52,064 nt of DNA from a virus, in IMG/VR virus record IMGVR_UViG_3300025543_000039, positions 1 through 52,064 of that record; one strand, 5' to 3'. Below are positions 1 through 52,064 of the stretch, piece after piece. The position numbers were made by a program, and so were the translations under genes. Position 1 is the stretch's first letter. Each line of letters starts with the position of its first letter. The notes below the pieces were generated by a model. That model searched no databases and was not told the origin of the DNA. It saw nothing but the letters and a program-made list of their open reading frames with translations.

Positions 1-381
1 TATCAGTATTCACCTGCGACACAAGTTTATCTTGTGGCTTTTGCAACATCATCAAGTGGAACTCAATTTGGTTATCAGCAATTTACATCTACTACTGGTC
101 TTTTGCGTGGCGGCGGTGTATGGAATATTAACCAAGTGGTCACAAATGTTACGACTGGTTCTAACAAAATTATGTTTACAACACTAGGTAACACTTTAAC
201 TGGTATTGCAAATTCTGGTACTTTAGTGTCTGCTTCTGGCTATACATCAAGTTCTGTTCCTACTCAATTAAATATTGGGTCAGGCAACAACAGCGCGGCA
301 TATGTAAACACCACAATCAAAAAGCTATCCTATTTCCCCGCCAGACTTTCTAACGAAGAATTACAGGAAATGACATCATGA
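1..381 (+). CDS. C-terminal part of a tail fibre / virion surface protein (5' truncated by window edge)
   Basis: The frame is open from base 1, so the gene begins outside the window; 126 codons remain. The last 25 or so residues (an I-K-K-L-S-Y-F-P-x-R-L-S-N-E-E-L-Q motif) match the C-terminus of the 585-residue protein at 1643-3400, so the two are paralogous tail proteins sharing a C-terminal module. The composition (Thr, Ser, Gly, Asn, short beta-strand patterns) fits a beta-rich surface domain such as a jelly-roll. The gene overlaps the next one by 4 nt (ATGA), so they are translationally coupled. The function is inferred from this similarity and from the location among fibre genes. Confidence 0.75.
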   Translation, partial: YQYSPATQVYLVAFATSSSGTQFGYQQFTSTTGLLRGGGVWNINQVVTNVTTGSNKIMFTTLGNTLTGIANSGTLVSASGYTSSSVPTQLNIGSGNNSAAYVNTTIKKLSYFPARLSNEELQEMTS

Positions 382-1349
382 GCGTAATAAAACTAATTGG
401 GAGCGACCCCAACCAAGTCAGTCGCAATCGTGATTTGGGCAGTATGGCTTATCAAAGCCTAGAGAATGTGGTTGTTGAGAACTTAACGGTTGATACGGGC
501 ATTCAAGACGACTTGGCTTTGTCAACAGGCAACCTAGTCATCGGCACAGCAGGTAAAGGCGTCACCACTGGGTCATCTATTCCGCTTGGGTTTGGTGTCA
601 ACAATGGCACTTCGTTAATGACGTTAGATATATATGGTCAATTAGGTTTAGGAACTACTTCGCCAGAGCTACCCATTCATATTGTTTCTTCTTATCCAGC
701 AATATCACTAGAAGAATCAGATGCTACTGCTAACAATAAAAAGTGGTGGTTTGAAGCAAGTGGTGGTGTATATCAAGCAAGATTACTTAACGATGCGGTT
801 AACGCAGCAAGTACTTGGTTAAAAGTTACACGTTCTGGAACAACTGTTAGTTCCGTTGAATTTCCTTCTAGCAATGTCACAGTTTCCACAGGCAACCTAG
901 TCATCGGCACATCAGGCAAAGGCATCGACTTCTCAGCTGACGGTCAAGCGGCAGGTATGACTTCCGAGTTGCTCGATGACTATGAGGAAGGGACTTGGAC
1001 GCCTGTACTTTTAAATGGAACTAGCATTACATACGCATCGCAAATTGGGTATTACACTAAAATTGGCAATTTAGTCCACGTTGAAGCATACCTTAACGTA
1101 TCAAATAATGATACTAGTGACGGAAGTAATGTTGCAATTGGTGGGCTTCCTTTTCCCCCTGCTGGTATTAGTGGCGTTGCTTGCCCAGTATTTGGAATAA
1201 ATATATATGAACAAACATTTTTAAATATTGCTACACACGGTAATCCAGCTTTAAACTTTGCTTCAGCTCCCGCAATTGTAATAAATTATAGCTATTCCCA
1301 ATGCAACGTTTCTGGAAACCTCCGTTTATCTGCGTCTTATAGAGTGTAA
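378..1349 (+). CDS. Tail fibre / receptor-binding-like structural protein
   Basis: 323 residues. The N-terminus (S-V-I-K-L-I-G-S-D-P-N-Q-V) resembles attachment segments of aquatic-phage fibres. The middle has two copies of S-T-G-N-L-V-I-G-T-x-G-K-G (near residues 49-60 and 171-183), a repeat typical of fibre shafts, each followed by beta-rich sequence. The second copy runs into a D-D-Y-E-E-G-T-W-T-P motif (about residue 200), often found at the start of C-terminal receptor-binding domains. The start overlaps the upstream stop by ATGA. Role in host binding is inferred; the exact fibre type is not identified. Confidence 0.75.
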   Translation: MSVIKLIGSDPNQVSRNRDLGSMAYQSLENVVVENLTVDTGIQDDLALSTGNLVIGTAGKGVTTGSSIPLGFGVNNGTSLMTLDIYGQLGLGTTSPELPIHIVSSYPAISLEESDATANNKKWWFEASGGVYQARLLNDAVNAASTWLKVTRSGTTVSSVEFPSSNVTVSTGNLVIGTSGKGIDFSADGQAAGMTSELLDDYEEGTWTPVLLNGTSITYASQIGYYTKIGNLVHVEAYLNVSNNDTSDGSNVAIGGLPFPPAGISGVACPVFGINIYEQTFLNIATHGNPALNFASAPAIVINYSYSQCNVSGNLRLSASYRV

Positions 1350-1367
1350 CCCCAAAATTAACCCAAC

Positions 1368-1385
1368 CCTGAGTGGACTCTCAGG
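1368..1385 (+). other. Small hairpin in intergenic leader
   Basis: CCTGAG (1368-1373) and CTCAGG (1380-1385) form a 6-bp stem with a 6-nt loop, 18 nt before the next start codon and just upstream of its AAAGGAA Shine-Dalgarno. No T-run follows, so a terminator is unlikely. It may affect RNA processing or translation of the small gene downstream. Confidence 0.35.
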
Positions 1386-1403
1386 ACAGAAAAGGAAATC
1401 AAA

Positions 1404-1640
1404 ATGTTAGAAAAGATTCAAGTAGTTGACCGCATAGAAGTTTTAGAAAACGGTGTCATACAAGTACGTACCAAGACAGCCATTATGGAAGATGGCAAGC
1501 AAATCTCAGGCACGTATCACCGTCACGTTATTGCACCCAATGCTGACTACTCAAACGAAGACCCACGGGTACAGGCTATCTGTGAAGCTACACATACAGA
1601 AGATGTTATCGAAGCGTACCTTGCATCGCAAGAGGTGTAA
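1404..1640 (+). CDS. Small conserved protein of the tail fibre locus, unknown function
   Basis: 78 residues, acidic, no membrane segment. It starts with ATG behind AAAGGAAATCAAA. The sequence reads as a compact alpha/beta protein (V-L-E-N-G-V-I-Q-V-R-T, then H-R-H-V-I-A-P, then a C-terminal helix). Proteins of this shape often sit between tail fibre genes and may be fibre assembly factors, but no known motif was found. It ends 2 nt before the next gene. Confidence 0.7.
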   Translation: MLEKIQVVDRIEVLENGVIQVRTKTAIMEDGKQISGTYHRHVIAPNADYSNEDPRVQAICEATHTEDVIEAYLASQEV

Positions 1641-1642
1641 CA

Positions 1643-3400
1643 ATGAGTATTAAAGACAATTACCCAATCGTGTCTCCCTCGCTAAATCTTGACTTTGCAA
1701 ACACAAAGGTACTAGATAGTCGCATCACATTCTCTCGACCTACTAGTGCTGTTTATTACGATGGGCAGACTGTTACGAAGGCAGAGGAGAATTTGTTTAC
1801 GTATAGTCAGGAGTTTGACAATGCGTATTGGTCAACATATCAGGCTGGCGTTACCGCCAACACAACCATAGCTCCTGATGGCACAACTACTGCTGAAACA
1901 TTAACAAATGCAAGTACAGACGGGGCTATTTATCGTGTTTATGGTGTAGCTGGGACTTATACAACATCTATCTTTGCTCATGCGGCTACTACAAGCACAA
2001 TTACTTTAGATTGGTCAACTTCTGGTAATGGAAGACAAGCAACTTTTGATTTAATAGCTGGCACAGCAACAGCCGTTGCACAAATCGGAACTGGTGGAAC
2101 AGTTACTGGTGGCACGTCAAGCATAGTAAATATTGGTAATGGGTGGTATAGATGTATTATTTCCGACATAACGGTATCTAGTACTAATGCGTTTGTTATA
2201 GTGGTAGTTGGTGCTTCAACGTCTTCTGTTTACCTTTGGGGCGCACAATTAGAGCAACATGACACAGTCACCGCATACCAACCCACGACTACCCAACCAA
2301 TCACCAACTATATACCTACCCTATTAACAGCCCCTGCAAACTCAGCAAGGTTTGACCATAACCCTGTAACGGGGGAGAGTTTGGGGTTGTTGGTGGAGGA
2401 GCAAAGGACTAATCTGCTGACTTATAGTGAGGATTTTGCTGATGCTAGTTGGGTAAAAATAAGGTCCACAGTAACATCTAACACTATTATTGCGCCTGAT
2501 GGAACCCTGACTGGTGATAAATTAGTTGCAACTTCTGTTGCCGAGTCTCATGTCGTTTATAAAAGTGTGCTGGCAAACACTATTACATTTTCTTGCTACG
2601 CAAAAGCGGGGGAATATAATCACTTGATTTTGTTTACTGGTTCTTTTGGCAGGTGGTTTAATCTAACTACTGGCACGATAGGAGTTTTTTACACAAACGA
2701 GACAACAGCATCAATTACTGATGCTGGGGATGGGTGGTATAGGTGTTCAATTACATTCACAATTGCCTCTGGGGATAATGTTTATATTGGCGTATCAAAT
2801 GCAGATGCAACTTTATCTTACACAGGTAATGGCTACAGCGGTATCTACATATGGGGCGCACAGCTAGAAGCAGGTGCTTTCCCGACCTCGTACATAAAAA
2901 CCGAAGCATCTCAAGTCACACGCTCTGCTGATAGTGCAAGTATGACGGGGGCGAATTTTAGTGATTGGTATAGACCTGATGAGGGGACTGTTTATTGTGA
3001 ATCTTCTGCGTCTTTTGTAAGTAGCGGTTCGGTTGCGTATTCGCCATTTTCTTTAAATGATGGTACATCTGCAAATGCTGTAGCTCCACAATATAATTCA
3101 AACGCAATCAACACACTTGTTAGGTCTTCCGCTGTAGAAGTTGCAAGGATGATTTACTCACCTGTACTAGCAAACGCATTTTATAAAACCGCAATTTATT
3201 TAAAAAATAATGATTATGCTACATCAACTAACGGGTCAGTTGTTGTAGTTGACGCGCTTGGCACTATGCCGTCAGGCATAAATGTACTGAATATAGGTAA
3301 AACTTATTTCAATTTACAAACATTAAACGGCACAATCAAAAAGATAGCCTACTACCCCCAACGCCTCTCAAACGAAAACCTCCAAGCCCTCACAAGTTAA
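1643..3400 (+). CDS. Large tail fibre/spike protein with two carbohydrate-binding-like modules
   Basis: 585 residues. After an N-terminal segment (about residues 1-45) there are two copies of a module of about 160 residues, each opening with L-x-T-Y-S-x-x-F-x-x-A-x-W and T-x-I-A-P-D-G-T (about 51-80 and 258-287) and closing with a Y-x-W-G-A-Q-L-E motif (about 197 and 408). This pattern is common in virion proteins with jelly-roll, lectin-like domains. The C-terminus matches that of the partial gene at the window start. It probably binds host surface sugars; that is inference. Confidence 0.75.
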   Translation: MSIKDNYPIVSPSLNLDFANTKVLDSRITFSRPTSAVYYDGQTVTKAEENLFTYSQEFDNAYWSTYQAGVTANTTIAPDGTTTAETLTNASTDGAIYRVYGVAGTYTTSIFAHAATTSTITLDWSTSGNGRQATFDLIAGTATAVAQIGTGGTVTGGTSSIVNIGNGWYRCIISDITVSSTNAFVIVVVGASTSSVYLWGAQLEQHDTVTAYQPTTTQPITNYIPTLLTAPANSARFDHNPVTGESLGLLVEEQRTNLLTYSEDFADASWVKIRSTVTSNTIIAPDGTLTGDKLVATSVAESHVVYKSVLANTITFSCYAKAGEYNHLILFTGSFGRWFNLTTGTIGVFYTNETTASITDAGDGWYRCSITFTIASGDNVYIGVSNADATLSYTGNGYSGIYIWGAQLEAGAFPTSYIKTEASQVTRSADSASMTGANFSDWYRPDEGTVYCESSASFVSSGSVAYSPFSLNDGTSANAVAPQYNSNAINTLVRSSAVEVARMIYSPVLANAFYKTAIYLKNNDYATSTNGSVVVVDALGTMPSGINVLNIGKTYFNLQTLNGTIKKIAYYPQRLSNENLQALTS

Positions 3401-3409
3401 GGAACAATT

Positions 3410-3718
3410 ATGACCGACTTATATTTAAAATTCGCAGACGAAGCCGAAGCTAAGTCAATCCTGTACACACAAGTACCCACCGAGTGGGACGAGGAAGGTG
3501 AGCCTATTGCTTGGTACTCACAACCTAACTTTGCAAACATCGACACCATTGGTATCATCTACCAGCCACAGCCTGACCCACTACCAGAGCCACCACCTGA
3601 ACCTGTACCGTATGACGGTTGGTTTGTAAATGTGCGGGTAGTAGGCAACGAGAACGCAGAGCCGCTCATGCCATTCTCAATCGACCCACAACCATATCCA
3701 ATGCGTGTGTGGGGTTAA
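3410..3718 (+). CDS. Small proline-rich tail-fibre-associated protein
   Basis: 102 residues. An N-terminal alpha/beta part (residues 1-50) is followed by a proline hinge rich in P-E-P repeats (about 53-66) and a short aromatic C-terminus. It starts 10 nt after the previous stop with a GGAACAATT leader. The size and position between two fibre genes suggest a fibre assembly chaperone or linker, but no defining motif is visible. Confidence 0.7.
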   Translation: MTDLYLKFADEAEAKSILYTQVPTEWDEEGEPIAWYSQPNFANIDTIGIIYQPQPDPLPEPPPEPVPYDGWFVNVRVVGNENAEPLMPFSIDPQPYPMRVWG

Positions 3719-3728
3719 GGAGCACTAA

Positions 3729-5252
3729 ATGCCAAGTACTTTCAGCCCTTCGTTGCGCATCGAACTCATTGCCTCTGGTGAAGCCTCTGGTACTTGGGGG
3801 GTGCGTACAAATAACAACCTTGGTGACTTGATTGAACAGGCTATTGCTTATACAACCTCAGTCGATGTAACCTCTGGTAATGTAACCCTTACGTCTTTAA
3901 ACGGTCTGTTAGACCAAGCACGTAGTGCGGTGTTAGAGGTTACAGGTACGCCCGGCGTAACTAGAGTTATAACAGTGCCTAATGTGCAAAAGACTTACAC
4001 CGTCAGGAACCGCACAGCTAACATTGCTCAAATTAAAACGGCATCAGGCACAGCGTTTAACTGCCCTGCCTTGAGTGATAGTTACCTAGTATGCAATGGC
4101 TCGAATGGTGTGGTGGGTCGGTCTATTACAGACGGTGCTAATGCTATAACCTCTCTGGCTGCGCCATTTACTTCCCCGGCGTTTACGGGCGTACCAACTG
4201 CCCCTACAGCAACACTAGGTACCAACACAACACAAATTGCCACAACTGCATTTGTTAACGCCGAGATTGCTTCAGATACAGCTAACTTAGCTCCGTTAAA
4301 CTCACCCGCACTCACAGGCATACCTACTGCTCCAACTGCTGCGGTAAGTACAAATACAACACAAATTGCTACAACAGCTTTTGTTAATGCCGAGATTGCA
4401 AACGATGCGCCTACTAAAACAGGCGGCGGTGCTAGTGGTACGTGGGGTATCAATGTCACTGGTAATGCGGCGACTGCAACAAGTGCAACAAGTGCAACAA
4501 GTGCGACAAACGCAACTAATGTAACAGGGACCATAGCGTCAGATGTTACGGGCACAACACAACCATTTGGCACTAATACAACACAAATTGCTACAACAGC
4601 GTTCGTACAAGCGGTAGCTGAGACACAGATATCTATACAAGCAGTATACCCGGTAGGGTCGGTTTACATTAACGCATCAGATATAACGTCACCTGCTACG
4701 CTATTTGGTTTTGGTACGTGGTCAGCTATCGGTGCAGGGCGGGTGCTGGTTGGGCAAGATACTGGCGATGCTCCGTTTGACACGATTGGCGGGACCGGTG
4801 GTAGTAAAGACTCTATTGTGGTCACCCACACCCATACGACAGACACAGTTAGTACGGCAAACTTAGAACATAGCCATAGTGGTACTACTAACAATCAAAG
4901 CGCAAACCATAACCACGGGTCAGGAACTCTTGTTAATACGGCTGTTGGTGACCACGTTCATAATATAACTACCGTCCGGGATTTTTCGGATCAAGGTAAT
5001 GCCGTAGCGGGGTCTTCTGACTTTTTTGCCTTTGGCACTGCATCTACAAATGGAGCTGGTGCACACAACCACGATATATCTGGAAGCACAGGTGACAACA
5101 GCGTTAATCACAACCACGAATTTACTACCGGCAATATGTCCGCCAACTCTACACACAGCCACACAGTTACTCTAAACAACGAAGGTTCTTCTGGTACAAA
5201 CGCAAACGTGCAGCCTTACTTAGTTGTTAAAATGTGGCAACGCACTGCTTAA
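3729..5252 (+). CDS. Tail fibre with collagen-like fibre repeats and gp10-type C-terminal domain
   Basis: 507 residues. The N-terminus (about 1-135) contains a G-x-W-G-x-x-T-N-N-N motif usual for virion-anchoring domains. The shaft has near-identical repeats of P-A-L-T-G-x-P-T-A-P-T-A followed by T-N-T-T-Q-I-A-T-T-A-F-V (about 152-182 and 197-226, with a third degenerate copy near 276-292), the classic phage tail fibre repeat. The C-terminus (from about 303) starts Y-P-V-G-S-V-Y-I-N and continues F-G-F-G-T-W-x-x-I-G-A-G-R-V-L-V-G, as in T4 gp10-like C-terminal domains, then a stretch rich in His pairs (H-x-H) that could bind metal along a trimer axis. Confidence 0.85.
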   Translation: MPSTFSPSLRIELIASGEASGTWGVRTNNNLGDLIEQAIAYTTSVDVTSGNVTLTSLNGLLDQARSAVLEVTGTPGVTRVITVPNVQKTYTVRNRTANIAQIKTASGTAFNCPALSDSYLVCNGSNGVVGRSITDGANAITSLAAPFTSPAFTGVPTAPTATLGTNTTQIATTAFVNAEIASDTANLAPLNSPALTGIPTAPTAAVSTNTTQIATTAFVNAEIANDAPTKTGGGASGTWGINVTGNAATATSATSATSATNATNVTGTIASDVTGTTQPFGTNTTQIATTAFVQAVAETQISIQAVYPVGSVYINASDITSPATLFGFGTWSAIGAGRVLVGQDTGDAPFDTIGGTGGSKDSIVVTHTHTTDTVSTANLEHSHSGTTNNQSANHNHGSGTLVNTAVGDHVHNITTVRDFSDQGNAVAGSSDFFAFGTASTNGAGAHNHDISGSTGDNSVNHNHEFTTGNMSANSTHSHTVTLNNEGSSGTNANVQPYLVVKMWQRTA

Positions 5253-5261
5253 GGAGCAGTT

Positions 5262-5672
5262 ATGATTTTAGATTTCCTAAATATTGGTTCTAAGATAATT
5301 GACAAGATTTGGCCTGATAAAGACGAGGCTGATAAAGCTAAGTTACGCCTTCTTGAAATGCAACAGTCTGGCGAGTTTAAACAGATAGAAGCCGATATTA
5401 AAGAGCAGGAAGAGTTATCTAAACGTCATGCAGCAGATATGGCGAGCGATAGCTGGTTGTCTAAAAACATACGCCCAATGACATTAATGGCTATCTTGTC
5501 TGGATACTTTGTGTTTGCAATGATGTCGGCCTTCGGGTATGACACGAACCAGAACTACGTAGAGCTACTTGGGCAGTGGGGCATTATCATTATGTCGTTC
5601 TACTTTGGTGGTAGAAGTATTGAGAAAGTATTCAACATGATTGAAACCCGCAAATCAAAGGAAGGCAAATGA
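5262..5672 (+). CDS. Holin of the three-transmembrane (GTA holin-like) family
   Basis: 136 residues. The N-terminal half is charged and helical (residues 1-65), containing a K-x-x-A-D-M-A-S-D-S-W-L-S-K-N-I-R-P motif that leads into hydrophobic segments at about 70-90 and 103-120. This matches the 3TM holin family found next to lysis enzymes, with the first amphipathic helix counted as the third segment. It would permeabilise the inner membrane to release the endolysin encoded immediately downstream, whose start overlaps this stop by 4 nt. Confidence 0.8.
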   Translation: MILDFLNIGSKIIDKIWPDKDEADKAKLRLLEMQQSGEFKQIEADIKEQEELSKRHAADMASDSWLSKNIRPMTLMAILSGYFVFAMMSAFGYDTNQNYVELLGQWGIIIMSFYFGGRSIEKVFNMIETRKSKEGK

Positions 5673-6124
5673 GCCAGTTTAAACTCTCTGAACGCTCACT
5701 TAAAAACTTAGAGGGGGTTGACCCACAACTGGTAGCCGTTGTTAAACGTGCTATTGAACTCACCAATGTTGATTTTGGTGTCATTGAAGGCGTTAGAACC
5801 GAAGAGCGTCAGCGTGAGTTAGTTGATAAAGGCGCAAGCCAGACTATGAGGTCTAAACATATTGAGGGTCGTGCAGTAGATTTGATGGCTTATATCGGTA
5901 CTCGTGCATCTTGGGAACTTAACCTATACGACAACATAGCTGATGCTATGAAAGTGGCGGCTCAACAGTTAGGCGTTGCAATCACTTGGGGTGGTGCGTG
6001 GACTGTAAAAGATATACGCATGTGGGAAGGACCGATGCAGACAGCGATGAACACTTATATTGATATTCGTCGTGGGCAGGGTCGCAAACCATTTATTGAC
6101 GGTCCTCATTTTGAGGTAGCATAA
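5669..6124 (+). CDS. Endolysin, M15-type D-Ala/L-Ala-D-Glu peptidase
   Basis: 151 residues. The zinc-binding signature S-K-H-x-x-G-x-A-V-D is present (His64, Asp71), and the C-terminal G-P-H-F-E (His147) supplies the third metal ligand, as in VanY/M15 peptidases. The earlier G-V-R-T-x-E-x-Q motif (41-49) is also typical of the fold. It would cut peptide crosslinks in peptidoglycan. It has no signal peptide, so it depends on the upstream holin. It overlaps both neighbours by 4 nt or less, making a tight lysis cassette. Confidence 0.9.
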   Translation: MSQFKLSERSLKNLEGVDPQLVAVVKRAIELTNVDFGVIEGVRTEERQRELVDKGASQTMRSKHIEGRAVDLMAYIGTRASWELNLYDNIADAMKVAAQQLGVAITWGGAWTVKDIRMWEGPMQTAMNTYIDIRRGQGRKPFIDGPHFEVA

Positions 6125-8229
6125 TGCCGATTACAAAACTTGCGCTACAACCCGGTCTCTACAGAGAAGGCACAAACTATTCTGCTGAAGGTCGTTACTA
6201 CGACGGGGATAAGATACGTTTTCGTTCAGGAAACCCTGAAAAGATTGGTGGCTGGGTACGGTTGTCTAACAATCAGTTTTTAGGAATAACGCGTTCATTA
6301 TGGAACTGGGCTACGCTTGATGGCGCTAATTTACTTGGTGTAGGCACGAACCTTAAGTACTACATCGAAAATGGCGGTGCATATAATGATATTACGCCAA
6401 TCAGAAAGATTACAGACCCGATGTCAGCTAACCCGTTTGCCACTGCATATAGCACATTGAACGGCACTATAACTGACACAGCAATCTCCATTACCCTAAC
6501 AAGCGGTGCATCATTCCCCCCTGCGGGAGTAATACTGATTGGTACTGAGCAGATATACTACACAGGTATACTAGTAAATACTTTAACAGGGCTTATACGT
6601 GGGTATAACGGTACTACACCTGCTGGTCATACTACTGGTGCCGCAGTGGGTTGCTCAACCCTTATTGTGACTGATACCAACCACGGTGCGGTTCCTAACG
6701 ACTTCGTAACTTTTGCCGGTGCTACAGGTCCGTTTGGTGGGTTTGCAGATACTAATATAAACGCTACATTCCAAGTACTTAGTTATATAAGCACAAGTTC
6801 TTACTCTATTAATGTAGATGGTGTGTTTTCTACATCTGCTGCATCGGGTGGCGGTGCTGTTGCTATTGCATCATATGAAGTAAATACTGGCTTAGATATA
6901 TACATTAGCGGCTTAGGCTGGGGTGCAGACCCGTGGGGTGCAGGTGGTTGGGGTAGCGCAGGTACGACAGGTATTGGTCAACAGTTGCGCCTTTGGTCAG
7001 CAGACAACTATGGTGAAGATTTAGTTATCGCTCCGCGTGGAGCAGATGGCATTTACTATTGGGATGCTACTTTAGGTTTTACGGAACGAGCAAAGCTCCT
7101 AAACGATTTATCCACAGCCGCTGGGTTCCAAGGGCAGTTCGTGCCTAACCTCACAAATGAAATATCCTCATCAGCTATAGAGCGTTTTGTTATAGCAATG
7201 GGCGCAAACCCTTATGACCCGACAGACCCAAACACAACATTTGACCCATTGCTCGTGCGTTGGTCAGACCAAGATAACCCATACGAGTGGGTGCCAGCTA
7301 TTACGAATCAGTCTGGTGAGTTCCGTCTGTCCCACGGTTCTTACATTGTAGGCTCTCTTAACACTAGACAAGAAATAGTTATTTGGACTGATTCTGCCCT
7401 GTATTCTATGCAGTATCTAGGTGCGCCTTTCGTATGGAAGTTTCAGTTGTTGATGGACAACCTGTCTGTCATGTCCCCTAACGCTATGGCTACGGCAAAC
7501 AACTTAGTATTCTGGATGGGTATAGATAAGTTCTACGTTTACTCTGGTCGAGTAGAAACGCTTGAGTGCAGCTTACGTCAATATATATTTAATGATATTA
7601 ATACATCCCAAGGGTATCAAGTATTCTCGGGAACTAACGAAGCCTACAATGAAGTGTGGTGGTTTTATTGCTCTGCTAACTCTACGACAGTAGATAAGTA
7701 TGTGGTATATAACTATGTAGACCGAATATGGTATTACGGCACACTTGACCGTACTGCTTGGTTAGACTCCCCGCTTCGTTCAAGCCCGTTGGCTGCTGAC
7801 TATAACAACCGCATGCTATATCATGAAGTAGGCACCGATGATGTGTCAGGGTTAGCCCCAGTAGCTATAAATGCTCATGTGCAATCTTCTGACTTTGACA
7901 TCGGTGATGGGGATAAATTTGCCTTTGTATGGCGCATCCTGCCAGACGTTAACTTCAATGGTTCTTATGTGGACGCTCCATCTGTGCAAATGACGATTAA
8001 ACCCCGTCGTAATGCAGGTGCGCCTTACAGCCCAGCAGATAACCCAACTGTTAATAGTCAAGACAACTACAGCTTAACCCGCGCTTACAACATACAGCAG
8101 TTTAATGGGCAGGTGTACACCAGACTACGTGGTCGTCAGATGGCATTGCGAATTGAGTCTAATGACATAGGTGTAGCGTGGCAGTTAGGTAGTATCCGAA
8201 TTGACCTCAAGCCTGATGGACGTAGGTGA
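6124..8229 (+). CDS. Tail hub / DNA-stabilisation protein (gp10-like)
   Basis: 701 residues. The N-terminus has a conserved G-x-Y-R-E-G-T-N-Y-x-A-E-G-R-Y-Y-D-G-D motif, and there are many W/Y-rich beta-propeller-like segments such as V-W-W-F-Y-C-S and D-R-I-W-Y-Y-G in the C-terminal half. This arrangement is usual in packaged-DNA stabilisation and tail nozzle proteins of podoviruses. Two small beta domains appear inserted at about 115-245: one with G-T-E-Q-I-Y-Y-T-G then R-G-Y-N-G-T-T, the other with T-N-H-G-A-V-P-N-D-F-V. The family assignment is by pattern, so moderately sure. Confidence 0.65.
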   Translation: MPITKLALQPGLYREGTNYSAEGRYYDGDKIRFRSGNPEKIGGWVRLSNNQFLGITRSLWNWATLDGANLLGVGTNLKYYIENGGAYNDITPIRKITDPMSANPFATAYSTLNGTITDTAISITLTSGASFPPAGVILIGTEQIYYTGILVNTLTGLIRGYNGTTPAGHTTGAAVGCSTLIVTDTNHGAVPNDFVTFAGATGPFGGFADTNINATFQVLSYISTSSYSINVDGVFSTSAASGGGAVAIASYEVNTGLDIYISGLGWGADPWGAGGWGSAGTTGIGQQLRLWSADNYGEDLVIAPRGADGIYYWDATLGFTERAKLLNDLSTAAGFQGQFVPNLTNEISSSAIERFVIAMGANPYDPTDPNTTFDPLLVRWSDQDNPYEWVPAITNQSGEFRLSHGSYIVGSLNTRQEIVIWTDSALYSMQYLGAPFVWKFQLLMDNLSVMSPNAMATANNLVFWMGIDKFYVYSGRVETLECSLRQYIFNDINTSQGYQVFSGTNEAYNEVWWFYCSANSTTVDKYVVYNYVDRIWYYGTLDRTAWLDSPLRSSPLAADYNNRMLYHEVGTDDVSGLAPVAINAHVQSSDFDIGDGDKFAFVWRILPDVNFNGSYVDAPSVQMTIKPRRNAGAPYSPADNPTVNSQDNYSLTRAYNIQQFNGQVYTRLRGRQMALRIESNDIGVAWQLGSIRIDLKPDGRR

Positions 8230-8230
8230 T

Positions 8231-9367
8231 ATGGCTAAACTTATCACGAGTAAAGCACCTAACTTACCTATGGCACCGGGGGGGTACTCCCCTCAGTTTC
8301 AAGAACAATTAAACAACGCCTTACGTCTATATTTTTCTCAAGTAGATAATATCAACCAATCTGTAACTAAAGCCGTAAATGCGGGTGGTGTATCTGCTGA
8401 TTTTGATTACATAGACTTTAACCAATTAGCTTTATTTGACGATCAGACAGCAAGGCTCGGTTGGAATAGTGTAGACGAAACGCTAAACCTCGGTATGGCT
8501 TATGGTGTGACTCAGCAAATTGGTCAGGAAACATATGCAAGGGTAGAGAATAATACAGGTGTAACGATACCTAACGGTACAGTCGTGGGGTTTGCCGGTG
8601 TAGGTGTAGGTGGTACGTTACGAGTAGCACCCTATTTAGCGAACGGTACTCAGTCAAGCCTGTATATTTTAGGGGTTATGACGCATGACTTACCTGACTC
8701 ACAAGATAGAGGCTATTGCACGGTTTGGGGTTCAGTTAGAACATTAGATACTAGTGCGTTTAGCGTAGGAGATATTCTTTATGCTTCACCCGCAACTACG
8801 GGTGGGTTGACAAACGTTAAGCCAACAGCCCCTAATAATGTGGTTGTAGTAGCTGCGTGTTTGGTGTCTGACGCTATAGATGGCGTGATATTTGTTAGAC
8901 CTACAATTACGCAAATGAAATATTACGGTGTGTTTGCCAAGACAGCAGACACGACTCCTGCGGTAATTAACACGGCATACCCGATTACTTTTGATTTGAC
9001 ACGCATTACCAACGGTATCGTTATAGGCGGTACAACATCTCGGTTAATAGTTCCTGAATCTGGTCTATATCAATTTAACGCGACCTTACAATTCATTAGC
9101 AATTCAGCAGTGGATAAAAATATTTGGGTTTGGTATCGTGCGAATGGTACAGACATACCATCATCGGCTCGCATTTTGACTGTTAGCACGAATAATGCTT
9201 ACACACCGATTGCGCTGAATGAGGCGGTGTCTTTAGCTGCGGGTGGATATGTTGAGTTAATGTATGCGGCAGACAGTACAAATGTGACAATAGATGCAGT
9301 TCCAGCCACAGCTTTTGCTCCTGCTTCACCTGCCGTTGTGATAGAAGTAACACAAGTTCAATTATAG
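8231..9367 (+). CDS. Virion fibre protein with C-terminal C1q-like domain
   Basis: 378 residues from the ATG at 8231, one base after the previous stop; an in-frame ATG 30 bases earlier would overlap the upstream gene and has no better ribosome site. The N-terminus (about 1-60) contains a helical F-x-x-Q-L-N-N-A-L-R-L-Y-F segment, likely an anchoring helix. A central beta domain follows with G-V-T-I-P-N-G-T-V-V. The last 140 residues (from Y-Y-G-V-F-A-K) have the strand order of C1q/TNF-like trimers, including G-L-Y-Q-F-N-A-T. Probably a head or tail surface fibre. Confidence 0.7.
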   Translation: MAKLITSKAPNLPMAPGGYSPQFQEQLNNALRLYFSQVDNINQSVTKAVNAGGVSADFDYIDFNQLALFDDQTARLGWNSVDETLNLGMAYGVTQQIGQETYARVENNTGVTIPNGTVVGFAGVGVGGTLRVAPYLANGTQSSLYILGVMTHDLPDSQDRGYCTVWGSVRTLDTSAFSVGDILYASPATTGGLTNVKPTAPNNVVVVAACLVSDAIDGVIFVRPTITQMKYYGVFAKTADTTPAVINTAYPITFDLTRITNGIVIGGTTSRLIVPESGLYQFNATLQFISNSAVDKNIWVWYRANGTDIPSSARILTVSTNNAYTPIALNEAVSLAAGGYVELMYAADSTNVTIDAVPATAFAPASPAVVIEVTQVQL

Positions 9368-9383
9368 ACGTATAGGACACCAA

Positions 9384-9425
9384 ATGTTATTATTAAGCAC
9401 CCCCTTGACAAAGAGATTATTATGA
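9384..9425 (+). CDS. Possible 13-residue leader peptide
   Basis: ATG at 9384 behind a weak GGACACC site opens a 13-codon frame (Leu-rich, ending K-R-L-L) whose TGA overlaps the ATG of the next gene as ATGA. That coupling is the only reason to list it. It may raise translation of the 525-residue gene. Chance occurrence cannot be excluded. Confidence 0.25.
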   Translation: MLLLSTPLTKRLL

Positions 9426-10999
9426 GCATTAAACAAGCTGCCAACTATATTCGCTCTCAAGGGCGGAATAACGATACACAGTTAATGCATGTTACACCAA
9501 ATGAGTTAGGTGGTTTGCAAGCACTAGCTATGGCTCACGGTGGGTCTTTGACTTTAAACCCTACCACAGGGCTACCAGAGGCTGACTTTCTGGAAGCCAT
9601 CTTACCGGCAATTATTGGTTTTGGTATTACCGCTGCAACAGGTGGTGCTGCTGCACCTTGGATGGTTGGGGCTGGCGTTGGTGCTGGAACAACTGCAATG
9701 ACAGGCAGCCTCGAGAAAGGTTTGATGGCTGGTCTAGGTGCTTTTGGTGGAGCTGGGTTAGGTGGTTCTGTGTTGAGTGCAGGGGCTCCTGTTGCCGCAG
9801 GTACAAACGCAATGGCTGCTACTGGGGCTAGTTCAACGGCAGAGGCAGCAACTCTTTTACCACCTTCTGGCATGTCTAGCGCTGCTGGGATAGGGGGAAC
9901 TGGTGCGGGGTCTTCAATTATGCCCACGGCGGGGCAGTCATTCTCTGCGGGGATGGGTGAGATCGCCAACGCTCCCGGTCAGTTCTTGTCTAGCAATTTA
10001 GGAAACATTGGTAAGTCTTTAGCACCTGCTTTGTTAGAAACCCCAGACCAATCGTCCCCACAAGAAACAGAATCATATATTCAGCCATACGACTATTCCC
10101 AGACAATGAACCCTAATTTTGGTATGCCGGGGCAGTCTTATTACTCAGACCAAACGTTTACACCTAGACCTCAACAAAGCGCGTCTAGCTTTACTGGGTT
10201 TAATAATGGTGGTATTGCATCATTGGCAGAAGGCGGTGAGCCTAAGTACACAAACCCAACAAAGCCAATTAATCCTGCGGTAACTGAGTACAACAATAAA
10301 CTCATGCAGCAAGCTAATTATGAGTACAACCAATCTCCACAGCTAGGTGCGTTTCAATCAGCATTACCCGGAGCTGGTGCATATAACGAGCAAGCAGGTA
10401 TAGCCTACCAAGCCAACCGTGCAGCATTGGCAGAGAAGTTAAAAGATGCAGGACCAAATCAGTTTGGCTATCAGTACAACCCAGAAACAGGTATGGTTGA
10501 CAAGGTTGCTGTTCCAGTTGTAGAAGATACCAGCCGAAATAATGGTATTAGTTATGGCAACATGTATGACCCGTGGTCAATGGGCAATCAGAATGATGGC
10601 GGTGGCAGTGATGGTGGCGGTGGCGGTGCGGGTGCAGGACCCGGGGCAGGTGAGGGTGGGTCTGGAGCTAGTCATGCGATGGGTGGTCAAGTAAGAAAAA
10701 TGGCTGATGGCGGTATTACTAGTCTTGGCGGTTACTCAGATGGTGGTCAGCTCTTAAGAGGTCCCGGTGATGGGGTAAGCGATGATATCCCCGCATCTAT
10801 TGAAGGGCGTCAGCCAGCTCGGTTAGCTGATGGTGAGTTCGTATTTCCAGCACGTATTGTGTCAGAAATAGGTAACGGCAGTACAGATGCAGGTGCTAAA
10901 CGTTTATACGCGATGATGGATGCAATTGAAAACCGTCGTAAGAAATCAATGAATGACATTGCAGCAGATACCCAAGCTTACAGAGAATTAAAGGTATGA
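9422..10999 (+). CDS. Likely internal virion / ejection protein with Gly/Ala-rich hydrophobic region
   Basis: 525 residues. Residues about 55-130 are a long Gly/Ala-rich, membrane-compatible stretch; the middle is low-complexity Pro/Gln/Tyr; a poly-Gly tract lies near 393-420. Two G-G-I-x-x-L motifs (about 261-267 and 429-434, the latter within M-A-D-G-G-I-T) resemble one in the protein at 13316. The C-terminus has a conserved-looking L-A-D-G-E-F-V-F-P-A block, then a charged helix. The properties fit DNA-ejection proteins stored in the capsid. No enzyme motif was seen. Confidence 0.6.
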   Translation: MSIKQAANYIRSQGRNNDTQLMHVTPNELGGLQALAMAHGGSLTLNPTTGLPEADFLEAILPAIIGFGITAATGGAAAPWMVGAGVGAGTTAMTGSLEKGLMAGLGAFGGAGLGGSVLSAGAPVAAGTNAMAATGASSTAEAATLLPPSGMSSAAGIGGTGAGSSIMPTAGQSFSAGMGEIANAPGQFLSSNLGNIGKSLAPALLETPDQSSPQETESYIQPYDYSQTMNPNFGMPGQSYYSDQTFTPRPQQSASSFTGFNNGGIASLAEGGEPKYTNPTKPINPAVTEYNNKLMQQANYEYNQSPQLGAFQSALPGAGAYNEQAGIAYQANRAALAEKLKDAGPNQFGYQYNPETGMVDKVAVPVVEDTSRNNGISYGNMYDPWSMGNQNDGGGSDGGGGGAGAGPGAGEGGSGASHAMGGQVRKMADGGITSLGGYSDGGQLLRGPGDGVSDDIPASIEGRQPARLADGEFVFPARIVSEIGNGSTDAGAKRLYAMMDAIENRRKKSMNDIAADTQAYRELKV

Positions 11000-11448
11000 A
11001 CATAACTGACGGAAAGCTAGAGTGGTTCGGTGGTAATAAAGACGCTTTAAATATGTTTCGTTTATTTGTTGACTTGTCGCATATCTGGGATGACCTAGTT
11101 GATAAAGATAAGCCTGTTTCAGGGGAACGCATAAACCACGCATTTCTTTGTTGCTTAGTTTACTTACAAGCTAACCCGTTTTACCGTTCTATACAAGATC
11201 AAGTTTTACCTATGTGGATCAGTGTTATATCCGCGTATGAAACAGCAAATAAATTTGAAAGTGAAAAAGAAGAACACGGAGTTGAAATATCTCACGGGCT
11301 TAGATACGCGGCTGGGCACATTGTCTCATATGCGGTACATGTGTGTGTTGGCGAAGAAAAAGCTAGGGAAATTATGCCAGAGGTATGGAAATGTATTTAT
11401 TTCGAAAGGTACGATGAGTACCGCGAGGAGCACTTAAATGTTAAGTAA
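10996..11448 (+). CDS. Conserved all-alpha protein with DDxxD-like motif, unknown function
   Basis: 150 residues, predicted almost wholly helical. A W-D-D-L-V-D-K-D-K-P-V motif at about 31-41 is the clearest feature, followed by helices containing N-P-F-Y and H-G-L-R-Y-A-A-G-H. The pattern is superficially like the aspartate-rich motif of all-alpha terpenoid-type enzymes, but there is no second motif to support that, so function is unassigned. It overlaps the genes on both sides (4 and 11 nt) inside the internal-protein operon. Confidence 0.7.
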   Translation: MNITDGKLEWFGGNKDALNMFRLFVDLSHIWDDLVDKDKPVSGERINHAFLCCLVYLQANPFYRSIQDQVLPMWISVISAYETANKFESEKEEHGVEISHGLRYAAGHIVSYAVHVCVGEEKAREIMPEVWKCIYFERYDEYREEHLNVK

Positions 11449-13312
11449 CAGCCGATTAGCGTTACAGTTAGGCATGCCAGAATTAGATGACCGCGCTTTT
11501 GTGCGTCACGGTAAATCTATTAAAACCTACATTAGTAGCGGTGGCGGTGGGCCAAGTGAACAAAAAGTTTCATCATCAAGCATTCCAGATTACGCTGAAC
11601 CGTATGTAACGGACACGCTAGGACGAGCTCAGGCATTAACAACTGCTAAACCATATGAAACATATGGCGGACAAAGAGTTGCTGGCTTCACGCCAATGCA
11701 AGCGCAGGCATTTCAAAATATTGCTGGTCAGCAAGTAGCGCCTCAACTAACGGAAGCTTCTAACTTTGCATCACAGGTAGGGCAAGCTGGATTGGGTACA
11801 CAAGGTACTGCTAGTCAATTACAAAATCAAGCCTTAGGTTATGGTGCCGCAGGTGCGGGTTACGGTGACGCTGCTTCAATGATGGGTATGGCAGGAGCAC
11901 AGCAGTCTCAGCAGGCGGCTCAACGTGCGCAACAACAGGCAGCAATGTATGGAGCACAAGGATCGCAATTTGGTGCTAGTGGTGCAGATTTAGCGGCTCA
12001 AGCACAACGTGCGGCAGAAGGTCAGGCAGATATATACGGTCAGATGGGTGCGGGTTTCGGTGCCTCAGCCGCTAGTTTAGCTCCTCAAGCCCAACAATAC
12101 GGTGCTACTGCGGCAGGTATGGGTGCTACGGGTATGGGGTATGGCGCACAAGGTGCAGGTATTGGCGGTATCGGTGTACAACAGGCTCAACAAGGTTTTG
12201 GTGCAGGTCAGGCATATGCAGGTCAAGCAACTGACCCATCTTCGATGCAAGCATATATGTCGCCATACATGCAAAATGTAGTAGATGTGCAGTCACAAGA
12301 AGCCCGTCGCAACGCCGATATACAACAGCAAGCCTTACAGTCACAAGCTACTCAGCAAGGTGCCTTCGGTGGTTCACGCTCTGCCATTATGCAGTCGGAA
12401 GCTGATCGTAATCTAGCTACCCAGTTAGGTCGTATTCAAGCTGAAGGCTCACAAAACGCTTTTCAAAACGCACAACAAGCCCAGCAGTTTGGTGCTAATT
12501 TGGGACTTCAGGGTCTTCAGGCTGGGTATCAAGGTTTAAACACTGGCTTATCTGGTACTGCACAGGGTATGCAAGGCGCTCAAACAGGCATATCTGGTCA
12601 ACAAGCAGGGCTTGCAGGTCTTAATCAAGCTGGAAGTTTGTACGGGCAAGGCATGCAGGGTGCTGGTTTAGGTTTACAAGGAACCGGTCAGCGTTTAGCC
12701 GCAGGTCAATTAGGCTTGCAAGGTACTGCTCAAGGTATTTCAGGTTCTCAAGCTGGGTTACAAGGTGTGGGGCAACAAATATCTGGTGGTCAATTAGGCT
12801 TATCAGGTGCTCAAACAGGCATCCAAGGTGCTCAAGCTGGCATGCAAGGTGCTCAATCAGGATTATCTGGCGTTGGGCAGGCTACTAGTGCAGGGCAGTA
12901 TGGTCTAGCCGGTCTTGGCGCTACAACTCAAGCAGCTAATTCTCTTGGTCAGCTTGGTCAGACTACCTATGGGCAAGAATCAGGTATTAACCAAGCTCTT
13001 GCCAGTGCAGGCGCTCAACAACAAGGTTTGCAACAACAAGGGTTAGATGTTGGTTATCAAGACTTCTTGTCACAGCAGCAATACCCCTACCAACAATTGG
13101 CGTTTATGCAAAGTATGTATAACCCCGTTGCCACACCTTTACAGCAAATGCAAAGTTCTTACTCAAACCCAAGTCCCGTATCACAAATTGCTGGTCTTGG
13201 CACTGCCGCCTATGGTTTGTATAACATGGGTAAGAAACGGGGCGGAAAAATTAAATCGAGCGATGGTATAGATACACTAGGTCTGTATAATGCTATGAGA
13301 AAACGGGGATAA
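11438..13312 (+). CDS. Gln/Gly/Ala-rich repetitive virion protein
   Basis: 624 residues. The N-terminal about 90 residues look globular, with P-Y-V-T-D-T-L-G-R-A-Q-A-L. The rest is highly biased: Q-A-Q-Q heptad-like helices (about 125-290) and then many short G-L-Q-G / A-G-L-x-G repeats (about 365-510). A central S-R-S-A-I-M-Q-S-E-A-D-R-N-L-A helix breaks the pattern. A Lys-rich K-K-R-G-G-K-I-K lies near the C-terminus. Likely a structural or ejection protein stored in the virion; repeats of this kind can form extended helical tubes. It overlaps the upstream gene by 11 nt. Confidence 0.65.
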   Translation: MLSNSRLALQLGMPELDDRAFVRHGKSIKTYISSGGGGPSEQKVSSSSIPDYAEPYVTDTLGRAQALTTAKPYETYGGQRVAGFTPMQAQAFQNIAGQQVAPQLTEASNFASQVGQAGLGTQGTASQLQNQALGYGAAGAGYGDAASMMGMAGAQQSQQAAQRAQQQAAMYGAQGSQFGASGADLAAQAQRAAEGQADIYGQMGAGFGASAASLAPQAQQYGATAAGMGATGMGYGAQGAGIGGIGVQQAQQGFGAGQAYAGQATDPSSMQAYMSPYMQNVVDVQSQEARRNADIQQQALQSQATQQGAFGGSRSAIMQSEADRNLATQLGRIQAEGSQNAFQNAQQAQQFGANLGLQGLQAGYQGLNTGLSGTAQGMQGAQTGISGQQAGLAGLNQAGSLYGQGMQGAGLGLQGTGQRLAAGQLGLQGTAQGISGSQAGLQGVGQQISGGQLGLSGAQTGIQGAQAGMQGAQSGLSGVGQATSAGQYGLAGLGATTQAANSLGQLGQTTYGQESGINQALASAGAQQQGLQQQGLDVGYQDFLSQQQYPYQQLAFMQSMYNPVATPLQQMQSSYSNPSPVSQIAGLGTAAYGLYNMGKKRGGKIKSSDGIDTLGLYNAMRKRG

Positions 13313-13315
13313 GTT

Positions 13316-14626
13316 ATGTCGATATTAGATATGAATTCACGCATGGCTATGGCTGAAAAGCTTTCTGTGCCGCAACTTCAAGAAGCCATTCAATCAGGTT
13401 CGCTTCCTGCTTACATTGGTATTCCTTTGATTGAGCAAAAAAATAAAGAAAAATCACAGCTAACAGCTGCTCAAGGTGGACAGCAAGAACCTCCTAGCGT
13501 AACTTCGCGTGTACTTCAAGAAGCTCAACAGCCAGCCCCACAAGATCAAGGCATTACCCAGTTGCCAAGCAACCTACCTATGATGGGTGCAGAACAAGGT
13601 ATGGCTGACGGTGGTATCGTTGCATTTGCTGAGGCAGGGCAAGTTCAAGCTCCTCAAGAACCTATTCCTACTTCTATGTACGGTAATATGCCTTTGATGT
13701 CACCTGAAGCACAAGCACGTTTTGCTAAACAAGAACAACGGTTAGAAGAATTAAGTGGGCGCAATGAGTCTGCTTACTCAGACGCTAAAAATATGGCTAT
13801 CTTCCAAGCTGGTATAGGTATGATGGGTGGTCAGTCGTCTAACCCATTTGCTAATGCGACAGCAGGTATAATGCCTGCGCTTACAGGATACCAAGCTGCG
13901 GTTAAAGACCTTAAGAAAGAAGAACGAGACGCCCTTACTAAACTTATGGAGTTGGGCCTCAGTAAAGATAAGTTTATGCAAGAAGCGCAAAAAATGGGTA
14001 TTGAGGTTGATAAGGCAAACAAAGCATTTGAGTCTTCTAGACTTTCAGATGCAGCTAAGATTGACGCCGCTAACATAGCTGCTAGTAACAAACAACCAAG
14101 AGCTATGTCAGAAGCGGAACTTAAAGAACTGCAAATACAAAATGAACAAAAAGTACTAGAAGCTAAAGGTGTGCCTCCAGATGAGTCTCGTATTCAAGCA
14201 CAGAAAATTGTTGCTCGGTACTCAAAAGACGAAAACGCAGTAACTAACCCAATACTTAAACAGCGATTCATAGAGAAACGTGCCACACAATTAGAAGCTA
14301 AAGGGGTACCTGCAGACCAAGCATACACACAAGCTTGGAAAGAAGCCACTGCGGAAGAACGTCCTGTAGCACCAAATGCTGCAGTAGCAAATGCGGTAAG
14401 TGCTCGGTCTGCTAAAGATCCTGAGCTACAAAGGTTAGAGTTGCAGCTATTTCAAAATAGAAATAACCCAGAAAAAGTACTAGAAATTAACAAAAAAATA
14501 GACGCAAGAAACGCCGATATAGCTAAAATGGTTGAGGGGGTCATATACCCCGGGCGTGGGTTAGGCGGTACCGGTAATACAAGAACTGGACCTAAAGAAG
14601 ACCCTCTTGGTTTGTTTATTAAATAA
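13316..14626 (+). CDS. Likely internal virion protein with M-A-D-G-G-I-V motif
   Basis: 436 residues. The N-terminus carries L-Q-E-A-I-Q-S-G-x-L-P-A-Y-I-G-I-P-L-I, a segment common in phage internal proteins. A Gln/Pro linker then leads to M-A-D-G-G-I-V-A-F-A-E-A-G (about 96-108), which matches the motif in the 525-residue protein upstream. The C-terminal 290 residues are charged helices with coiled-coil character. It begins 4 nt after the previous stop. Ejection-protein role is inferred from context. Confidence 0.65.
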   Translation: MSILDMNSRMAMAEKLSVPQLQEAIQSGSLPAYIGIPLIEQKNKEKSQLTAAQGGQQEPPSVTSRVLQEAQQPAPQDQGITQLPSNLPMMGAEQGMADGGIVAFAEAGQVQAPQEPIPTSMYGNMPLMSPEAQARFAKQEQRLEELSGRNESAYSDAKNMAIFQAGIGMMGGQSSNPFANATAGIMPALTGYQAAVKDLKKEERDALTKLMELGLSKDKFMQEAQKMGIEVDKANKAFESSRLSDAAKIDAANIAASNKQPRAMSEAELKELQIQNEQKVLEAKGVPPDESRIQAQKIVARYSKDENAVTNPILKQRFIEKRATQLEAKGVPADQAYTQAWKEATAEERPVAPNAAVANAVSARSAKDPELQRLELQLFQNRNNPEKVLEINKKIDARNADIAKMVEGVIYPGRGLGGTGNTRTGPKEDPLGLFIK

Positions 14627-14644
14627 TTTATATAAAGAGTATTT

Positions 14645-17600
14645 ATGGATCTCAAAACTTTTCGTTCGCAGTATCCACAATACGACGCTGTACCTGATCA
14701 GAAATTAGCTGAGGGGTTGTATAAAAAGTATTACTCGGAAATGCCTGAAAAAGAGTTTTACGGTAAGATTGGTTTTGACCCCACAAGTACAGGAGAAACC
14801 GAACTAGACAAAGCACCTGAAAAAGGTATGTTTGAGCGTCTAGGTAATTTTCTTACCGAGCCTTTGCCTGTTTCAGATACGGATAAACTTATTGCTGGTA
14901 GCCTAAAGAAAGGATTTAACCAGCTTGCACAAGTACCCGCAGCTACAGAACTTGCTGAACTTTCTCAGCTACAAAACGCACGGGAAGTGGAGTACGGTAA
15001 AAACTTAGAGAATGCACCTGCAGACGTAAGAGCTAGGCACGAAGAAACAGCAAAGAGATTAAGTCAGTTGCAACAAGAAGCTGCATTAGCTGGTGTTGAA
15101 CGTAAACAAATTGAATCTGAGTATGGTGTTAACCCATTAGCTAAAAAACTAAGTGACGTATCTCAAGATAAAAAATATCAAGAAGCAGATTTTTTTGGTA
15201 AGGCTAAACAATACGGCGAAGCGTTAATTGACAACGCCGGTGATATTCCGGGGTATATCGGTACTCTAGGTTTAGAAAGTTTGCCTTCTAGTACTGCGGC
15301 TATAGCCGCTGCTATGTTAACAAGGTTCTTGCCCGGTGGGAGTTCTAAAACTCTTGCTGCGACTGCCGCAGGTGGTTCTTCAGCGTTTATGGAATTTGGA
15401 AGTAACTACGCTGACCTACGTGAAAAGGGTATGGGGCATGAGGAAGCGTGGGAAAAAGCCGCAGTTAAATCAGGCGTAATTGGGTTAATGGACGCCGTTG
15501 CTTTTGGTTCCGCTGGTAAAGCGGCTGCAGATATAATGGATAAAGTTGGTAAAGGTGCTGCTCTTGCCGCTGCAAAACAAACAGCTAAAGGTTCTACCCA
15601 ACAAGGGTTGTTAGGTGCTGCTGGCGAAGGTGGGGGTGCTGCAACTATTGGGGAAGACGTAGATCCTATTAGTATGGGCGCAGAATTTGCAGGTGAATTT
15701 TTTCTTGCCCCTGTAGATGCCGCTGGTGCATATAATGAGTACAAGCAAGGTGCTGCACCGCAGTTGGGTAAAACCACAGAACAAACACAAGTTGCCCCTC
15801 CTCAACAGGAAATGGTAACTGATACTGCACCGGGTATAGAAGTTTCGTACCCTAAAACAGAACCCGCACAAGTAGCACAGCAAGTACCTCCTGAACAAGA
15901 AAGTGCTATCCAGCAACGTGCACTTGAATTGCGACAAGCTAACGGGTATCCTGTAGAAATGGCTTTGTCAGTAGCACGTAAAGAGTATATGGAGGGGGAT
16001 TTAAATGCAGACGCAGCAAATATTGGAGCTGACACCGGAAGAATTGAACCTAGCCTTCCAATGTCTAGCGAAGGAATGCTCCCCCCCGAAGGAGCTACAG
16101 CACCTAATATTTCAGGATTGGGTACTCCTCTCGGAAATACTGAACAGGCTATTGTTGGAGAAACAACAGAACGTCCTGCATTAGCAGAAATTCCTACACT
16201 TACAGACATAGTTCCCCCAAACACTTATGCTGAATTGCCCCCTGAGTATAAAGAGGAAGTAATACAAGGTGCACGTCAAATGTGGGAAGCAGGTGAAGCT
16301 AACTTACCAATGGCAAAAGCATGGAATAGCCTGCCCTCGTGGAAACGAGATATGTTTGCCGAAGAAGTATATGCAAACTATGATGAGATGGTTGGTAATG
16401 GGGAAGTATTCCGTGCAGCAATAGATAAAGTTGTAGAAGCTAAAAAACCCGAAGTTGTTACCCCTACACCTACTACGCCTAAAAAAGTTGTTGATCTTAA
16501 CAATATGGGGGCGGGTATAACCGATTCTATGTACGATATGCTTTGGGACAAAGTAAAAACTGGGGACACCAAAGAAGCTGGGCAAGAGTCTATGGTTCTT
16601 CAAGCTGCTAAATCTTTGCGTCAGCAAGGAGCAATTACTAATAAAGATGATTTTATATCCTTAGCAAAAGAATTAACCGATAAAACAAGCGGCAAATCTG
16701 GAAAAGAATACCAGAATACTATACGTGATGTACTTACAGAATTTGCCCCAAAACAACAAGCAGCACCTACTAGCGCGACACTTACTCCTGACAGCGCGAC
16801 ACTTACTCCTGACAGCGCGACACAACTTCAACAACAAGCAGTACCTGCACCAGTTGCACAAGCACAACTAAACTTTGACGCTGCTGAAACTGCAGTAGCA
16901 GAAGCAACTACTCCAGAAGAAAAGAAAGCCGCTACTGCACAACGTAACGTAGCCCGTCAAGAACTTAAAAAAGTTGAAACTACTGCACCTAAAACTAAAC
17001 CTGCTGCTCCTATTGAAACTGCTGCACCTATTGAAACTGCTGCACCTATTGAAACTGCTGCACCTATTGAAACTAGTGCGCCTATTGAAACTACTACACC
17101 TAAAACTGAAATTAAATCCCGTACACCGTTTGAGAACTTCGATCAAGCTTATGCGCAAGGGCTTTCAAAAGGTTTTCGTGTCAATTCTGACTTGGTTGAG
17201 ACCGCAGACTATGCTGACTGGCTTGGGTCATTGACCCCTGAACAAAAGAAAATAATAGCACCGTCGTTTACAAAAGCTGACAACCCATTTCTTAATGCTG
17301 GGTCTAGTGAAATAGCTGAGACAAAAGCTAAATTTGAGAAACTGTTAGCTACAAGCGAACCTAAAGTTGAAACTCGTGGGCGCCCAAAAATTGATCTAAC
17401 TCCTGAGCAAAGAGCGTACAAAGAAGCTGAACGAGAAGTTAACCAAGCTGAAGCCATTAAAGCAGCTCGTGCCGTAGATAAAATAGTTAAGTTTCTTAGT
17501 GGAGAGACTACTACCTCTAAGCGTAAATCCAGTGAGTCAGAAAAAGTATTACTGCAGGGCGAGCGCAACGTACGACGTGAATACTTGTACGAACTAAACA

Positions 17601-20600
17601 AATATGCTACCGATCCAGCATACCGTACAAAACCTACATCTGGCGGTAAAGCTAAAGACTTCTTGGCTAACAGTGATAAGATTTCTTTGAAAGAACGGGC
17701 GGATTTAAAAGCGCGTTTAGAGTTTGAAAAAACTCGTGCACCTAAACCTTCAAGAGCTGAGGGCAAAACTACAGACAAGGCAGTAAAAGCTTTTTACAAG
17801 TTTACTAACGCTGAACAAGCCATAAATTATATTATTAGGAATGGTACGCCTTTTGAAAGATCGTTAGCTAACCGGCTTAAACCATTTCTTTCTGGGGTTA
17901 CATTATCTATTGCGGCTACACAAGAAGATACTCCAGCTGCAATTAAAGATCTTTTAGCAGATGCGTCTGGCGTTTACAGTTCATCTAGGTATGGTGATAA
18001 GAACTACAGAATGATAGTTCTCCGTGGTGAGAATTTTGACGACGCATCTTTGCAGGGTGTTAATAACACGGTGTTTCTACATGAAGCATTACATGCGGCG
18101 ACTGAAGCTAAGATTGATCAATGGCAGCAGTTAACTAACGAAGGTAAACCTGTATCGCCCGAACTACAAACTATTGTAGGTGAATTGTTTGCTACGATGG
18201 CTACGGCGCAAGAAGCGTATGAGATGCTTAAAGCTTCAGGGCAACCTATATCTCCTAACCTACAACACAAGTTTCAATCTTTAGATATAACGAACGATCC
18301 TAAAGAGTTTGTTGCTTATGGTATGAGTGATCCTGATGTACAAGAATTTTTGTTAAATGCTCAGGGTGGGGCACGTAAAGACCAAGCAGGGGGGTTCTGG
18401 GGTAACTTATTTAACCGCTTTGTTGATAACTTGCGTAGAGCATTTAATATGGATAAGACGCATCAGTCTGCACTCCAAGATCTTATGCTTATCACTGAAG
18501 GCTTACTGCAAGAACAACAGTACGATCCCGTTCGATCAGTTAATACCGTGCTCAATAACAAGCAAGTAAAGATAGATAAGAACCTTGAAAAGGTTAACCT
18601 TAGCCCTGATAGAAAAAATATAGTAGATGCTGTCGAAGAAAATACAGTAGCTGGGCACACGTATGATGACTTTAATGACTTACTGAAGGCGCGTTTCGAT
18701 GCAATGGGTAATGGGTTTATTGCTAAGACACTACCTACACTGCAGACAGCAGATATCATTCGTTGGCAAGGTGATGCCATACCTGCACTTAAAGACATTG
18801 ATACCTTAGTTGAAAAGATGGTTGGCGCTCGTATGAACATGGAGCAGGCATACGCTAAAAAAGCAGAGAAGTTTGCCAAGTTTGTTCGTAAGGTCGGAAG
18901 GAAAAAAGTATTGTTGAGTGATGCTATGCATTTAGCACGTTTAAATTCAGTTAGCCCTTCTACGTTTAAAGATAGGGCAGATGCTTTAGCTACCGACAAA
19001 CGAATAGTGCAGTTAAACAAGTTGCTTGCAAACCCAACAACCACGCAAGATGAAATACCAGCTATTAACCGTAAGCTTACGATACGGAAAAACGAAATCA
19101 ATAATACCTTTAAAGCATGGGAAGCACTGAGTTCGTTAGAGGGTGGGCAGGATATGTACCGTATGGTACGCCAGTTCTATAAAGACGCTAACGTGTTGAC
19201 CCGCACACTATTAGACGAACGTATTGAACGCTTGGGAATGGAAGGTAGTATTGATGATCCTAGTACGCCTAAGGGTAAGTTGATGGCGTCAATACGTAGA
19301 ATGTACGAAGATAGCGACATTAAAGGAATTGAAGAGTACTTTCCTTTCATGCGGTATGGTAACTTTTGGCTCCGTGTAAATGGTCCTACAGGTAAAGAGT
19401 TCTATATGTTCGAAAGCGGTACAGAACGTAATGCATGGTTAAACAAACGCGCTAAACAATTAGGTGTAGACCCTAAAACTAATACCTCTATGTTTGATGC
19501 GGGTGACAACATAGCTGCATTACGTAACAAATACGGCAAAGAAAGTAAGATGCTGGTGGATATGTTTGAAACCATTGATAACCAAATGGACAAACCCGGA
19601 GTAGATAAAGATGCATTGAAAGATGCTCTATACCAGACGTATCTAATGACCTTGCCGGAGGAAAGTTACCGTAAGCAATTCCTGCATGCCGAAAACGTAA
19701 CAGGTTTTAGTGCTGACGTGTTAAGAAATTTCACTACTTCTGCTAGTCGTATTGCCGCGCAGTCGTCTAAGCTTGCTTATGGGGATAGGATAAGTTCTGA
19801 AGTTGACCGTGCAAGAAATACTTTAGAGGGTATGCCTGCTATACAAAAATCTAAGCTTGGGTTATTTGTAGATGAGATGCAGATACGGGTGGAAGAAGAA
19901 CTTAACCCGCCACAAGAAAACAAAGTAGCTACTAAAATTAACCAGTTTGCGTATTATTCTCTTTTAACTGGCGTAGCATCCGCTATCACACAAACTACAG
20001 CTCTACCTATGCTAGTCATGCCGGTACTAAACCAGAAATACGGGTACGGTACTTCTGCTGCGAAGTTTGCTAAATATGTATCGCTATGGAAGTCTGTAGG
20101 GGTTACGCGAGAAGATGCTAGTGGGGAAGTTAACTACGTTGCGCCTACTATGGGCGAGTCAAGCATAGTACGTAATAACCCGTTGCTGCGACGTGCCTTT
20201 CAAGAGGCTGTTGATCGTGGGTTAACCACTCTTACTAATTCGTCTGTACTTACAAACAATCGTAGTACTCCAGATAGTGCATCTTCTAATGCATTTAGTT
20301 CAGCCGCAAAAACTACAGGCGTAATTATGTCGTCGTTGTTTACCGGCGCTGAACGCATGACACGGGAAATGGCTTACCTAATGACGTTTGAATTAGCGTA
20401 CGCTAAGACCAAAGATTTTGATGCTTCAGTACAAGAAGCAGTTAATACTGTGCAAGAGTTGTTAGGTAGGTATGATAATTTTAACCGCCCTAGAGTATTA
20501 CGAAATACATTAGGTCGTACGGTTGGGCAGTTTAAGATGTACGCAGTTAACATAACCTCGTTCTTTATTCGTAATGCATACGCCATGAATAAGATTGCGT

Positions 20601-21604
20601 TTAAAGGTCAACGGCAAGAAGGTTTTGAAGCTATGCACCGTTTATCTGGAGCGTTAACTATGGCTGCAGTTTTTGGTGGGGTTACTTCCTTCCCAATGTA
20701 CAGCCTAGTTTGTTCCGCAATAGACTTAGTGTTAAATGACCTTAGCGGTGATGATGACGAAGACAAGCAAAAACGCATAGCAAACAATCCATACACTGCA
20801 TATAACTCTGATCTTAGGTTTAGATATGAATTTTTACCTCGCATGTTTGGGGATATAAAGATAACTGGGCTTGACGGTAAAAAAAGAACTTTAGCGGCTG
20901 TGCTGGAAAAAGGTGCTATATCCGAACTTGGAGACTTTAACATTGGTTCTCGTACTACTTACGATGGTATGTGGTTCCGTGATGCACGATCTGGTAACAC
21001 TACCCAAGAAACTGTAGTTAATTATTTAGTGGCTAACTTAGGACCCGGCGTATCCTCAGGGCTTAGTATGACTAAAGCGGTAGACGATTTCTCTGACGGT
21101 AAGATAGCTAGGGGTTTAGAGCGTATTTTACCCGCCCTGTTTAAAAACCCAGTAACTGCTTACCGCTTAGGAACGGAAGGAGCTAAAACTCCGGGTGGGG
21201 ATTTAATTATGAGTAAAGATGAGTTTTCTTCGTTTAGCTTGGCAATGCAATCTTTGGGTTTCCAAAGTACACAGCTGGCTAGATACCAAGAAAATAAGTA
21301 CAAGCTACAACAAGAAACAATAGCTGCAGGAAAAACTCGTAGTGAGATTCTTGGCAAGCTCAGTGATTCTTTGCTAGGTGAAGACTCTAGTGATGCTGAT
21401 ATAGAACGTGTATTTAACCGTATAGAAAAATTTAACAATAGATTTGCGGCATTGCCACACCTTCGTATTAACGCAGATACGATTGGGCGCGTGTTGGATA
21501 GTGCAGCTGATAGGGAAATGTATAAGTTTAACGGTATGTTTATACGTAAAGAAGATCTTCCTTATCTTATTGATATACGTGAGGCTGCTAGTAGACAGAA
21601 ATAA
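14645..21604 (+). CDS. Giant polyvalent (PLxRFG-type) virion protein with HExxH metallopeptidase-like site
   Basis: 2319 residues, the largest gene. The N-terminal domain (about 1-45) has F-R-S-Q-Y-P-Q-Y-D-A-V-P-D-Q-K-L and Y-Y-S-E-M-P-E-K-E-F-Y, the signature of large polyvalent phage proteins. A hydrophobic Gly/Ala region (about 205-360) is followed by low-complexity Pro/Gln/Thr linkers with tandem repeats. A putative zinc site H-E-A-L-H lies at 1146-1150. The C-terminus has G-R-T-V-G-Q-F-K-M-Y-A-V and a hydrophobic pair (about 2000-2040), matching the PLxRFG domain. It is probably ejected with the DNA and may act in cell-envelope crossing or host takeover. No RNA polymerase motifs were recognised. 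Confidence 0.75.
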   Translation: MDLKTFRSQYPQYDAVPDQKLAEGLYKKYYSEMPEKEFYGKIGFDPTSTGETELDKAPEKGMFERLGNFLTEPLPVSDTDKLIAGSLKKGFNQLAQVPAATELAELSQLQNAREVEYGKNLENAPADVRARHEETAKRLSQLQQEAALAGVERKQIESEYGVNPLAKKLSDVSQDKKYQEADFFGKAKQYGEALIDNAGDIPGYIGTLGLESLPSSTAAIAAAMLTRFLPGGSSKTLAATAAGGSSAFMEFGSNYADLREKGMGHEEAWEKAAVKSGVIGLMDAVAFGSAGKAAADIMDKVGKGAALAAAKQTAKGSTQQGLLGAAGEGGGAATIGEDVDPISMGAEFAGEFFLAPVDAAGAYNEYKQGAAPQLGKTTEQTQVAPPQQEMVTDTAPGIEVSYPKTEPAQVAQQVPPEQESAIQQRALELRQANGYPVEMALSVARKEYMEGDLNADAANIGADTGRIEPSLPMSSEGMLPPEGATAPNISGLGTPLGNTEQAIVGETTERPALAEIPTLTDIVPPNTYAELPPEYKEEVIQGARQMWEAGEANLPMAKAWNSLPSWKRDMFAEEVYANYDEMVGNGEVFRAAIDKVVEAKKPEVVTPTPTTPKKVVDLNNMGAGITDSMYDMLWDKVKTGDTKEAGQESMVLQAAKSLRQQGAITNKDDFISLAKELTDKTSGKSGKEYQNTIRDVLTEFAPKQQAAPTSATLTPDSATLTPDSATQLQQQAVPAPVAQAQLNFDAAETAVAEATTPEEKKAATAQRNVARQELKKVETTAPKTKPAAPIETAAPIETAAPIETAAPIETSAPIETTTPKTEIKSRTPFENFDQAYAQGLSKGFRVNSDLVETADYADWLGSLTPEQKKIIAPSFTKADNPFLNAGSSEIAETKAKFEKLLATSEPKVETRGRPKIDLTPEQRAYKEAEREVNQAEAIKAARAVDKIVKFLSGETTTSKRKSSESEKVLLQGERNVRREYLYELNKYATDPAYRTKPTSGGKAKDFLANSDKISLKERADLKARLEFEKTRAPKPSRAEGKTTDKAVKAFYKFTNAEQAINYIIRNGTPFERSLANRLKPFLSGVTLSIAATQEDTPAAIKDLLADASGVYSSSRYGDKNYRMIVLRGENFDDASLQGVNNTVFLHEALHAATEAKIDQWQQLTNEGKPVSPELQTIVGELFATMATAQEAYEMLKASGQPISPNLQHKFQSLDITNDPKEFVAYGMSDPDVQEFLLNAQGGARKDQAGGFWGNLFNRFVDNLRRAFNMDKTHQSALQDLMLITEGLLQEQQYDPVRSVNTVLNNKQVKIDKNLEKVNLSPDRKNIVDAVEENTVAGHTYDDFNDLLKARFDAMGNGFIAKTLPTLQTADIIRWQGDAIPALKDIDTLVEKMVGARMNMEQAYAKKAEKFAKFVRKVGRKKVLLSDAMHLARLNSVSPSTFKDRADALATDKRIVQLNKLLANPTTTQDEIPAINRKLTIRKNEINNTFKAWEALSSLEGGQDMYRMVRQFYKDANVLTRTLLDERIERLGMEGSIDDPSTPKGKLMASIRRMYEDSDIKGIEEYFPFMRYGNFWLRVNGPTGKEFYMFESGTERNAWLNKRAKQLGVDPKTNTSMFDAGDNIAALRNKYGKESKMLVDMFETIDNQMDKPGVDKDALKDALYQTYLMTLPEESYRKQFLHAENVTGFSADVLRNFTTSASRIAAQSSKLAYGDRISSEVDRARNTLEGMPAIQKSKLGLFVDEMQIRVEEELNPPQENKVATKINQFAYYSLLTGVASAITQTTALPMLVMPVLNQKYGYGTSAAKFAKYVSLWKSVGVTREDASGEVNYVAPTMGESSIVRNNPLLRRAFQEAVDRGLTTLTNSSVLTNNRSTPDSASSNAFSSAAKTTGVIMSSLFTGAERMTREMAYLMTFELAYAKTKDFDASVQEAVNTVQELLGRYDNFNRPRVLRNTLGRTVGQFKMYAVNITSFFIRNAYAMNKIAFKGQRQEGFEAMHRLSGALTMAAVFGGVTSFPMYSLVCSAIDLVLNDLSGDDDEDKQKRIANNPYTAYNSDLRFRYEFLPRMFGDIKITGLDGKKRTLAAVLEKGAISELGDFNIGSRTTYDGMWFRDARSGNTTQETVVNYLVANLGPGVSSGLSMTKAVDDFSDGKIARGLERILPALFKNPVTAYRLGTEGAKTPGGDLIMSKDEFSSFSLAMQSLGFQSTQLARYQENKYKLQQETIAAGKTRSEILGKLSDSLLGEDSSDADIERVFNRIEKFNNRFAALPHLRINADTIGRVLDSAADREMYKFNGMFIRKEDLPYLIDIREAASRQK
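16772..16823 (+). repeat. 21-bp coding tandem repeat in the giant gene
   Basis: The unit AGCGCGACACTTACTCCTGA plus C is present twice in a row (16772-16792 and 16793-16813), then a partial third copy. It encodes the heptad S-A-T-L-T-P-D in a linker. Confidence 0.85.
17003..17092 (+). repeat. 18-bp coding tandem repeat (about five copies) in the giant gene
   Basis: The hexapeptide A-P-I-E-T-A is encoded about five times with near-identical 18-bp units. It forms an extended flexible linker. Copy number is likely variable between relatives through slippage. Confidence 0.85.
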
Positions 21605-21630
21605 AAAAACCCCCACTAACTAAGTGGGGG
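21603..21630 (-). terminator. Rho-independent terminator of the early (- strand) operon
   Basis: Read on the - strand, a stem CCCCCAC/GTGGGGG (21630-21610, loop of 7) is followed at once by seven T residues (21609-21603). It lies after the last early gene and, on the + strand, just after the giant late gene. On the + strand it has no T-run, so it works best on leftward transcripts; the two operons converge here. Confidence 0.85.
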
Positions 21631-21681
21631 TAATAGGAGATACAACAAGGAGAAAATCAAGAAAGTAAGATTAGTATACTA

Positions 21682-21876
21682 CTAAACACGCCAGATGCGT
21701 ATACCTCTTACACCTTCTTCTATAACTACTCGCATAACAATAGTAATTTTTTGCTTCTTAGTAATAGTTTGAATAGTTTTTTTAGCTTTGCTGCAATCTA
21801 TGCAGGGTATGAAAAACGAATACCCCACACGAAACTTACTCCATTTGATGTTATACGTCAGTGTTTCGATTCTCAT
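21682..21876 (-). CDS. Small conserved protein downstream of primase, unknown function
   Basis: 64 residues, basic, with a C-x-x-C pair (I-P-C-I-D-C) and a C-terminal G-V-R-G-I-R-I-W-R-V motif. It overlaps the end of the primase gene by 26 nt and is the last gene before the terminator. The C-terminal motif recurs in small proteins near phage replication genes. The pair of cysteines could bind metal, but no function is assigned. Confidence 0.65.
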   Translation of the reverse strand: MRIETLTYNIKWSKFRVGYSFFIPCIDCSKAKKTIQTITKKQKITIVMRVVIEEGVRGIRIWRV

Positions 21877-24724
21877 CGTCTAGTTCCGATACAACTAAAC
21901 CATCCATATCAATAAACCCGGGGTTGGAGCAGTCAAACTGCAGGGTGTGCACCGCAGGGGATGTAATCTTCATACCCTTAGACATACGCTTGTTGGGGCT
22001 ACCAACAATAAACCCACGATTTTTTAACTCCCGTAAGGCATCTTTGTAATTTATCTGACGCTCTACGCAGTCGGACTTGAACCTACTGGTAACTAAAAAC
22101 ATCTGCTTAGTGTCAGGCTCATAACGTATAAGCAGTTCCCCACGAGGCTCAAGAGTCGGCATAGATGCTACGGTGCTACGCTTGTCAATGTCTGCTTTTA
22201 CTACAAGGATGTTTTGCATGTGGCGATTAATGTAGTCACCGATTACTACTGTTGCATCTTCCGCAGGGGTTCTAATTTCTTCCCTCATACCCTGAATGGT
22301 CTTGCAACAAAATGCGTACACAGCCTTCATGTCATAAGAAGCTAAATCTAACTTGTTAGCAATTAACCCCCCAGTAATATTACATGCAGCAACCGCTGAC
22401 CAAAACCGCTCAGGAGGAGTAAGTTTAAGCTCTTGGTCGATCTTAGCTTGGATATGCATTACTGTTTCAATCGCTTGTTCTGTATTGCTCACCAACCATT
22501 TAATGTAGATCTCACCTGCATGACCGTAGTTTTCCTTGAGCTGTCTATCAAAAAAACGTTTACCGTCTTCTGTAGAAATAAGGTTGTTAGGGGCAATCTC
22601 GTACTCAAACAGACGTAGCATCTCTGCATTACCCCCAGCCTTTGCACTAGCCAGCTTTTCGTAGAACGATGCGTTAGCACTAGCGAGTGACATAGTTTGC
22701 CAAGTAGTTGAGTTGTCACGTAGTCTATTGCTTGAACCCTCCATACGATCACGTCCACGACCTTGAGACATACTATAAGCTAACGACGAAAATTCTTCAG
22801 GAGTCATATTCGTTATTTCGTCAACAGTGCAAGGTAAGTTATTCATTACCCCCAACCTTTGCATCTTAGCCATTCTTGTATCGTCCCAGTTAGAACCTAA
22901 AGCCTCTGGATGTCCATATACGCTATTACACATAAACAATGTAGTGGACTTACCTGTACCGCCCAACTTATAGATCACATTAATAATCGCTCCTTTAAGC
23001 CCAGTAAACTTAAATAAAGGTGCACCAAAGGCAGTTAATGCAGCAAATGCATGGGCTTCCATACCGGGCTTGGAGTACAGATTAAATACTTCTTTCCACT
23101 TAGCAAAGTCCCCAACAGGGCCAACGTACTGTGATATTGCTTTAGTAACAGATGATGGAGGACTCCCAAATATACCTTCCTTGCTAATTTCTTTATCCCC
23201 AAGTATAAACTTAGTGTTGTTCTCTACCCAACCAAATTGAGTTCTCATGATTTCTACCTTCTTAGAATACTGTAAATTTTTAACGAACAAGTTAACAAAT
23301 GTGGCTAGATGATTCATCTGTACGGGAGTACCTGCCACACCATTTTTAGCTAATACTTTGCGTAACTCTTCTTTAACAGCTACGATAGCTTGTGGTACTA
23401 CAAATTCAACAACACCGTCCATAGGTAAATGCAGTCTAAGTAAATTGACATGCCCTAAGTCTGGGTCGTGCATACGTTTAACTACGTATATAGCATGTTC
23501 GTATACGCAGTATGGTTCGGCTTCTTCTCCGTTGGGCGGTAAATACACTGCACCGTTAGGACCTTTTTGGTAAGGTTTTGGGTACGCAGGTATCTTATAT
23601 TCCGGTGCAGCATCATCAACAATGTTTAAGTCATCCTCCTCCGGAACCTCTACTTCTACCTCGTATGCTTCTTGCTCTTCTTCAACTACTTCCTTACTCA
23701 GAGCAATCGGTCCGGGTATCTTTCCTTGCCACTTACAACCCTTACATCCACCGGGATTATGTTTTTCAAATGTTGCGCAACGATGTGGTCCTGCTTCTGC
23801 TCCCCCCTGTGTAGCTTTACGTTCTGTTGCAATTGGTTCATAGTCAGGATGTTGGCTAGACATCATGTGAATAGCTTTGTCCCTGTCTACGCACTGGTTA
23901 GCTACAGTTAGTGACGACCACCAGAGTGGCTCAGGTATATCTGCTTGGTTTGCAAATGCGTGGTTAAGTTGTTGGCATCCATTCTCTCCAAGAATCATAA
24001 TGTTCTTAAACTTCTGAATGGTGTTACCTGCAAGTGATTGCGTTAAAGCGTTAAGTCCTGTTTCTTTTATTAGTGGTACGGTGTTAAAAATTGATAATGC
24101 GGGTGTATCTTTTACCCCAAGCAGTTTAACGAAGGCATCAAATTCAATTGGTTGCCCAACAGTCAATACAGATACTTCACTAGCTGGGTTATCCTTAAAG
24201 TTAAGAGTGTTAGGTATGCGTAAAATTCTAGCAACCTCAAATACATTTGCATCAACTAAAAAGTTATGTATCTTACAAAGTTCATTTACCCTAGCCGCAA
24301 CAGGCTCCCATTGCTTTCTGTCTACTGGCTCTGTAAAAGCCCAATACACATGCAAACCACGCCCCGAGTTGACGATGATTGGTTTAGGTAGCCCAATCAG
24401 TTTGCAGAATTCTTGTAGTTTAGTAAGACCTTCAGATTGAGTTGCATACCCTGAACCGTCTGCTGCCTTGGCTTCCCCACAATCAATATCCAACCACATA
24501 CTTTTAAGTGCTAATACGTTAGCCTTAGTACGTGACTTATCTGTTGCGTACTTAGCGCATCCAAAAAATACATTGCGCTCTTCTTGCATAAACTTCTGTG
24601 CGATATCATCAAGTTCTTGTCGTGTTTGTACTAACTCCTGTCTAATGGATTTACCTTTAATGCCAACTACAGCGAACCACCCATTGTCAGGCAGTACAGC
24701 GTCGAGGAGGTCAAAATTATCCAT
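21851..24724 (-). CDS. Bifunctional archaeo-eukaryotic-type primase / DUF927-type helicase
   Basis: 957 residues. The primase domain carries the AEP motifs: L-D-I-D (78-81), S-G-R-G-L-H-V-Y-W (120-128) and V-F-E-V-A-R-I-L-R-I-P-N-T-L-N-F-K (161-177). A Cys/His patch (H-R-C then G-G-C-K-G-C-K, about 318-335) may bind zinc. An acidic linker precedes a DUF927-like helicase with Walker A L-G-G-T-G-K-S-T (587-594, Lys592). It would make primers and unwind DNA at the fork for the family A polymerase encoded at 29.5 kb. Confidence 0.88.
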   Translation of the reverse strand: MDNFDLLDAVLPDNGWFAVVGIKGKSIRQELVQTRQELDDIAQKFMQEERNVFFGCAKYATDKSRTKANVLALKSMWLDIDCGEAKAADGSGYATQSEGLTKLQEFCKLIGLPKPIIVNSGRGLHVYWAFTEPVDRKQWEPVAARVNELCKIHNFLVDANVFEVARILRIPNTLNFKDNPASEVSVLTVGQPIEFDAFVKLLGVKDTPALSIFNTVPLIKETGLNALTQSLAGNTIQKFKNIMILGENGCQQLNHAFANQADIPEPLWWSSLTVANQCVDRDKAIHMMSSQHPDYEPIATERKATQGGAEAGPHRCATFEKHNPGGCKGCKWQGKIPGPIALSKEVVEEEQEAYEVEVEVPEEDDLNIVDDAAPEYKIPAYPKPYQKGPNGAVYLPPNGEEAEPYCVYEHAIYVVKRMHDPDLGHVNLLRLHLPMDGVVEFVVPQAIVAVKEELRKVLAKNGVAGTPVQMNHLATFVNLFVKNLQYSKKVEIMRTQFGWVENNTKFILGDKEISKEGIFGSPPSSVTKAISQYVGPVGDFAKWKEVFNLYSKPGMEAHAFAALTAFGAPLFKFTGLKGAIINVIYKLGGTGKSTTLFMCNSVYGHPEALGSNWDDTRMAKMQRLGVMNNLPCTVDEITNMTPEEFSSLAYSMSQGRGRDRMEGSSNRLRDNSTTWQTMSLASANASFYEKLASAKAGGNAEMLRLFEYEIAPNNLISTEDGKRFFDRQLKENYGHAGEIYIKWLVSNTEQAIETVMHIQAKIDQELKLTPPERFWSAVAACNITGGLIANKLDLASYDMKAVYAFCCKTIQGMREEIRTPAEDATVVIGDYINRHMQNILVVKADIDKRSTVASMPTLEPRGELLIRYEPDTKQMFLVTSRFKSDCVERQINYKDALRELKNRGFIVGSPNKRMSKGMKITSPAVHTLQFDCSNPGFIDMDGLVVSELDDENRNTDV

Positions 24725-24744
24725 CTGTTTATTCCAGAGACGAG

Positions 24745-24767
24745 TAGGCTGGGGGCAAGCCCCCTAC
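24745..24767 (-). other. GC-rich hairpin in the leader before the primase gene
   Basis: GTAG...CTAC and GGGGG/CCCCC form a strong stem around a CAAG loop in the 58-bp gap between the HTH gene and the primase start. It has no T-run. It could slow transcription or translation between the small regulator and the large primase. Confidence 0.45.
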
Positions 24768-24782
24768 AGTCCATACCCAGTG

Positions 24783-25013
24783 TTATTTAAGTTTCTTTAG
24801 AAACTCTGTGATTGCGGAAGCATATTGCGCTTGGGGTAAGTGCTGCCCAACAAACCAGTTGTATATCGTCATGCGACTAACACCAAACTGCGATGAAATA
24901 TACGTTACTGGAATGTTGCGGGCTATGCACTTCCTACCAAGAGCTACGCCAAGATGACTACGATCTGCCTTCTTGTTCCGTTCAACAAGCATTGAACTGT
25001 ATCCATAGCTCAT
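24783..25013 (-). CDS. Small helix-turn-helix DNA-binding protein (Cro/CI-like)
   Basis: 76 residues. The region 24-60 fits an HTH_3-type domain: an R-K-C-I-A-R-N-I-P helix, then I-S-S-Q-F-G-V-S-R-M-T-I-Y-N-W as turn and recognition helix. The first 23 residues are charged. The size fits a Cro-type repressor. It lies between the SSB-like gene and the primase. One of several candidates for reading the repeated operator sites at 37-45 kb; that link is not shown by the sequence. Confidence 0.75.
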   Translation of the reverse strand: MSYGYSSMLVERNKKADRSHLGVALGRKCIARNIPVTYISSQFGVSRMTIYNWFVGQHLPQAQYASAITEFLKKLK

Positions 25014-25019
25014 AATTGT

Positions 25020-25910
25020 TTACGCATCGCTCCATGCATTGATTACAGACGCCAAGTCTGATTTGCCCGCAGGTGCAGGGGTGTCTGCTTTCTTACTTGC
25101 ACGTTTAACTGGCTCGTCAATCGCCTCTTCTTCTGCCACAAATGCAGCTTCAACTAATGGCGTACCTTCTAATACTAGAGGTTTTCTTACTCCATCTGCT
25201 TGAGCAACGGTCATAGTGATTGCATTCTTGGCTTCTATTGATTCCCCAGCCTTCTTTGCAATTTCCCATTCTTCCTGATTGATATGACGTAATGGAGAGA
25301 AAAGTAGCTTAGCGGTATCGCTATCCAAGTCCATACTTATCTGAGTGATAATCTGGTCGATGTTACGCCCGTTACCTGCTATGTATTTTGTGTAGCTTTC
25401 AAACGGGTGTAAGTTACCTTCACCCTTACCAAAAATTGTGGTAGCTGGAAGTGCTATTTGGTATACGTCACCAGAGGTATCACCCTCTAACACAACTGCA
25501 ATGCGACGTTGATAACGGCAAGCACGACTATTACCATCACCAGATCCTGCAATATTTTGTGGGCATGTTGCACAAGAAGTACTTTGCTTATCCTTTACGC
25601 CCGCATCAGGTGCATCACCATCATTTGCCCAGCAGGTTGGAGGTACGATTTCATCGGGGTTGTATTTTCCTGCGTAGTAAACTCTTGATACGTTCTTACG
25701 TGCGTTAACAATAATTACGTTCAGTACACGATCAGTTAACTTACCTACTTCCTTACCACCAACTTGTTTACGAAAGACGCCACCACGAATAGAAATACGC
25801 TTAGCACCTGAATTTATATTGCCTGCTAAAGATTTAGTAAGATCGTTAAGACCTTCAGCACCACGCAAAAACTCGGGTACTTCTTGCGAGAAAATTGATA
25901 CGTTACTCAT
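25020..25910 (-). CDS. Probable single-stranded DNA-binding protein with Cys4 cluster
   Basis: 296 residues. Four cysteines (93, 113, 116, 131) in a C-x19-C-x2-C-x14-C layout suggest a zinc site inside a beta-rich core with A-C-R-Y-Q-R-R-I-A-V-V-L and D-V-Y-Q-I-A-L-P-A. The C-terminal region is Lys/Ala/Pro-rich and ends with a short tail carrying two acidic-type residues near the end (W-S-D-A), in the manner of SSB tails. Position with primase, helicase and polymerase supports replication function. The assignment rests on pattern and context, so moderate. Confidence 0.6.
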   Translation of the reverse strand: MSNVSIFSQEVPEFLRGAEGLNDLTKSLAGNINSGAKRISIRGGVFRKQVGGKEVGKLTDRVLNVIIVNARKNVSRVYYAGKYNPDEIVPPTCWANDGDAPDAGVKDKQSTSCATCPQNIAGSGDGNSRACRYQRRIAVVLEGDTSGDVYQIALPATTIFGKGEGNLHPFESYTKYIAGNGRNIDQIITQISMDLDSDTAKLLFSPLRHINQEEWEIAKKAGESIEAKNAITMTVAQADGVRKPLVLEGTPLVEAAFVAEEEAIDEPVKRASKKADTPAPAGKSDLASVINAWSDA

Positions 25911-25930
25911 TGTTACTTCTCCTGAAAAAT

Positions 25931-26335
25931 TTAACTTCTTTTAACTACGATTGTGTATTTGCTCTCTGACCACAAACCCGGGGGTAGTAGTTCAGGATGC
26001 TCTTCTAAGAACTGCTTCATATTGCTTTGGTTTAACCGCTGTTGTAGTAGTCCAAACGCATCGTGCTCTTTAATGAACTCGAACATCGAACCCCAATCAT
26101 TTGTGTTGAAATTAGTTGTAACCCTACGAATGATTGTCCCGTGCCCCGTGCGCATACTAGACACATCTAAACCTTTACATATATCTAGTAGCTCTTTTGA
26201 TATAGCGTCTAGCTGTTCGTTGAATGATGCAATTTCTTGTTTATGCCTTTCAGCCGCCGCTTCTTTTGCATCACGTATCTTGATGTATATCCTTGCCAAT
26301 TCTTCGGCGGATACTTTGCCTTCTTTTGTTTCCAT
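25931..26335 (-). CDS. Conserved phage protein of the replication cluster, unknown function
   Basis: 134 residues. The N-terminal 60 residues form a coiled coil (E-E-L-A-R-I-Y-I-K-I-R-D, then K-E-L-L-D-I-C-K-G). A G-H-G-T-I-I-R-R-V-T-T-N segment and a conserved-looking L-P-P-G-L end follow. This arrangement is frequent next to phage SSB or recombination genes, but no activity is known to me. It has its own promoter (26361-26388), a sign it may head a sub-operon with the SSB and primase. Confidence 0.7.
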   Translation of the reverse strand: METKEGKVSAEELARIYIKIRDAKEAAAERHKQEIASFNEQLDAISKELLDICKGLDVSSMRTGHGTIIRRVTTNFNTNDWGSMFEFIKEHDAFGLLQQRLNQSNMKQFLEEHPELLPPGLWSESKYTIVVKRS

Positions 26336-26360
26336 TACTTTCTCCTAGCGTGGAATTATT

Positions 26361-26388
26361 ATTATATCTATGTTTTGTACTTTGTCAA
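26361..26388 (-). promoter_or_regulatory. Sigma70-type promoter (leftward) before the SSB-primase sub-operon
   Basis: Leftward reading gives -35 TTGACA (26388-26383), a 16-bp spacer and -10 TATAAT (26366-26361), both hexamers perfect. The -35 overlaps the last codons of the helicase gene. The first gene starts about 26 bp downstream of the -10. No CTAACA-type operator follows, unlike promoters at 40-45 kb. Confidence 0.85.
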
Positions 26389-27758
26389 GAAACCTCTTCA
26401 ATTTCCTGTCGATATAAATCAATTATTTTTACGTGTTCTCCTATCTTACTGTTAAGCATGTTGTATACCCTAGCTTCTACTTCGCTACCTGCTATATGCA
26501 CAATATTCATAGAGTTCTTTTGCCCCGGTCTATTGATACGTGCATTAGCTTGAAGATATGTTTCAACTGAAGTCACAGGTGCATACCAAATAATAGTGTT
26601 AGCTGCGGTTAGTGTAAGACCGTGTGATGCTGCCTGAGGTTGTATGATAAGAACCTTTACGTTATCTGTCTTTTGAAAATCATCAACAATGCTACTACGA
26701 CGATTAACAGGAACCTTCCCATTGATAACTTCGCAAGGTATACGATGCTTAATCAAATAAGTTTTAAGTAGCTCAATCGTATGCGTAAAAGGTACAAACA
26801 CTAGCACTTTATGACTAGCTTCCTGAATTACCTCAAGCACTACCTGTAGCCTATTGGATACATCAAACTCTAGTACCTCTTTGTTGTCTGTGTAGACTGC
26901 ACCTCCAGAAATTTGTAGTAGCTTATTTAGGTTAGTAGCCGCGTTAGCCGAACTAATTTCTTCCCCTGCGGCTTTCATAATCATGTCGTTCTTAAGTGCC
27001 TTGTAATACTTGGCTTGCTGTGGCGTTAGTGGTGCATCGCGTTTAACATCTGTGACATCAGGCAAGTCAAGGCATTGAGCTCTTTCAAACCGTATCGCTG
27101 GTTGTAATGCTGCATGTACTACGGCTTGTGCATTAGGTTTAGGAACCCATCTGAACATACCTACCTTGTACATAACTTGATCTCTAAACTGCCCATAAAA
27201 CTGAGCTATACCTTTGGCGTTAACAAGCTTAGCTAGACCAAATGCATCTACTGGAGATTGTGCTGCTGGAGTACCAGTAAGCATCCACAGGCCCCGTATA
27301 GTTTTGTTCAGGTCACGTAATACTTTCCACCGCTCAGTTGTAGGGTTCTTATACGCCGATGCCTCATCTATAACGATTAAGTCAAACCCACCATTCTTAA
27401 TATCCTCCTTAACAATAGATAGTCCATCAAAATTAATAATCACAAACTCTGCATCACCACTAACAATTTCAGCGCGTTTCTTTTTGCTTCCATAAGCGAT
27501 GTCACAAGTGCGGTGCATAGCAAATTTAAATAGGTCGTTCTGCCATGCTGATTTCATAATTGATAGGGGGCACACCACTAACACCCTACGCACTGCTTTA
27601 ATATTCATAAGGTAGTCAGCTGCCCATATAACAGATGCAGTCTTGCCAGTACCTTGCTCGTTGAAGCAAAATGCTTTTGGTCTTTCCGATAAAAATTCTG
27701 CTGTTACTTTTTGGTGTGCGAATGGTTTAAATTGTCCGGGCCAATTGTAGTCTTTCAT
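26385..27758 (-). CDS. SNF2/Rad54-type superfamily 2 helicase
   Basis: 457 residues. Walker A E-Q-G-T-G-K-T (34-40), motif II D-E-A-S (131-134), motif III L-T-G-T-P (160-164) and, in the second RecA-like domain, a Q-A-N-A-R-I-N-R-P-G-Q motif VI (about 412-422). The length is that of the compact phage versions. Likely remodels or unwinds DNA during replication or recombination. The start overlaps the stop of the upstream small HNH-like gene by 4 nt. Confidence 0.9.
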   Translation of the reverse strand: MKDYNWPGQFKPFAHQKVTAEFLSERPKAFCFNEQGTGKTASVIWAADYLMNIKAVRRVLVVCPLSIMKSAWQNDLFKFAMHRTCDIAYGSKKKRAEIVSGDAEFVIINFDGLSIVKEDIKNGGFDLIVIDEASAYKNPTTERWKVLRDLNKTIRGLWMLTGTPAAQSPVDAFGLAKLVNAKGIAQFYGQFRDQVMYKVGMFRWVPKPNAQAVVHAALQPAIRFERAQCLDLPDVTDVKRDAPLTPQQAKYYKALKNDMIMKAAGEEISSANAATNLNKLLQISGGAVYTDNKEVLEFDVSNRLQVVLEVIQEASHKVLVFVPFTHTIELLKTYLIKHRIPCEVINGKVPVNRRSSIVDDFQKTDNVKVLIIQPQAASHGLTLTAANTIIWYAPVTSVETYLQANARINRPGQKNSMNIVHIAGSEVEARVYNMLNSKIGEHVKIIDLYRQEIEEVS

Positions 27759-28051
27759 TTCTTTTTACGTTCTCGGGTGCTAACTTCTGATACAAGGTTA
27801 CGTTTAGAATCTCTTTTAAACGAACGGTTCTTACCCGCGTCTTCCACACGTAAGCCATCAGTGATTGAACCTCCTTTATCAATAGCTTTAACATGAGCTA
27901 CATCCTTACCATCTCCTTTGCTAACCTTACCCGCTTTTGTTAACTTTGCTCGTGCTTTGTTACGTTCAGCACGTTTCTTTATCTGATCAGGTTTGCCTTG
28001 ATATTCGGCATACTCTTTGTCGTAAGGGCGGGGTTTGTTTACGTACGGCAT
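27755..28051 (-). CDS. HNH endonuclease-like small protein, possibly degenerate
   Basis: 98 residues from the ATG at 28051, which has AAAGGAAATGAT in front; a longer frame exists but would overlap the upstream gene and lacks a site. The protein is very basic: A-R-A-K-L-T-K-A-G-K-V-S-K-G-D-G-K-D-V-A-H-V-K-A. Many phage HNH proteins have D-V-D-H-K at this place, then G-G-S-x-x-x-x-L-R-V and N-R-S-F; here the Asp before His is Ala. Either an HNH nuclease with a changed site or a DNA-binding relic. Confidence 0.55.
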   Translation of the reverse strand: MPYVNKPRPYDKEYAEYQGKPDQIKKRAERNKARAKLTKAGKVSKGDGKDVAHVKAIDKGGSITDGLRVEDAGKNRSFKRDSKRNLVSEVSTRERKKK

Positions 28052-28052
28052 A

Positions 28053-28724
28053 TCATTTCCTTTTTCTATGGTGTACACAAGTACTAACAGGACAAAAACC
28101 ACATAGCGGTCCTGAGATCGGGTTCCAAACTTTATTGTCCAACGCTGCTTCTAACCGTTCAAGTTCGGGCTTCATTACCTCAAGGTACGATGTTGTTAGA
28201 GTGTGCACATGATCTTTCTTAACAAAGTCCTTGCTTACTACAAATGCTAATGCTGATTTAATTTTACGTACTTTGGGGTAATGCAGGAACACAGCTGCGG
28301 CTAATAAATCTAACTGCTTAAGGTCTGCGTACTTTGCATTTTTGCTTGTCTTGTAATCTACTAACCATGCTAACTCTCCATCTATGATTACCAAGTCAGC
28401 GATACCGTGCCACCAATAGTCAGGCGCATCAAATGCACATGCTTTAAACTCCCCATCACGAACCGCTATACCTAACTCAATCTCGCAATACTTCTCTCCC
28501 GGTATCGTAATAAGTGCATCAAGTATGGGCTGCATGTATTTAAATTTCTCTGGTATGGGCGTACCATCGCGTACATAGTCCTCCGCTGCTTTATGTACAA
28601 GCTTACCGTAGTTGGCGGCTTCTCCTGCCTGATCAACAATATCCTTGGCTACCTTTAAGTGGTAGTATTTTTTAGGGCATTGCTGAAAAGTCTTTAGGCT
28701 ACTGTACGACCATTGTGCTTTCAT
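28053..28724 (-). CDS. Cas4/RecB-like PD-(D/E)XK nuclease with Fe-S-type cysteines
   Basis: 223 residues. The nuclease core is visible: H-G-I-A-D-L-V-I-I-D (Asp110), V-D-Y-K-T-S (Asp123, Lys125) and a following Q-L-D-L-L-A helix. Cys16 near the N-terminus and a C-terminal C-x2-C-x4-C (208, 211, 216) match the four-cysteine iron-sulphur arrangement of Cas4 and AddB. Such enzymes resect DNA ends in recombination. The start overlaps the stop of the DUF3310 gene by 4 nt. Confidence 0.85.
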   Translation of the reverse strand: MKAQWSYSSLKTFQQCPKKYYHLKVAKDIVDQAGEAANYGKLVHKAAEDYVRDGTPIPEKFKYMQPILDALITIPGEKYCEIELGIAVRDGEFKACAFDAPDYWWHGIADLVIIDGELAWLVDYKTSKNAKYADLKQLDLLAAAVFLHYPKVRKIKSALAFVVSKDFVKKDHVHTLTTSYLEVMKPELERLEAALDNKVWNPISGPLCGFCPVSTCVHHRKRK

Positions 28725-28996
28725 TTTTCATTTACCTCAGATACTTCAATTAACTTCTGTAAGTAGTGCTTAGCTTTATGTAAATCTTGTACACCGTTCT
28801 TTAACTTCCACCTACTTACGTACTTAATAATGTTACCTTCTAAATACCCAAGATCATTTGACAAGATGTAATCCCAAGGCTGTATAGCTTTATTTTTATA
28901 GTGATCCCCTCCAATCTGCCCACTATTTGCATCTTTATCCATACGTTGTCTAGTATCCTCAATCAGTTCATTCAATGTCTTTAGTGGGGGGTACAT
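28721..28996 (-). CDS. DUF3310 (SaV-like) protein
   Basis: 91 residues with the family core G-G-D-H-Y near residue 30, P-W-D-Y-I, and Y-L-E-G-N-I-I-K-Y-V-S-R-W-K followed by A-x-H-Y-L-Q-K-L. The family is widespread in phages; its function is unknown, though it is sometimes labelled nucleotide kinase without proof. The N-terminal 25 residues overlap the preceding gene by 29 nt. Confidence 0.85.
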   Translation of the reverse strand: MYPPLKTLNELIEDTRQRMDKDANSGQIGGDHYKNKAIQPWDYILSNDLGYLEGNIIKYVSRWKLKNGVQDLHKAKHYLQKLIEVSEVNEK

Positions 28997-29207
28997 TACT
29001 ACCTCTCTTATGTTTAGGTTTAATAGAAGCTATACCTACTTCTTCCGCTTCAGCTTCTGGTTCTGCATACTTTGCTTCAATCATAGCTTCCGCAAGTTCA
29101 TACGCCATTTTTGCCAGACGGTTGCGGTTATACCCCACTGATGCCTTAGATAGAATTCCTTGCATCGCAAGTCCTGCAAACAAGTCCCGCAAGTCTTCGT
29201 CATTCAT
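28968..29207 (-). CDS. Small conserved protein (L-R-D-x-F-A-G type), unknown function
   Basis: 79 residues. L-R-D-L-F-A-G-L-A-M-Q-G-I-L at the N-terminus, then a helix A-K-M-A-Y-E-L-A-E-A-M-I-E-A and a charged tail. The same theme (L-W-D-Y-Y-V-G-Q-A-L-A-G) occurs in the protein at 34588-34815, so the two are probably distant paralogs. The start overlaps the upstream stop by 4 nt. Confidence 0.7.
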   Translation of the reverse strand: MNDEDLRDLFAGLAMQGILSKASVGYNRNRLAKMAYELAEAMIEAKYAEPEAEAEEVGIASIKPKHKRGSNVPPTKDIE

Positions 29208-29518
29208 AGACTACCCTGTTTTTTTGAGTACTCTAGATCAAACAACTTTTGTAGCCCCGGCAATAACTCTTTTAATAATTGATTTCTTTTTATCCCTGAG
29301 GGCTTAGGTGCAATGTCATAAGCAGTTAAGATTCGCTTCATTACCTCATTAGTAAAAATATTTGGGTTAGGTATTCGTTTAAAGGGGTTAGCTAAATCTA
29401 CTTGATGTGTAAATAGCAAAACAGTCCACCTGTTGCCTCCTTCTTCTGTTAGTGTAAATTCTTCGGGGTTAGTTTCCCTACGTGCTAATAACAATTTTAC
29501 TCCCTTGTTCATCAACAT
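29204..29518 (-). CDS. Small protein paralogous to the one on the other side of the polymerase, unknown
   Basis: 104 residues. The N-terminal G-V-K-L-L-L-A-R-R-E-T-N-P-E-E-F closely matches G-V-K-I-L-L-Q-R-M-E-T-H-P-E-E-F of the protein at 31338-31682. Both are helical, about the same length, and together they flank the DNA polymerase gene. An overlap of 7 nt with the polymerase stop implies coupled translation. A polymerase accessory role is possible by position only. Confidence 0.7.
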   Translation of the reverse strand: MLMNKGVKLLLARRETNPEEFTLTEEGGNRWTVLLFTHQVDLANPFKRIPNPNIFTNEVMKRILTAYDIAPKPSGIKRNQLLKELLPGLQKLFDLEYSKKQGSL

Positions 29519-31341
29519 TCTCCATATGAACGCCCGTAACCGCTCTCACAGTTAAGGGGTAAATCTGACGCCCACAACGGGCGTGCTCGCATACATTTTT
29601 CTACATACTCTTGTGCTATTTTAACCTCATCAGCAGGGGCTACGATAGCAATAGCATCATGCACCGTCATAACAACTCTATACTTCTTAGCTATCTGTAA
29701 CATCTGCTCACCTATGATGATACGTGCTAAACCTTGGCAGAGATTCTCTACTACTTTACCACCGTATATCTTGTTAGGTATGATTGCTTTACCTCGTTTA
29801 GTATCGTACACGTACTGCTCAGTACCATCTTGTTCGTTAACTTGTTTACGTAAATTGGGGTACTTTATATATAACCCATTAGGCATACGAATACCTTTCC
29901 CCCCATCTACAACTACCACATCTAAACGACCTAAGTCGCTTGTTTTGTCATCTGCAATTGCGTTAAGTGCACGACCTGCTTGTCGCCATAGCTTCGGTAT
30001 CTCGGAGTACGTTTCCCTGTACACTTGTATGATACGTGCCGCTTCATCTGCCTCTACTGTTACGCCAAAGGTCTTAAGTTGGGCTTGAAACTTAACCGCA
30101 CCCATACCGTACCCTGCACCTAAAATTGTCACCTTGCCTACAAACCTCTGTTCCTTAGTTACTTCTTCTTCTAGCACTCCGTATATGTTTGCCGCCATGA
30201 TTTTGTATACGTCTTCACCATTTTCAAATGCCGTAACTAAATCATCTTGCCCAGCTAACCAAGCTACAGTACGTGCTTCAATCTGTGATGAATCTGAATC
30301 GACCATCATAAAACCATCAGGTGCAAGTATGGCTTCCTTTAACAACGACCCACGTTTAAGGTTCTGCAAGTTGATCTTATCGTCACCACCCCAACGCCCA
30401 GTATGTGCAGCGTAATACCTCAAGGGGATAGGTAACTTACCTCGCTTGTGTATATCAATAAACCTCTGTGTCCTTGTCTCTTCTTGCGTAGACTTAAGCC
30501 CTAACCTAGCAGCTACTAATACTTGTACTAATGGGTTATCGTGCTCCGCTAGTTCTTTAAACCCCTCATCAGTTTTAGAAAACGCCCATGCTTCCTTACC
30601 AGTAATATTGCTAATCTTACGTGGGGGCTCAACACCTATTGCAACAAGTAACTCAGCAAACTTATTGTTACTCATCAACTCACTGCGGTCTTGCATATTG
30701 ACGGTAGTCAGTAGGTTCGCCTTTATGTTTTGTTGCTCTGATAAGTGTGACTCTAAAATCTTCGGTTCTAACTCTAGCACTGGTTCACTGTACATGCGTA
30801 TGGTTAAATCAATCAACCTTAACTCTGATTGTGGAAACCCGGGGGACATACAATTAAACAACTTATATGTTAGCTCCGCATCATTTTCACAGTACCCACC
30901 ATATGCATCTAAGTCTTCAGTAGTGAAGTCTAGCCTACCTTTACCTAGTGCTCTAAGAACTTCTGTGCCTTTCTGCCCAAGCCCATAATGCTCCGTAAGT
31001 TTAGCAAGGCTTCCACCAACTTCAGTACTGTGAATAGCACGAGCCATACAAAGTGTATCAAGCCAACCACGAGGGGTAATCCCGAAATGCCAACTAAGAA
31101 TTGCGGCATCAAACATAGCGTTGTGGGCAAGTGCGAGGTTGTCTTCAAAAGCAAACCCCTCAAGGAACTTCTTAATCTCCGCATCAGGACCTGAAAACCA
31201 TTCTGCTTTATCATCATTAACCTTTACTGCTACACCAATAACTTCAAATTGTTTCCCTCTTACATACTCCTCCGTTGTCATCTTCGACAGGCTGTAAGTC
31301 TGTGAGTAGTACGTTTCAAAATCTAATGTAATTATGTTCAT
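29512..31341 (-). CDS. DNA polymerase family A (T7-like) with 3'-5' exonuclease
   Basis: 609 residues. Exonuclease motif I L-D-F-E-T (Asp7, Glu9), exo II A-H-N-A-M-F-D (about 73-79), and exo III Y-G-G-Y-C-E-N-D-A (about 147-155). Polymerase motif A D-S-D-S-S-Q-I-E-A-R (about 345-354) and motif C M-T-V-H-D-A-I (about 558-564) supply the catalytic aspartates; a motif B-like K-V-x-I-L-G-A-G-Y-G-M-G lies between. Replicative polymerase of the phage. Flanked by two small paralogous genes, all with overlapping starts. Confidence 0.93.
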   Translation of the reverse strand: MNIITLDFETYYSQTYSLSKMTTEEYVRGKQFEVIGVAVKVNDDKAEWFSGPDAEIKKFLEGFAFEDNLALAHNAMFDAAILSWHFGITPRGWLDTLCMARAIHSTEVGGSLAKLTEHYGLGQKGTEVLRALGKGRLDFTTEDLDAYGGYCENDAELTYKLFNCMSPGFPQSELRLIDLTIRMYSEPVLELEPKILESHLSEQQNIKANLLTTVNMQDRSELMSNNKFAELLVAIGVEPPRKISNITGKEAWAFSKTDEGFKELAEHDNPLVQVLVAARLGLKSTQEETRTQRFIDIHKRGKLPIPLRYYAAHTGRWGGDDKINLQNLKRGSLLKEAILAPDGFMMVDSDSSQIEARTVAWLAGQDDLVTAFENGEDVYKIMAANIYGVLEEEVTKEQRFVGKVTILGAGYGMGAVKFQAQLKTFGVTVEADEAARIIQVYRETYSEIPKLWRQAGRALNAIADDKTSDLGRLDVVVVDGGKGIRMPNGLYIKYPNLRKQVNEQDGTEQYVYDTKRGKAIIPNKIYGGKVVENLCQGLARIIIGEQMLQIAKKYRVVMTVHDAIAIVAPADEVKIAQEYVEKCMRARPLWASDLPLNCESGYGRSYGEC

Positions 31342-31682
31342 ATGGTTGCTGCCACTTTAGTGTCGTACAAACTTCTAGGGCTGCTTATGTACGATGATAG
31401 TTTTTTATCTAGAATATTACGCATAACATAGTCGTCAAACATTTTTCTCCTAACCTTTTTATACCCCTCAAACAGTGCATCTGCTTCAGCATCGGTAAGA
31501 AAAAATATACCCTCTTGCATTGTTTGGGGGTTAAGTTTTGTGGCTACTACTGAACTGATTAACGAATGCCAAATTGTTGGAGATATGATTGTACGTGAAG
31601 CAGTGTCTGAGTAAAATTCTTCGGGGTGAGTCTCCATACGCTGTAGTAATATTTTTACTCCCGTACTAAACTCTTCTTTCAT
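31338..31682 (-). CDS. Small protein paralogous to the one at 29204-29518, unknown
   Basis: 114 residues; shares the N-terminal G-V-K-x-L-L-x-R-x-E-T-x-P-E-E-F block with its paralog but differs downstream, with an F-F-L-T-D-A-E-A-D-A-L-F segment. It overlaps both the VRR-NUC gene and the polymerase gene by 4 nt, so it is made together with them. Confidence 0.7.
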   Translation of the reverse strand: MKEEFSTGVKILLQRMETHPEEFYSDTASRTIISPTIWHSLISSVVATKLNPQTMQEGIFFLTDAEADALFEGYKKVRRKMFDDYVMRNILDKKLSSYISSPRSLYDTKVAATI

Positions 31683-31972
31683 GTTAGTAGTTCCTTTATC
31701 GTGTTACCTAACAATGTTAGGTTTTCCTCGTTTATTATTAAAGCCACACCCCCTGCTGTTTTTATAGCCGCTAACTCTCTGTCTTGTAGGGCTGTAGTTT
31801 TACCTTTACCCGCCTTACATTCAATCGCAAGAAACCTACCTTTAGCGCAACATATGATGTCGGGTATACCTGCTCTACCCATGCCATTCGCTACTGGGAA
31901 AAAGTAATACACACCAACTTCTTTTAGTAGCGCGGTGCACTTAGCTTTTACTTTGGATTCAGGGGTAGCCAT
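31679..31972 (-). CDS. VRR-NUC domain nuclease
   Basis: 97 residues, a complete stand-alone VRR-NUC: E-S-K-V-K-A-K, then G-R-A-G-I-P-D-I-I-C-C (catalytic Asp), F-L-A-I-E-C-K-A-G (Glu and Lys) and a final helix. The family cuts branched DNA such as Holliday junctions and is common beside phage polymerases. A promoter lies just upstream (31979-32007), so this gene starts the polymerase operon. Confidence 0.88.
   Translation of the reverse strand: MATPESKVKAKCTALLKEVGVYYFFPVANGMGRAGIPDIICCAKGRFLAIECKAGKGKTTALQDRELAAIKTAGGVALIINEENLTLLGNTIKELLT
31708..31720. promoter_or_regulatory. In-gene palindrome CTAACA-A-TGTTAG
   Basis: A 13-bp perfect odd palindrome with the same arms as the intergenic operators but a 1-nt centre, inside the VRR-NUC coding sequence. 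Three more occur at 36480, 39458 and 40707. Operator function is inference. Confidence 0.4.
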
Positions 31973-31978
31973 ATGTTT

Positions 31979-32007
31979 ACTATATTCCTATTTTTATACA
32001 TTGTCAA
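31979..32007 (-). promoter_or_regulatory. Sigma70-type promoter (leftward) of the polymerase operon
   Basis: -35 TTGACA (32007-32002), 17-bp spacer, -10 TATAGT (31984-31979). It lies so close to the VRR-NUC start (31972) that the leader is short: the predicted start point is at or inside the first codon. A leaderless or very short-leader transcript is therefore expected, unless it mainly serves the second gene. Confidence 0.75.
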
Positions 32008-32027
32008 GTAATTAAACGTAAATAAAT

Positions 32028-32078
32028 GGGGGGTTAAATGGGGGGTTAAATGGGGGGTTAGTATATTACACGCCCCCC
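32028..32078. repeat. Three G6 tracts in 12-bp tandem repeat, with one C6 tract
   Basis: G6 runs at 32028-32033, 32040-32045 and 32052-32057 are separated by TTAAAT; a C6 run lies at 32073-32078. On the + strand the G runs could form a quadruplex; on either strand one C6 or G6 run could pair with any of the three. It sits between the RHH gene and the promoter at 31979-32007, marking an operon boundary. Confidence 0.8.
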
Positions 32079-32102
32079 GTCGTGGGCATTGAGAGAGTAG
32101 AT

Positions 32103-32136
32103 GTTAAGTGCGCTTTCGCATTTGTCTAGACTTAAC
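32103..32136. other. Inverted repeat in the 32.0-32.2 kb gap
   Basis: GTTAAGT (32103-32109) and ACTTAAC (32130-32136) form a 7-bp stem, with a second small TGCG/CGCA stem inside. The rest of the 223-bp gap (31973-32195) holds the G-tract repeat and the promoter; no gene is seen. The hairpin is downstream of the RHH gene stop, so it may protect or end that transcript. Confidence 0.4.
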
Positions 32137-32195
32137 ACCCCATCGTTAACCGCATATACAAGATGGCTTCACGACGAATCAATTACACTAGACGC

Positions 32196-32399
32196 TCATA
32201 GAAAAAGGTCAAGCTGCTTTGGTTTGTTTGTTTCCATATGCTCTTTTAAGATATTACGCATCACAGCTTGCATTGTATTCGGGTACTGCGTACGATAATA
32301 ATTCAACACCTCTGGCTCTAACCTAATGCTAGTGCAAAACATAGCTGGTTTAACTGCCTTACCACGACCTTTACGTACTTGTTTAGTTTCAGTATTCAT
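32196..32399 (-). CDS. Small ribbon-helix-helix-like DNA-binding protein
   Basis: 67 residues from the ATG at 32399, which overlaps the upstream stop (ATGA) and has GGCGGAAAA in front. A basic N-terminus (R-K-G-R-G-K-A-V-K) leads to S-I-R-L-E-P-E-V-L-N-Y-Y-R, the strand and first helix of MetJ/Arc or BrnA-type repressors, and a second helix Q-A-V-M-R-N-I-L. Proteins of this type bind short inverted repeats, so it is a fair candidate for the CTAACA operators. No toxin gene is adjacent. Confidence 0.65.
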   Translation of the reverse strand: MNTETKQVRKGRGKAVKPAMFCTSIRLEPEVLNYYRTQYPNTMQAVMRNILKEHMETNKPKQLDLFL

Positions 32400-32605
32400 T
32401 TTTCCGCCTTGGCTTCTCGCCACCCTGTTCGGTACCCACATTCAAATGCTTTACGTAGTGTAGTAATAGCAAGCATATCAGCAGATTGCGATGCTATAAA
32501 CTCAGCCGTTGCTACGTGTGCACGTCTTAAATCAATAAGTTCTATGTTTAATTTTTGCCTGTTGAGTCGTGCTTCCAGTTCTTCAAACGCTTCGTCTTCA
32601 GTCAT
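32396..32605 (-). CDS. Small helical protein, unknown function
   Basis: 69 residues, charged, with a coiled-coil N-terminal half and a C-terminal A-F-E-C-G-Y-R-T-G-W-R-E-A. The same F-x-x-G-x-x-x-G/A-W ending recurs in the 52-residue protein at 37717-37875. Stop overlaps the RHH start, so they are coupled. Confidence 0.6.
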   Translation of the reverse strand: MTEDEAFEELEARLNRQKLNIELIDLRRAHVATAEFIASQSADMLAITTLRKAFECGYRTGWREAKAEK

Positions 32606-32616
32606 GTACGCTGCTC

Positions 32617-32865
32617 CTATGGTTTGTATTTACGTTCTTGCCAAAACTGCATAGTTTTACCTTCTTTTTTAGTCGTAACCCAATCTAAATCATATACTGG
32701 TATAGCTTTTTCTGTCTTATATTGGGCGGTAGTCAACGGCACTGCGCTTACCCAAATTTTCATAAACGCATCTTTAAGATTCGCAGTGGAGAACCGTGCC
32801 ACAACCCACTCGTTATTAAAACCGTACCCACCTTCTTCATACCTTATATATTTTAAGTAGTGCAT
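32617..32865 (-). CDS. Small protein, unknown function
   Basis: 82 residues, aromatic-rich, starting behind AGGAGAGAG. No motif recognised. In-frame, well-spaced start and the tight operon support it as real. Confidence 0.6.
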   Translation of the reverse strand: MHYLKYIRYEEGGYGFNNEWVVARFSTANLKDAFMKIWVSAVPLTTAQYKTEKAIPVYDLDWVTTKKEGKTMQFWQERKYKP

Positions 32866-32874
32866 TTCTCTCTC

Positions 32875-33144
32875 CTAGTCGTTGCCACACATATCTTTTG
32901 TATCTCTAACCCATTCCTTTAGTTCTCCCACAACCTCCACTTCGGCTTCTGTTTCGATCCATACCCGTGCACCACACGACAACGGTTTATCGGCACTGTA
33001 CACCACCCTACTGTTGCCCTTTATGATTACTTCATGTGCGTAAGTATTGCTTTTGTACGTCTTAACCGTCAACACAGGATCGTTCGTACCTTCCTTAGCA
33101 TTCTTCTTAATAATGTGTTGATTGACGTGAATAATTGTTTTCAT
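32875..33144 (-). CDS. Small beta-rich protein, unknown function
   Basis: 89 residues. The strand pattern (V-L-T-V-K-T-Y-K-S-N-T-Y, V-V-Y-S, A-R-V-W-I-E-T-E-A-E-V-E-V) suggests a small beta domain. It starts behind AAGGAGAGAG. No known family recognised. Confidence 0.65.
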   Translation of the reverse strand: MKTIIHVNQHIIKKNAKEGTNDPVLTVKTYKSNTYAHEVIIKGNSRVVYSADKPLSCGARVWIETEAEVEVVGELKEWVRDTKDMCGND

Positions 33145-33165
33145 TTCTCTCTCCTTATGTTTACG

Positions 33166-33222
33166 TTACTTAACTTTATAACTATATTTTAAGAACATGT
33201 TTATAGCTGCGACATATTTCAT
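33166..33222 (-). CDS. Possible 18-residue peptide
   Basis: ATG at 33222 overlaps the stop of the 29-residue gene (ATGA) and has AAGGAGAA upstream. Encodes a basic, aromatic 18-mer ending before the next gene's leader. The ribosome site is good, but such a short frame may be chance. Confidence 0.35.
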   Translation of the reverse strand: MKYVAAINMFLKYSYKVK

Positions 33223-33308
33223 GTGTTCTTCTCCTTTAGTTTGGCTTCTATGGCACGGGCAAAAACCATTTCGTCATACCCTTTATTCCACCAGTCGTCA
33301 AAATTCAT
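33219..33308 (-). CDS. 29-residue microprotein
   Basis: Starts with an ATGA overlap on the upstream stop at 33305-33307 and ends at 33219. The N-terminus is M-N-F-D-D-W-W-N-K-G-Y-D-E-M-V-F. The D-D-W-W-x-K-G-Y pattern with an amphipathic helix behind it looks non-random. Function unknown. Confidence 0.55.
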   Translation of the reverse strand: MNFDDWWNKGYDEMVFARAIEAKLKEKNT

Positions 33309-33529
33309 TCTTCCATTTTAAAATGATCTTTAATAACTTTATGTATTAAGTAGCTACGATCCGCTCGCGCCAGTAAATAGTTACGGGAAAGATTAGCACA
33401 CTCCATAATAATCAACTCCGCAAACCTCTGAATCATAAAATCATTTAATTTATAAACCTTGTCGCTTGGCACATCAGCACTTTCATCAAAAAAAGCTTTG
33501 ATAATAAGTTTTTCAATTACGTCATTCAT
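33305..33529 (-). CDS. Small conserved protein (F-A-E-L-I-I-x-E-C-A type)
   Basis: 74 residues, helical. The segment M-I-Q-R-F-A-E-L-I-I-M-E-C-A is found in many small phage proteins of unknown role. Overlaps the upstream gene by 8 nt and the 29-residue gene by 4 nt. Confidence 0.65.
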   Translation of the reverse strand: MNDVIEKLIIKAFFDESADVPSDKVYKLNDFMIQRFAELIIMECANLSRNYLLARADRSYLIHKVIKDHFKMEE

Positions 33530-33746
33530 TGTTCTTCTCCTCCTGAACCTCTAATATAAAACGGGCTATGTGAATTGCTAAATCAGGATCTATACCCGCC
33601 CCAATAAATCTACCTTCTTTATCGGTTTGACAAGACACCGCAACAGCAATTGTTTCTGCTAGCCATTCGTCTGAAGCCATAGATAATCGCGCAAGTGCTT
33701 GAATGGCTTCTTTCTTACGTAGTCTAAGCATTTCTGTATCTTTCAT
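33522..33746 (-). CDS. Small helical protein, unknown function
   Basis: 74 residues from the ATG at 33746, which overlaps the stop of the wHTH gene (TAATG); an in-frame GTG/ATG 15 nt earlier is less likely. Helical with A-I-H-I-A-R-F-I-L-E-V-Q near the end. No family recognised. Confidence 0.6.
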   Translation of the reverse strand: MKDTEMLRLRKKEAIQALARLSMASDEWLAETIAVAVSCQTDKEGRFIGAGIDPDLAIHIARFILEVQEEKNNE

Positions 33747-34168
33747 TACTTCTTCCCCCAAACTTTACGCTTTTGCTTCAGCACTTTATGTGGGTCTATA
33801 TCTAAAACCCTTATACTGCGGGTATATTTCCTAGAAAAGTCTTCTACACTAACGCCCTGCTCTTGTAGCTGTAATGCTAACTCCTTAGTCCTACCAAACG
33901 GGTCGTGTGCCATCAAAGGGTTCATAAAGGGGGCATCGCCCCCCCATGCATGTGCGGTTTCCAAATTACTAAGTAGGAATACTTTATGCCGAACGCCAGA
34001 ACCCTTTGTAAGCCTCGATACAACATGCCCAGATTTACATAAAGACGCCATAGCTCTATGGGCTGGCGATATACTTATACCAAACTTCCAACATATATCG
34101 TTAATACTACGTGGTTCAGTGCAATACTTAGCTACTGCTTGCTTGTCTAAGGTTGACGTTCTTGGCAT
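33746..34168 (-). CDS. Winged-helix DNA-binding protein
   Basis: 140 residues from the ATG at 34168, preceded by AAGGAGAATGCC; longer frames start inside the upstream gene. Residues about 12-62 fit a wHTH: R-S-I-N-D-I-C-W-K-F-G-I-S, then P-A-H-R-A-M-A-S-L as recognition helix and a wing with G-S-G-V-R-H-K-V-F-L. The C-terminal half is helical and charged. It could be an early transcription regulator. Confidence 0.65.
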   Translation of the reverse strand: MPRTSTLDKQAVAKYCTEPRSINDICWKFGISISPAHRAMASLCKSGHVVSRLTKGSGVRHKVFLLSNLETAHAWGGDAPFMNPLMAHDPFGRTKELALQLQEQGVSVEDFSRKYTRSIRVLDIDPHKVLKQKRKVWGKK

Positions 34169-34178
34169 GGCATTCTCC

Positions 34179-34352
34179 TTAATGCGATTTAGTAACGAGC
34201 GACTTGTAGTAACTCCACTTATCCATATACACCTGCTGTTCACTAGGGGGCACCCACCCCTTGCGTCTGAACGTAGCTAACACATCAGTAGATGCCGCTT
34301 GGGTGTAGGGCTCGTGGTCAAACGTTGTCGTTATGTTGTCTTCTTGTTGCAT
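34179..34352 (-). CDS. Small conserved protein with G-W-V-P-P-S-E motif
   Basis: 57 residues from the ATG at 34352, behind AAAGGAGAAAGTC. T-F-R-R-K-G-W-V-P-P-S-E followed by a helix is a motif seen in small phage proteins of unknown function. Located in the microprotein run. Confidence 0.65.
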   Translation of the reverse strand: MQQEDNITTTFDHEPYTQAASTDVLATFRRKGWVPPSEQQVYMDKWSYYKSLVTKSH

Positions 34353-34375
34353 GACTTTCTCCTTTGGGTAGTGCA

Positions 34376-34591
34376 TTACTTAGATTTTTTATACATTGTT
34401 CTATATAGAAATTCTTCTACAGGTATTGCGCCTAACTTATTTAGTATGCTCTCGCTTATAGGTAAATCTTGTTTTGTAATTCCCGGGTATGCAAACCCCG
34501 AATATTTGCTATGTGGAACGTATGTAATACCGCTTAGTCTGTAGCATTTAACTGGGTTGCGTTCAGCGATATCAAATATTAGCTTGCTCAT
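34376..34591 (-). CDS. Small protein, unknown function
   Basis: 71 residues with a good AAAGGAGAATCAAC leader. Basic C-terminus (Y-K-K-S-K). Overlaps the upstream gene's end by 4 nt. No motif recognised. Confidence 0.6.
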   Translation of the reverse strand: MSKLIFDIAERNPVKCYRLSGITYVPHSKYSGFAYPGITKQDLPISESILNKLGAIPVEEFLYRTMYKKSK

Positions 34592-34815
34592 GTTGATTCT
34601 CCTTTTGGTTTTTGGTCTGCTGTTAATATGTCTTGCCGCTTTTTAATGATTATGCTTGCTCGTGCCATAGCGTCATTAAATCCTGCACCACCTGCTAGCG
34701 CTTGCCCTACGTAGTAGTCCCACAACGTCATGCCTTCAAACCTGAATGTGTTGTCATCTAAAGACGCACCGTTTAATGTTGGGTACGCAGGACCTCCTGA
34801 CTTTGATAGTTCCAT
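34588..34815 (-). CDS. Small conserved protein (G-G-P-A-Y-P / W-D-Y-Y-V-G type)
   Basis: 75 residues from the ATG at 34815, preceded by AAGGAGAAAGCAT. S-G-G-P-A-Y-P near the N-terminus, then G-M-T-L-W-D-Y-Y-V-G-Q-A-L-A-G, a widely occurring small phage family of unknown function. Shares the second motif with the protein at 28968-29207. Confidence 0.7.
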   Translation of the reverse strand: MELSKSGGPAYPTLNGASLDDNTFRFEGMTLWDYYVGQALAGGAGFNDAMARASIIIKKRQDILTADQKPKGEST

Positions 34816-34826
34816 ATGCTTTCTCC

Positions 34827-34976
34827 TTAATAGCAAGTTGTTGTGCAGTTGCCTGAGTAGCAACACGTTGTACATACGATAGTCCTACCATCAATGAATG
34901 TAGTGCTGGTAACACACGCCGCATATACCGCTGTCGATACAGCCATAGCTGCTATAGCTAAAATTACTTTCTTCAT
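34827..34976 (-). CDS. 49-residue Cys-rich secreted peptide with signal sequence
   Basis: The frame starts at 34976 with an ATGA overlap on the upstream stop and ends at 34827. Residues 1-19 form a clear Sec signal (M-K-K, a hydrophobic I-L-A-I-A-A core, then V-Y-A as cleavage site). The 30-residue mature part has six cysteines, including C-T-T-C-C-Y and N-C-T-T-T-C-Y, and many Thr. It would reach the periplasm and form disulphides there. A role in superinfection exclusion or envelope change is possible but not shown. Confidence 0.7.
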   Translation of the reverse strand: MKKVILAIAAMAVSTAVYAACVTSTTFIDGRTIVCTTCCYSGNCTTTCY

Positions 34977-35257
34977 TTGAACCACTCCTTCATAGACTGC
35001 CATAATGTTTTAGGTTTAACGACTTTTTGTACAGGTACAGGCACAGGTTTAGGTTTGGGTACAATTTTAGGTTTAGGTTTAGGTGTTTTAACTTTTGTAG
35101 GTTGTAACGATATGATGTCTAACAACCCATCTTCCACCATTTCACCTCTTATCTTGTAAACCGTAGACCTACTAACTTTAAGGCTAGTTATAACTTGTAC
35201 AGGCGTAAACCCTTTCTGCAAAAGTTTACGTACCTTATATGTTTTTGTGCGAACCAT
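34973..35257 (-). CDS. HTH protein with Lys-Pro linker
   Basis: 94 residues. Residues 6-40 fit a resolvase-type HTH: L-L-Q-K-G-F-T-P-V-Q-V-I then S-R-S-T-V-Y-K-I-R as recognition helix. A Lys/Pro repeat (about 55-80) forms a stiff linker to a short C-terminal helix (W-Q-S-M-K-E-W-F-K). Start overlaps the upstream stop (TAATG). Probably binds DNA and tethers a partner. Confidence 0.65.
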   Translation of the reverse strand: MVRTKTYKVRKLLQKGFTPVQVITSLKVSRSTVYKIRGEMVEDGLLDIISLQPTKVKTPKPKPKIVPKPKPVPVPVQKVVKPKTLWQSMKEWFK

Positions 35258-35457
35258 TACTGATCTCCTTGTGTTGTTTCTTTTACTACCCTGCCATCAG
35301 GGTACGTTAGTGTTTGTTGCATACGACTTGGTAACTCAAGTGCTTTTAGTGCCCCCACCCTATGCACTATTTGTTGCATGGTTTGCCCTTTCATTAGGGG
35401 GCGCATATAAATAGGCTCTAACTCTTTTTTTGTTGCTTTAGTTGTTTTAGCTTTCAT
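35257..35457 (-). CDS. Small basic protein, unknown function
   Basis: 66 residues, Lys-rich N-terminus and a P-D-G-R-V-V-K-E-T-T end. First gene after the promoter at 35480-35507, so it heads the microprotein operon running to 32196. Confidence 0.6.
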   Translation of the reverse strand: MKAKTTKATKKELEPIYMRPLMKGQTMQQIVHRVGALKALELPSRMQQTLTYPDGRVVKETTQGDQ

Positions 35458-35479
35458 GCTTTATCCTTTATTATGTTAC

Positions 35480-35507
35480 ATAATACAACACTTTTTAACA
35501 ATGTCAA
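35480..35507 (-). promoter_or_regulatory. Sigma70-type promoter (leftward) of the microprotein operon
   Basis: -35 TTGACA (35507-35502), 16-bp spacer, -10 TATTAT (35485-35480). It overlaps the stop codon of the 291-residue gene and lies 22 bp before the next start, leaving a short leader with AAAGGATAAAGC. Confidence 0.8.
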
Positions 35508-36376
35508 GAAGTTAAAATAAAAGAATTATTCCGCCCCCGAAATCCTACGTCTTTAACCGCTTGCCCTACTTCTACTAGCTTAAGTATTCCTAGCTTGTAC
35601 TTAGTATCTTCGGATAAGTCTTCTAATTTTTGGGCAACAAATTCTTGCTCAGTGTTTCGTATGTAGTAGGTATCCCCTTCCTGCAGTACTTTAATTGCCA
35701 TATCTTGGTTTTCAAGATACACTAAACTACCTAGTATTTTTTCCTCCTCACATAAAACTAAAAACTCTTCAAAATCTGCCTTTTCAGTTAAACAATCTCC
35801 TATAAACGTTTCTAAGTTGTTTTTCACGAACTCAATCATTTTTTCCTTGTTAGCATTGAACTCAAAAGAAACTTTTCTGCCTACGCTTGTATTAGCAATC
35901 TCTAAGTCCCTTAGTGTAACAAGCATTGCGTCATCAAACTTTTCGACGTCTGTAAGCGGGCGTATAATTTTATCTACGTTTTTAATGGCTTTCTTGAGGT
36001 CACTTGTCTTAGCAACCTTATTTTGTGTATGTGAGTCTCTTTCCCCACTAACTACATACATCTTTTTACCCCTGCCGTACGAATACTCTGAACTTAAATA
36101 ACCTATAACTGTTTTACTATCCGAAACTTTAAAAATTCTCGGTTCTGTACGAGTTGCCGCATTGTCTACATCTATATGCAGGTTTGAATGTACAGCTTCT
36201 AATCTCCACTCAGGGTGTTTAACTGCTACAGTTTCTATAAATTTATGCATGCCTTCAGGCAAGCCCGCTCCTAAGCATTTGAAATTTAAAACGTCTGGTC
36301 TTTTAATTGTATCTTGTAAAACTTTTTCCACGTTTACATTAGGCAGCTTCAATTCTATTAAATCGTTTATATCCAT
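35504..36376 (-). CDS. Early protein of unknown function next to DUF3150 gene
   Basis: 290 residues from the ATG at 36376 (AAGGAG with 7-nt spacing); an ATG two codons earlier is too close to the ribosome site. Mixed alpha/beta with V-D-K-I-I-R-P-L-T-D-V and a helical centre. No family recognised. It sits downstream of the DUF3150 gene with an 11-nt gap, so it is likely part of the MoxR-VWA transcript. Confidence 0.65.
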   Translation of the reverse strand: MDINDLIELKLPNVNVEKVLQDTIKRPDVLNFKCLGAGLPEGMHKFIETVAVKHPEWRLEAVHSNLHIDVDNAATRTEPRIFKVSDSKTVIGYLSSEYSYGRGKKMYVVSGERDSHTQNKVAKTSDLKKAIKNVDKIIRPLTDVEKFDDAMLVTLRDLEIANTSVGRKVSFEFNANKEKMIEFVKNNLETFIGDCLTEKADFEEFLVLCEEEKILGSLVYLENQDMAIKVLQEGDTYYIRNTEQEFVAQKLEDLSEDTKYKLGILKLVEVGQAVKDVGFRGRNNSFILTS

Positions 36377-36387
36377 GCTCATTCTCC

Positions 36388-37239
36388 TTACCAGTTAAAC
36401 TTGTTAATGATGCTATCAATCTTAGTTTTCATATCACTACGCACCAAGGCATCGTCTTTAATTTCTTCTATGTCTGCACCTAACATTGTTAGTTCTAGTG
36501 CCTTACGTGCTTCTTCCAACTGTGGGTCTTTAGTAATGTTGAGGTTAGTTAACAGGGAACACATAGCCTGCGCGTTCGTAACAAACGTATCATGCCAACG
36601 TTTCTTCTCATCAGCCGACGACAATGATAGTTTCTCGCTCATAGAAGTCAGCATCGTGTGCAGATCATTCCAAGGCTTACGCATAGCATCAGTCAACCGT
36701 GCGTTGAAGTCCACCTCGTACTGCTCCCGCATCTCTGTTAAGTCTTGCTGTGGTACATCTAAGCGGAAGTCCCCAGACTCAGGCAACGGGCTAAACACTA
36801 ACTTAAACCCAAACTTCTCTCGCACTTCATTTGCGTCAGGGTAATCCTCTTCGTTATATAAGCTACCCATGTATATCTTCGATGCATGCTTGAGGTTGTC
36901 GTAGTTGTCTACTAACTTATCCGCAAGGGTATTGAAGTGAGCCGTACGCACATTCATGTTGGTCTTGTAGTCCATGAACAAACTTGTGGGTAACATACGC
37001 CCACCACGATCAGCCCAAGGTAACGTAACTCTGTTGTTATACAGTCTGCATGCCGCCGCAAAATCACTTATGTCTTTACGTAGTGACGTACCTGCAAGTA
37101 GATTCTTACGAAACGCCCCTGACTGTGCCCCTGCACCGTTGTCGTTGATCACCGATTGGGTTGCACCCTTGTCTAATTTAGCGGCTGTCCACACGCTGAT
37201 GTTTAACTCTACTAGTACTGCGCTTGATGATATGCTCAT
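36388..37239 (-). CDS. DUF3150 family protein
   Basis: 283 residues from the ATG at 37239, with AGAGAGAACATC in front; an upstream in-frame ATG at 37284 would cross the CTAACA operator. The N-terminus has L-N-I-S-V-W-T-A-A-K-L-D and N-L-L-A-G-T-S-L-R-K, typical of DUF3150, followed by long helices. The family is repeatedly found in phages and plasmids with a MoxR ATPase and a VWA protein, as here. Its job is unknown. Confidence 0.75.
   Translation of the reverse strand: MSISSSAVLVELNISVWTAAKLDKGATQSVINDNGAGAQSGAFRKNLLAGTSLRKDISDFAAACRLYNNRVTLPWADRGGRMLPTSLFMDYKTNMNVRTAHFNTLADKLVDNYDNLKHASKIYMGSLYNEEDYPDANEVREKFGFKLVFSPLPESGDFRLDVPQQDLTEMREQYEVDFNARLTDAMRKPWNDLHTMLTSMSEKLSLSSADEKKRWHDTFVTNAQAMCSLLTNLNITKDPQLEEARKALELTMLGADIEEIKDDALVRSDMKTKIDSIINKFNW
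36480..36492. promoter_or_regulatory. In-gene palindrome CTAACA-T-TGTTAG
   Basis: 13-bp site with 1-nt centre inside the DUF3150 coding sequence; same arms as the intergenic operators. Confidence 0.4.
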
Positions 37240-37276
37240 GATGTTCTCTCTATGTTTAAGGTTGGTACTGCATATT

Positions 37277-37292
37277 CCTAACAAATGTTAGG
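37277..37292. promoter_or_regulatory. Operator-like site upstream of DUF3150 gene
   Basis: CCTAACAAATGTTAGG, 37 nt before the start codon at 37239. Lies between the stop of the 59-residue gene and the DUF3150 gene. Confidence 0.7.
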
Positions 37293-37299
37293 TTTTTGT

Positions 37300-37479
37300 T
37301 TACTTTTCTATTGCTGTAAGCCAGTCGTGTACATGTTGGTATGCTGCTATCTCGTCTATAGCGTACACACCGGTATCACGTTGTCGTCGTTCGCCACCTT
37401 TTATATACACAACAGTGTGAAACTTTAGCCCTTCGCTAGTAGGCGGACTAGTACCTTGCTTGACGCTTATTACCTCCAT
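37300..37479 (-). CDS. 59-residue protein, unknown function
   Basis: Starts at 37479 by TAATG overlap with the upstream stop, with CCGGAGAATGAC in front, and ends at 37300. Reads as a small alpha/beta protein: F-H-T-V-V-Y-I-K-G-G-E-R-R-Q-R-D-T-G, then a C-terminal helix H-V-H-D-W-L-T-A-I-E-K. It fills most of the gap between 37240 and 37478. Confidence 0.7.
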   Translation of the reverse strand: MEVISVKQGTSPPTSEGLKFHTVVYIKGGERRQRDTGVYAIDEIAAYQHVHDWLTAIEK

Positions 37480-37724
37480 TAGTCATTCTCCGGTTTACCT
37501 GCTAACTTCGCCATACGATATAAATTATCGGGTAGTACTTCCATAACAAACTTTTCCTCGTCTTGTGGGTACACGTAATGCAACACCGTAGGATTGCTTT
37601 CCTCGTCTTTCGTATACTTAGTGTCGTACAGCTCTGCCTTACCTAACACTTCAGCAATTTTTATTGCGTCTGCTGAATCGACTACATATTTTTTCCAGCC
37701 TAATATAACCACGACCTTAGCCAT
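37479..37724 (-). CDS. Small acidic protein, unknown function
   Basis: 81 residues; beta-rich start (V-V-V-I-L-G-W-K-K-Y-V-V) and acidic middle. Overlaps genes on both sides. No family recognised. Confidence 0.65.
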   Translation of the reverse strand: MAKVVVILGWKKYVVDSADAIKIAEVLGKAELYDTKYTKDEESNPTVLHYVYPQDEEKFVMEVLPDNLYRMAKLAGKPEND

Positions 37725-37875
37725 TTTTTTTCTCCATTAAAGTAAGTAATTTTTCGAATGCGGCATGCCACCCTGCTTTGAATGATGTCTTGGCGGTATG
37801 TCGTAATGCTAGAGCACCGAACCCTTCACCGAACAAACGCTCGTACTCTTGTTCCCACAATTCCTTGTCTTCCAT
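37717..37875 (-). CDS. 52-residue protein, unknown function
   Basis: ATG at 37875 with GTGGAGATGT upstream; stop at 37717, overlapping the next gene by 8 nt. Helical and charged, with T-S-F-K-A-G-W-H-A-A-F-E-K, similar in pattern to the C-terminus of the protein at 32396-32605. It begins 2 nt after the VWA gene ends. Confidence 0.65.
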   Translation of the reverse strand: MEDKELWEQEYERLFGEGFGALALRHTAKTSFKAGWHAAFEKLLTLMEKKNG

Positions 37876-37877
37876 TT

Positions 37878-39062
37878 TTACATCTCCACATGAATGGTCT
37901 TACCTTGGGGGGATACCGTTTTGTTACCACCTACTATTGCCCACAGTACGGGCACGTTCTGCCACTCGTCATCTGTACCCCAGTCATCTATGTAACCATC
38001 GGTCAAGACAATCACACACTCGGGCTTGATGCCTTCGTCTTTAAGATACTTCGCAACACATCGGGGGTCTGTACCCCCACCACCACGCATATTCTGTATA
38101 TCGACTGAGTTAAGACAGCCATCTTCATACTGCTTGTGTGCTTCAACTGCACCGTCCCAGTCAATCAGGTCAATGCGATCAGGGCTTACCTCTTCTGCAA
38201 TAGCCTTAGTCTCCGTTGCGCTGGCGTTTAACTCTTCACTACCCATCGAACCTGAGGTATCTCGGGCGATAACAATATTACCTACCTTCTCACCAATCAT
38301 TGTTGGCATGTATATACCTTGTGATAAGAACCTACGATTAGGTCTACGCCATGACGACGAATCCTTGTTTGCGCATACTGATGTAACAAACTCACGTAGC
38401 TGTTCGCGCCAGTCAACCTTGGGCTCTAGTAACTCGGCTAAGTCTCTAGGTGTATTACCCGCACCACCACCGACACCTGCACCACCCATTGCACCTGATC
38501 GAATCGCTTGGTCAATCTCACGTTCGAGATTCTTCTTCTGATCATCGGTTAACTCTTGTGCACCTTCCCAATCATGCTCGTCAAACCCACCACCACCTTC
38601 ACCATCTCCATGCTCTTCACGTAACATGTCGAATACTTGCTTGGCGTTGAGTCCACGATACTTCTCGTCTATCAACCCATAGGGCTTACCATCTTTTTGT
38701 GGCATCGCAATGACTGTCTGCTTAGGGTCTAAGTCTTGTAGCTGTATGTTGATAACGTAGTCACATGCGGCATTAGCTAACTGCTTGTCTATATCCCATA
38801 GCTTCTTCCATGTAAACAAGTGACGATACGCCTTGTGCATATTCTCGTGCATAACAACAAACGCCAACTCTTTATCCTCTAGCCCATCAATAAACTCTGC
38901 ACCGTATACCTCATCACGCCCATTGGTGTACGCACTTGAAACCCCTGTACGTACTTCAGTCTTACCAATCATCATGATGCTCCCCCAAAACGCAAACTGT
39001 GGGTTACGCATTAACGCTATCTTAATCTTCTTGAGCCTACGCTCTTGTTTCTCTGTGTTCAT
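37878..39062 (-). CDS. Metallopeptidase-like / VWA protein (DUF2201 type)
   Basis: 394 residues. The N-terminal half has a zinc-peptidase motif H-E-N-M-H (72-76) in V-V-M-H-E-N-M-H-K-A-Y-R-H. A Gly-rich acidic linker (about 152-205) follows. The C-terminal VWA-like domain has a MIDAS D-T-S-G-S (268-272), G-G-G-T-D (328-332) and L-T-D-G (353-356). Such proteins pair with MoxR-type ATPases, here encoded directly upstream. They probably form a chaperone-like or remodelling complex; the target is unknown. Confidence 0.82.
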   Translation of the reverse strand: MNTEKQERRLKKIKIALMRNPQFAFWGSIMMIGKTEVRTGVSSAYTNGRDEVYGAEFIDGLEDKELAFVVMHENMHKAYRHLFTWKKLWDIDKQLANAACDYVINIQLQDLDPKQTVIAMPQKDGKPYGLIDEKYRGLNAKQVFDMLREEHGDGEGGGGFDEHDWEGAQELTDDQKKNLEREIDQAIRSGAMGGAGVGGGAGNTPRDLAELLEPKVDWREQLREFVTSVCANKDSSSWRRPNRRFLSQGIYMPTMIGEKVGNIVIARDTSGSMGSEELNASATETKAIAEEVSPDRIDLIDWDGAVEAHKQYEDGCLNSVDIQNMRGGGGTDPRCVAKYLKDEGIKPECVIVLTDGYIDDWGTDDEWQNVPVLWAIVGGNKTVSPQGKTIHVEM

Positions 39063-39070
39063 CTCGTTTT

Positions 39071-39086
39071 CCTAACATTTGTTAGA
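39071..39086. promoter_or_regulatory. Operator-like site before the VWA gene
   Basis: CCTAACATTTGTTAGA, 8 nt upstream of the start at 39062 and between the MoxR stop and the VWA start; the site itself abuts the ribosome-binding region. Confidence 0.7.
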
Positions 39087-39087
39087 T

Positions 39088-40152
39088 TTAAAGTAAGTCC
39101 TGATTTTTTGTGACCCACTCGCTGAACTTCTTGCTACTGAACGCCACTACCTGCTTGTTACTCTTAGCAATGTTGATACAAAACACCGCTTGCCACTCGG
39201 CTTCGAACCTATCTAAGTACTGCATGAACTTGTCAATGTTTTCCTTAGTGACTCGGGATATTGCACCGAACACTATGACTGCACAAGCCCCGGGATCTAC
39301 TGGTACTTGAGTAGTTGTAGGATTAGATACCATAGCTTCCCATACTGGTAACTGATCTGCGTATGTAACAAACGCTTCCAACCCTCTAGCACCTGACTCG
39401 CCAAGCGTACCTGTTAACGCGCTGATCACCACCTCGTAATCTAGCTGATCACGTTTACTAACAATGTTAGATGCTGTCTCAAGTGAACGTGGGGTAACAA
39501 ATGCTGTCTGTACTTTCTTAGGGTTAAAGATAAACGGATTGTCGCCCTGCCCACCATCTAAGTACGATGCCAATACCTGAGGGAAACGCTGTACCCATGC
39601 ACATACTTCAGGTGCTAGGTTGTTATCAATAGCCCATGACACCCAATCATCAGCGTTAGGCTTACCTACTGTTACAGGCACAATGCGGTTACGGGTATGT
39701 GCTTTGAGGTTATCACCCACACCATCACTTGCCATGTTGCCCGTCATAAATATAATTGAATCAGGGTGCACAGGCACGTCACCTAGCCGTGGGTTAGTCT
39801 TCTCTAGCAGTGGGTGCAACATATTCTTCACGGGCTCTGCACCTTTGGGGAACTCATCGAGCATGATAAGTACAGGCTTACCCGTATGCATATTGAACCT
39901 GCTGTTAGGGTAGTACTTAGTGGTCTTTGTTTCGTGATCGACCACAGGCATCGCTATGTCACCTAAGTCCATGTTGGGCACGTCTATGTACGACACCGCA
40001 TGATCAGGGAACTGCTTGGACAGCTCTTTGAGTAACGAACTCTTACCAATCCCGGGCTCACCTTGCAACATGAACCTATTTTCAGGGCACGCCGCAATTA
40101 ACTTAGCCGCTTGCTTGAGTGTCACAGTCCTACCAAAATTTAATTCAGCCAT
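39088..40152 (-). CDS. MoxR-type AAA+ ATPase
   Basis: 354 residues. Walker A G-E-P-G-I-G-K-S-S (31-39), Walker B L-I-M-L-D-E (95-100), sensor 1 I-I-F-M-T-G-N (133-139) and an arginine pair H-T-R-N-R (152-156) are all present. The order and length match MoxR-like ATPases that act with a VWA partner to remodel or load cofactors. The next gene downstream is such a VWA protein. A strong promoter and an operator-like site lie upstream. Confidence 0.88.
   Translation of the reverse strand: MAELNFGRTVTLKQAAKLIAACPENRFMLQGEPGIGKSSLLKELSKQFPDHAVSYIDVPNMDLGDIAMPVVDHETKTTKYYPNSRFNMHTGKPVLIMLDEFPKGAEPVKNMLHPLLEKTNPRLGDVPVHPDSIIFMTGNMASDGVGDNLKAHTRNRIVPVTVGKPNADDWVSWAIDNNLAPEVCAWVQRFPQVLASYLDGGQGDNPFIFNPKKVQTAFVTPRSLETASNIVSKRDQLDYEVVISALTGTLGESGARGLEAFVTYADQLPVWEAMVSNPTTTQVPVDPGACAVIVFGAISRVTKENIDKFMQYLDRFEAEWQAVFCINIAKSNKQVVAFSSKKFSEWVTKNQDLL
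39458..39470. promoter_or_regulatory. In-gene palindrome CTAACA-A-TGTTAG
   Basis: 13-bp site with 1-nt centre inside the AAA+ ATPase gene. Confidence 0.4.
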
Positions 40153-40172
40153 AATTTCCTCTCTGGGTTGTT

Positions 40173-40188
40173 CCTAACAAATGTTAGG
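40173..40188. promoter_or_regulatory. Operator-like site before the MoxR gene
   Basis: CCTAACAAATGTTAGG, 20 nt upstream of the start codon and 44 bp downstream of the -10 of the promoter at 40232-40260, so it is inside the leader of that transcript. Confidence 0.75.
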
Positions 40189-40231
40189 TTTTTACTTCGG
40201 TTTGTGTTAACTACTACTCTACTATACTTAT

Positions 40232-40260
40232 ATTGTACCACATTGTTATGTATATGTCAA
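40232..40260 (-). promoter_or_regulatory. Sigma70-type promoter (leftward) of the MoxR-VWA-DUF3150 cassette
   Basis: -35 TTGACA (40260-40255), 17-bp spacer, -10 TACAAT (40237-40232). The spacer contains CATAACAATG, the 10-mer repeated in the 43.1-43.8 kb region. The bases after the -10 (ATAAGTATAGTAGAG) are shared with the promoters at 43.1 and 43.3 kb. Confidence 0.88.
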
Positions 40261-40291
40261 GTGTGTACCATGTAACGATAGGCAAAGTTAT

Positions 40292-41188
40292 TTAAAACGC
40301 CCATGAATACCTATCCTTAATAACCTGCCCTGCGCTTACTTCCTTACACTCAAACACTTCTGCCTTGTGGTGCGCTAATATGCACTTGTCCAACGTGTTA
40401 AACGCTAACTGCTCAGTCGAACGCCATACATATGCTTCGCTACATATCATCACAGCCGCTTTGAACCGATCAGCAGGGTCATCACTTGCAATTAAGTTAA
40501 ACAGGTTCTGCATATCCTCAGGTTTACTGAACACCATACTTGGTTTGTTAACTGTTCTGCTTGTATATGTATTACCCATTTCACCGTAGGGTACTTCTTT
40601 AATTGTGAACCCAAATATTTCCTCTAACTCTTCAGTAGTAACCCTCGCACTCCCACGCAACTTTATAAACCCACTCAAGAAATTTCTAAACTCTGAATAC
40701 TTAGACCTAACAATGTTAGTTTCTTTACGCTTTATGGCATGCACAACCTGTGGTACGTGGTTAACTACTTCATACTTACTCTTCTCATCACGTTTTATAG
40801 TGATACCTTTTCTATTTACCCTATAACTACCTGTACCTAAACTTATAATCACGTCACCGTCAAAGATCTTGGCATACACACCTAACACGTCGTATATAAA
40901 CCCAGCCGCTGATACGCTTGTCCAGTACGGGCATAAGTACACCTCACCGTTAGGTCTGAATGTTATGCTTGCCACTGGTCTACCGCTGTGGTATCCACAC
41001 TCGTAACACAATATATCCCCAGTAGTTTTATCCTTGTCGATACTAAAGTGTGGTCTGTTCCTGTGCCCCAGTGGTCTGCACTCTACTTCACGCCCACGTA
41101 TGGGTTTAGTTGTTTCGTACTTCTCTAGTGCTTGGGCATAATTACCTAAAAGATATATGCCGCTGTTGCGATATTGTCCGTAACTCAT
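40292..41188 (-). CDS. Early protein of unknown function with C-x-x-C pair
   Basis: 298 residues. The N-terminus has K-P-I-R-G-R-E-V-E-C-R-P-L-G-x-R, and residues about 60-67 read L-C-Y-E-C-G-Y-H. The middle has S-L-G-T-G-S-Y-R-V-N. The C-terminus is helical. I recognise this arrangement as common in phage early regions but know no function. Start overlaps the upstream stop by 4 nt. Confidence 0.7.
   Translation of the reverse strand: MSYGQYRNSGIYLLGNYAQALEKYETTKPIRGREVECRPLGHRNRPHFSIDKDKTTGDILCYECGYHSGRPVASITFRPNGEVYLCPYWTSVSAAGFIYDVLGVYAKIFDGDVIISLGTGSYRVNRKGITIKRDEKSKYEVVNHVPQVVHAIKRKETNIVRSKYSEFRNFLSGFIKLRGSARVTTEELEEIFGFTIKEVPYGEMGNTYTSRTVNKPSMVFSKPEDMQNLFNLIASDDPADRFKAAVMICSEAYVWRSTEQLAFNTLDKCILAHHKAEVFECKEVSAGQVIKDRYSWAF
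40707..40719. promoter_or_regulatory. In-gene palindrome CTAACA-A-TGTTAG
   Basis: 13-bp site with 1-nt centre inside the 298-residue gene. Confidence 0.4.
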
Positions 41189-41379
41189 AACTCCTCCTGT
41201 ATTTGGTTGATAACTACTCTGTAACCTAATGTTTTGATGATCTGTATTTGATATGGGCTGAATGTCTTCGTGTTAGCTAACATCGCTAAACTCTGCGCCT
41301 TATCGCATGCAGGTTCTGGGTAAACTAAGTCCTTGCCATATACCCTCTTACGTACTACTGTAATATCCATATCATTCAT
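41185..41379 (-). CDS. Small conserved protein, unknown function
   Basis: 64 residues. V-Y-G-K-D-L-V-Y-P followed by K-T-F-S-P-Y-Q-I-Q-I-I-K-T-L-G-Y is a pattern seen in many small phage proteins. Start ATG behind GAGGAGCTAACGA, which follows an operator-like site. Confidence 0.7.
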   Translation of the reverse strand: MNDMDITVVRKRVYGKDLVYPEPACDKAQSLAMLANTKTFSPYQIQIIKTLGYRVVINQIQEEL

Positions 41380-41396
41380 TCGTTAGCTCCTCGTTT

Positions 41397-41411
41397 CTAA
41401 CATTTGTTAGG
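41397..41411. promoter_or_regulatory. Operator-like site
   Basis: CTAACATTTGTTAGG, 17 nt upstream of the start codon at 41379. Confidence 0.7.
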
Positions 41412-41413
41412 TT

Positions 41414-41620
41414 TTACTTCCCTATATAACTAAAACAACCTACCCATTCTTTATAGTGGTGTTGATCTACTACCCTTAACATCTCAGGCGCACCGTTGAA
41501 TCTACGTATCACACATATTTCACCGTGTGTCAGTGAGGGTTTAGGTCTAACATCAGCCCATGTGAATGGGGTTGGTCTACTGCTTGTACGTAGTGTGCTA
41601 TCTGCTTGTGCCATGTCCAT
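41414..41620 (-). CDS. Small protein, unknown function
   Basis: 68 residues, with a beta-rich G-E-I-C-V-I-R-R-F-N-G-A-P-E-M-L-R-V-V core. ATG behind GAGGAGGAGTA; a second ATG two codons later is possible. No family recognised. Confidence 0.6.
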   Translation of the reverse strand: MDMAQADSTLRTSSRPTPFTWADVRPKPSLTHGEICVIRRFNGAPEMLRVVDQHHYKEWVGCFSYIGK

Positions 41621-41636
41621 TACTCCTCCTCGTTTC

Positions 41637-41650
41637 TAACATTTGTTAGC
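41637..41650. promoter_or_regulatory. Operator-like site
   Basis: CTAACATTTGTTAG, 16 nt upstream of the start codon at 41620. Confidence 0.7.
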
Positions 41651-41674
41651 CTAGCTCTGCTAGTCTTTTCTGGG

Positions 41675-41884
41675 TTAGGTTTTACTTATAGCGATTGATT
41701 GGTTGGCAAATGCTTTACGATCTAAATAAGATGGGCAGAACCCATACACCCCAGCGACCACACCCACAGCACTATTAACAAACTCTCGGGTGTATTTATC
41801 TGTGGGTAAAAGCGATGTAGCCACATGCCCTGCCGTTGTAGTCACATGTGTGACCCATACAAACTTTAATTTTTTCGCCTTCAT
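41675..41884 (-). CDS. Small protein, unknown function
   Basis: 69 residues, basic start then a hydrophobic-leaning centre (V-N-S-A-V-G-V-V-A-G-V-Y-G-F) that may form one membrane-associated helix. Start behind GGAGAGAGAAA. Confidence 0.55.
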   Translation of the reverse strand: MKAKKLKFVWVTHVTTTAGHVATSLLPTDKYTREFVNSAVGVVAGVYGFCPSYLDRKAFANQSIAISKT

Positions 41885-41899
41885 TTTCTCTCTCCGTTT

Positions 41900-41914
41900 C
41901 TAACATTTGTTAGG
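41900..41914. promoter_or_regulatory. Operator-like site
   Basis: CTAACATTTGTTAGG, 15 nt upstream of the start at 41884. On the - strand it is followed by the leader AAACGGAGAGAGAAA, nearly identical to those at 42334, 42533 and 43038. Confidence 0.75.
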
Positions 41915-41915
41915 T

Positions 41916-42143
41916 TTAACTAGTCCGTTTCGGGTTTAACTGTTTAAGCATCTCAAGGTCTGTGATGAACATATAATTGCTCTTGTTCATCGGTGCTATC
42001 GTGCGCTTAGCGGCTTTTTCTCGTGCTTGCAAGTCACCGCATGATAAGCATGTGCTGTAACCTAACTTGTATCGTGCTAGTGGTACATAACCACCAAAGC
42101 AACCAGTGCATAGATACCTACTGTCTTCGTTGTTAGAGTCCAT
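41916..42143 (-). CDS. Small zinc-ribbon-like protein
   Basis: 75 residues from the ATG at 42143 (AAGGG at 6-nt spacing). Two C-x-x-C pairs, C-T-G-C and C-L-S-C, spaced about 18 residues, make a likely zinc ribbon, followed by A-P-M-N-K-S-N-Y-M-F-I-T-D and L-K-Q-L-N-P-K-R. This arrangement is frequent in phages; function unknown. Overlaps the upstream gene by 11 nt. Confidence 0.7.
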   Translation of the reverse strand: MDSNNEDSRYLCTGCFGGYVPLARYKLGYSTCLSCGDLQAREKAAKRTIAPMNKSNYMFITDLEMLKQLNPKRTS

Positions 42144-42318
42144 GTTCAACCCTTATAAGATCTGCACAATGACCGATTGCATCTATGCTGTACTTTTTTG
42201 ACATGTAGTGCAATGCTTTCATTACATCAGGCTCATTGCGTAGATTTGTGTCTAAGGCAACCATCAACAACCGAATGATTATCCAGTCTTTCTTACTTAC
42301 CATTTTGTGTTTCTTCAT
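42133..42318 (-). CDS. Small helical protein, unknown function
   Basis: 61 residues, basic and helical (K-K-D-W-I-I-I-R-L-L-M-V-A-L). Start behind GGAGAGAGAAA after an operator-like site. No family recognised. Confidence 0.6.
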   Translation of the reverse strand: MKKHKMVSKKDWIIIRLLMVALDTNLRNEPDVMKALHYMSKKYSIDAIGHCADLIRVEHGL

Positions 42319-42333
42319 TTTCTCTCTCCGTTT

Positions 42334-42347
42334 CTAACATTTGTTAG
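42334..42347. promoter_or_regulatory. Operator-like site overlapping a stop codon
   Basis: CTAACATTTGTTAG, 15 nt before the start at 42318. On the - strand its last bases give the Cys codon and stop of the upstream gene, so the site is partly coding. Confidence 0.75.
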
Positions 42348-42516
42348 GTTTAACTTCACGCACGTCGTACAACTTCCAACCACTACTACCTTCTACTTCT
42401 TCAAAATCGCCCGCATCAATTACCGTAGCTACTTCCCACGGGTCTTGGTCGTCTTCCACCTCGAACTCATATTTAAGAACAGCTGACATGGTTGCGTATG
42501 CAATATATTTCTTCAT
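42334..42516 (-). CDS. Small acidic protein, unknown function
   Basis: 60 residues from the ATG at 42516 behind GGAGAGAGAAA; the longer frame would run through the operator-like site. Acidic middle (F-E-V-E-D-D-Q-D-P-W-E-V-A). The last codons and stop lie in an operator-like site. Confidence 0.65.
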   Translation of the reverse strand: MKKYIAYATMSAVLKYEFEVEDDQDPWEVATVIDAGDFEEVEGSSGWKLYDVREVKPNKC

Positions 42517-42532
42517 TTTCTCTCTCCGTTTT

Positions 42533-42546
42533 CTAACATTTGTTAG
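42533..42546. promoter_or_regulatory. Operator-like site
   Basis: CTAACATTTGTTAG, 16 nt upstream of the start at 42516. Confidence 0.75.
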
Positions 42547-42565
42547 GTTTTTAGCTTTTAGGTTT

Positions 42566-42739
42566 TTAGTGGGTATCAAAATATGTTTGGTTGATGATGC
42601 CGTGGGTCACATTGAACTCATTAAGATCAGAGCATGCGTCAAAGAACCCTAACTGGTACTGCGGGGAAGTGTCATGGGTTGTCATGTTGATCACTTCGTT
42701 GAGCCTATCGGCATAGCCCTGCCTGTATGCATCTGTCAT
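42566..42739 (-). CDS. 57-residue protein, unknown function
   Basis: ATG at 42739, just after the upstream stop, with AAGGGGAAAATAAA in front; ends at 42566. Helical start (D-A-Y-R-Q-G-Y-A-D-R-L-N-E-V-I) and a Q-L-G-F-F-D-A-C motif. It fills the gap between 42517 and 42740. Confidence 0.65.
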   Translation of the reverse strand: MTDAYRQGYADRLNEVINMTTHDTSPQYQLGFFDACSDLNEFNVTHGIINQTYFDTH

Positions 42740-42740
42740 T

Positions 42741-43022
42741 TTATTTTCCCCTTAGGAGTCCACTGCATTTAACTAGGTACGAACCGTCATCACGATACTG
42801 CACAATGGCGGGGTAAATTATGGGTAGTGGCTTATCAGTTACCACACTAGCAATCCATGTAATACCATCGGGTATCTCACACCCACCTACAGTACTCAAC
42901 ACGTCTAGGTTGTGCTTGGCAAATAATTCACGCCAATTTGGGTATAAGTTCTCAGGGTCTGCATCGTTACGGCAACCACTGACAGCCCTGCCTATTTCTG
43001 AATTAACTTCTTTTTCGTTCAC
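42741..43022 (-). CDS. Small protein with GTG start, unknown function
   Basis: 93 residues from a GTG at 43022, behind CGGAGAGAGAA. Contains W-R-E-L-F-A-K-H-N-L-D and a beta-rich C-terminus. First gene after the gene-free 43 kb region and after two tandem promoters, so likely expressed very early. Confidence 0.65.
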   Translation of the reverse strand: MNEKEVNSEIGRAVSGCRNDADPENLYPNWRELFAKHNLDVLSTVGGCEIPDGITWIASVVTDKPLPIIYPAIVQYRDDGSYLVKCSGLLRGK

Positions 43023-43037
43023 TTCTCTCTCCGTTTC

Positions 43038-43051
43038 CTAACAAATGTTAG
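43038..43051. promoter_or_regulatory. Operator-like site
   Basis: CTAACAAATGTTAG, 15 nt before the GTG start at 43022 and 48 bp downstream of the -10 at 43099. Confidence 0.75.
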
Positions 43052-43098
43052 TTTTTGTTTAACTACAGGTATGTTTTTTATTTCTCTACTATACTTAT

Positions 43099-43127
43099 AT
43101 TGTACCACATTGTTATACATATGTCAA
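43099..43127 (-). promoter_or_regulatory. Sigma70-type promoter (leftward), proximal of a tandem pair
   Basis: -35 TTGACA (43127-43122), 17-bp spacer, -10 TACAAT (43104-43099). The spacer has ATAACAATG followed by TGG, as in the 40.2 kb promoter. Confidence 0.88.
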
Positions 43128-43199
43128 GTCTAGAGCTTGAATTTGGGTGGTTTGTATTGTTATGCTTTTAATACTTGATTTGTAATGTTATGTAATTTC

Positions 43200-43213
43200 C
43201 TAACATTTGTTAG
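43200..43213. promoter_or_regulatory. Operator-like site downstream of the distal promoter
   Basis: CTAACATTTGTTAG, 49 bp beyond the -10 at 43262 and not directly before any gene. Confidence 0.7.
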
Positions 43214-43261
43214 GTTTTTGTATTGTTATGTTTTTTGTTGTTACTACTCTACTATACTTAT

Positions 43262-43290
43262 AGTATACCACAATGTTATGGGTTTGTCAA
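43262..43290 (-). promoter_or_regulatory. Sigma70-type promoter (leftward), distal of a tandem pair
   Basis: -35 TTGACA (43290-43285), 17-bp spacer, -10 TATACT (43267-43262). The spacer contains CATAACATTG then TGG. Downstream bases ATAAGTATAGTAGAG are the same as at 40.2 and 43.1 kb. Confidence 0.88.
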
Positions 43291-43704
43291 GTCCAGAGCT
43301 CGATTTGTAATGTTATGTTTTTGAGCACCGGTAATGTTATGTTTTAAGCAAAGTTGTAATGTTATGTAAATGGGGTAATGTTATGAAAAAGGGGGGTATT
43401 GTTATGTTTTTAAAAAATTACATAACAATACAAGTGCCGCATAAACAAAGGCTGAAAAGCATAACAATAGGGTATTGTTATATTGTTATAGAAAAATAGA
43501 AAGAGTGATAACTTTATAAGTTTATTTGTATTGTTATGTGATTTGCTTTTCTCTTGCATGATGCTTCTTTTGCTCTCTGGAAAAGGCATGCACTACTCCC
43601 AAAACACATAACAATATAACATTACTTATTTATCAAGGACTTACAAGAAAAAAAACATAACAATACACATAACAAAGCGAAATTACATAACATTAGGTAA
43701 AAAC

Positions 43705-43718
43705 CTAACATTTGTTAG
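43705..43718. promoter_or_regulatory. Operator-like site inside the iteron region
   Basis: CTAACATTTGTTAG, located among the TGTTATG repeats with no start codon nearby. Confidence 0.65.
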
Positions 43719-43812
43719 TTATCTGTACTACAATGTTATGTACTACAATGTTATGTTTACGCTCTCGCTCTCGCTTGCACCTGTTCGCTTACGCTTGCGC
43801 TTGCGCTCAGGA

Positions 43813-43956
43813 ACTATCACTACAAAACTATCACAAGAACTATCACCCTATAACTATCATAATAAATACAACCACAAAAAATATAACTATCACTACATAA
43901 CTATCACTACATAACTATCACTACAACTACAAAAAACTATCATTATGGAACTGTCA
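43813..43956 (+). repeat. ACTATCA iteron array
   Basis: Eight exact ACTATCA copies start at 43813, 43827, 43839, 43853, 43886, 43900, 43914 and 43936, with an ACTGTCA variant at 43950. Five of the gaps are exactly 14 bp (six counting the variant). All face the same way. Confidence 0.85.
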
Positions 43957-43997
43957 CGAAAAGTAAATTTTTGTAAACAAAAAATAAAAATAAAAAG

Positions 43998-44039
43998 AAA
44001 AGCGAAAAGCGAAAAGCGAAAAGCGAAAAGCGAAAAGCG
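43998..44039 (+). repeat. Six tandem AAAAGCG heptamers
   Basis: An exact 42-bp tandem array directly after an A-rich stretch and directly before the terminator at 44051-44070. Confidence 0.9.
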
Positions 44040-44049
44040 GAGGCTAAAA

Positions 44050-44070
44050 TAAACCCGCCGTAGCGGGTTT
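44050..44070 (-). terminator. Hairpin terminator for the two genes at 44.1-44.8 kb
   Basis: A perfect 8-bp stem AAACCCGC/GCGGGTTT around a 4-nt loop (44070-44051), followed on the - strand by ATTTTAG. It lies 8 nt after the stop of the 66-residue gene. The T-run is short, so strength is moderate; it would stop leftward transcription from entering the iteron region. Confidence 0.65.
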
Positions 44071-44078
44071 AAAAGGGT

Positions 44079-44279
44079 TTAAGGGTTGATAAGTTTATTT
44101 TGAACTTCTAAAGCCTCGGACATATTGTGGCATGAGTGACGACTGGGGAAAACTTGGTATCGTGATGCAAGGTTATTTAAATCGACGTCGGTTAATATTG
44201 AACCCTTAACGTGCAGAACCACATTGCTACCGAACTGTTTAACGTCTTTTAACATTACTGATAAGGTTGAGTAAGGCAT
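44079..44279 (-). CDS. Small protein, unknown function
   Basis: 66 residues with AAAGGAATATT before the ATG. N-terminal beta/alpha part with L-H-V-K-G-S-I-L-T-D-V-D-L-N-N-L-A. Separated from the next gene by a GC-rich 43-nt spacer carrying a GCGGG/CCCGC hairpin (44300-44312). Confidence 0.6.
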   Translation of the reverse strand: MPYSTLSVMLKDVKQFGSNVVLHVKGSILTDVDLNNLASRYQVFPSRHSCHNMSEALEVQNKLINP

Positions 44280-44322
44280 AATATTCCTTTGGGTTTGGAG
44301 CGGGTTTCCCCGCCCCTTTGGG

Positions 44323-44826
44323 TTAGTTTTTCAGCATAGAGGCATCACCACCCATGCCTTCGTATGCTTCAATTAGTAAAGCCTTAACTTTGTTTGATTT
44401 CTCAGCAGAGCCATCTAACTGGTCATGAGCCAAGATACGGTTTAAGATTGTAGCCAAGTCCTTGAAGGTTAACGAGTCAACATCAAGGGCAGTTTTAGCA
44501 CGATTCCCCGCAGTTATATAGCCGCTGGCTTCCTTCACTCTCTGCCAGTAAACGTCAACCGTACCCTTCTCAAACCCCGCCTCAGCCATTGACTTAGCGA
44601 ATAGAGCACGTTCAGCCTTAACGCCTACCTTATCCTTACCCTTCAAATCAAACCAAGCCACCACACGTTCGCCAACCGCATCTACCTGATCAAACATGTT
44701 GCACATTGACCGAGCATAAGCCAGAACCAAATCGCCAGTTTTAGCGACACCGTTAACCAGACCTTCCCGAGACATAGCCAAATCTTCTGAGGCATCGTCG
44801 AACTGTTGAGTAGATGTTACTTGCAT
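44323..44826 (-). CDS. Early protein of unknown function, possible DNA-transaction role
   Basis: 167 residues, helical, start behind AAGAGAGAAAATATC. Contains F-D-L-K-G-K-D-K-V and G-T-V-D-V-Y-W-Q-R-V-K-E-A-S-G-Y. No family function known to me. Its gene is first in the leftward early region, adjacent to the iteron region and flanked by operator-like sites, a usual place for an initiator or regulator, but that is positional inference only. Confidence 0.65.
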   Translation of the reverse strand: MQVTSTQQFDDASEDLAMSREGLVNGVAKTGDLVLAYARSMCNMFDQVDAVGERVVAWFDLKGKDKVGVKAERALFAKSMAEAGFEKGTVDVYWQRVKEASGYITAGNRAKTALDVDSLTFKDLATILNRILAHDQLDGSAEKSNKVKALLIEAYEGMGGDASMLKN

Positions 44827-44850
44827 GATATTTTCTCTCTTAAGTGAAAC

Positions 44851-44864
44851 CTAACAAATGTTAG
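44851..44864. promoter_or_regulatory. Operator-like site
   Basis: CTAACAAATGTTAG, 24 nt upstream of the start at 44826 and 44 bp after the -10 at 44908. Confidence 0.75.
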
Positions 44865-44907
44865 GTATTGGATTTAACTACTATTTAACTTCTTGTCTTA
44901 CACCTAT

Positions 44908-44913
44908 ATTATA
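44908..44913 (-). promoter_or_regulatory. Promoter -10 element without a clear -35 (leftward)
   Basis: TATAAT preceded by TGTGG and followed by ATAGGTGTAAGA, resembling the three strong promoters, but the hexamer 17 bp upstream is not TTGACA-like. Operator-like sites lie on both sides, so activation by a protein is plausible. Confidence 0.55.
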
Positions 44914-44959
44914 CCACAAAATAGGGTTAAAACGACATACAATGTAAACAATAAATAAA

Positions 44960-44973
44960 CTAACAATTGTTAG
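44960..44973. promoter_or_regulatory. Operator-like site, fully palindromic version
   Basis: CTAACAATTGTTAG, the only one of the set with a symmetric AATT centre. It lies about 47 bp upstream of the -10 at 44908. Confidence 0.65.
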
Positions 44974-44978
44974 ATTCT

Positions 44979-45040
44979 AAAAAAAATTTTCGAAAAGCCT
45001 GGCAAAACGCTTTAAAGCAAAAAAAATTTTCGAAAAGCCT
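44979..45040 (+). repeat. 22-bp direct repeat before the terminase genes
   Basis: An A8-TTTTCGAAAA-GCCT unit occurs at 44979-45000 and 45019-45040, exactly 40 bp apart, each with the palindrome TTTTCGAAAA. The rest of the 433-bp gap (44865-45297) has C-rich tracts near 45051-45064 and 45146-45160 and no gene. The position just before the small terminase gene fits a packaging site, but also a regulatory site. Confidence 0.7.
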
Positions 45041-45297
45041 ACAGATTAGACCCCCACCACCCCAAAATAGAAAGTAGGAGTCCCACTACCTATTACTCTA
45101 TGATTTGCACGTTATATCACTCACATTTCAAAATAGACCCCCCCTACCCCCTAAGTATTTTTTAACCTACTTCATGCCTTGCATATATAGAAACACCCCC
45201 CGTCACTTGTTTTGGGTCCTATCAGGTGCGTGTATAGTATTTTTTATAATTTAATGTATACTTACGCCATCGGAGCCACAAAACGCACTGAACACTT

Positions 45298-45888
45298 ATG
45301 CCTGCTATTAACGTAGAACCTACAAGCGACCACCAGATTCCCTACGACATTGCTGACGAAAAACCAGCTACGTTTAAGGATGAACTGACGGTTACTGCTA
45401 ATACAGTAGACTTGTTAGAAGGTCTTGGTATGCAGGTAGAGGCAACTCCAGAAGATGTGGAAAAAACAAAAAGATTAGTTAGCTCCGCAATATCTGGGCA
45501 GAAAGCCTCCACGTTCCAACAACCCACTGCAGCATTTGCAGCTAGGGAATTCCTTAAAGCCTACGGTAACCAGTTAGCCCTTGACGTGCATGAAGTGCGT
45601 TCAGCTATGACTGCTAAGCTTATGGAGATTGCTAACTGCGGCGACCCAAAGTTTGAGTTACGTGCGTTAGAGTTGTTAGGCAAACATAGCGACATTGGGC
45701 TGTTCACAGAGCGTAGTGAGATCACGGTTAACTATAAGACTAGTGGTGATTTAGAGAATGCCATTAAAGATAGGGTTAAGAGATTGCTCAATGCTGATGT
45801 AGTTGATGTAACTCCGTTGGGCGATGACTTAGATGCAGAGCTTGGGGTAGTTGACTTAGGTGAGCTTACACAGGTGCAGCCCGAATGA
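45298..45888 (+). CDS. Terminase small subunit (probable)
   Basis: 196 residues. Central helices (A-A-R-E-F-L-K-A-Y-G-N-Q-L, V-R-S-A-M-T-A-K-L, L-R-A-L-E-L-L-G-K-H) and an acidic tail; the assignment rests mainly on the position directly before the large subunit, with a 4-nt overlap. The ATG has no strong ribosome site; none better is seen. It would bind the packaging site, perhaps the repeats at 44979-45040. First gene of the rightward late operon; no convincing consensus promoter precedes it. Confidence 0.7.
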   Translation: MPAINVEPTSDHQIPYDIADEKPATFKDELTVTANTVDLLEGLGMQVEATPEDVEKTKRLVSSAISGQKASTFQQPTAAFAAREFLKAYGNQLALDVHEVRSAMTAKLMEIANCGDPKFELRALELLGKHSDIGLFTERSEITVNYKTSGDLENAIKDRVKRLLNADVVDVTPLGDDLDAELGVVDLGELTQVQPE

Positions 45889-47423
45889 TGGAGCCGGGTA
45901 AAAGTTTGTTGGAGCAAGTGTCACTCAGTGACATACCCTCTATATTAGCGAAGCTCTCGGAGAGCGAACAACATCAGTTATTGGTCGAGTTAGAACGTCT
46001 GCAGGAGCTCAAAGATAAAGAGTTAGCGCAGGAGAGGTTTATACCGTTTGTAGAGAAGGTATGGCCTTCGTTTATACCGGGCAGGCATCACGCGAAAATG
46101 GCAGCTGCGTTTGAAGAAGTTGCTAATGGTACGTGCAAACGCCTGATAATTAACATGCCACCACGTCATACGAAGAGTGAGTTTGCCTCATACCTGTTAC
46201 CTGCTTGGTTTTTAGGTAAGTTTCCCAACAAAAAGATTATTGAAACAGCCCACACAGCGGAGTTAGCGGTGGGGTTTGGTCGTAAAGTACGTAACTTAGT
46301 AGATTCTGAAGCATATAAAGCCATATTTCCCAACGTAGGACTACAGTCAGACAGTAAAGCGGCGGGTAGATGGGCGACTAACCACGGCGGTGACTATTTT
46401 GCTATTGGTGTAGGCGGTGCGGTTACTGGTAAAGGTGCAGATATCCTGATTATTGACGACCCACACTCAGAACAAGAGGCTACCATAGCTCAAACTAACC
46501 CTGAGGTGTACGATAAAACGTACGAGTGGTATACGTCGGGTCCTCGTCAGCGACTACAGCCGGGTGGGGCTATAGTTATTGTTATGACAAGATGGTCCAA
46601 AAAGGACCTAACTGGGCAGGTATTGAAATCTGCATCCGCAAGGGATGGGGAAGAGTGGAAGGTTATTGAATTTCCAGCAATTTTACCCTCGGGCAACCCA
46701 CTATGGCCCGAATTTTGGCCCCTATCACAGTTAGAAGCGTTAAAAAACGAACTTCCAGTAGGTAAGTGGCAGGCTCAGTACCAACAGCAACCCACATCTG
46801 ACGTAAATGCTATTATTAAGCGCGAATGGTGGCAGTTCTGGGATGAGGATGAGCCCCCACGTTGTGATTTTATCATTCAAAGCTGGGATACGGCATTTTT
46901 AAAAACACAGCGTAGCGATTATTCCGCATGCACAACATGGGGTGTGTTCTATAAAGAAGATGATACGGGTATACCACAAGCTAACATAATCTTGCTAAAC
47001 AGTTTAAAGAAGCGCATGGAGTTTCCCGAGCTTAAGCAAAGAGCGTTTGAAGAGTGGAAGGAATGGGAACCAGATTCGTTGATTGTGGAGGCTAAAGCCT
47101 CAGGTACTCCGTTGTTATTTGAACTTCGAGCGATGGGTATACCAGTGCAGGAGTATACACCGAGTAAAGGTAACGATAAAATAGCTAGGCTTAACGCGGT
47201 ATCTGATTTATTTGCGTCAGGAAGGGTATGGGTTCCGGGTACACGTTGGGCAGATGAGTTGGTGGAAGAGGTAGCGTCATTTCCTTCTGGCGAACATGAT
47301 GACTTGGTTGATTCTACAACACAAGCGTTACTGCGATTTCGCAGGGGTGGGTTCATACGGTTAGCTAGCGATGAACCAGAAGACATTAAAGAATTTCGTC
47401 GCAGAAAATCTGCGTACTACTAA
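45885..47423 (+). CDS. Terminase large subunit
   Basis: 512 residues. ATPase: Walker A-like M-P-P-R-H-T-K-S-E (91-99) and Walker B I-L-I-I-D-D-P (187-193). RNase H-like nuclease: S-W-D-T-A (Asp335), V-E-A-K (Glu402) and H-D-D-L-V-D-S (471-477). It translocates and cuts DNA during head filling, docking on the portal encoded next. Two ATGs are adjacent (45885, 45888); either could start it. Confidence 0.95.
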   Translation: MMEPGKSLLEQVSLSDIPSILAKLSESEQHQLLVELERLQELKDKELAQERFIPFVEKVWPSFIPGRHHAKMAAAFEEVANGTCKRLIINMPPRHTKSEFASYLLPAWFLGKFPNKKIIETAHTAELAVGFGRKVRNLVDSEAYKAIFPNVGLQSDSKAAGRWATNHGGDYFAIGVGGAVTGKGADILIIDDPHSEQEATIAQTNPEVYDKTYEWYTSGPRQRLQPGGAIVIVMTRWSKKDLTGQVLKSASARDGEEWKVIEFPAILPSGNPLWPEFWPLSQLEALKNELPVGKWQAQYQQQPTSDVNAIIKREWWQFWDEDEPPRCDFIIQSWDTAFLKTQRSDYSACTTWGVFYKEDDTGIPQANIILLNSLKKRMEFPELKQRAFEEWKEWEPDSLIVEAKASGTPLLFELRAMGIPVQEYTPSKGNDKIARLNAVSDLFASGRVWVPGTRWADELVEEVASFPSGEHDDLVDSTTQALLRFRRGGFIRLASDEPEDIKEFRRRKSAYY

Positions 47424-47432
47424 GGATATATT

Positions 47433-49946
47433 ATGGCTATTGATAAAAGTTTATACGCTGCCCCCCAAGGATTAGATGCACTTGAGGAAATGAACCAAGG
47501 ACCTGAGCTTGAAATTGAGATTGAAGACCCGGAGTCAGTAACAATAGGGCTAGATGGCGAACCCATCCTAGAGTTCACTGCTGAAGAGGCAGATGACGAG
47601 TTTAATATTAATTTAGCAGAAGAGATAGATGACTCGGTACTTCAGAGCCTTGCTAATGATTTGATTGGTGACTATGATGACGACGTAGCGTCTAGGCGTG
47701 ATTGGATGCAGACATACGTAGATGGGCTTGAGCTCTTAGGCTTAAAAATAGAAGAGCGTACGGAGCCTTGGCCCGGAGCATGCGGTGTATACCACCCGTT
47801 GTTATCTGAAGCGCTTGTGAAGTTCCAAGCAGAAACAATGATGTCTACGTTCCCAGCTGCAGGACCTGTTAAGACACAGATTATAGGTAAAGAAACACCC
47901 GCGAAAAAAGAAGCTGCTGTACGTGTTCAGGAAGATATGAACTACCAGCTTATGGATGTGATGAATGAATACCGTCCAGAGCATGAGCGTATGTTGTGGG
48001 GCTTGGGTCTCTCAGGTAATGCGTTTAAGAAAGTTTATTACGATCCCTCATTAGAGCGGCAAGTATCGTTGTTTGTACCAGCAGAAGATATTGTTGTGCC
48101 TTACGGTGCGTCAAATATTGAGACAGCGGAACGTGTTACGCACGTTATGAGAAAAACCGAGAATGAGCTTCGTAAGTTACAGGTCGGTGGGTTTTACAGA
48201 GATGTAGATCTTGGGGAACCAAACAACACCCTTGACGAAGTAGAGAAGAAGATAGCTGAGCAGATGGGTTTTAGAGCCAATACTGACGCTCGTTACAAAA
48301 TACTCGAGATGCAGGTCAACCTAGACCTAGTAGGGTATGAGCATGAAGAAGACGGCGAACCCACAGGTATAGCGTTACCTTACATCGTTACTATAGAACA
48401 GGGTAGCAACACTGTATTAGCTATTCGTCGTAATTGGGAACCCGATGATCGCTCGTATCAGAAAAGACAACACTTAGTTCACTATGGGTACGTTCCGGGG
48501 TTTGGGTTTTATTACTTCGGGCTTATTCACCTTGTAGGCGCATTTGCCAAATCTGGTACGTCTCTTATTCGTCAGCTAGTCGATGCAGGTACGTTGAGCA
48601 ATTTACCCGGCGGCTTTAAGACTAGAGGCATGCGTATTAAAGGAGATGATACTCCTATCTCCCCCGGTGAATGGCGTGATGCAGATGTACCAAGCGGTAC
48701 GATGCGCGATAACCTTTTACCCCTTCCGTACAAAGAGCCTAGCCAAGTATTGTTAGCGCTGATGAATCAGATTGTCGAAGATGGGCGCAGGTTTGCCAAC
48801 ACCGCAGACTTACAGATTAGTGATATGTCGGCTAACTCGCCAGTTGGTACTACGTTAGCTATCCTAGAGCGTACTCTCAAAGTTATGTCAGCTGTACAAG
48901 CTCGAGTGCACTTCGCTATGAAGCGGGAGCTTGGGTTACTTAAAAAGATTATTGCCGACTACACCCCAGAGGATTACAACTACGACCCAGTTGAAGGGGA
49001 TCGTAAAGCTAAAAAATCTGACTATGATAATGTAGATGTAGTGCCAGTCAGCGATCCAAACGCTAGTACTATGGCGCAGAAAATTGTGCAGTACCAAGCA
49101 GTGCTACAGTTAGCGCAGGGCGCACCACAGATGTACAACATGCCTTTGTTACATCGTCAGATGTTAGATGTGTTAGGTATTAAGGATGTACAAAAATTAA
49201 TACCTATGGAAACGGATCAGAAACCAACCGATCCAGTAACCGAGAATCAAAACGTGTTGTCGATGAAGCCAGTCAAGGCGTTCTTATACCAAGACCATAA
49301 GGCTCATTTAACTGTTCATATGTCTGCTATGCAAGACCCCAAAATTGCTCAGATATTAGAAAACAATCCGTTAGCTCCGCAAATTCAAGCTGCGATGATG
49401 AATCATATCAATGAACACGTTGGTATGGAATATCGCAAACAAATGGAAAAACAATTAGGTATGAGCTTGCCATCGCAACAAGATGAGCATGGGGAAGATA
49501 TGCCTATGGACCCAGAAGTTGAAGCACGTCTCTCACCGTTGTTAGCTCAAGCAGCTGAGCAACTACTCCAAATGAGTAAACAAGAGATAGCGCAACAACA
49601 GGCACAACAGCAGGCGGAAGACCCACTTGTTCAAATGCAACAGGCTGAACTACAAATTAAACAGCAAGAACTGCAGATTAAACAGCAGAAACTACAAATT
49701 GAAGCTGCGGATAAAGCAGATAGATCAGCTATAGAACGTGAGCGCATTGACGCCCAGAAAGAAATTGCCGGTTTACAAGCCGGTGTACAGATTAGTAAAA
49801 ACAAACAAGATGTAGATGTTAAGCAGCAAATAGAGGGTCTTAAGGTAGGGGCGGATATATCTAAAAATAAGGCACAACTTATGACACAGATAGCCTCACA
49901 GATAGACCAAAGAAACGCAAACAAACAACCGACAAAAGGTGAATGA
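47433..49946 (+). CDS. Portal protein, P22-like
   Basis: 837 residues, long like P22-type portals. The N-terminus is acidic, followed by E-R-T-E-P-W-P-G-A-C-G-V-Y-H-P-L-L-S-E-A, then a core with L-I-H-L-V-G-A-F-A-K-S-G-T-S-L and Q-I-S-D-M-S-A-N-S-P-V-G-T-T-L-A-I-L-E-R. The C-terminal 130 residues are a Gln-rich coiled coil (Q-I-K-Q-Q-E-L-Q-I-K-Q-Q), like the barrel of P22 gp1. It would form the dodecameric DNA gate. Confidence 0.88.
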   Translation: MAIDKSLYAAPQGLDALEEMNQGPELEIEIEDPESVTIGLDGEPILEFTAEEADDEFNINLAEEIDDSVLQSLANDLIGDYDDDVASRRDWMQTYVDGLELLGLKIEERTEPWPGACGVYHPLLSEALVKFQAETMMSTFPAAGPVKTQIIGKETPAKKEAAVRVQEDMNYQLMDVMNEYRPEHERMLWGLGLSGNAFKKVYYDPSLERQVSLFVPAEDIVVPYGASNIETAERVTHVMRKTENELRKLQVGGFYRDVDLGEPNNTLDEVEKKIAEQMGFRANTDARYKILEMQVNLDLVGYEHEEDGEPTGIALPYIVTIEQGSNTVLAIRRNWEPDDRSYQKRQHLVHYGYVPGFGFYYFGLIHLVGAFAKSGTSLIRQLVDAGTLSNLPGGFKTRGMRIKGDDTPISPGEWRDADVPSGTMRDNLLPLPYKEPSQVLLALMNQIVEDGRRFANTADLQISDMSANSPVGTTLAILERTLKVMSAVQARVHFAMKRELGLLKKIIADYTPEDYNYDPVEGDRKAKKSDYDNVDVVPVSDPNASTMAQKIVQYQAVLQLAQGAPQMYNMPLLHRQMLDVLGIKDVQKLIPMETDQKPTDPVTENQNVLSMKPVKAFLYQDHKAHLTVHMSAMQDPKIAQILENNPLAPQIQAAMMNHINEHVGMEYRKQMEKQLGMSLPSQQDEHGEDMPMDPEVEARLSPLLAQAAEQLLQMSKQEIAQQQAQQQAEDPLVQMQQAELQIKQQELQIKQQKLQIEAADKADRSAIERERIDAQKEIAGLQAGVQISKNKQDVDVKQQIEGLKVGADISKNKAQLMTQIASQIDQRNANKQPTKGE

Positions 49947-50134
49947 TGGATGCTTTTGAATTGTTAGTTAAGCAGCTAGACGAAAAGTTAGAACAACTCG
50001 CGGAGTTCATAAGTTCGGGTCGTCCTGAAACCTTCGAAGAGTACAAAAAACTGTGTGGTGAGATTAGAGGTCTTAACATTGCACGGGGATATACCTTAGA
50101 CCTCAAAACCCGTATGGAGAACTCAGATGAGTGA
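49943..50134 (+). CDS. Small head-region protein, unknown function
   Basis: 63 residues, helical, overlapping the portal stop (ATGA) and the next gene by 8 nt. F-I-S-S-G-R-P-E-T-F-E-E-Y-K and L-D-L-K-T-R-M at the end. Small proteins of this type often sit between portal and scaffold; role unknown. Confidence 0.7.
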   Translation: MMDAFELLVKQLDEKLEQLAEFISSGRPETFEEYKKLCGEIRGLNIARGYTLDLKTRMENSDE

Positions 50135-50543
50135 AATTCTTATCGGCTCAAACCCCGATAACCCACAAATAGTTGGAAGTTACCGCTCCGAGGCCACAAC
50201 CGAAGAGAAAGCGAAACAACTCCCAAATCCTTCTGGATACCACATTTTGTGCGCTATTCCTGAAGTTGAAAAGGAGTATGACAGCGGTATTGTTAAAGCA
50301 GACGAGACCTTACGCAACGAAGAAATCCTCACAACGGTTCTTTTTGTAGTTAAGTTAGGTCCTGATTGTTATAAAGATCCAAGTAAGTTTCCCTCTGGTG
50401 CTTGGTGCAAAGAAGGCGACTTCGTACTAGTTCGCCCCAATGCTGGTTCAAGACTAGTTATCCATGGTCGTGAGTTTCGTTTGATTAATGATGATACTGT
50501 TGAAGGCGTTGTAGACGACCCTCGTGGTATTAAACGTAAATAA
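50127..50543 (+). CDS. GroES-like co-chaperonin
   Basis: 138 residues. The GroES fold is readable: N-P-S-G-Y-H-I-L, S-G-I-V-K-A-D as a mobile loop-like segment, V-V-K-L-G-P, then W-C-K-E-G-D-F-V-L-V-R-P-N-A-G and F-R-L-I-N-D-D-T-V-E-G-V. It is longer than host GroES. It probably works with host GroEL in folding the coat protein encoded nearby, as T4 gp31 does; that use is inference. Confidence 0.8.
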   Translation: MSEILIGSNPDNPQIVGSYRSEATTEEKAKQLPNPSGYHILCAIPEVEKEYDSGIVKADETLRNEEILTTVLFVVKLGPDCYKDPSKFPSGAWCKEGDFVLVRPNAGSRLVIHGREFRLINDDTVEGVVDDPRGIKRK

Positions 50544-50555
50544 GGAGCCTACAAG

Positions 50556-51506
50556 ATGGCTGATTACGGAAATGAAGAATTTAAGTTCCCCGATGAAATC
50601 GAGGATTCCAAGGTTAAAGGCAGTGAAGTCGAAGATAATTTTGAAATTGAAATAGAAGACGACACCCCAGAACAAGATCGTGGGCGTGAGCCCATGCCCA
50701 AAGAGGTAGTAGAAGAACTTGAACAAGACGAGTTAGAAGAATATTCTGATAAAGTTAAAGTTCGCCTCAAACAGATGAAAAAAGTTTGGCATGATGAACG
50801 CCGAGCTAAAGAAGCTGCTTACCGTGAGCAGCAAGAAGCAGTCTCATATGCACGTAAAGTAGCAGAAGAAAACAAACGGTTAAGAGATCAGTACTCCGCT
50901 GGCGAAAAGCAATACGTTGATACGGTTCATAGTGCAGCCTCTATGGAACTGGAGATGGCGAAGAAGTCTTATAAAGAAGCTTATGACTCTGGTGACTCCG
51001 ATAAATTGGTAGAAGCGCAACAGTTAATGCAAGAAGCTAACTTTAAATTGCATTCAGCGAAAAATTTTCGTTCAACTGCTGTACAAAAAGATGAAAATGA
51101 AGTACAACGGTATCAAGAACAGCAACAACCTCAAAATAAACCAGATAATAGGGCAATGGCGTGGCAAGAGCGCAATGTTTGGTTTGGGCAAGATGAGGAA
51201 ATGACTGCTGCGGCTTTAGGCTTACACGAAAAGCTTAAGCGCAACGGTGTGGTTGTAGGTTCAGATGAATATTACGCGACATTGGACAAAACAATGCGCA
51301 AACGGTTTTCAGAAAATTTCGATCCTTCTGAGCCAGAAACGAAGACATCAACGTCTCGTACAAGGTCAGGCACGGTAGTCGCTTCAGCCGCACGAAGTAC
51401 CTCTCCTAACAAAATTAGGTTAAAAGCTAGTCAGATCCAACTTGCAAAAAAACTTGGTTTGACCCCTGAGCAATATGCTCGTGAAGCAATTAAATTGGAG
51501 GCTTAA
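50556..51506 (+). CDS. Scaffolding protein (probable)
   Basis: 316 residues, strongly acidic N-terminus (about 1-65), a long charged coiled coil (about 66-170), a Gln-rich link and a basic C-terminal helix-turn (K-I-R-L-K-A-S-Q-I-Q-L-A-K-K-L-G-L). Acidic, helical, with a basic C-terminus and just upstream of the coat gene, as in P22-type scaffolds. Assignment is by composition and position. Confidence 0.7.
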   Translation: MADYGNEEFKFPDEIEDSKVKGSEVEDNFEIEIEDDTPEQDRGREPMPKEVVEELEQDELEEYSDKVKVRLKQMKKVWHDERRAKEAAYREQQEAVSYARKVAEENKRLRDQYSAGEKQYVDTVHSAASMELEMAKKSYKEAYDSGDSDKLVEAQQLMQEANFKLHSAKNFRSTAVQKDENEVQRYQEQQQPQNKPDNRAMAWQERNVWFGQDEEMTAAALGLHEKLKRNGVVVGSDEYYATLDKTMRKRFSENFDPSEPETKTSTSRTRSGTVVASAARSTSPNKIRLKASQIQLAKKLGLTPEQYAREAIKLEA

Positions 51507-51508
51507 TA

Positions 51509-51958
51509 ATGGCTGATAACAGACTTACTCGTGAGTTAGAAACCCGTGCAACCCAACAGCGCCCTAAGCAGTGGGCACAGGCGGAATTGCTTCCTGAACC
51601 AGATAAACAGGCTGGGTTTTCCTATAGATGGATTCGTGTTGCTACTTTAGGCAAAGCTGACCCTCGTAATCTTTCATCAAAATTGAGAGAAGGCTGGGAA
51701 CCGGTTAAGCTAGAGGAACAACCCAAATTTCAACTGTTAGTCGATCCTCAAAGTCGTTTTAAAGATAATGTTGAGATTGACGGGCTATTACTTTGCAAGA
51801 CCCCAACTGAATTTGTGCAACAGCGTAATGAACATTTTTCACGCCAAACCCAAGCTCAGACAGAGGCTGTAGATAATAGTTTAATGCGTCAAAGTGATGC
51901 TCGGATGCCGCTCTTTAAAGAGAGTAAGTCTTCGACAAGCTTTGGTAAAGGTTCTTAA
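51509..51958 (+). CDS. Small head-associated protein, unknown function
   Basis: 149 residues. N-terminal helix with E-L-E-T-R-A-T-Q-Q-R-P-K-Q-W, then F-S-Y-R-W-I-R-V-A-T and L-R-E-G-W-E-P-V, and a Ser/Lys-rich end. It lies between scaffold and coat genes. A head decoration or scaffold-associated role is possible. Confidence 0.65.
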   Translation: MADNRLTRELETRATQQRPKQWAQAELLPEPDKQAGFSYRWIRVATLGKADPRNLSSKLREGWEPVKLEEQPKFQLLVDPQSRFKDNVEIDGLLLCKTPTEFVQQRNEHFSRQTQAQTEAVDNSLMRQSDARMPLFKESKSSTSFGKGS

Positions 51959-51979
51959 ATTTAAATTTGGAGTTAACAA

Positions 51980-52064
51980 ATGGCTTACCCCACTATTGAC
52001 AAGCCTTATGGCTTGAAGCCGGTCAATTTGATCGGTGGTCAGGTGTTCGCTGGTGCTACCCGTA
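51980..52064 (+). CDS. Major capsid (coat) protein, N-terminal fragment
   Basis: Only the first 28 codons are in the window, from an ATG behind TTTGGAGTTAACAA. The start A-Y-P-T-I-D-K-P-Y-G-L-K-P and V-N-L-I-G-G-Q-V-F-A-G is the characteristic opening of coat proteins of this phage type. The gene runs off the right edge. Confidence 0.75.
   Translation, partial: MAYPTIDKPYGLKPVNLIGGQVFAGATR

Follow-up and report, generated by a model that had tools for sequence, protein, structure and literature searches.

A dispersed array of probable palindromic DNA operators in the early region of an uncultivated phage and its relatives, with a ribbon-helix-helix protein as putative binder

The palindrome CTAACA-NN-TGTTAG is repeated through the early region of this uncultivated phage as a real, strongly selected array of DNA operators, for which a small BrnA-like ribbon-helix-helix (RHH) protein is the putative binder. 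In the window, by which we mean the whole stretch of 52,064 nt analysed here (IMG/VR record IMGVR_UViG_3300025543_000039), there are 13 exact copies at 37278-44973. Dinucleotide-shuffled sequences contain 0.01 copies on average, and none of 100 shuffles reached 13. Matches with one to three mismatches are at background level (45, counting the 13 exact ones, vs 36 expected), and thus the motif in the window is either exact or absent. The two spacer bases of these copies are always A or T. The first-pass annotation had reported 13 such sites, with ten ahead of leftward genes and six of those at 15-17 nt from the start codon. All 13 were found, with an offset of no more than 1 nt, and by our measurement ten stand 9-38 nt ahead of the start codon of a leftward gene, six of these at 15-17 nt.

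That annotation missed a second form of the site. The palindrome with a 1-nt spacer, CTAACA-N-TGTTAG, occurs in four exact copies within early genes (31708, 36480, 39458 and 40707), and these extend the array down to 31.7 kb. With both spacers counted, 17 copies make up the array, which covers the early leftward unit between 31.7 and 45.0 kb. The earlier claim that sites are absent from the 21.7-31 kb part and from late genes holds for both forms: no copy with a 1- or 2-nt spacer is found in the replication genes (polymerase, helicase and primase-helicase; 21.8-31.3 kb) or in the late genes. The sites and associated features of the window are as follows.

37278..37291, palindrome CTAACA-AA-TGTTAG, exact match, intergenic, 38 nt before the start at 37239
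39072..39085, palindrome, exact match, intergenic between the MoxR-like ATPase and VWA genes, 9 nt before the start
40174..40187, palindrome in the MoxR-like ATPase gene's promoter leader, ~45 bp past the -10
41397..41410, palindrome, intergenic
41636..41649, palindrome, intergenic
41900..41913, palindrome, intergenic
42334..42347, palindrome whose TAG doubles as stop codon for the upstream ORF
42533..42546, palindrome, intergenic
43038..43051, palindrome in a promoter leader, ~48 bp downstream of the -10
43200..43213, palindrome in a promoter leader within a non-coding block, ~49 bp downstream of the -10
43705..43718, palindrome in a non-coding block
44851..44864, palindrome in the first early gene's leader, ~44 bp past an extended -10
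44960..44973, palindrome CTAACA-AT-TGTTAG in the gap from which the early and terminase units diverge
31708..31720, 1-nt-spacer copy within the gene for a 97-aa Hjc-like nuclease
36480..36492, 1-nt-spacer copy within the gene for a 283-aa protein, at the same place in relatives L047 and L048
39458..39470, 1-nt-spacer copy within the MoxR-like ATPase gene, also in L047, L048 and L051
40707..40719, 1-nt-spacer copy within the gene for a 298-aa protein, also in L047
32196..32399, minus strand, BrnA-like RHH protein of 67 aa, candidate binder
43099..43127, minus strand, early promoter TTGACA-N17-TACAAT with extended -10, consensus match
43262..43290, minus strand, early promoter TTGACA-N17-TATACT, consensus match
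40232..40260, minus strand, early promoter TTGACA-N17-TACAAT, consensus match
24783..25013, minus strand, conserved HTH_3 (Cro-like) protein, disfavoured as binder

The array is not peculiar to this phage. Using the MoxR-like ATPase and the 283-aa early protein, we collected related contig pieces from IMG/VR (~150, or 116 after removal of duplicates). Of the ~110 non-redundant viral contigs related to it, most have a dispersed palindrome of their own running through the early region. The commonest type is CTAACA-N-TGTTAG, with a maximum of 24 copies of TAACA-N-TGTTA in one genome (L048); further types are CTAACA-NN-TGTTAG, ATAACA-N-TGTTAT, GTAACA-NN-TGTTAC, CTGACA-NN-TGTCAG and CCTACA-NNN-TGTAGG, and L184 has an array of CTAAC-N4-GTTAG. 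Among more distant relatives, we found GTACGTCA-N-TGACGTAC in L170, TAGCCA-N-TGGCTA in L171, TTATGGG-NN-CCCATAA in L180 and, with no spacer at all, TAGTCACGTGACTA in L187. Copies inside one genome are mostly alike in type, and a single spacer length is used in 50 of 58 loci, a uniformity expected of a protein that measures distance. The sites occupy homologous places in the relatives, for example ahead of the ATPase, VWA and 283-aa genes, and a few follow the last gene and precede what looks like a terminator (L006, 6254 and 13481). They recur within and between genes at a spacing of roughly 0.5-1 kb. In relatives of 62-67 kb, nearly all of them fall in one early block of ~10-15 kb. The first proposal, that stoperator-like operators are dispersed as a regulon over the phage, is strongly supported, in the form of an array of DNA sites over the early operon whose kind is conserved in relatives.

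Where the sites lie with respect to promoters bears on what they might do. The window has promoters of the form TTGACA-N17-TACAAT or TATACT, with extended -10, at ~43290, 43127 and 40260, and another extended -10 near 44915. These promoters are consensus matches rather than mapped ones. At each of the four, a palindrome starts 44-49 bp downstream of the -10, and the promoter spacer holds a degenerate half-site only. For 107 promoters in relatives, the sites peak 40-80 bp downstream of the -10; the stretch from ~60 bp before the -10 to 20 bp beyond it is free of sites, and no -35/-10 is covered by one. Sites downstream of promoters, and never over them, favour interference with elongation over promoter occlusion. 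The placement ahead of start codons is mostly placement in intergenic gaps and promoter leaders.

The first-pass annotation had offered, as an alternative to dispersed operators, an RNA hairpin that a protein reads next to the ribosome-binding site. A hairpin with a stem of 5-6 bp and a loop of 3-5 nt, read in this way or acting as a boxB-like antitermination element in nascent RNA, would suit the six sites at 15-17 nt from start codons. All sites are probably transcribed, 44960 perhaps excepted, and isolated sites can be folded (-1.8 to -7.8 kcal/mol). The symmetry of the sites, however, goes further than a hairpin could use. The innermost pair is A..T in 472 of 483 sites with a 1-nt spacer and 153 of 165 with a 2-nt spacer, and several unrelated palindromes are likewise complementary up to the centre, at spacers of 0-2 nt. 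Such innermost symmetry points to DNA, as the central bases of a hairpin cannot pair. Where the spacer is 1 nt, its base is either A or T, and the strand bias is small (343 to 258). Among mismatched outer pairs, A..G (67) and C..T (42) prevail over T..G plus G..T (4), with C..A plus A..C at 14; hence the identity of the half-site is kept and not pairing. The flanking pairs have no excess of wobble, U-G not being favoured over its mirror C-A. Further, at 41397, with 51 nt of context, the hairpin is absent from the best fold, and an Rfam search gave no match.

Copies within coding sequence number 253 vs 5.7 expected (maximum 10) after synonymous permutation within genes, an excess of ~40-fold, in which the copies are not independent events since some are common to related phages. 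In the relatives, ~46% of the sites with a 1-nt spacer are inside genes. Selection thus acts on DNA inside genes, and a DNA operator accounts for the evidence better than an RNA hairpin does. We consider a hairpin of either kind very unlikely, and set aside the one at the ribosome site on the combined grounds of central symmetry, wobble and intragenic copies.

In genomes with both spacer lengths, 24 of 31 copies with a 1-nt spacer are in genes and 57 of 64 with a 2-nt spacer are outside them (p = 1.7e-10). On the coding strand, the 2-nt form is free of stops in one frame only and the 1-nt form in two. The 1-nt copies of the window and L047 agree in coding position with copies in L048, which has only 1-nt sites in its array. 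A recent switch from 1 to 2 nt in the lineage of the window and L047, with the coding copies lagging behind, is the simplest explanation.

Judged from its sequence and distribution, a BrnA-like RHH protein is the best candidate for the binder of these palindromes. The family is present in 65 loci, and in almost every near relative its gene lies towards the promoter-distal end of the array. Its members have the predicted form of an RHH protein, with a basic arm, a strand and two helices; an AF2 model has a core pLDDT of 91-96, with the two helices that an RHH fold calls for at 29-38 and 43-58 after an extended stretch. Pfam BrnA_antitoxin matches 21 of 50 members (E up to 1; best 7.8e-08) and PHROG 4692 matches 32 of 50 (best 2.3e-08), and the window's member alone has a weak match (0.009). 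A Foldseek search with the model gave nothing significant, the monomer of an obligate dimer being a poor query, and a search of PDB sequences gave only a weak match (2q2k, E 0.45). The protein was present in 19 of 24 tested records; it was absent from four distant relatives and from G063, an incomplete fragment.

One residue of this protein tracks the spacer. Cys is found at residue 22, in the strand predicted to contact DNA, in 9 of 13 genomes with a 2-nt spacer vs 2 of 39 with a 1-nt spacer (p = 9e-6, ancestry ignored), and this is the top association with spacer class among the 61 columns scanned. A test on independent pairs, of which there were only 6, yielded ~1.7 in favour and 0 against. 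Residue 22 is the best predictor of spacer length, with weak phylogenetic support. Co-divergence of the whole protein with palindrome type found no support in a partial Mantel test with MoxR distance controlled (partial r -0.22).

Another phage protein, such as an early protein that has gone unrecognised, could bind the sites instead of the RHH protein. L184 and the distant relatives with other palindromes have analogous arrays and no detectable RHH protein of this family; in them the task must fall to some other protein. The RHH gene is also present in L071 and L080, which have almost no sites. The early protein g285 has a best column (p = 1.3e-5) nearly equal in association to residue 22. 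On the other hand, among recognised DNA-binding proteins only the RHH protein is both present in nearly all of the array-bearing near relatives and encoded in the array region itself. The first-pass annotation had proposed binding tests with the phage's HTH, wHTH and RHH proteins; the conserved HTH_3 protein is now disfavoured, as its recognition helix is identical for CTAACA, CTGACA and CCTACA arrays, and the RHH protein is the better fit. On balance, we think a different phage protein an unlikely binder.

Two other kinds of binder are harder to reconcile with the data. The sites might attract a host DNA-binding protein, either recruited by the phage or placing it under a host regulator, and a palindrome with an A/T centre is indeed typical of bacterial regulators. 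The phage tree, however, implies at least 10 changes in the class of palindrome, whole arrays changing together, and confinement to the early region is more in keeping with control by the phage; the chance of a host binder is slim. Alternatively, the sites could be points of loading or nucleation for a spreading, DNA-organising protein in the style of KorB, Noc or ParB, serving silencing or genome organisation. Their recurrence within and between genes and the long-range silencing by RK2 KorB via dispersed operators (PMC11790492) would agree with this reading. Against it stand the lack of any ParB_N domain protein in 16 records, on which ground a ParB/KorB-type protein was set aside, and a site density of 0.80 per kb in leaders and gaps vs 0.21 per kb in genes. 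We regard it as highly improbable.

The reading that we prefer, with moderate confidence, is that dispersed, two-fold-symmetric DNA operators and an RHH repressor bring about a stoperator-like shut-off of early transcription in a seemingly virulent phage. The small RHH protein would be made near the promoter-distal end of the early transcription unit. Each half-site (CTAACA/TGTTAG) would be bound by an RHH dimer, and the pair by a dimer of dimers. Once enough protein had accumulated, the sites in promoter leaders, intergenic gaps and genes would be filled, and the bound RHH protein would block elongating RNA polymerase. Early transcription would thereby be turned off by negative feedback, as by a set of stoperators. 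Both the block to elongation and the timing of the shut-off are what we would predict from the arrangement of sites and genes.

This water-borne phage is probably virulent. A search limited to integrases of the tyrosine type found none in 19 records, and ParB_N was absent from 16, although many of the records may be incomplete. No relative of the MoxR protein was found in bacterial genomes. Cultivated relatives have a MoxR identity of at most ~28%, and none is close at the DNA level; the nearest terminases are those of DSL-LC04 and the pelagiphages HTVC023P and HTVC027P. No comparable array was found in 50 kb each of DSL-LC04, HTVC023P and 023Pt_psg01.

These findings raise a broader and more speculative possibility. 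In a group of uncultivated, apparently virulent phages, genome-specific operator arrays and a tiny RHH repressor might shut off early transcription by a code that switches in concert and repeatedly, perhaps driven by cross-repression between co-infecting phages that would give superinfection immunity. We offer this as a tentative proposal. Whatever its fate, the natural variation among these phages (spacers of 1, 2 or 3 nt, several arms and a changing contact residue) is a test set for joint change of specificity in a repressor and 10-20 sites, and the sites kept within coding sequence give a direct measure of selection at the DNA level.

Several known systems share features with the array. 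The SAS/ESAS elements of Cluster K mycobacteriophages are 13-bp repeats near the starts of non-structural genes, some with upstream inverted repeats; SAS is asymmetric and lies 3-7 bp from the start codon (PMC3203893). The likeness to SAS is in position only, our sites being palindromes that are also intragenic and before terminators. Plasmid RK2 KorB has operators dispersed near to and far from promoters (PMC11790492), and dispersal is again the only likeness, since KorB is a ParB-family clamp. The candidate binder resembles BrnA antitoxins in its Pfam and PHROG matches; unlike theirs, its gene is in an early operon, and no BrnT toxin was found in 16 records, which argues against a BrnTA toxin-antitoxin module.

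Stoperators, the closest parallel, are best known from temperate actinobacteriophages. Cluster A phages (the L5 clade) have 20-30 sites of ~13 bp genome-wide, in short intergenic spaces; the motif varies between phages and shifts with the repressor, and the sites are thought to halt elongation (PMC6550527, PMC9283540). Here too there are many short sites in transcribed DNA, mostly away from promoters and with a phage-specific code. The L5 stoperators are asymmetric and oriented; their phages are temperate, and the repressor that binds them is a monomer with two domains (PMC6550527, PMC9283540). The present sites are perfect palindromes, confined to the early region and often intragenic in relatives. 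In the Cluster A system some sites are also true operators within the early promoter. The array would work like the stoperators of the L5 clade, yet it falls outside that system as defined, its sites being symmetric and away from promoters and its phages having no sign of lysogeny. It is probably a new variant of dispersed transcription control, with a plausible predicted binder and mechanism. A palindromic, RHH-linked version in such phages would make dispersed control of elongation a more general phage strategy.

A degenerate half operator, ATAACAWTGTGG, sits between the -35 and -10 elements of the early promoters at 40232-40260, 43099-43127 and 43262-43290 of the window, and it is found again in the promoters of relatives. 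Two of these promoters lie within a block devoid of coding sequence (43000-43960), which carries numerous CATAACAWTAC repeats and tandem copies of GTGATAGTT; this block could be a replication origin or an additional, second set of operators. Further out, AGGCTTTTCGAAAATTTTTTTT occurs twice as a direct repeat at 44980-45040, adjoining the outermost palindrome.

The small, Cro-like HTH_3 protein encoded at 24783-25013 occupies the same place across nearly all relatives, and its recognition helix is almost invariant among them. It is likely a separate, conserved regulator.

At four sites in related viral contigs (L006, 6254 and 13481; L170, 9267; L180, 14511), a palindrome also lies 3' of the last gene of a unit and immediately 5' of an apparent terminator. 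L012 is a single phage with two palindrome arrays (3321-9445): four copies of the CCTACA type stand beside six of a second palindrome, GAGTTTAGG-N5-CCTAAACTC. L071 and L080 lack the array, yet they retain the BrnA-like ribbon-helix-helix protein, the candidate palindrome binder, in a form near-identical to that of L084. This absence is a natural loss of the array, and deserves study.
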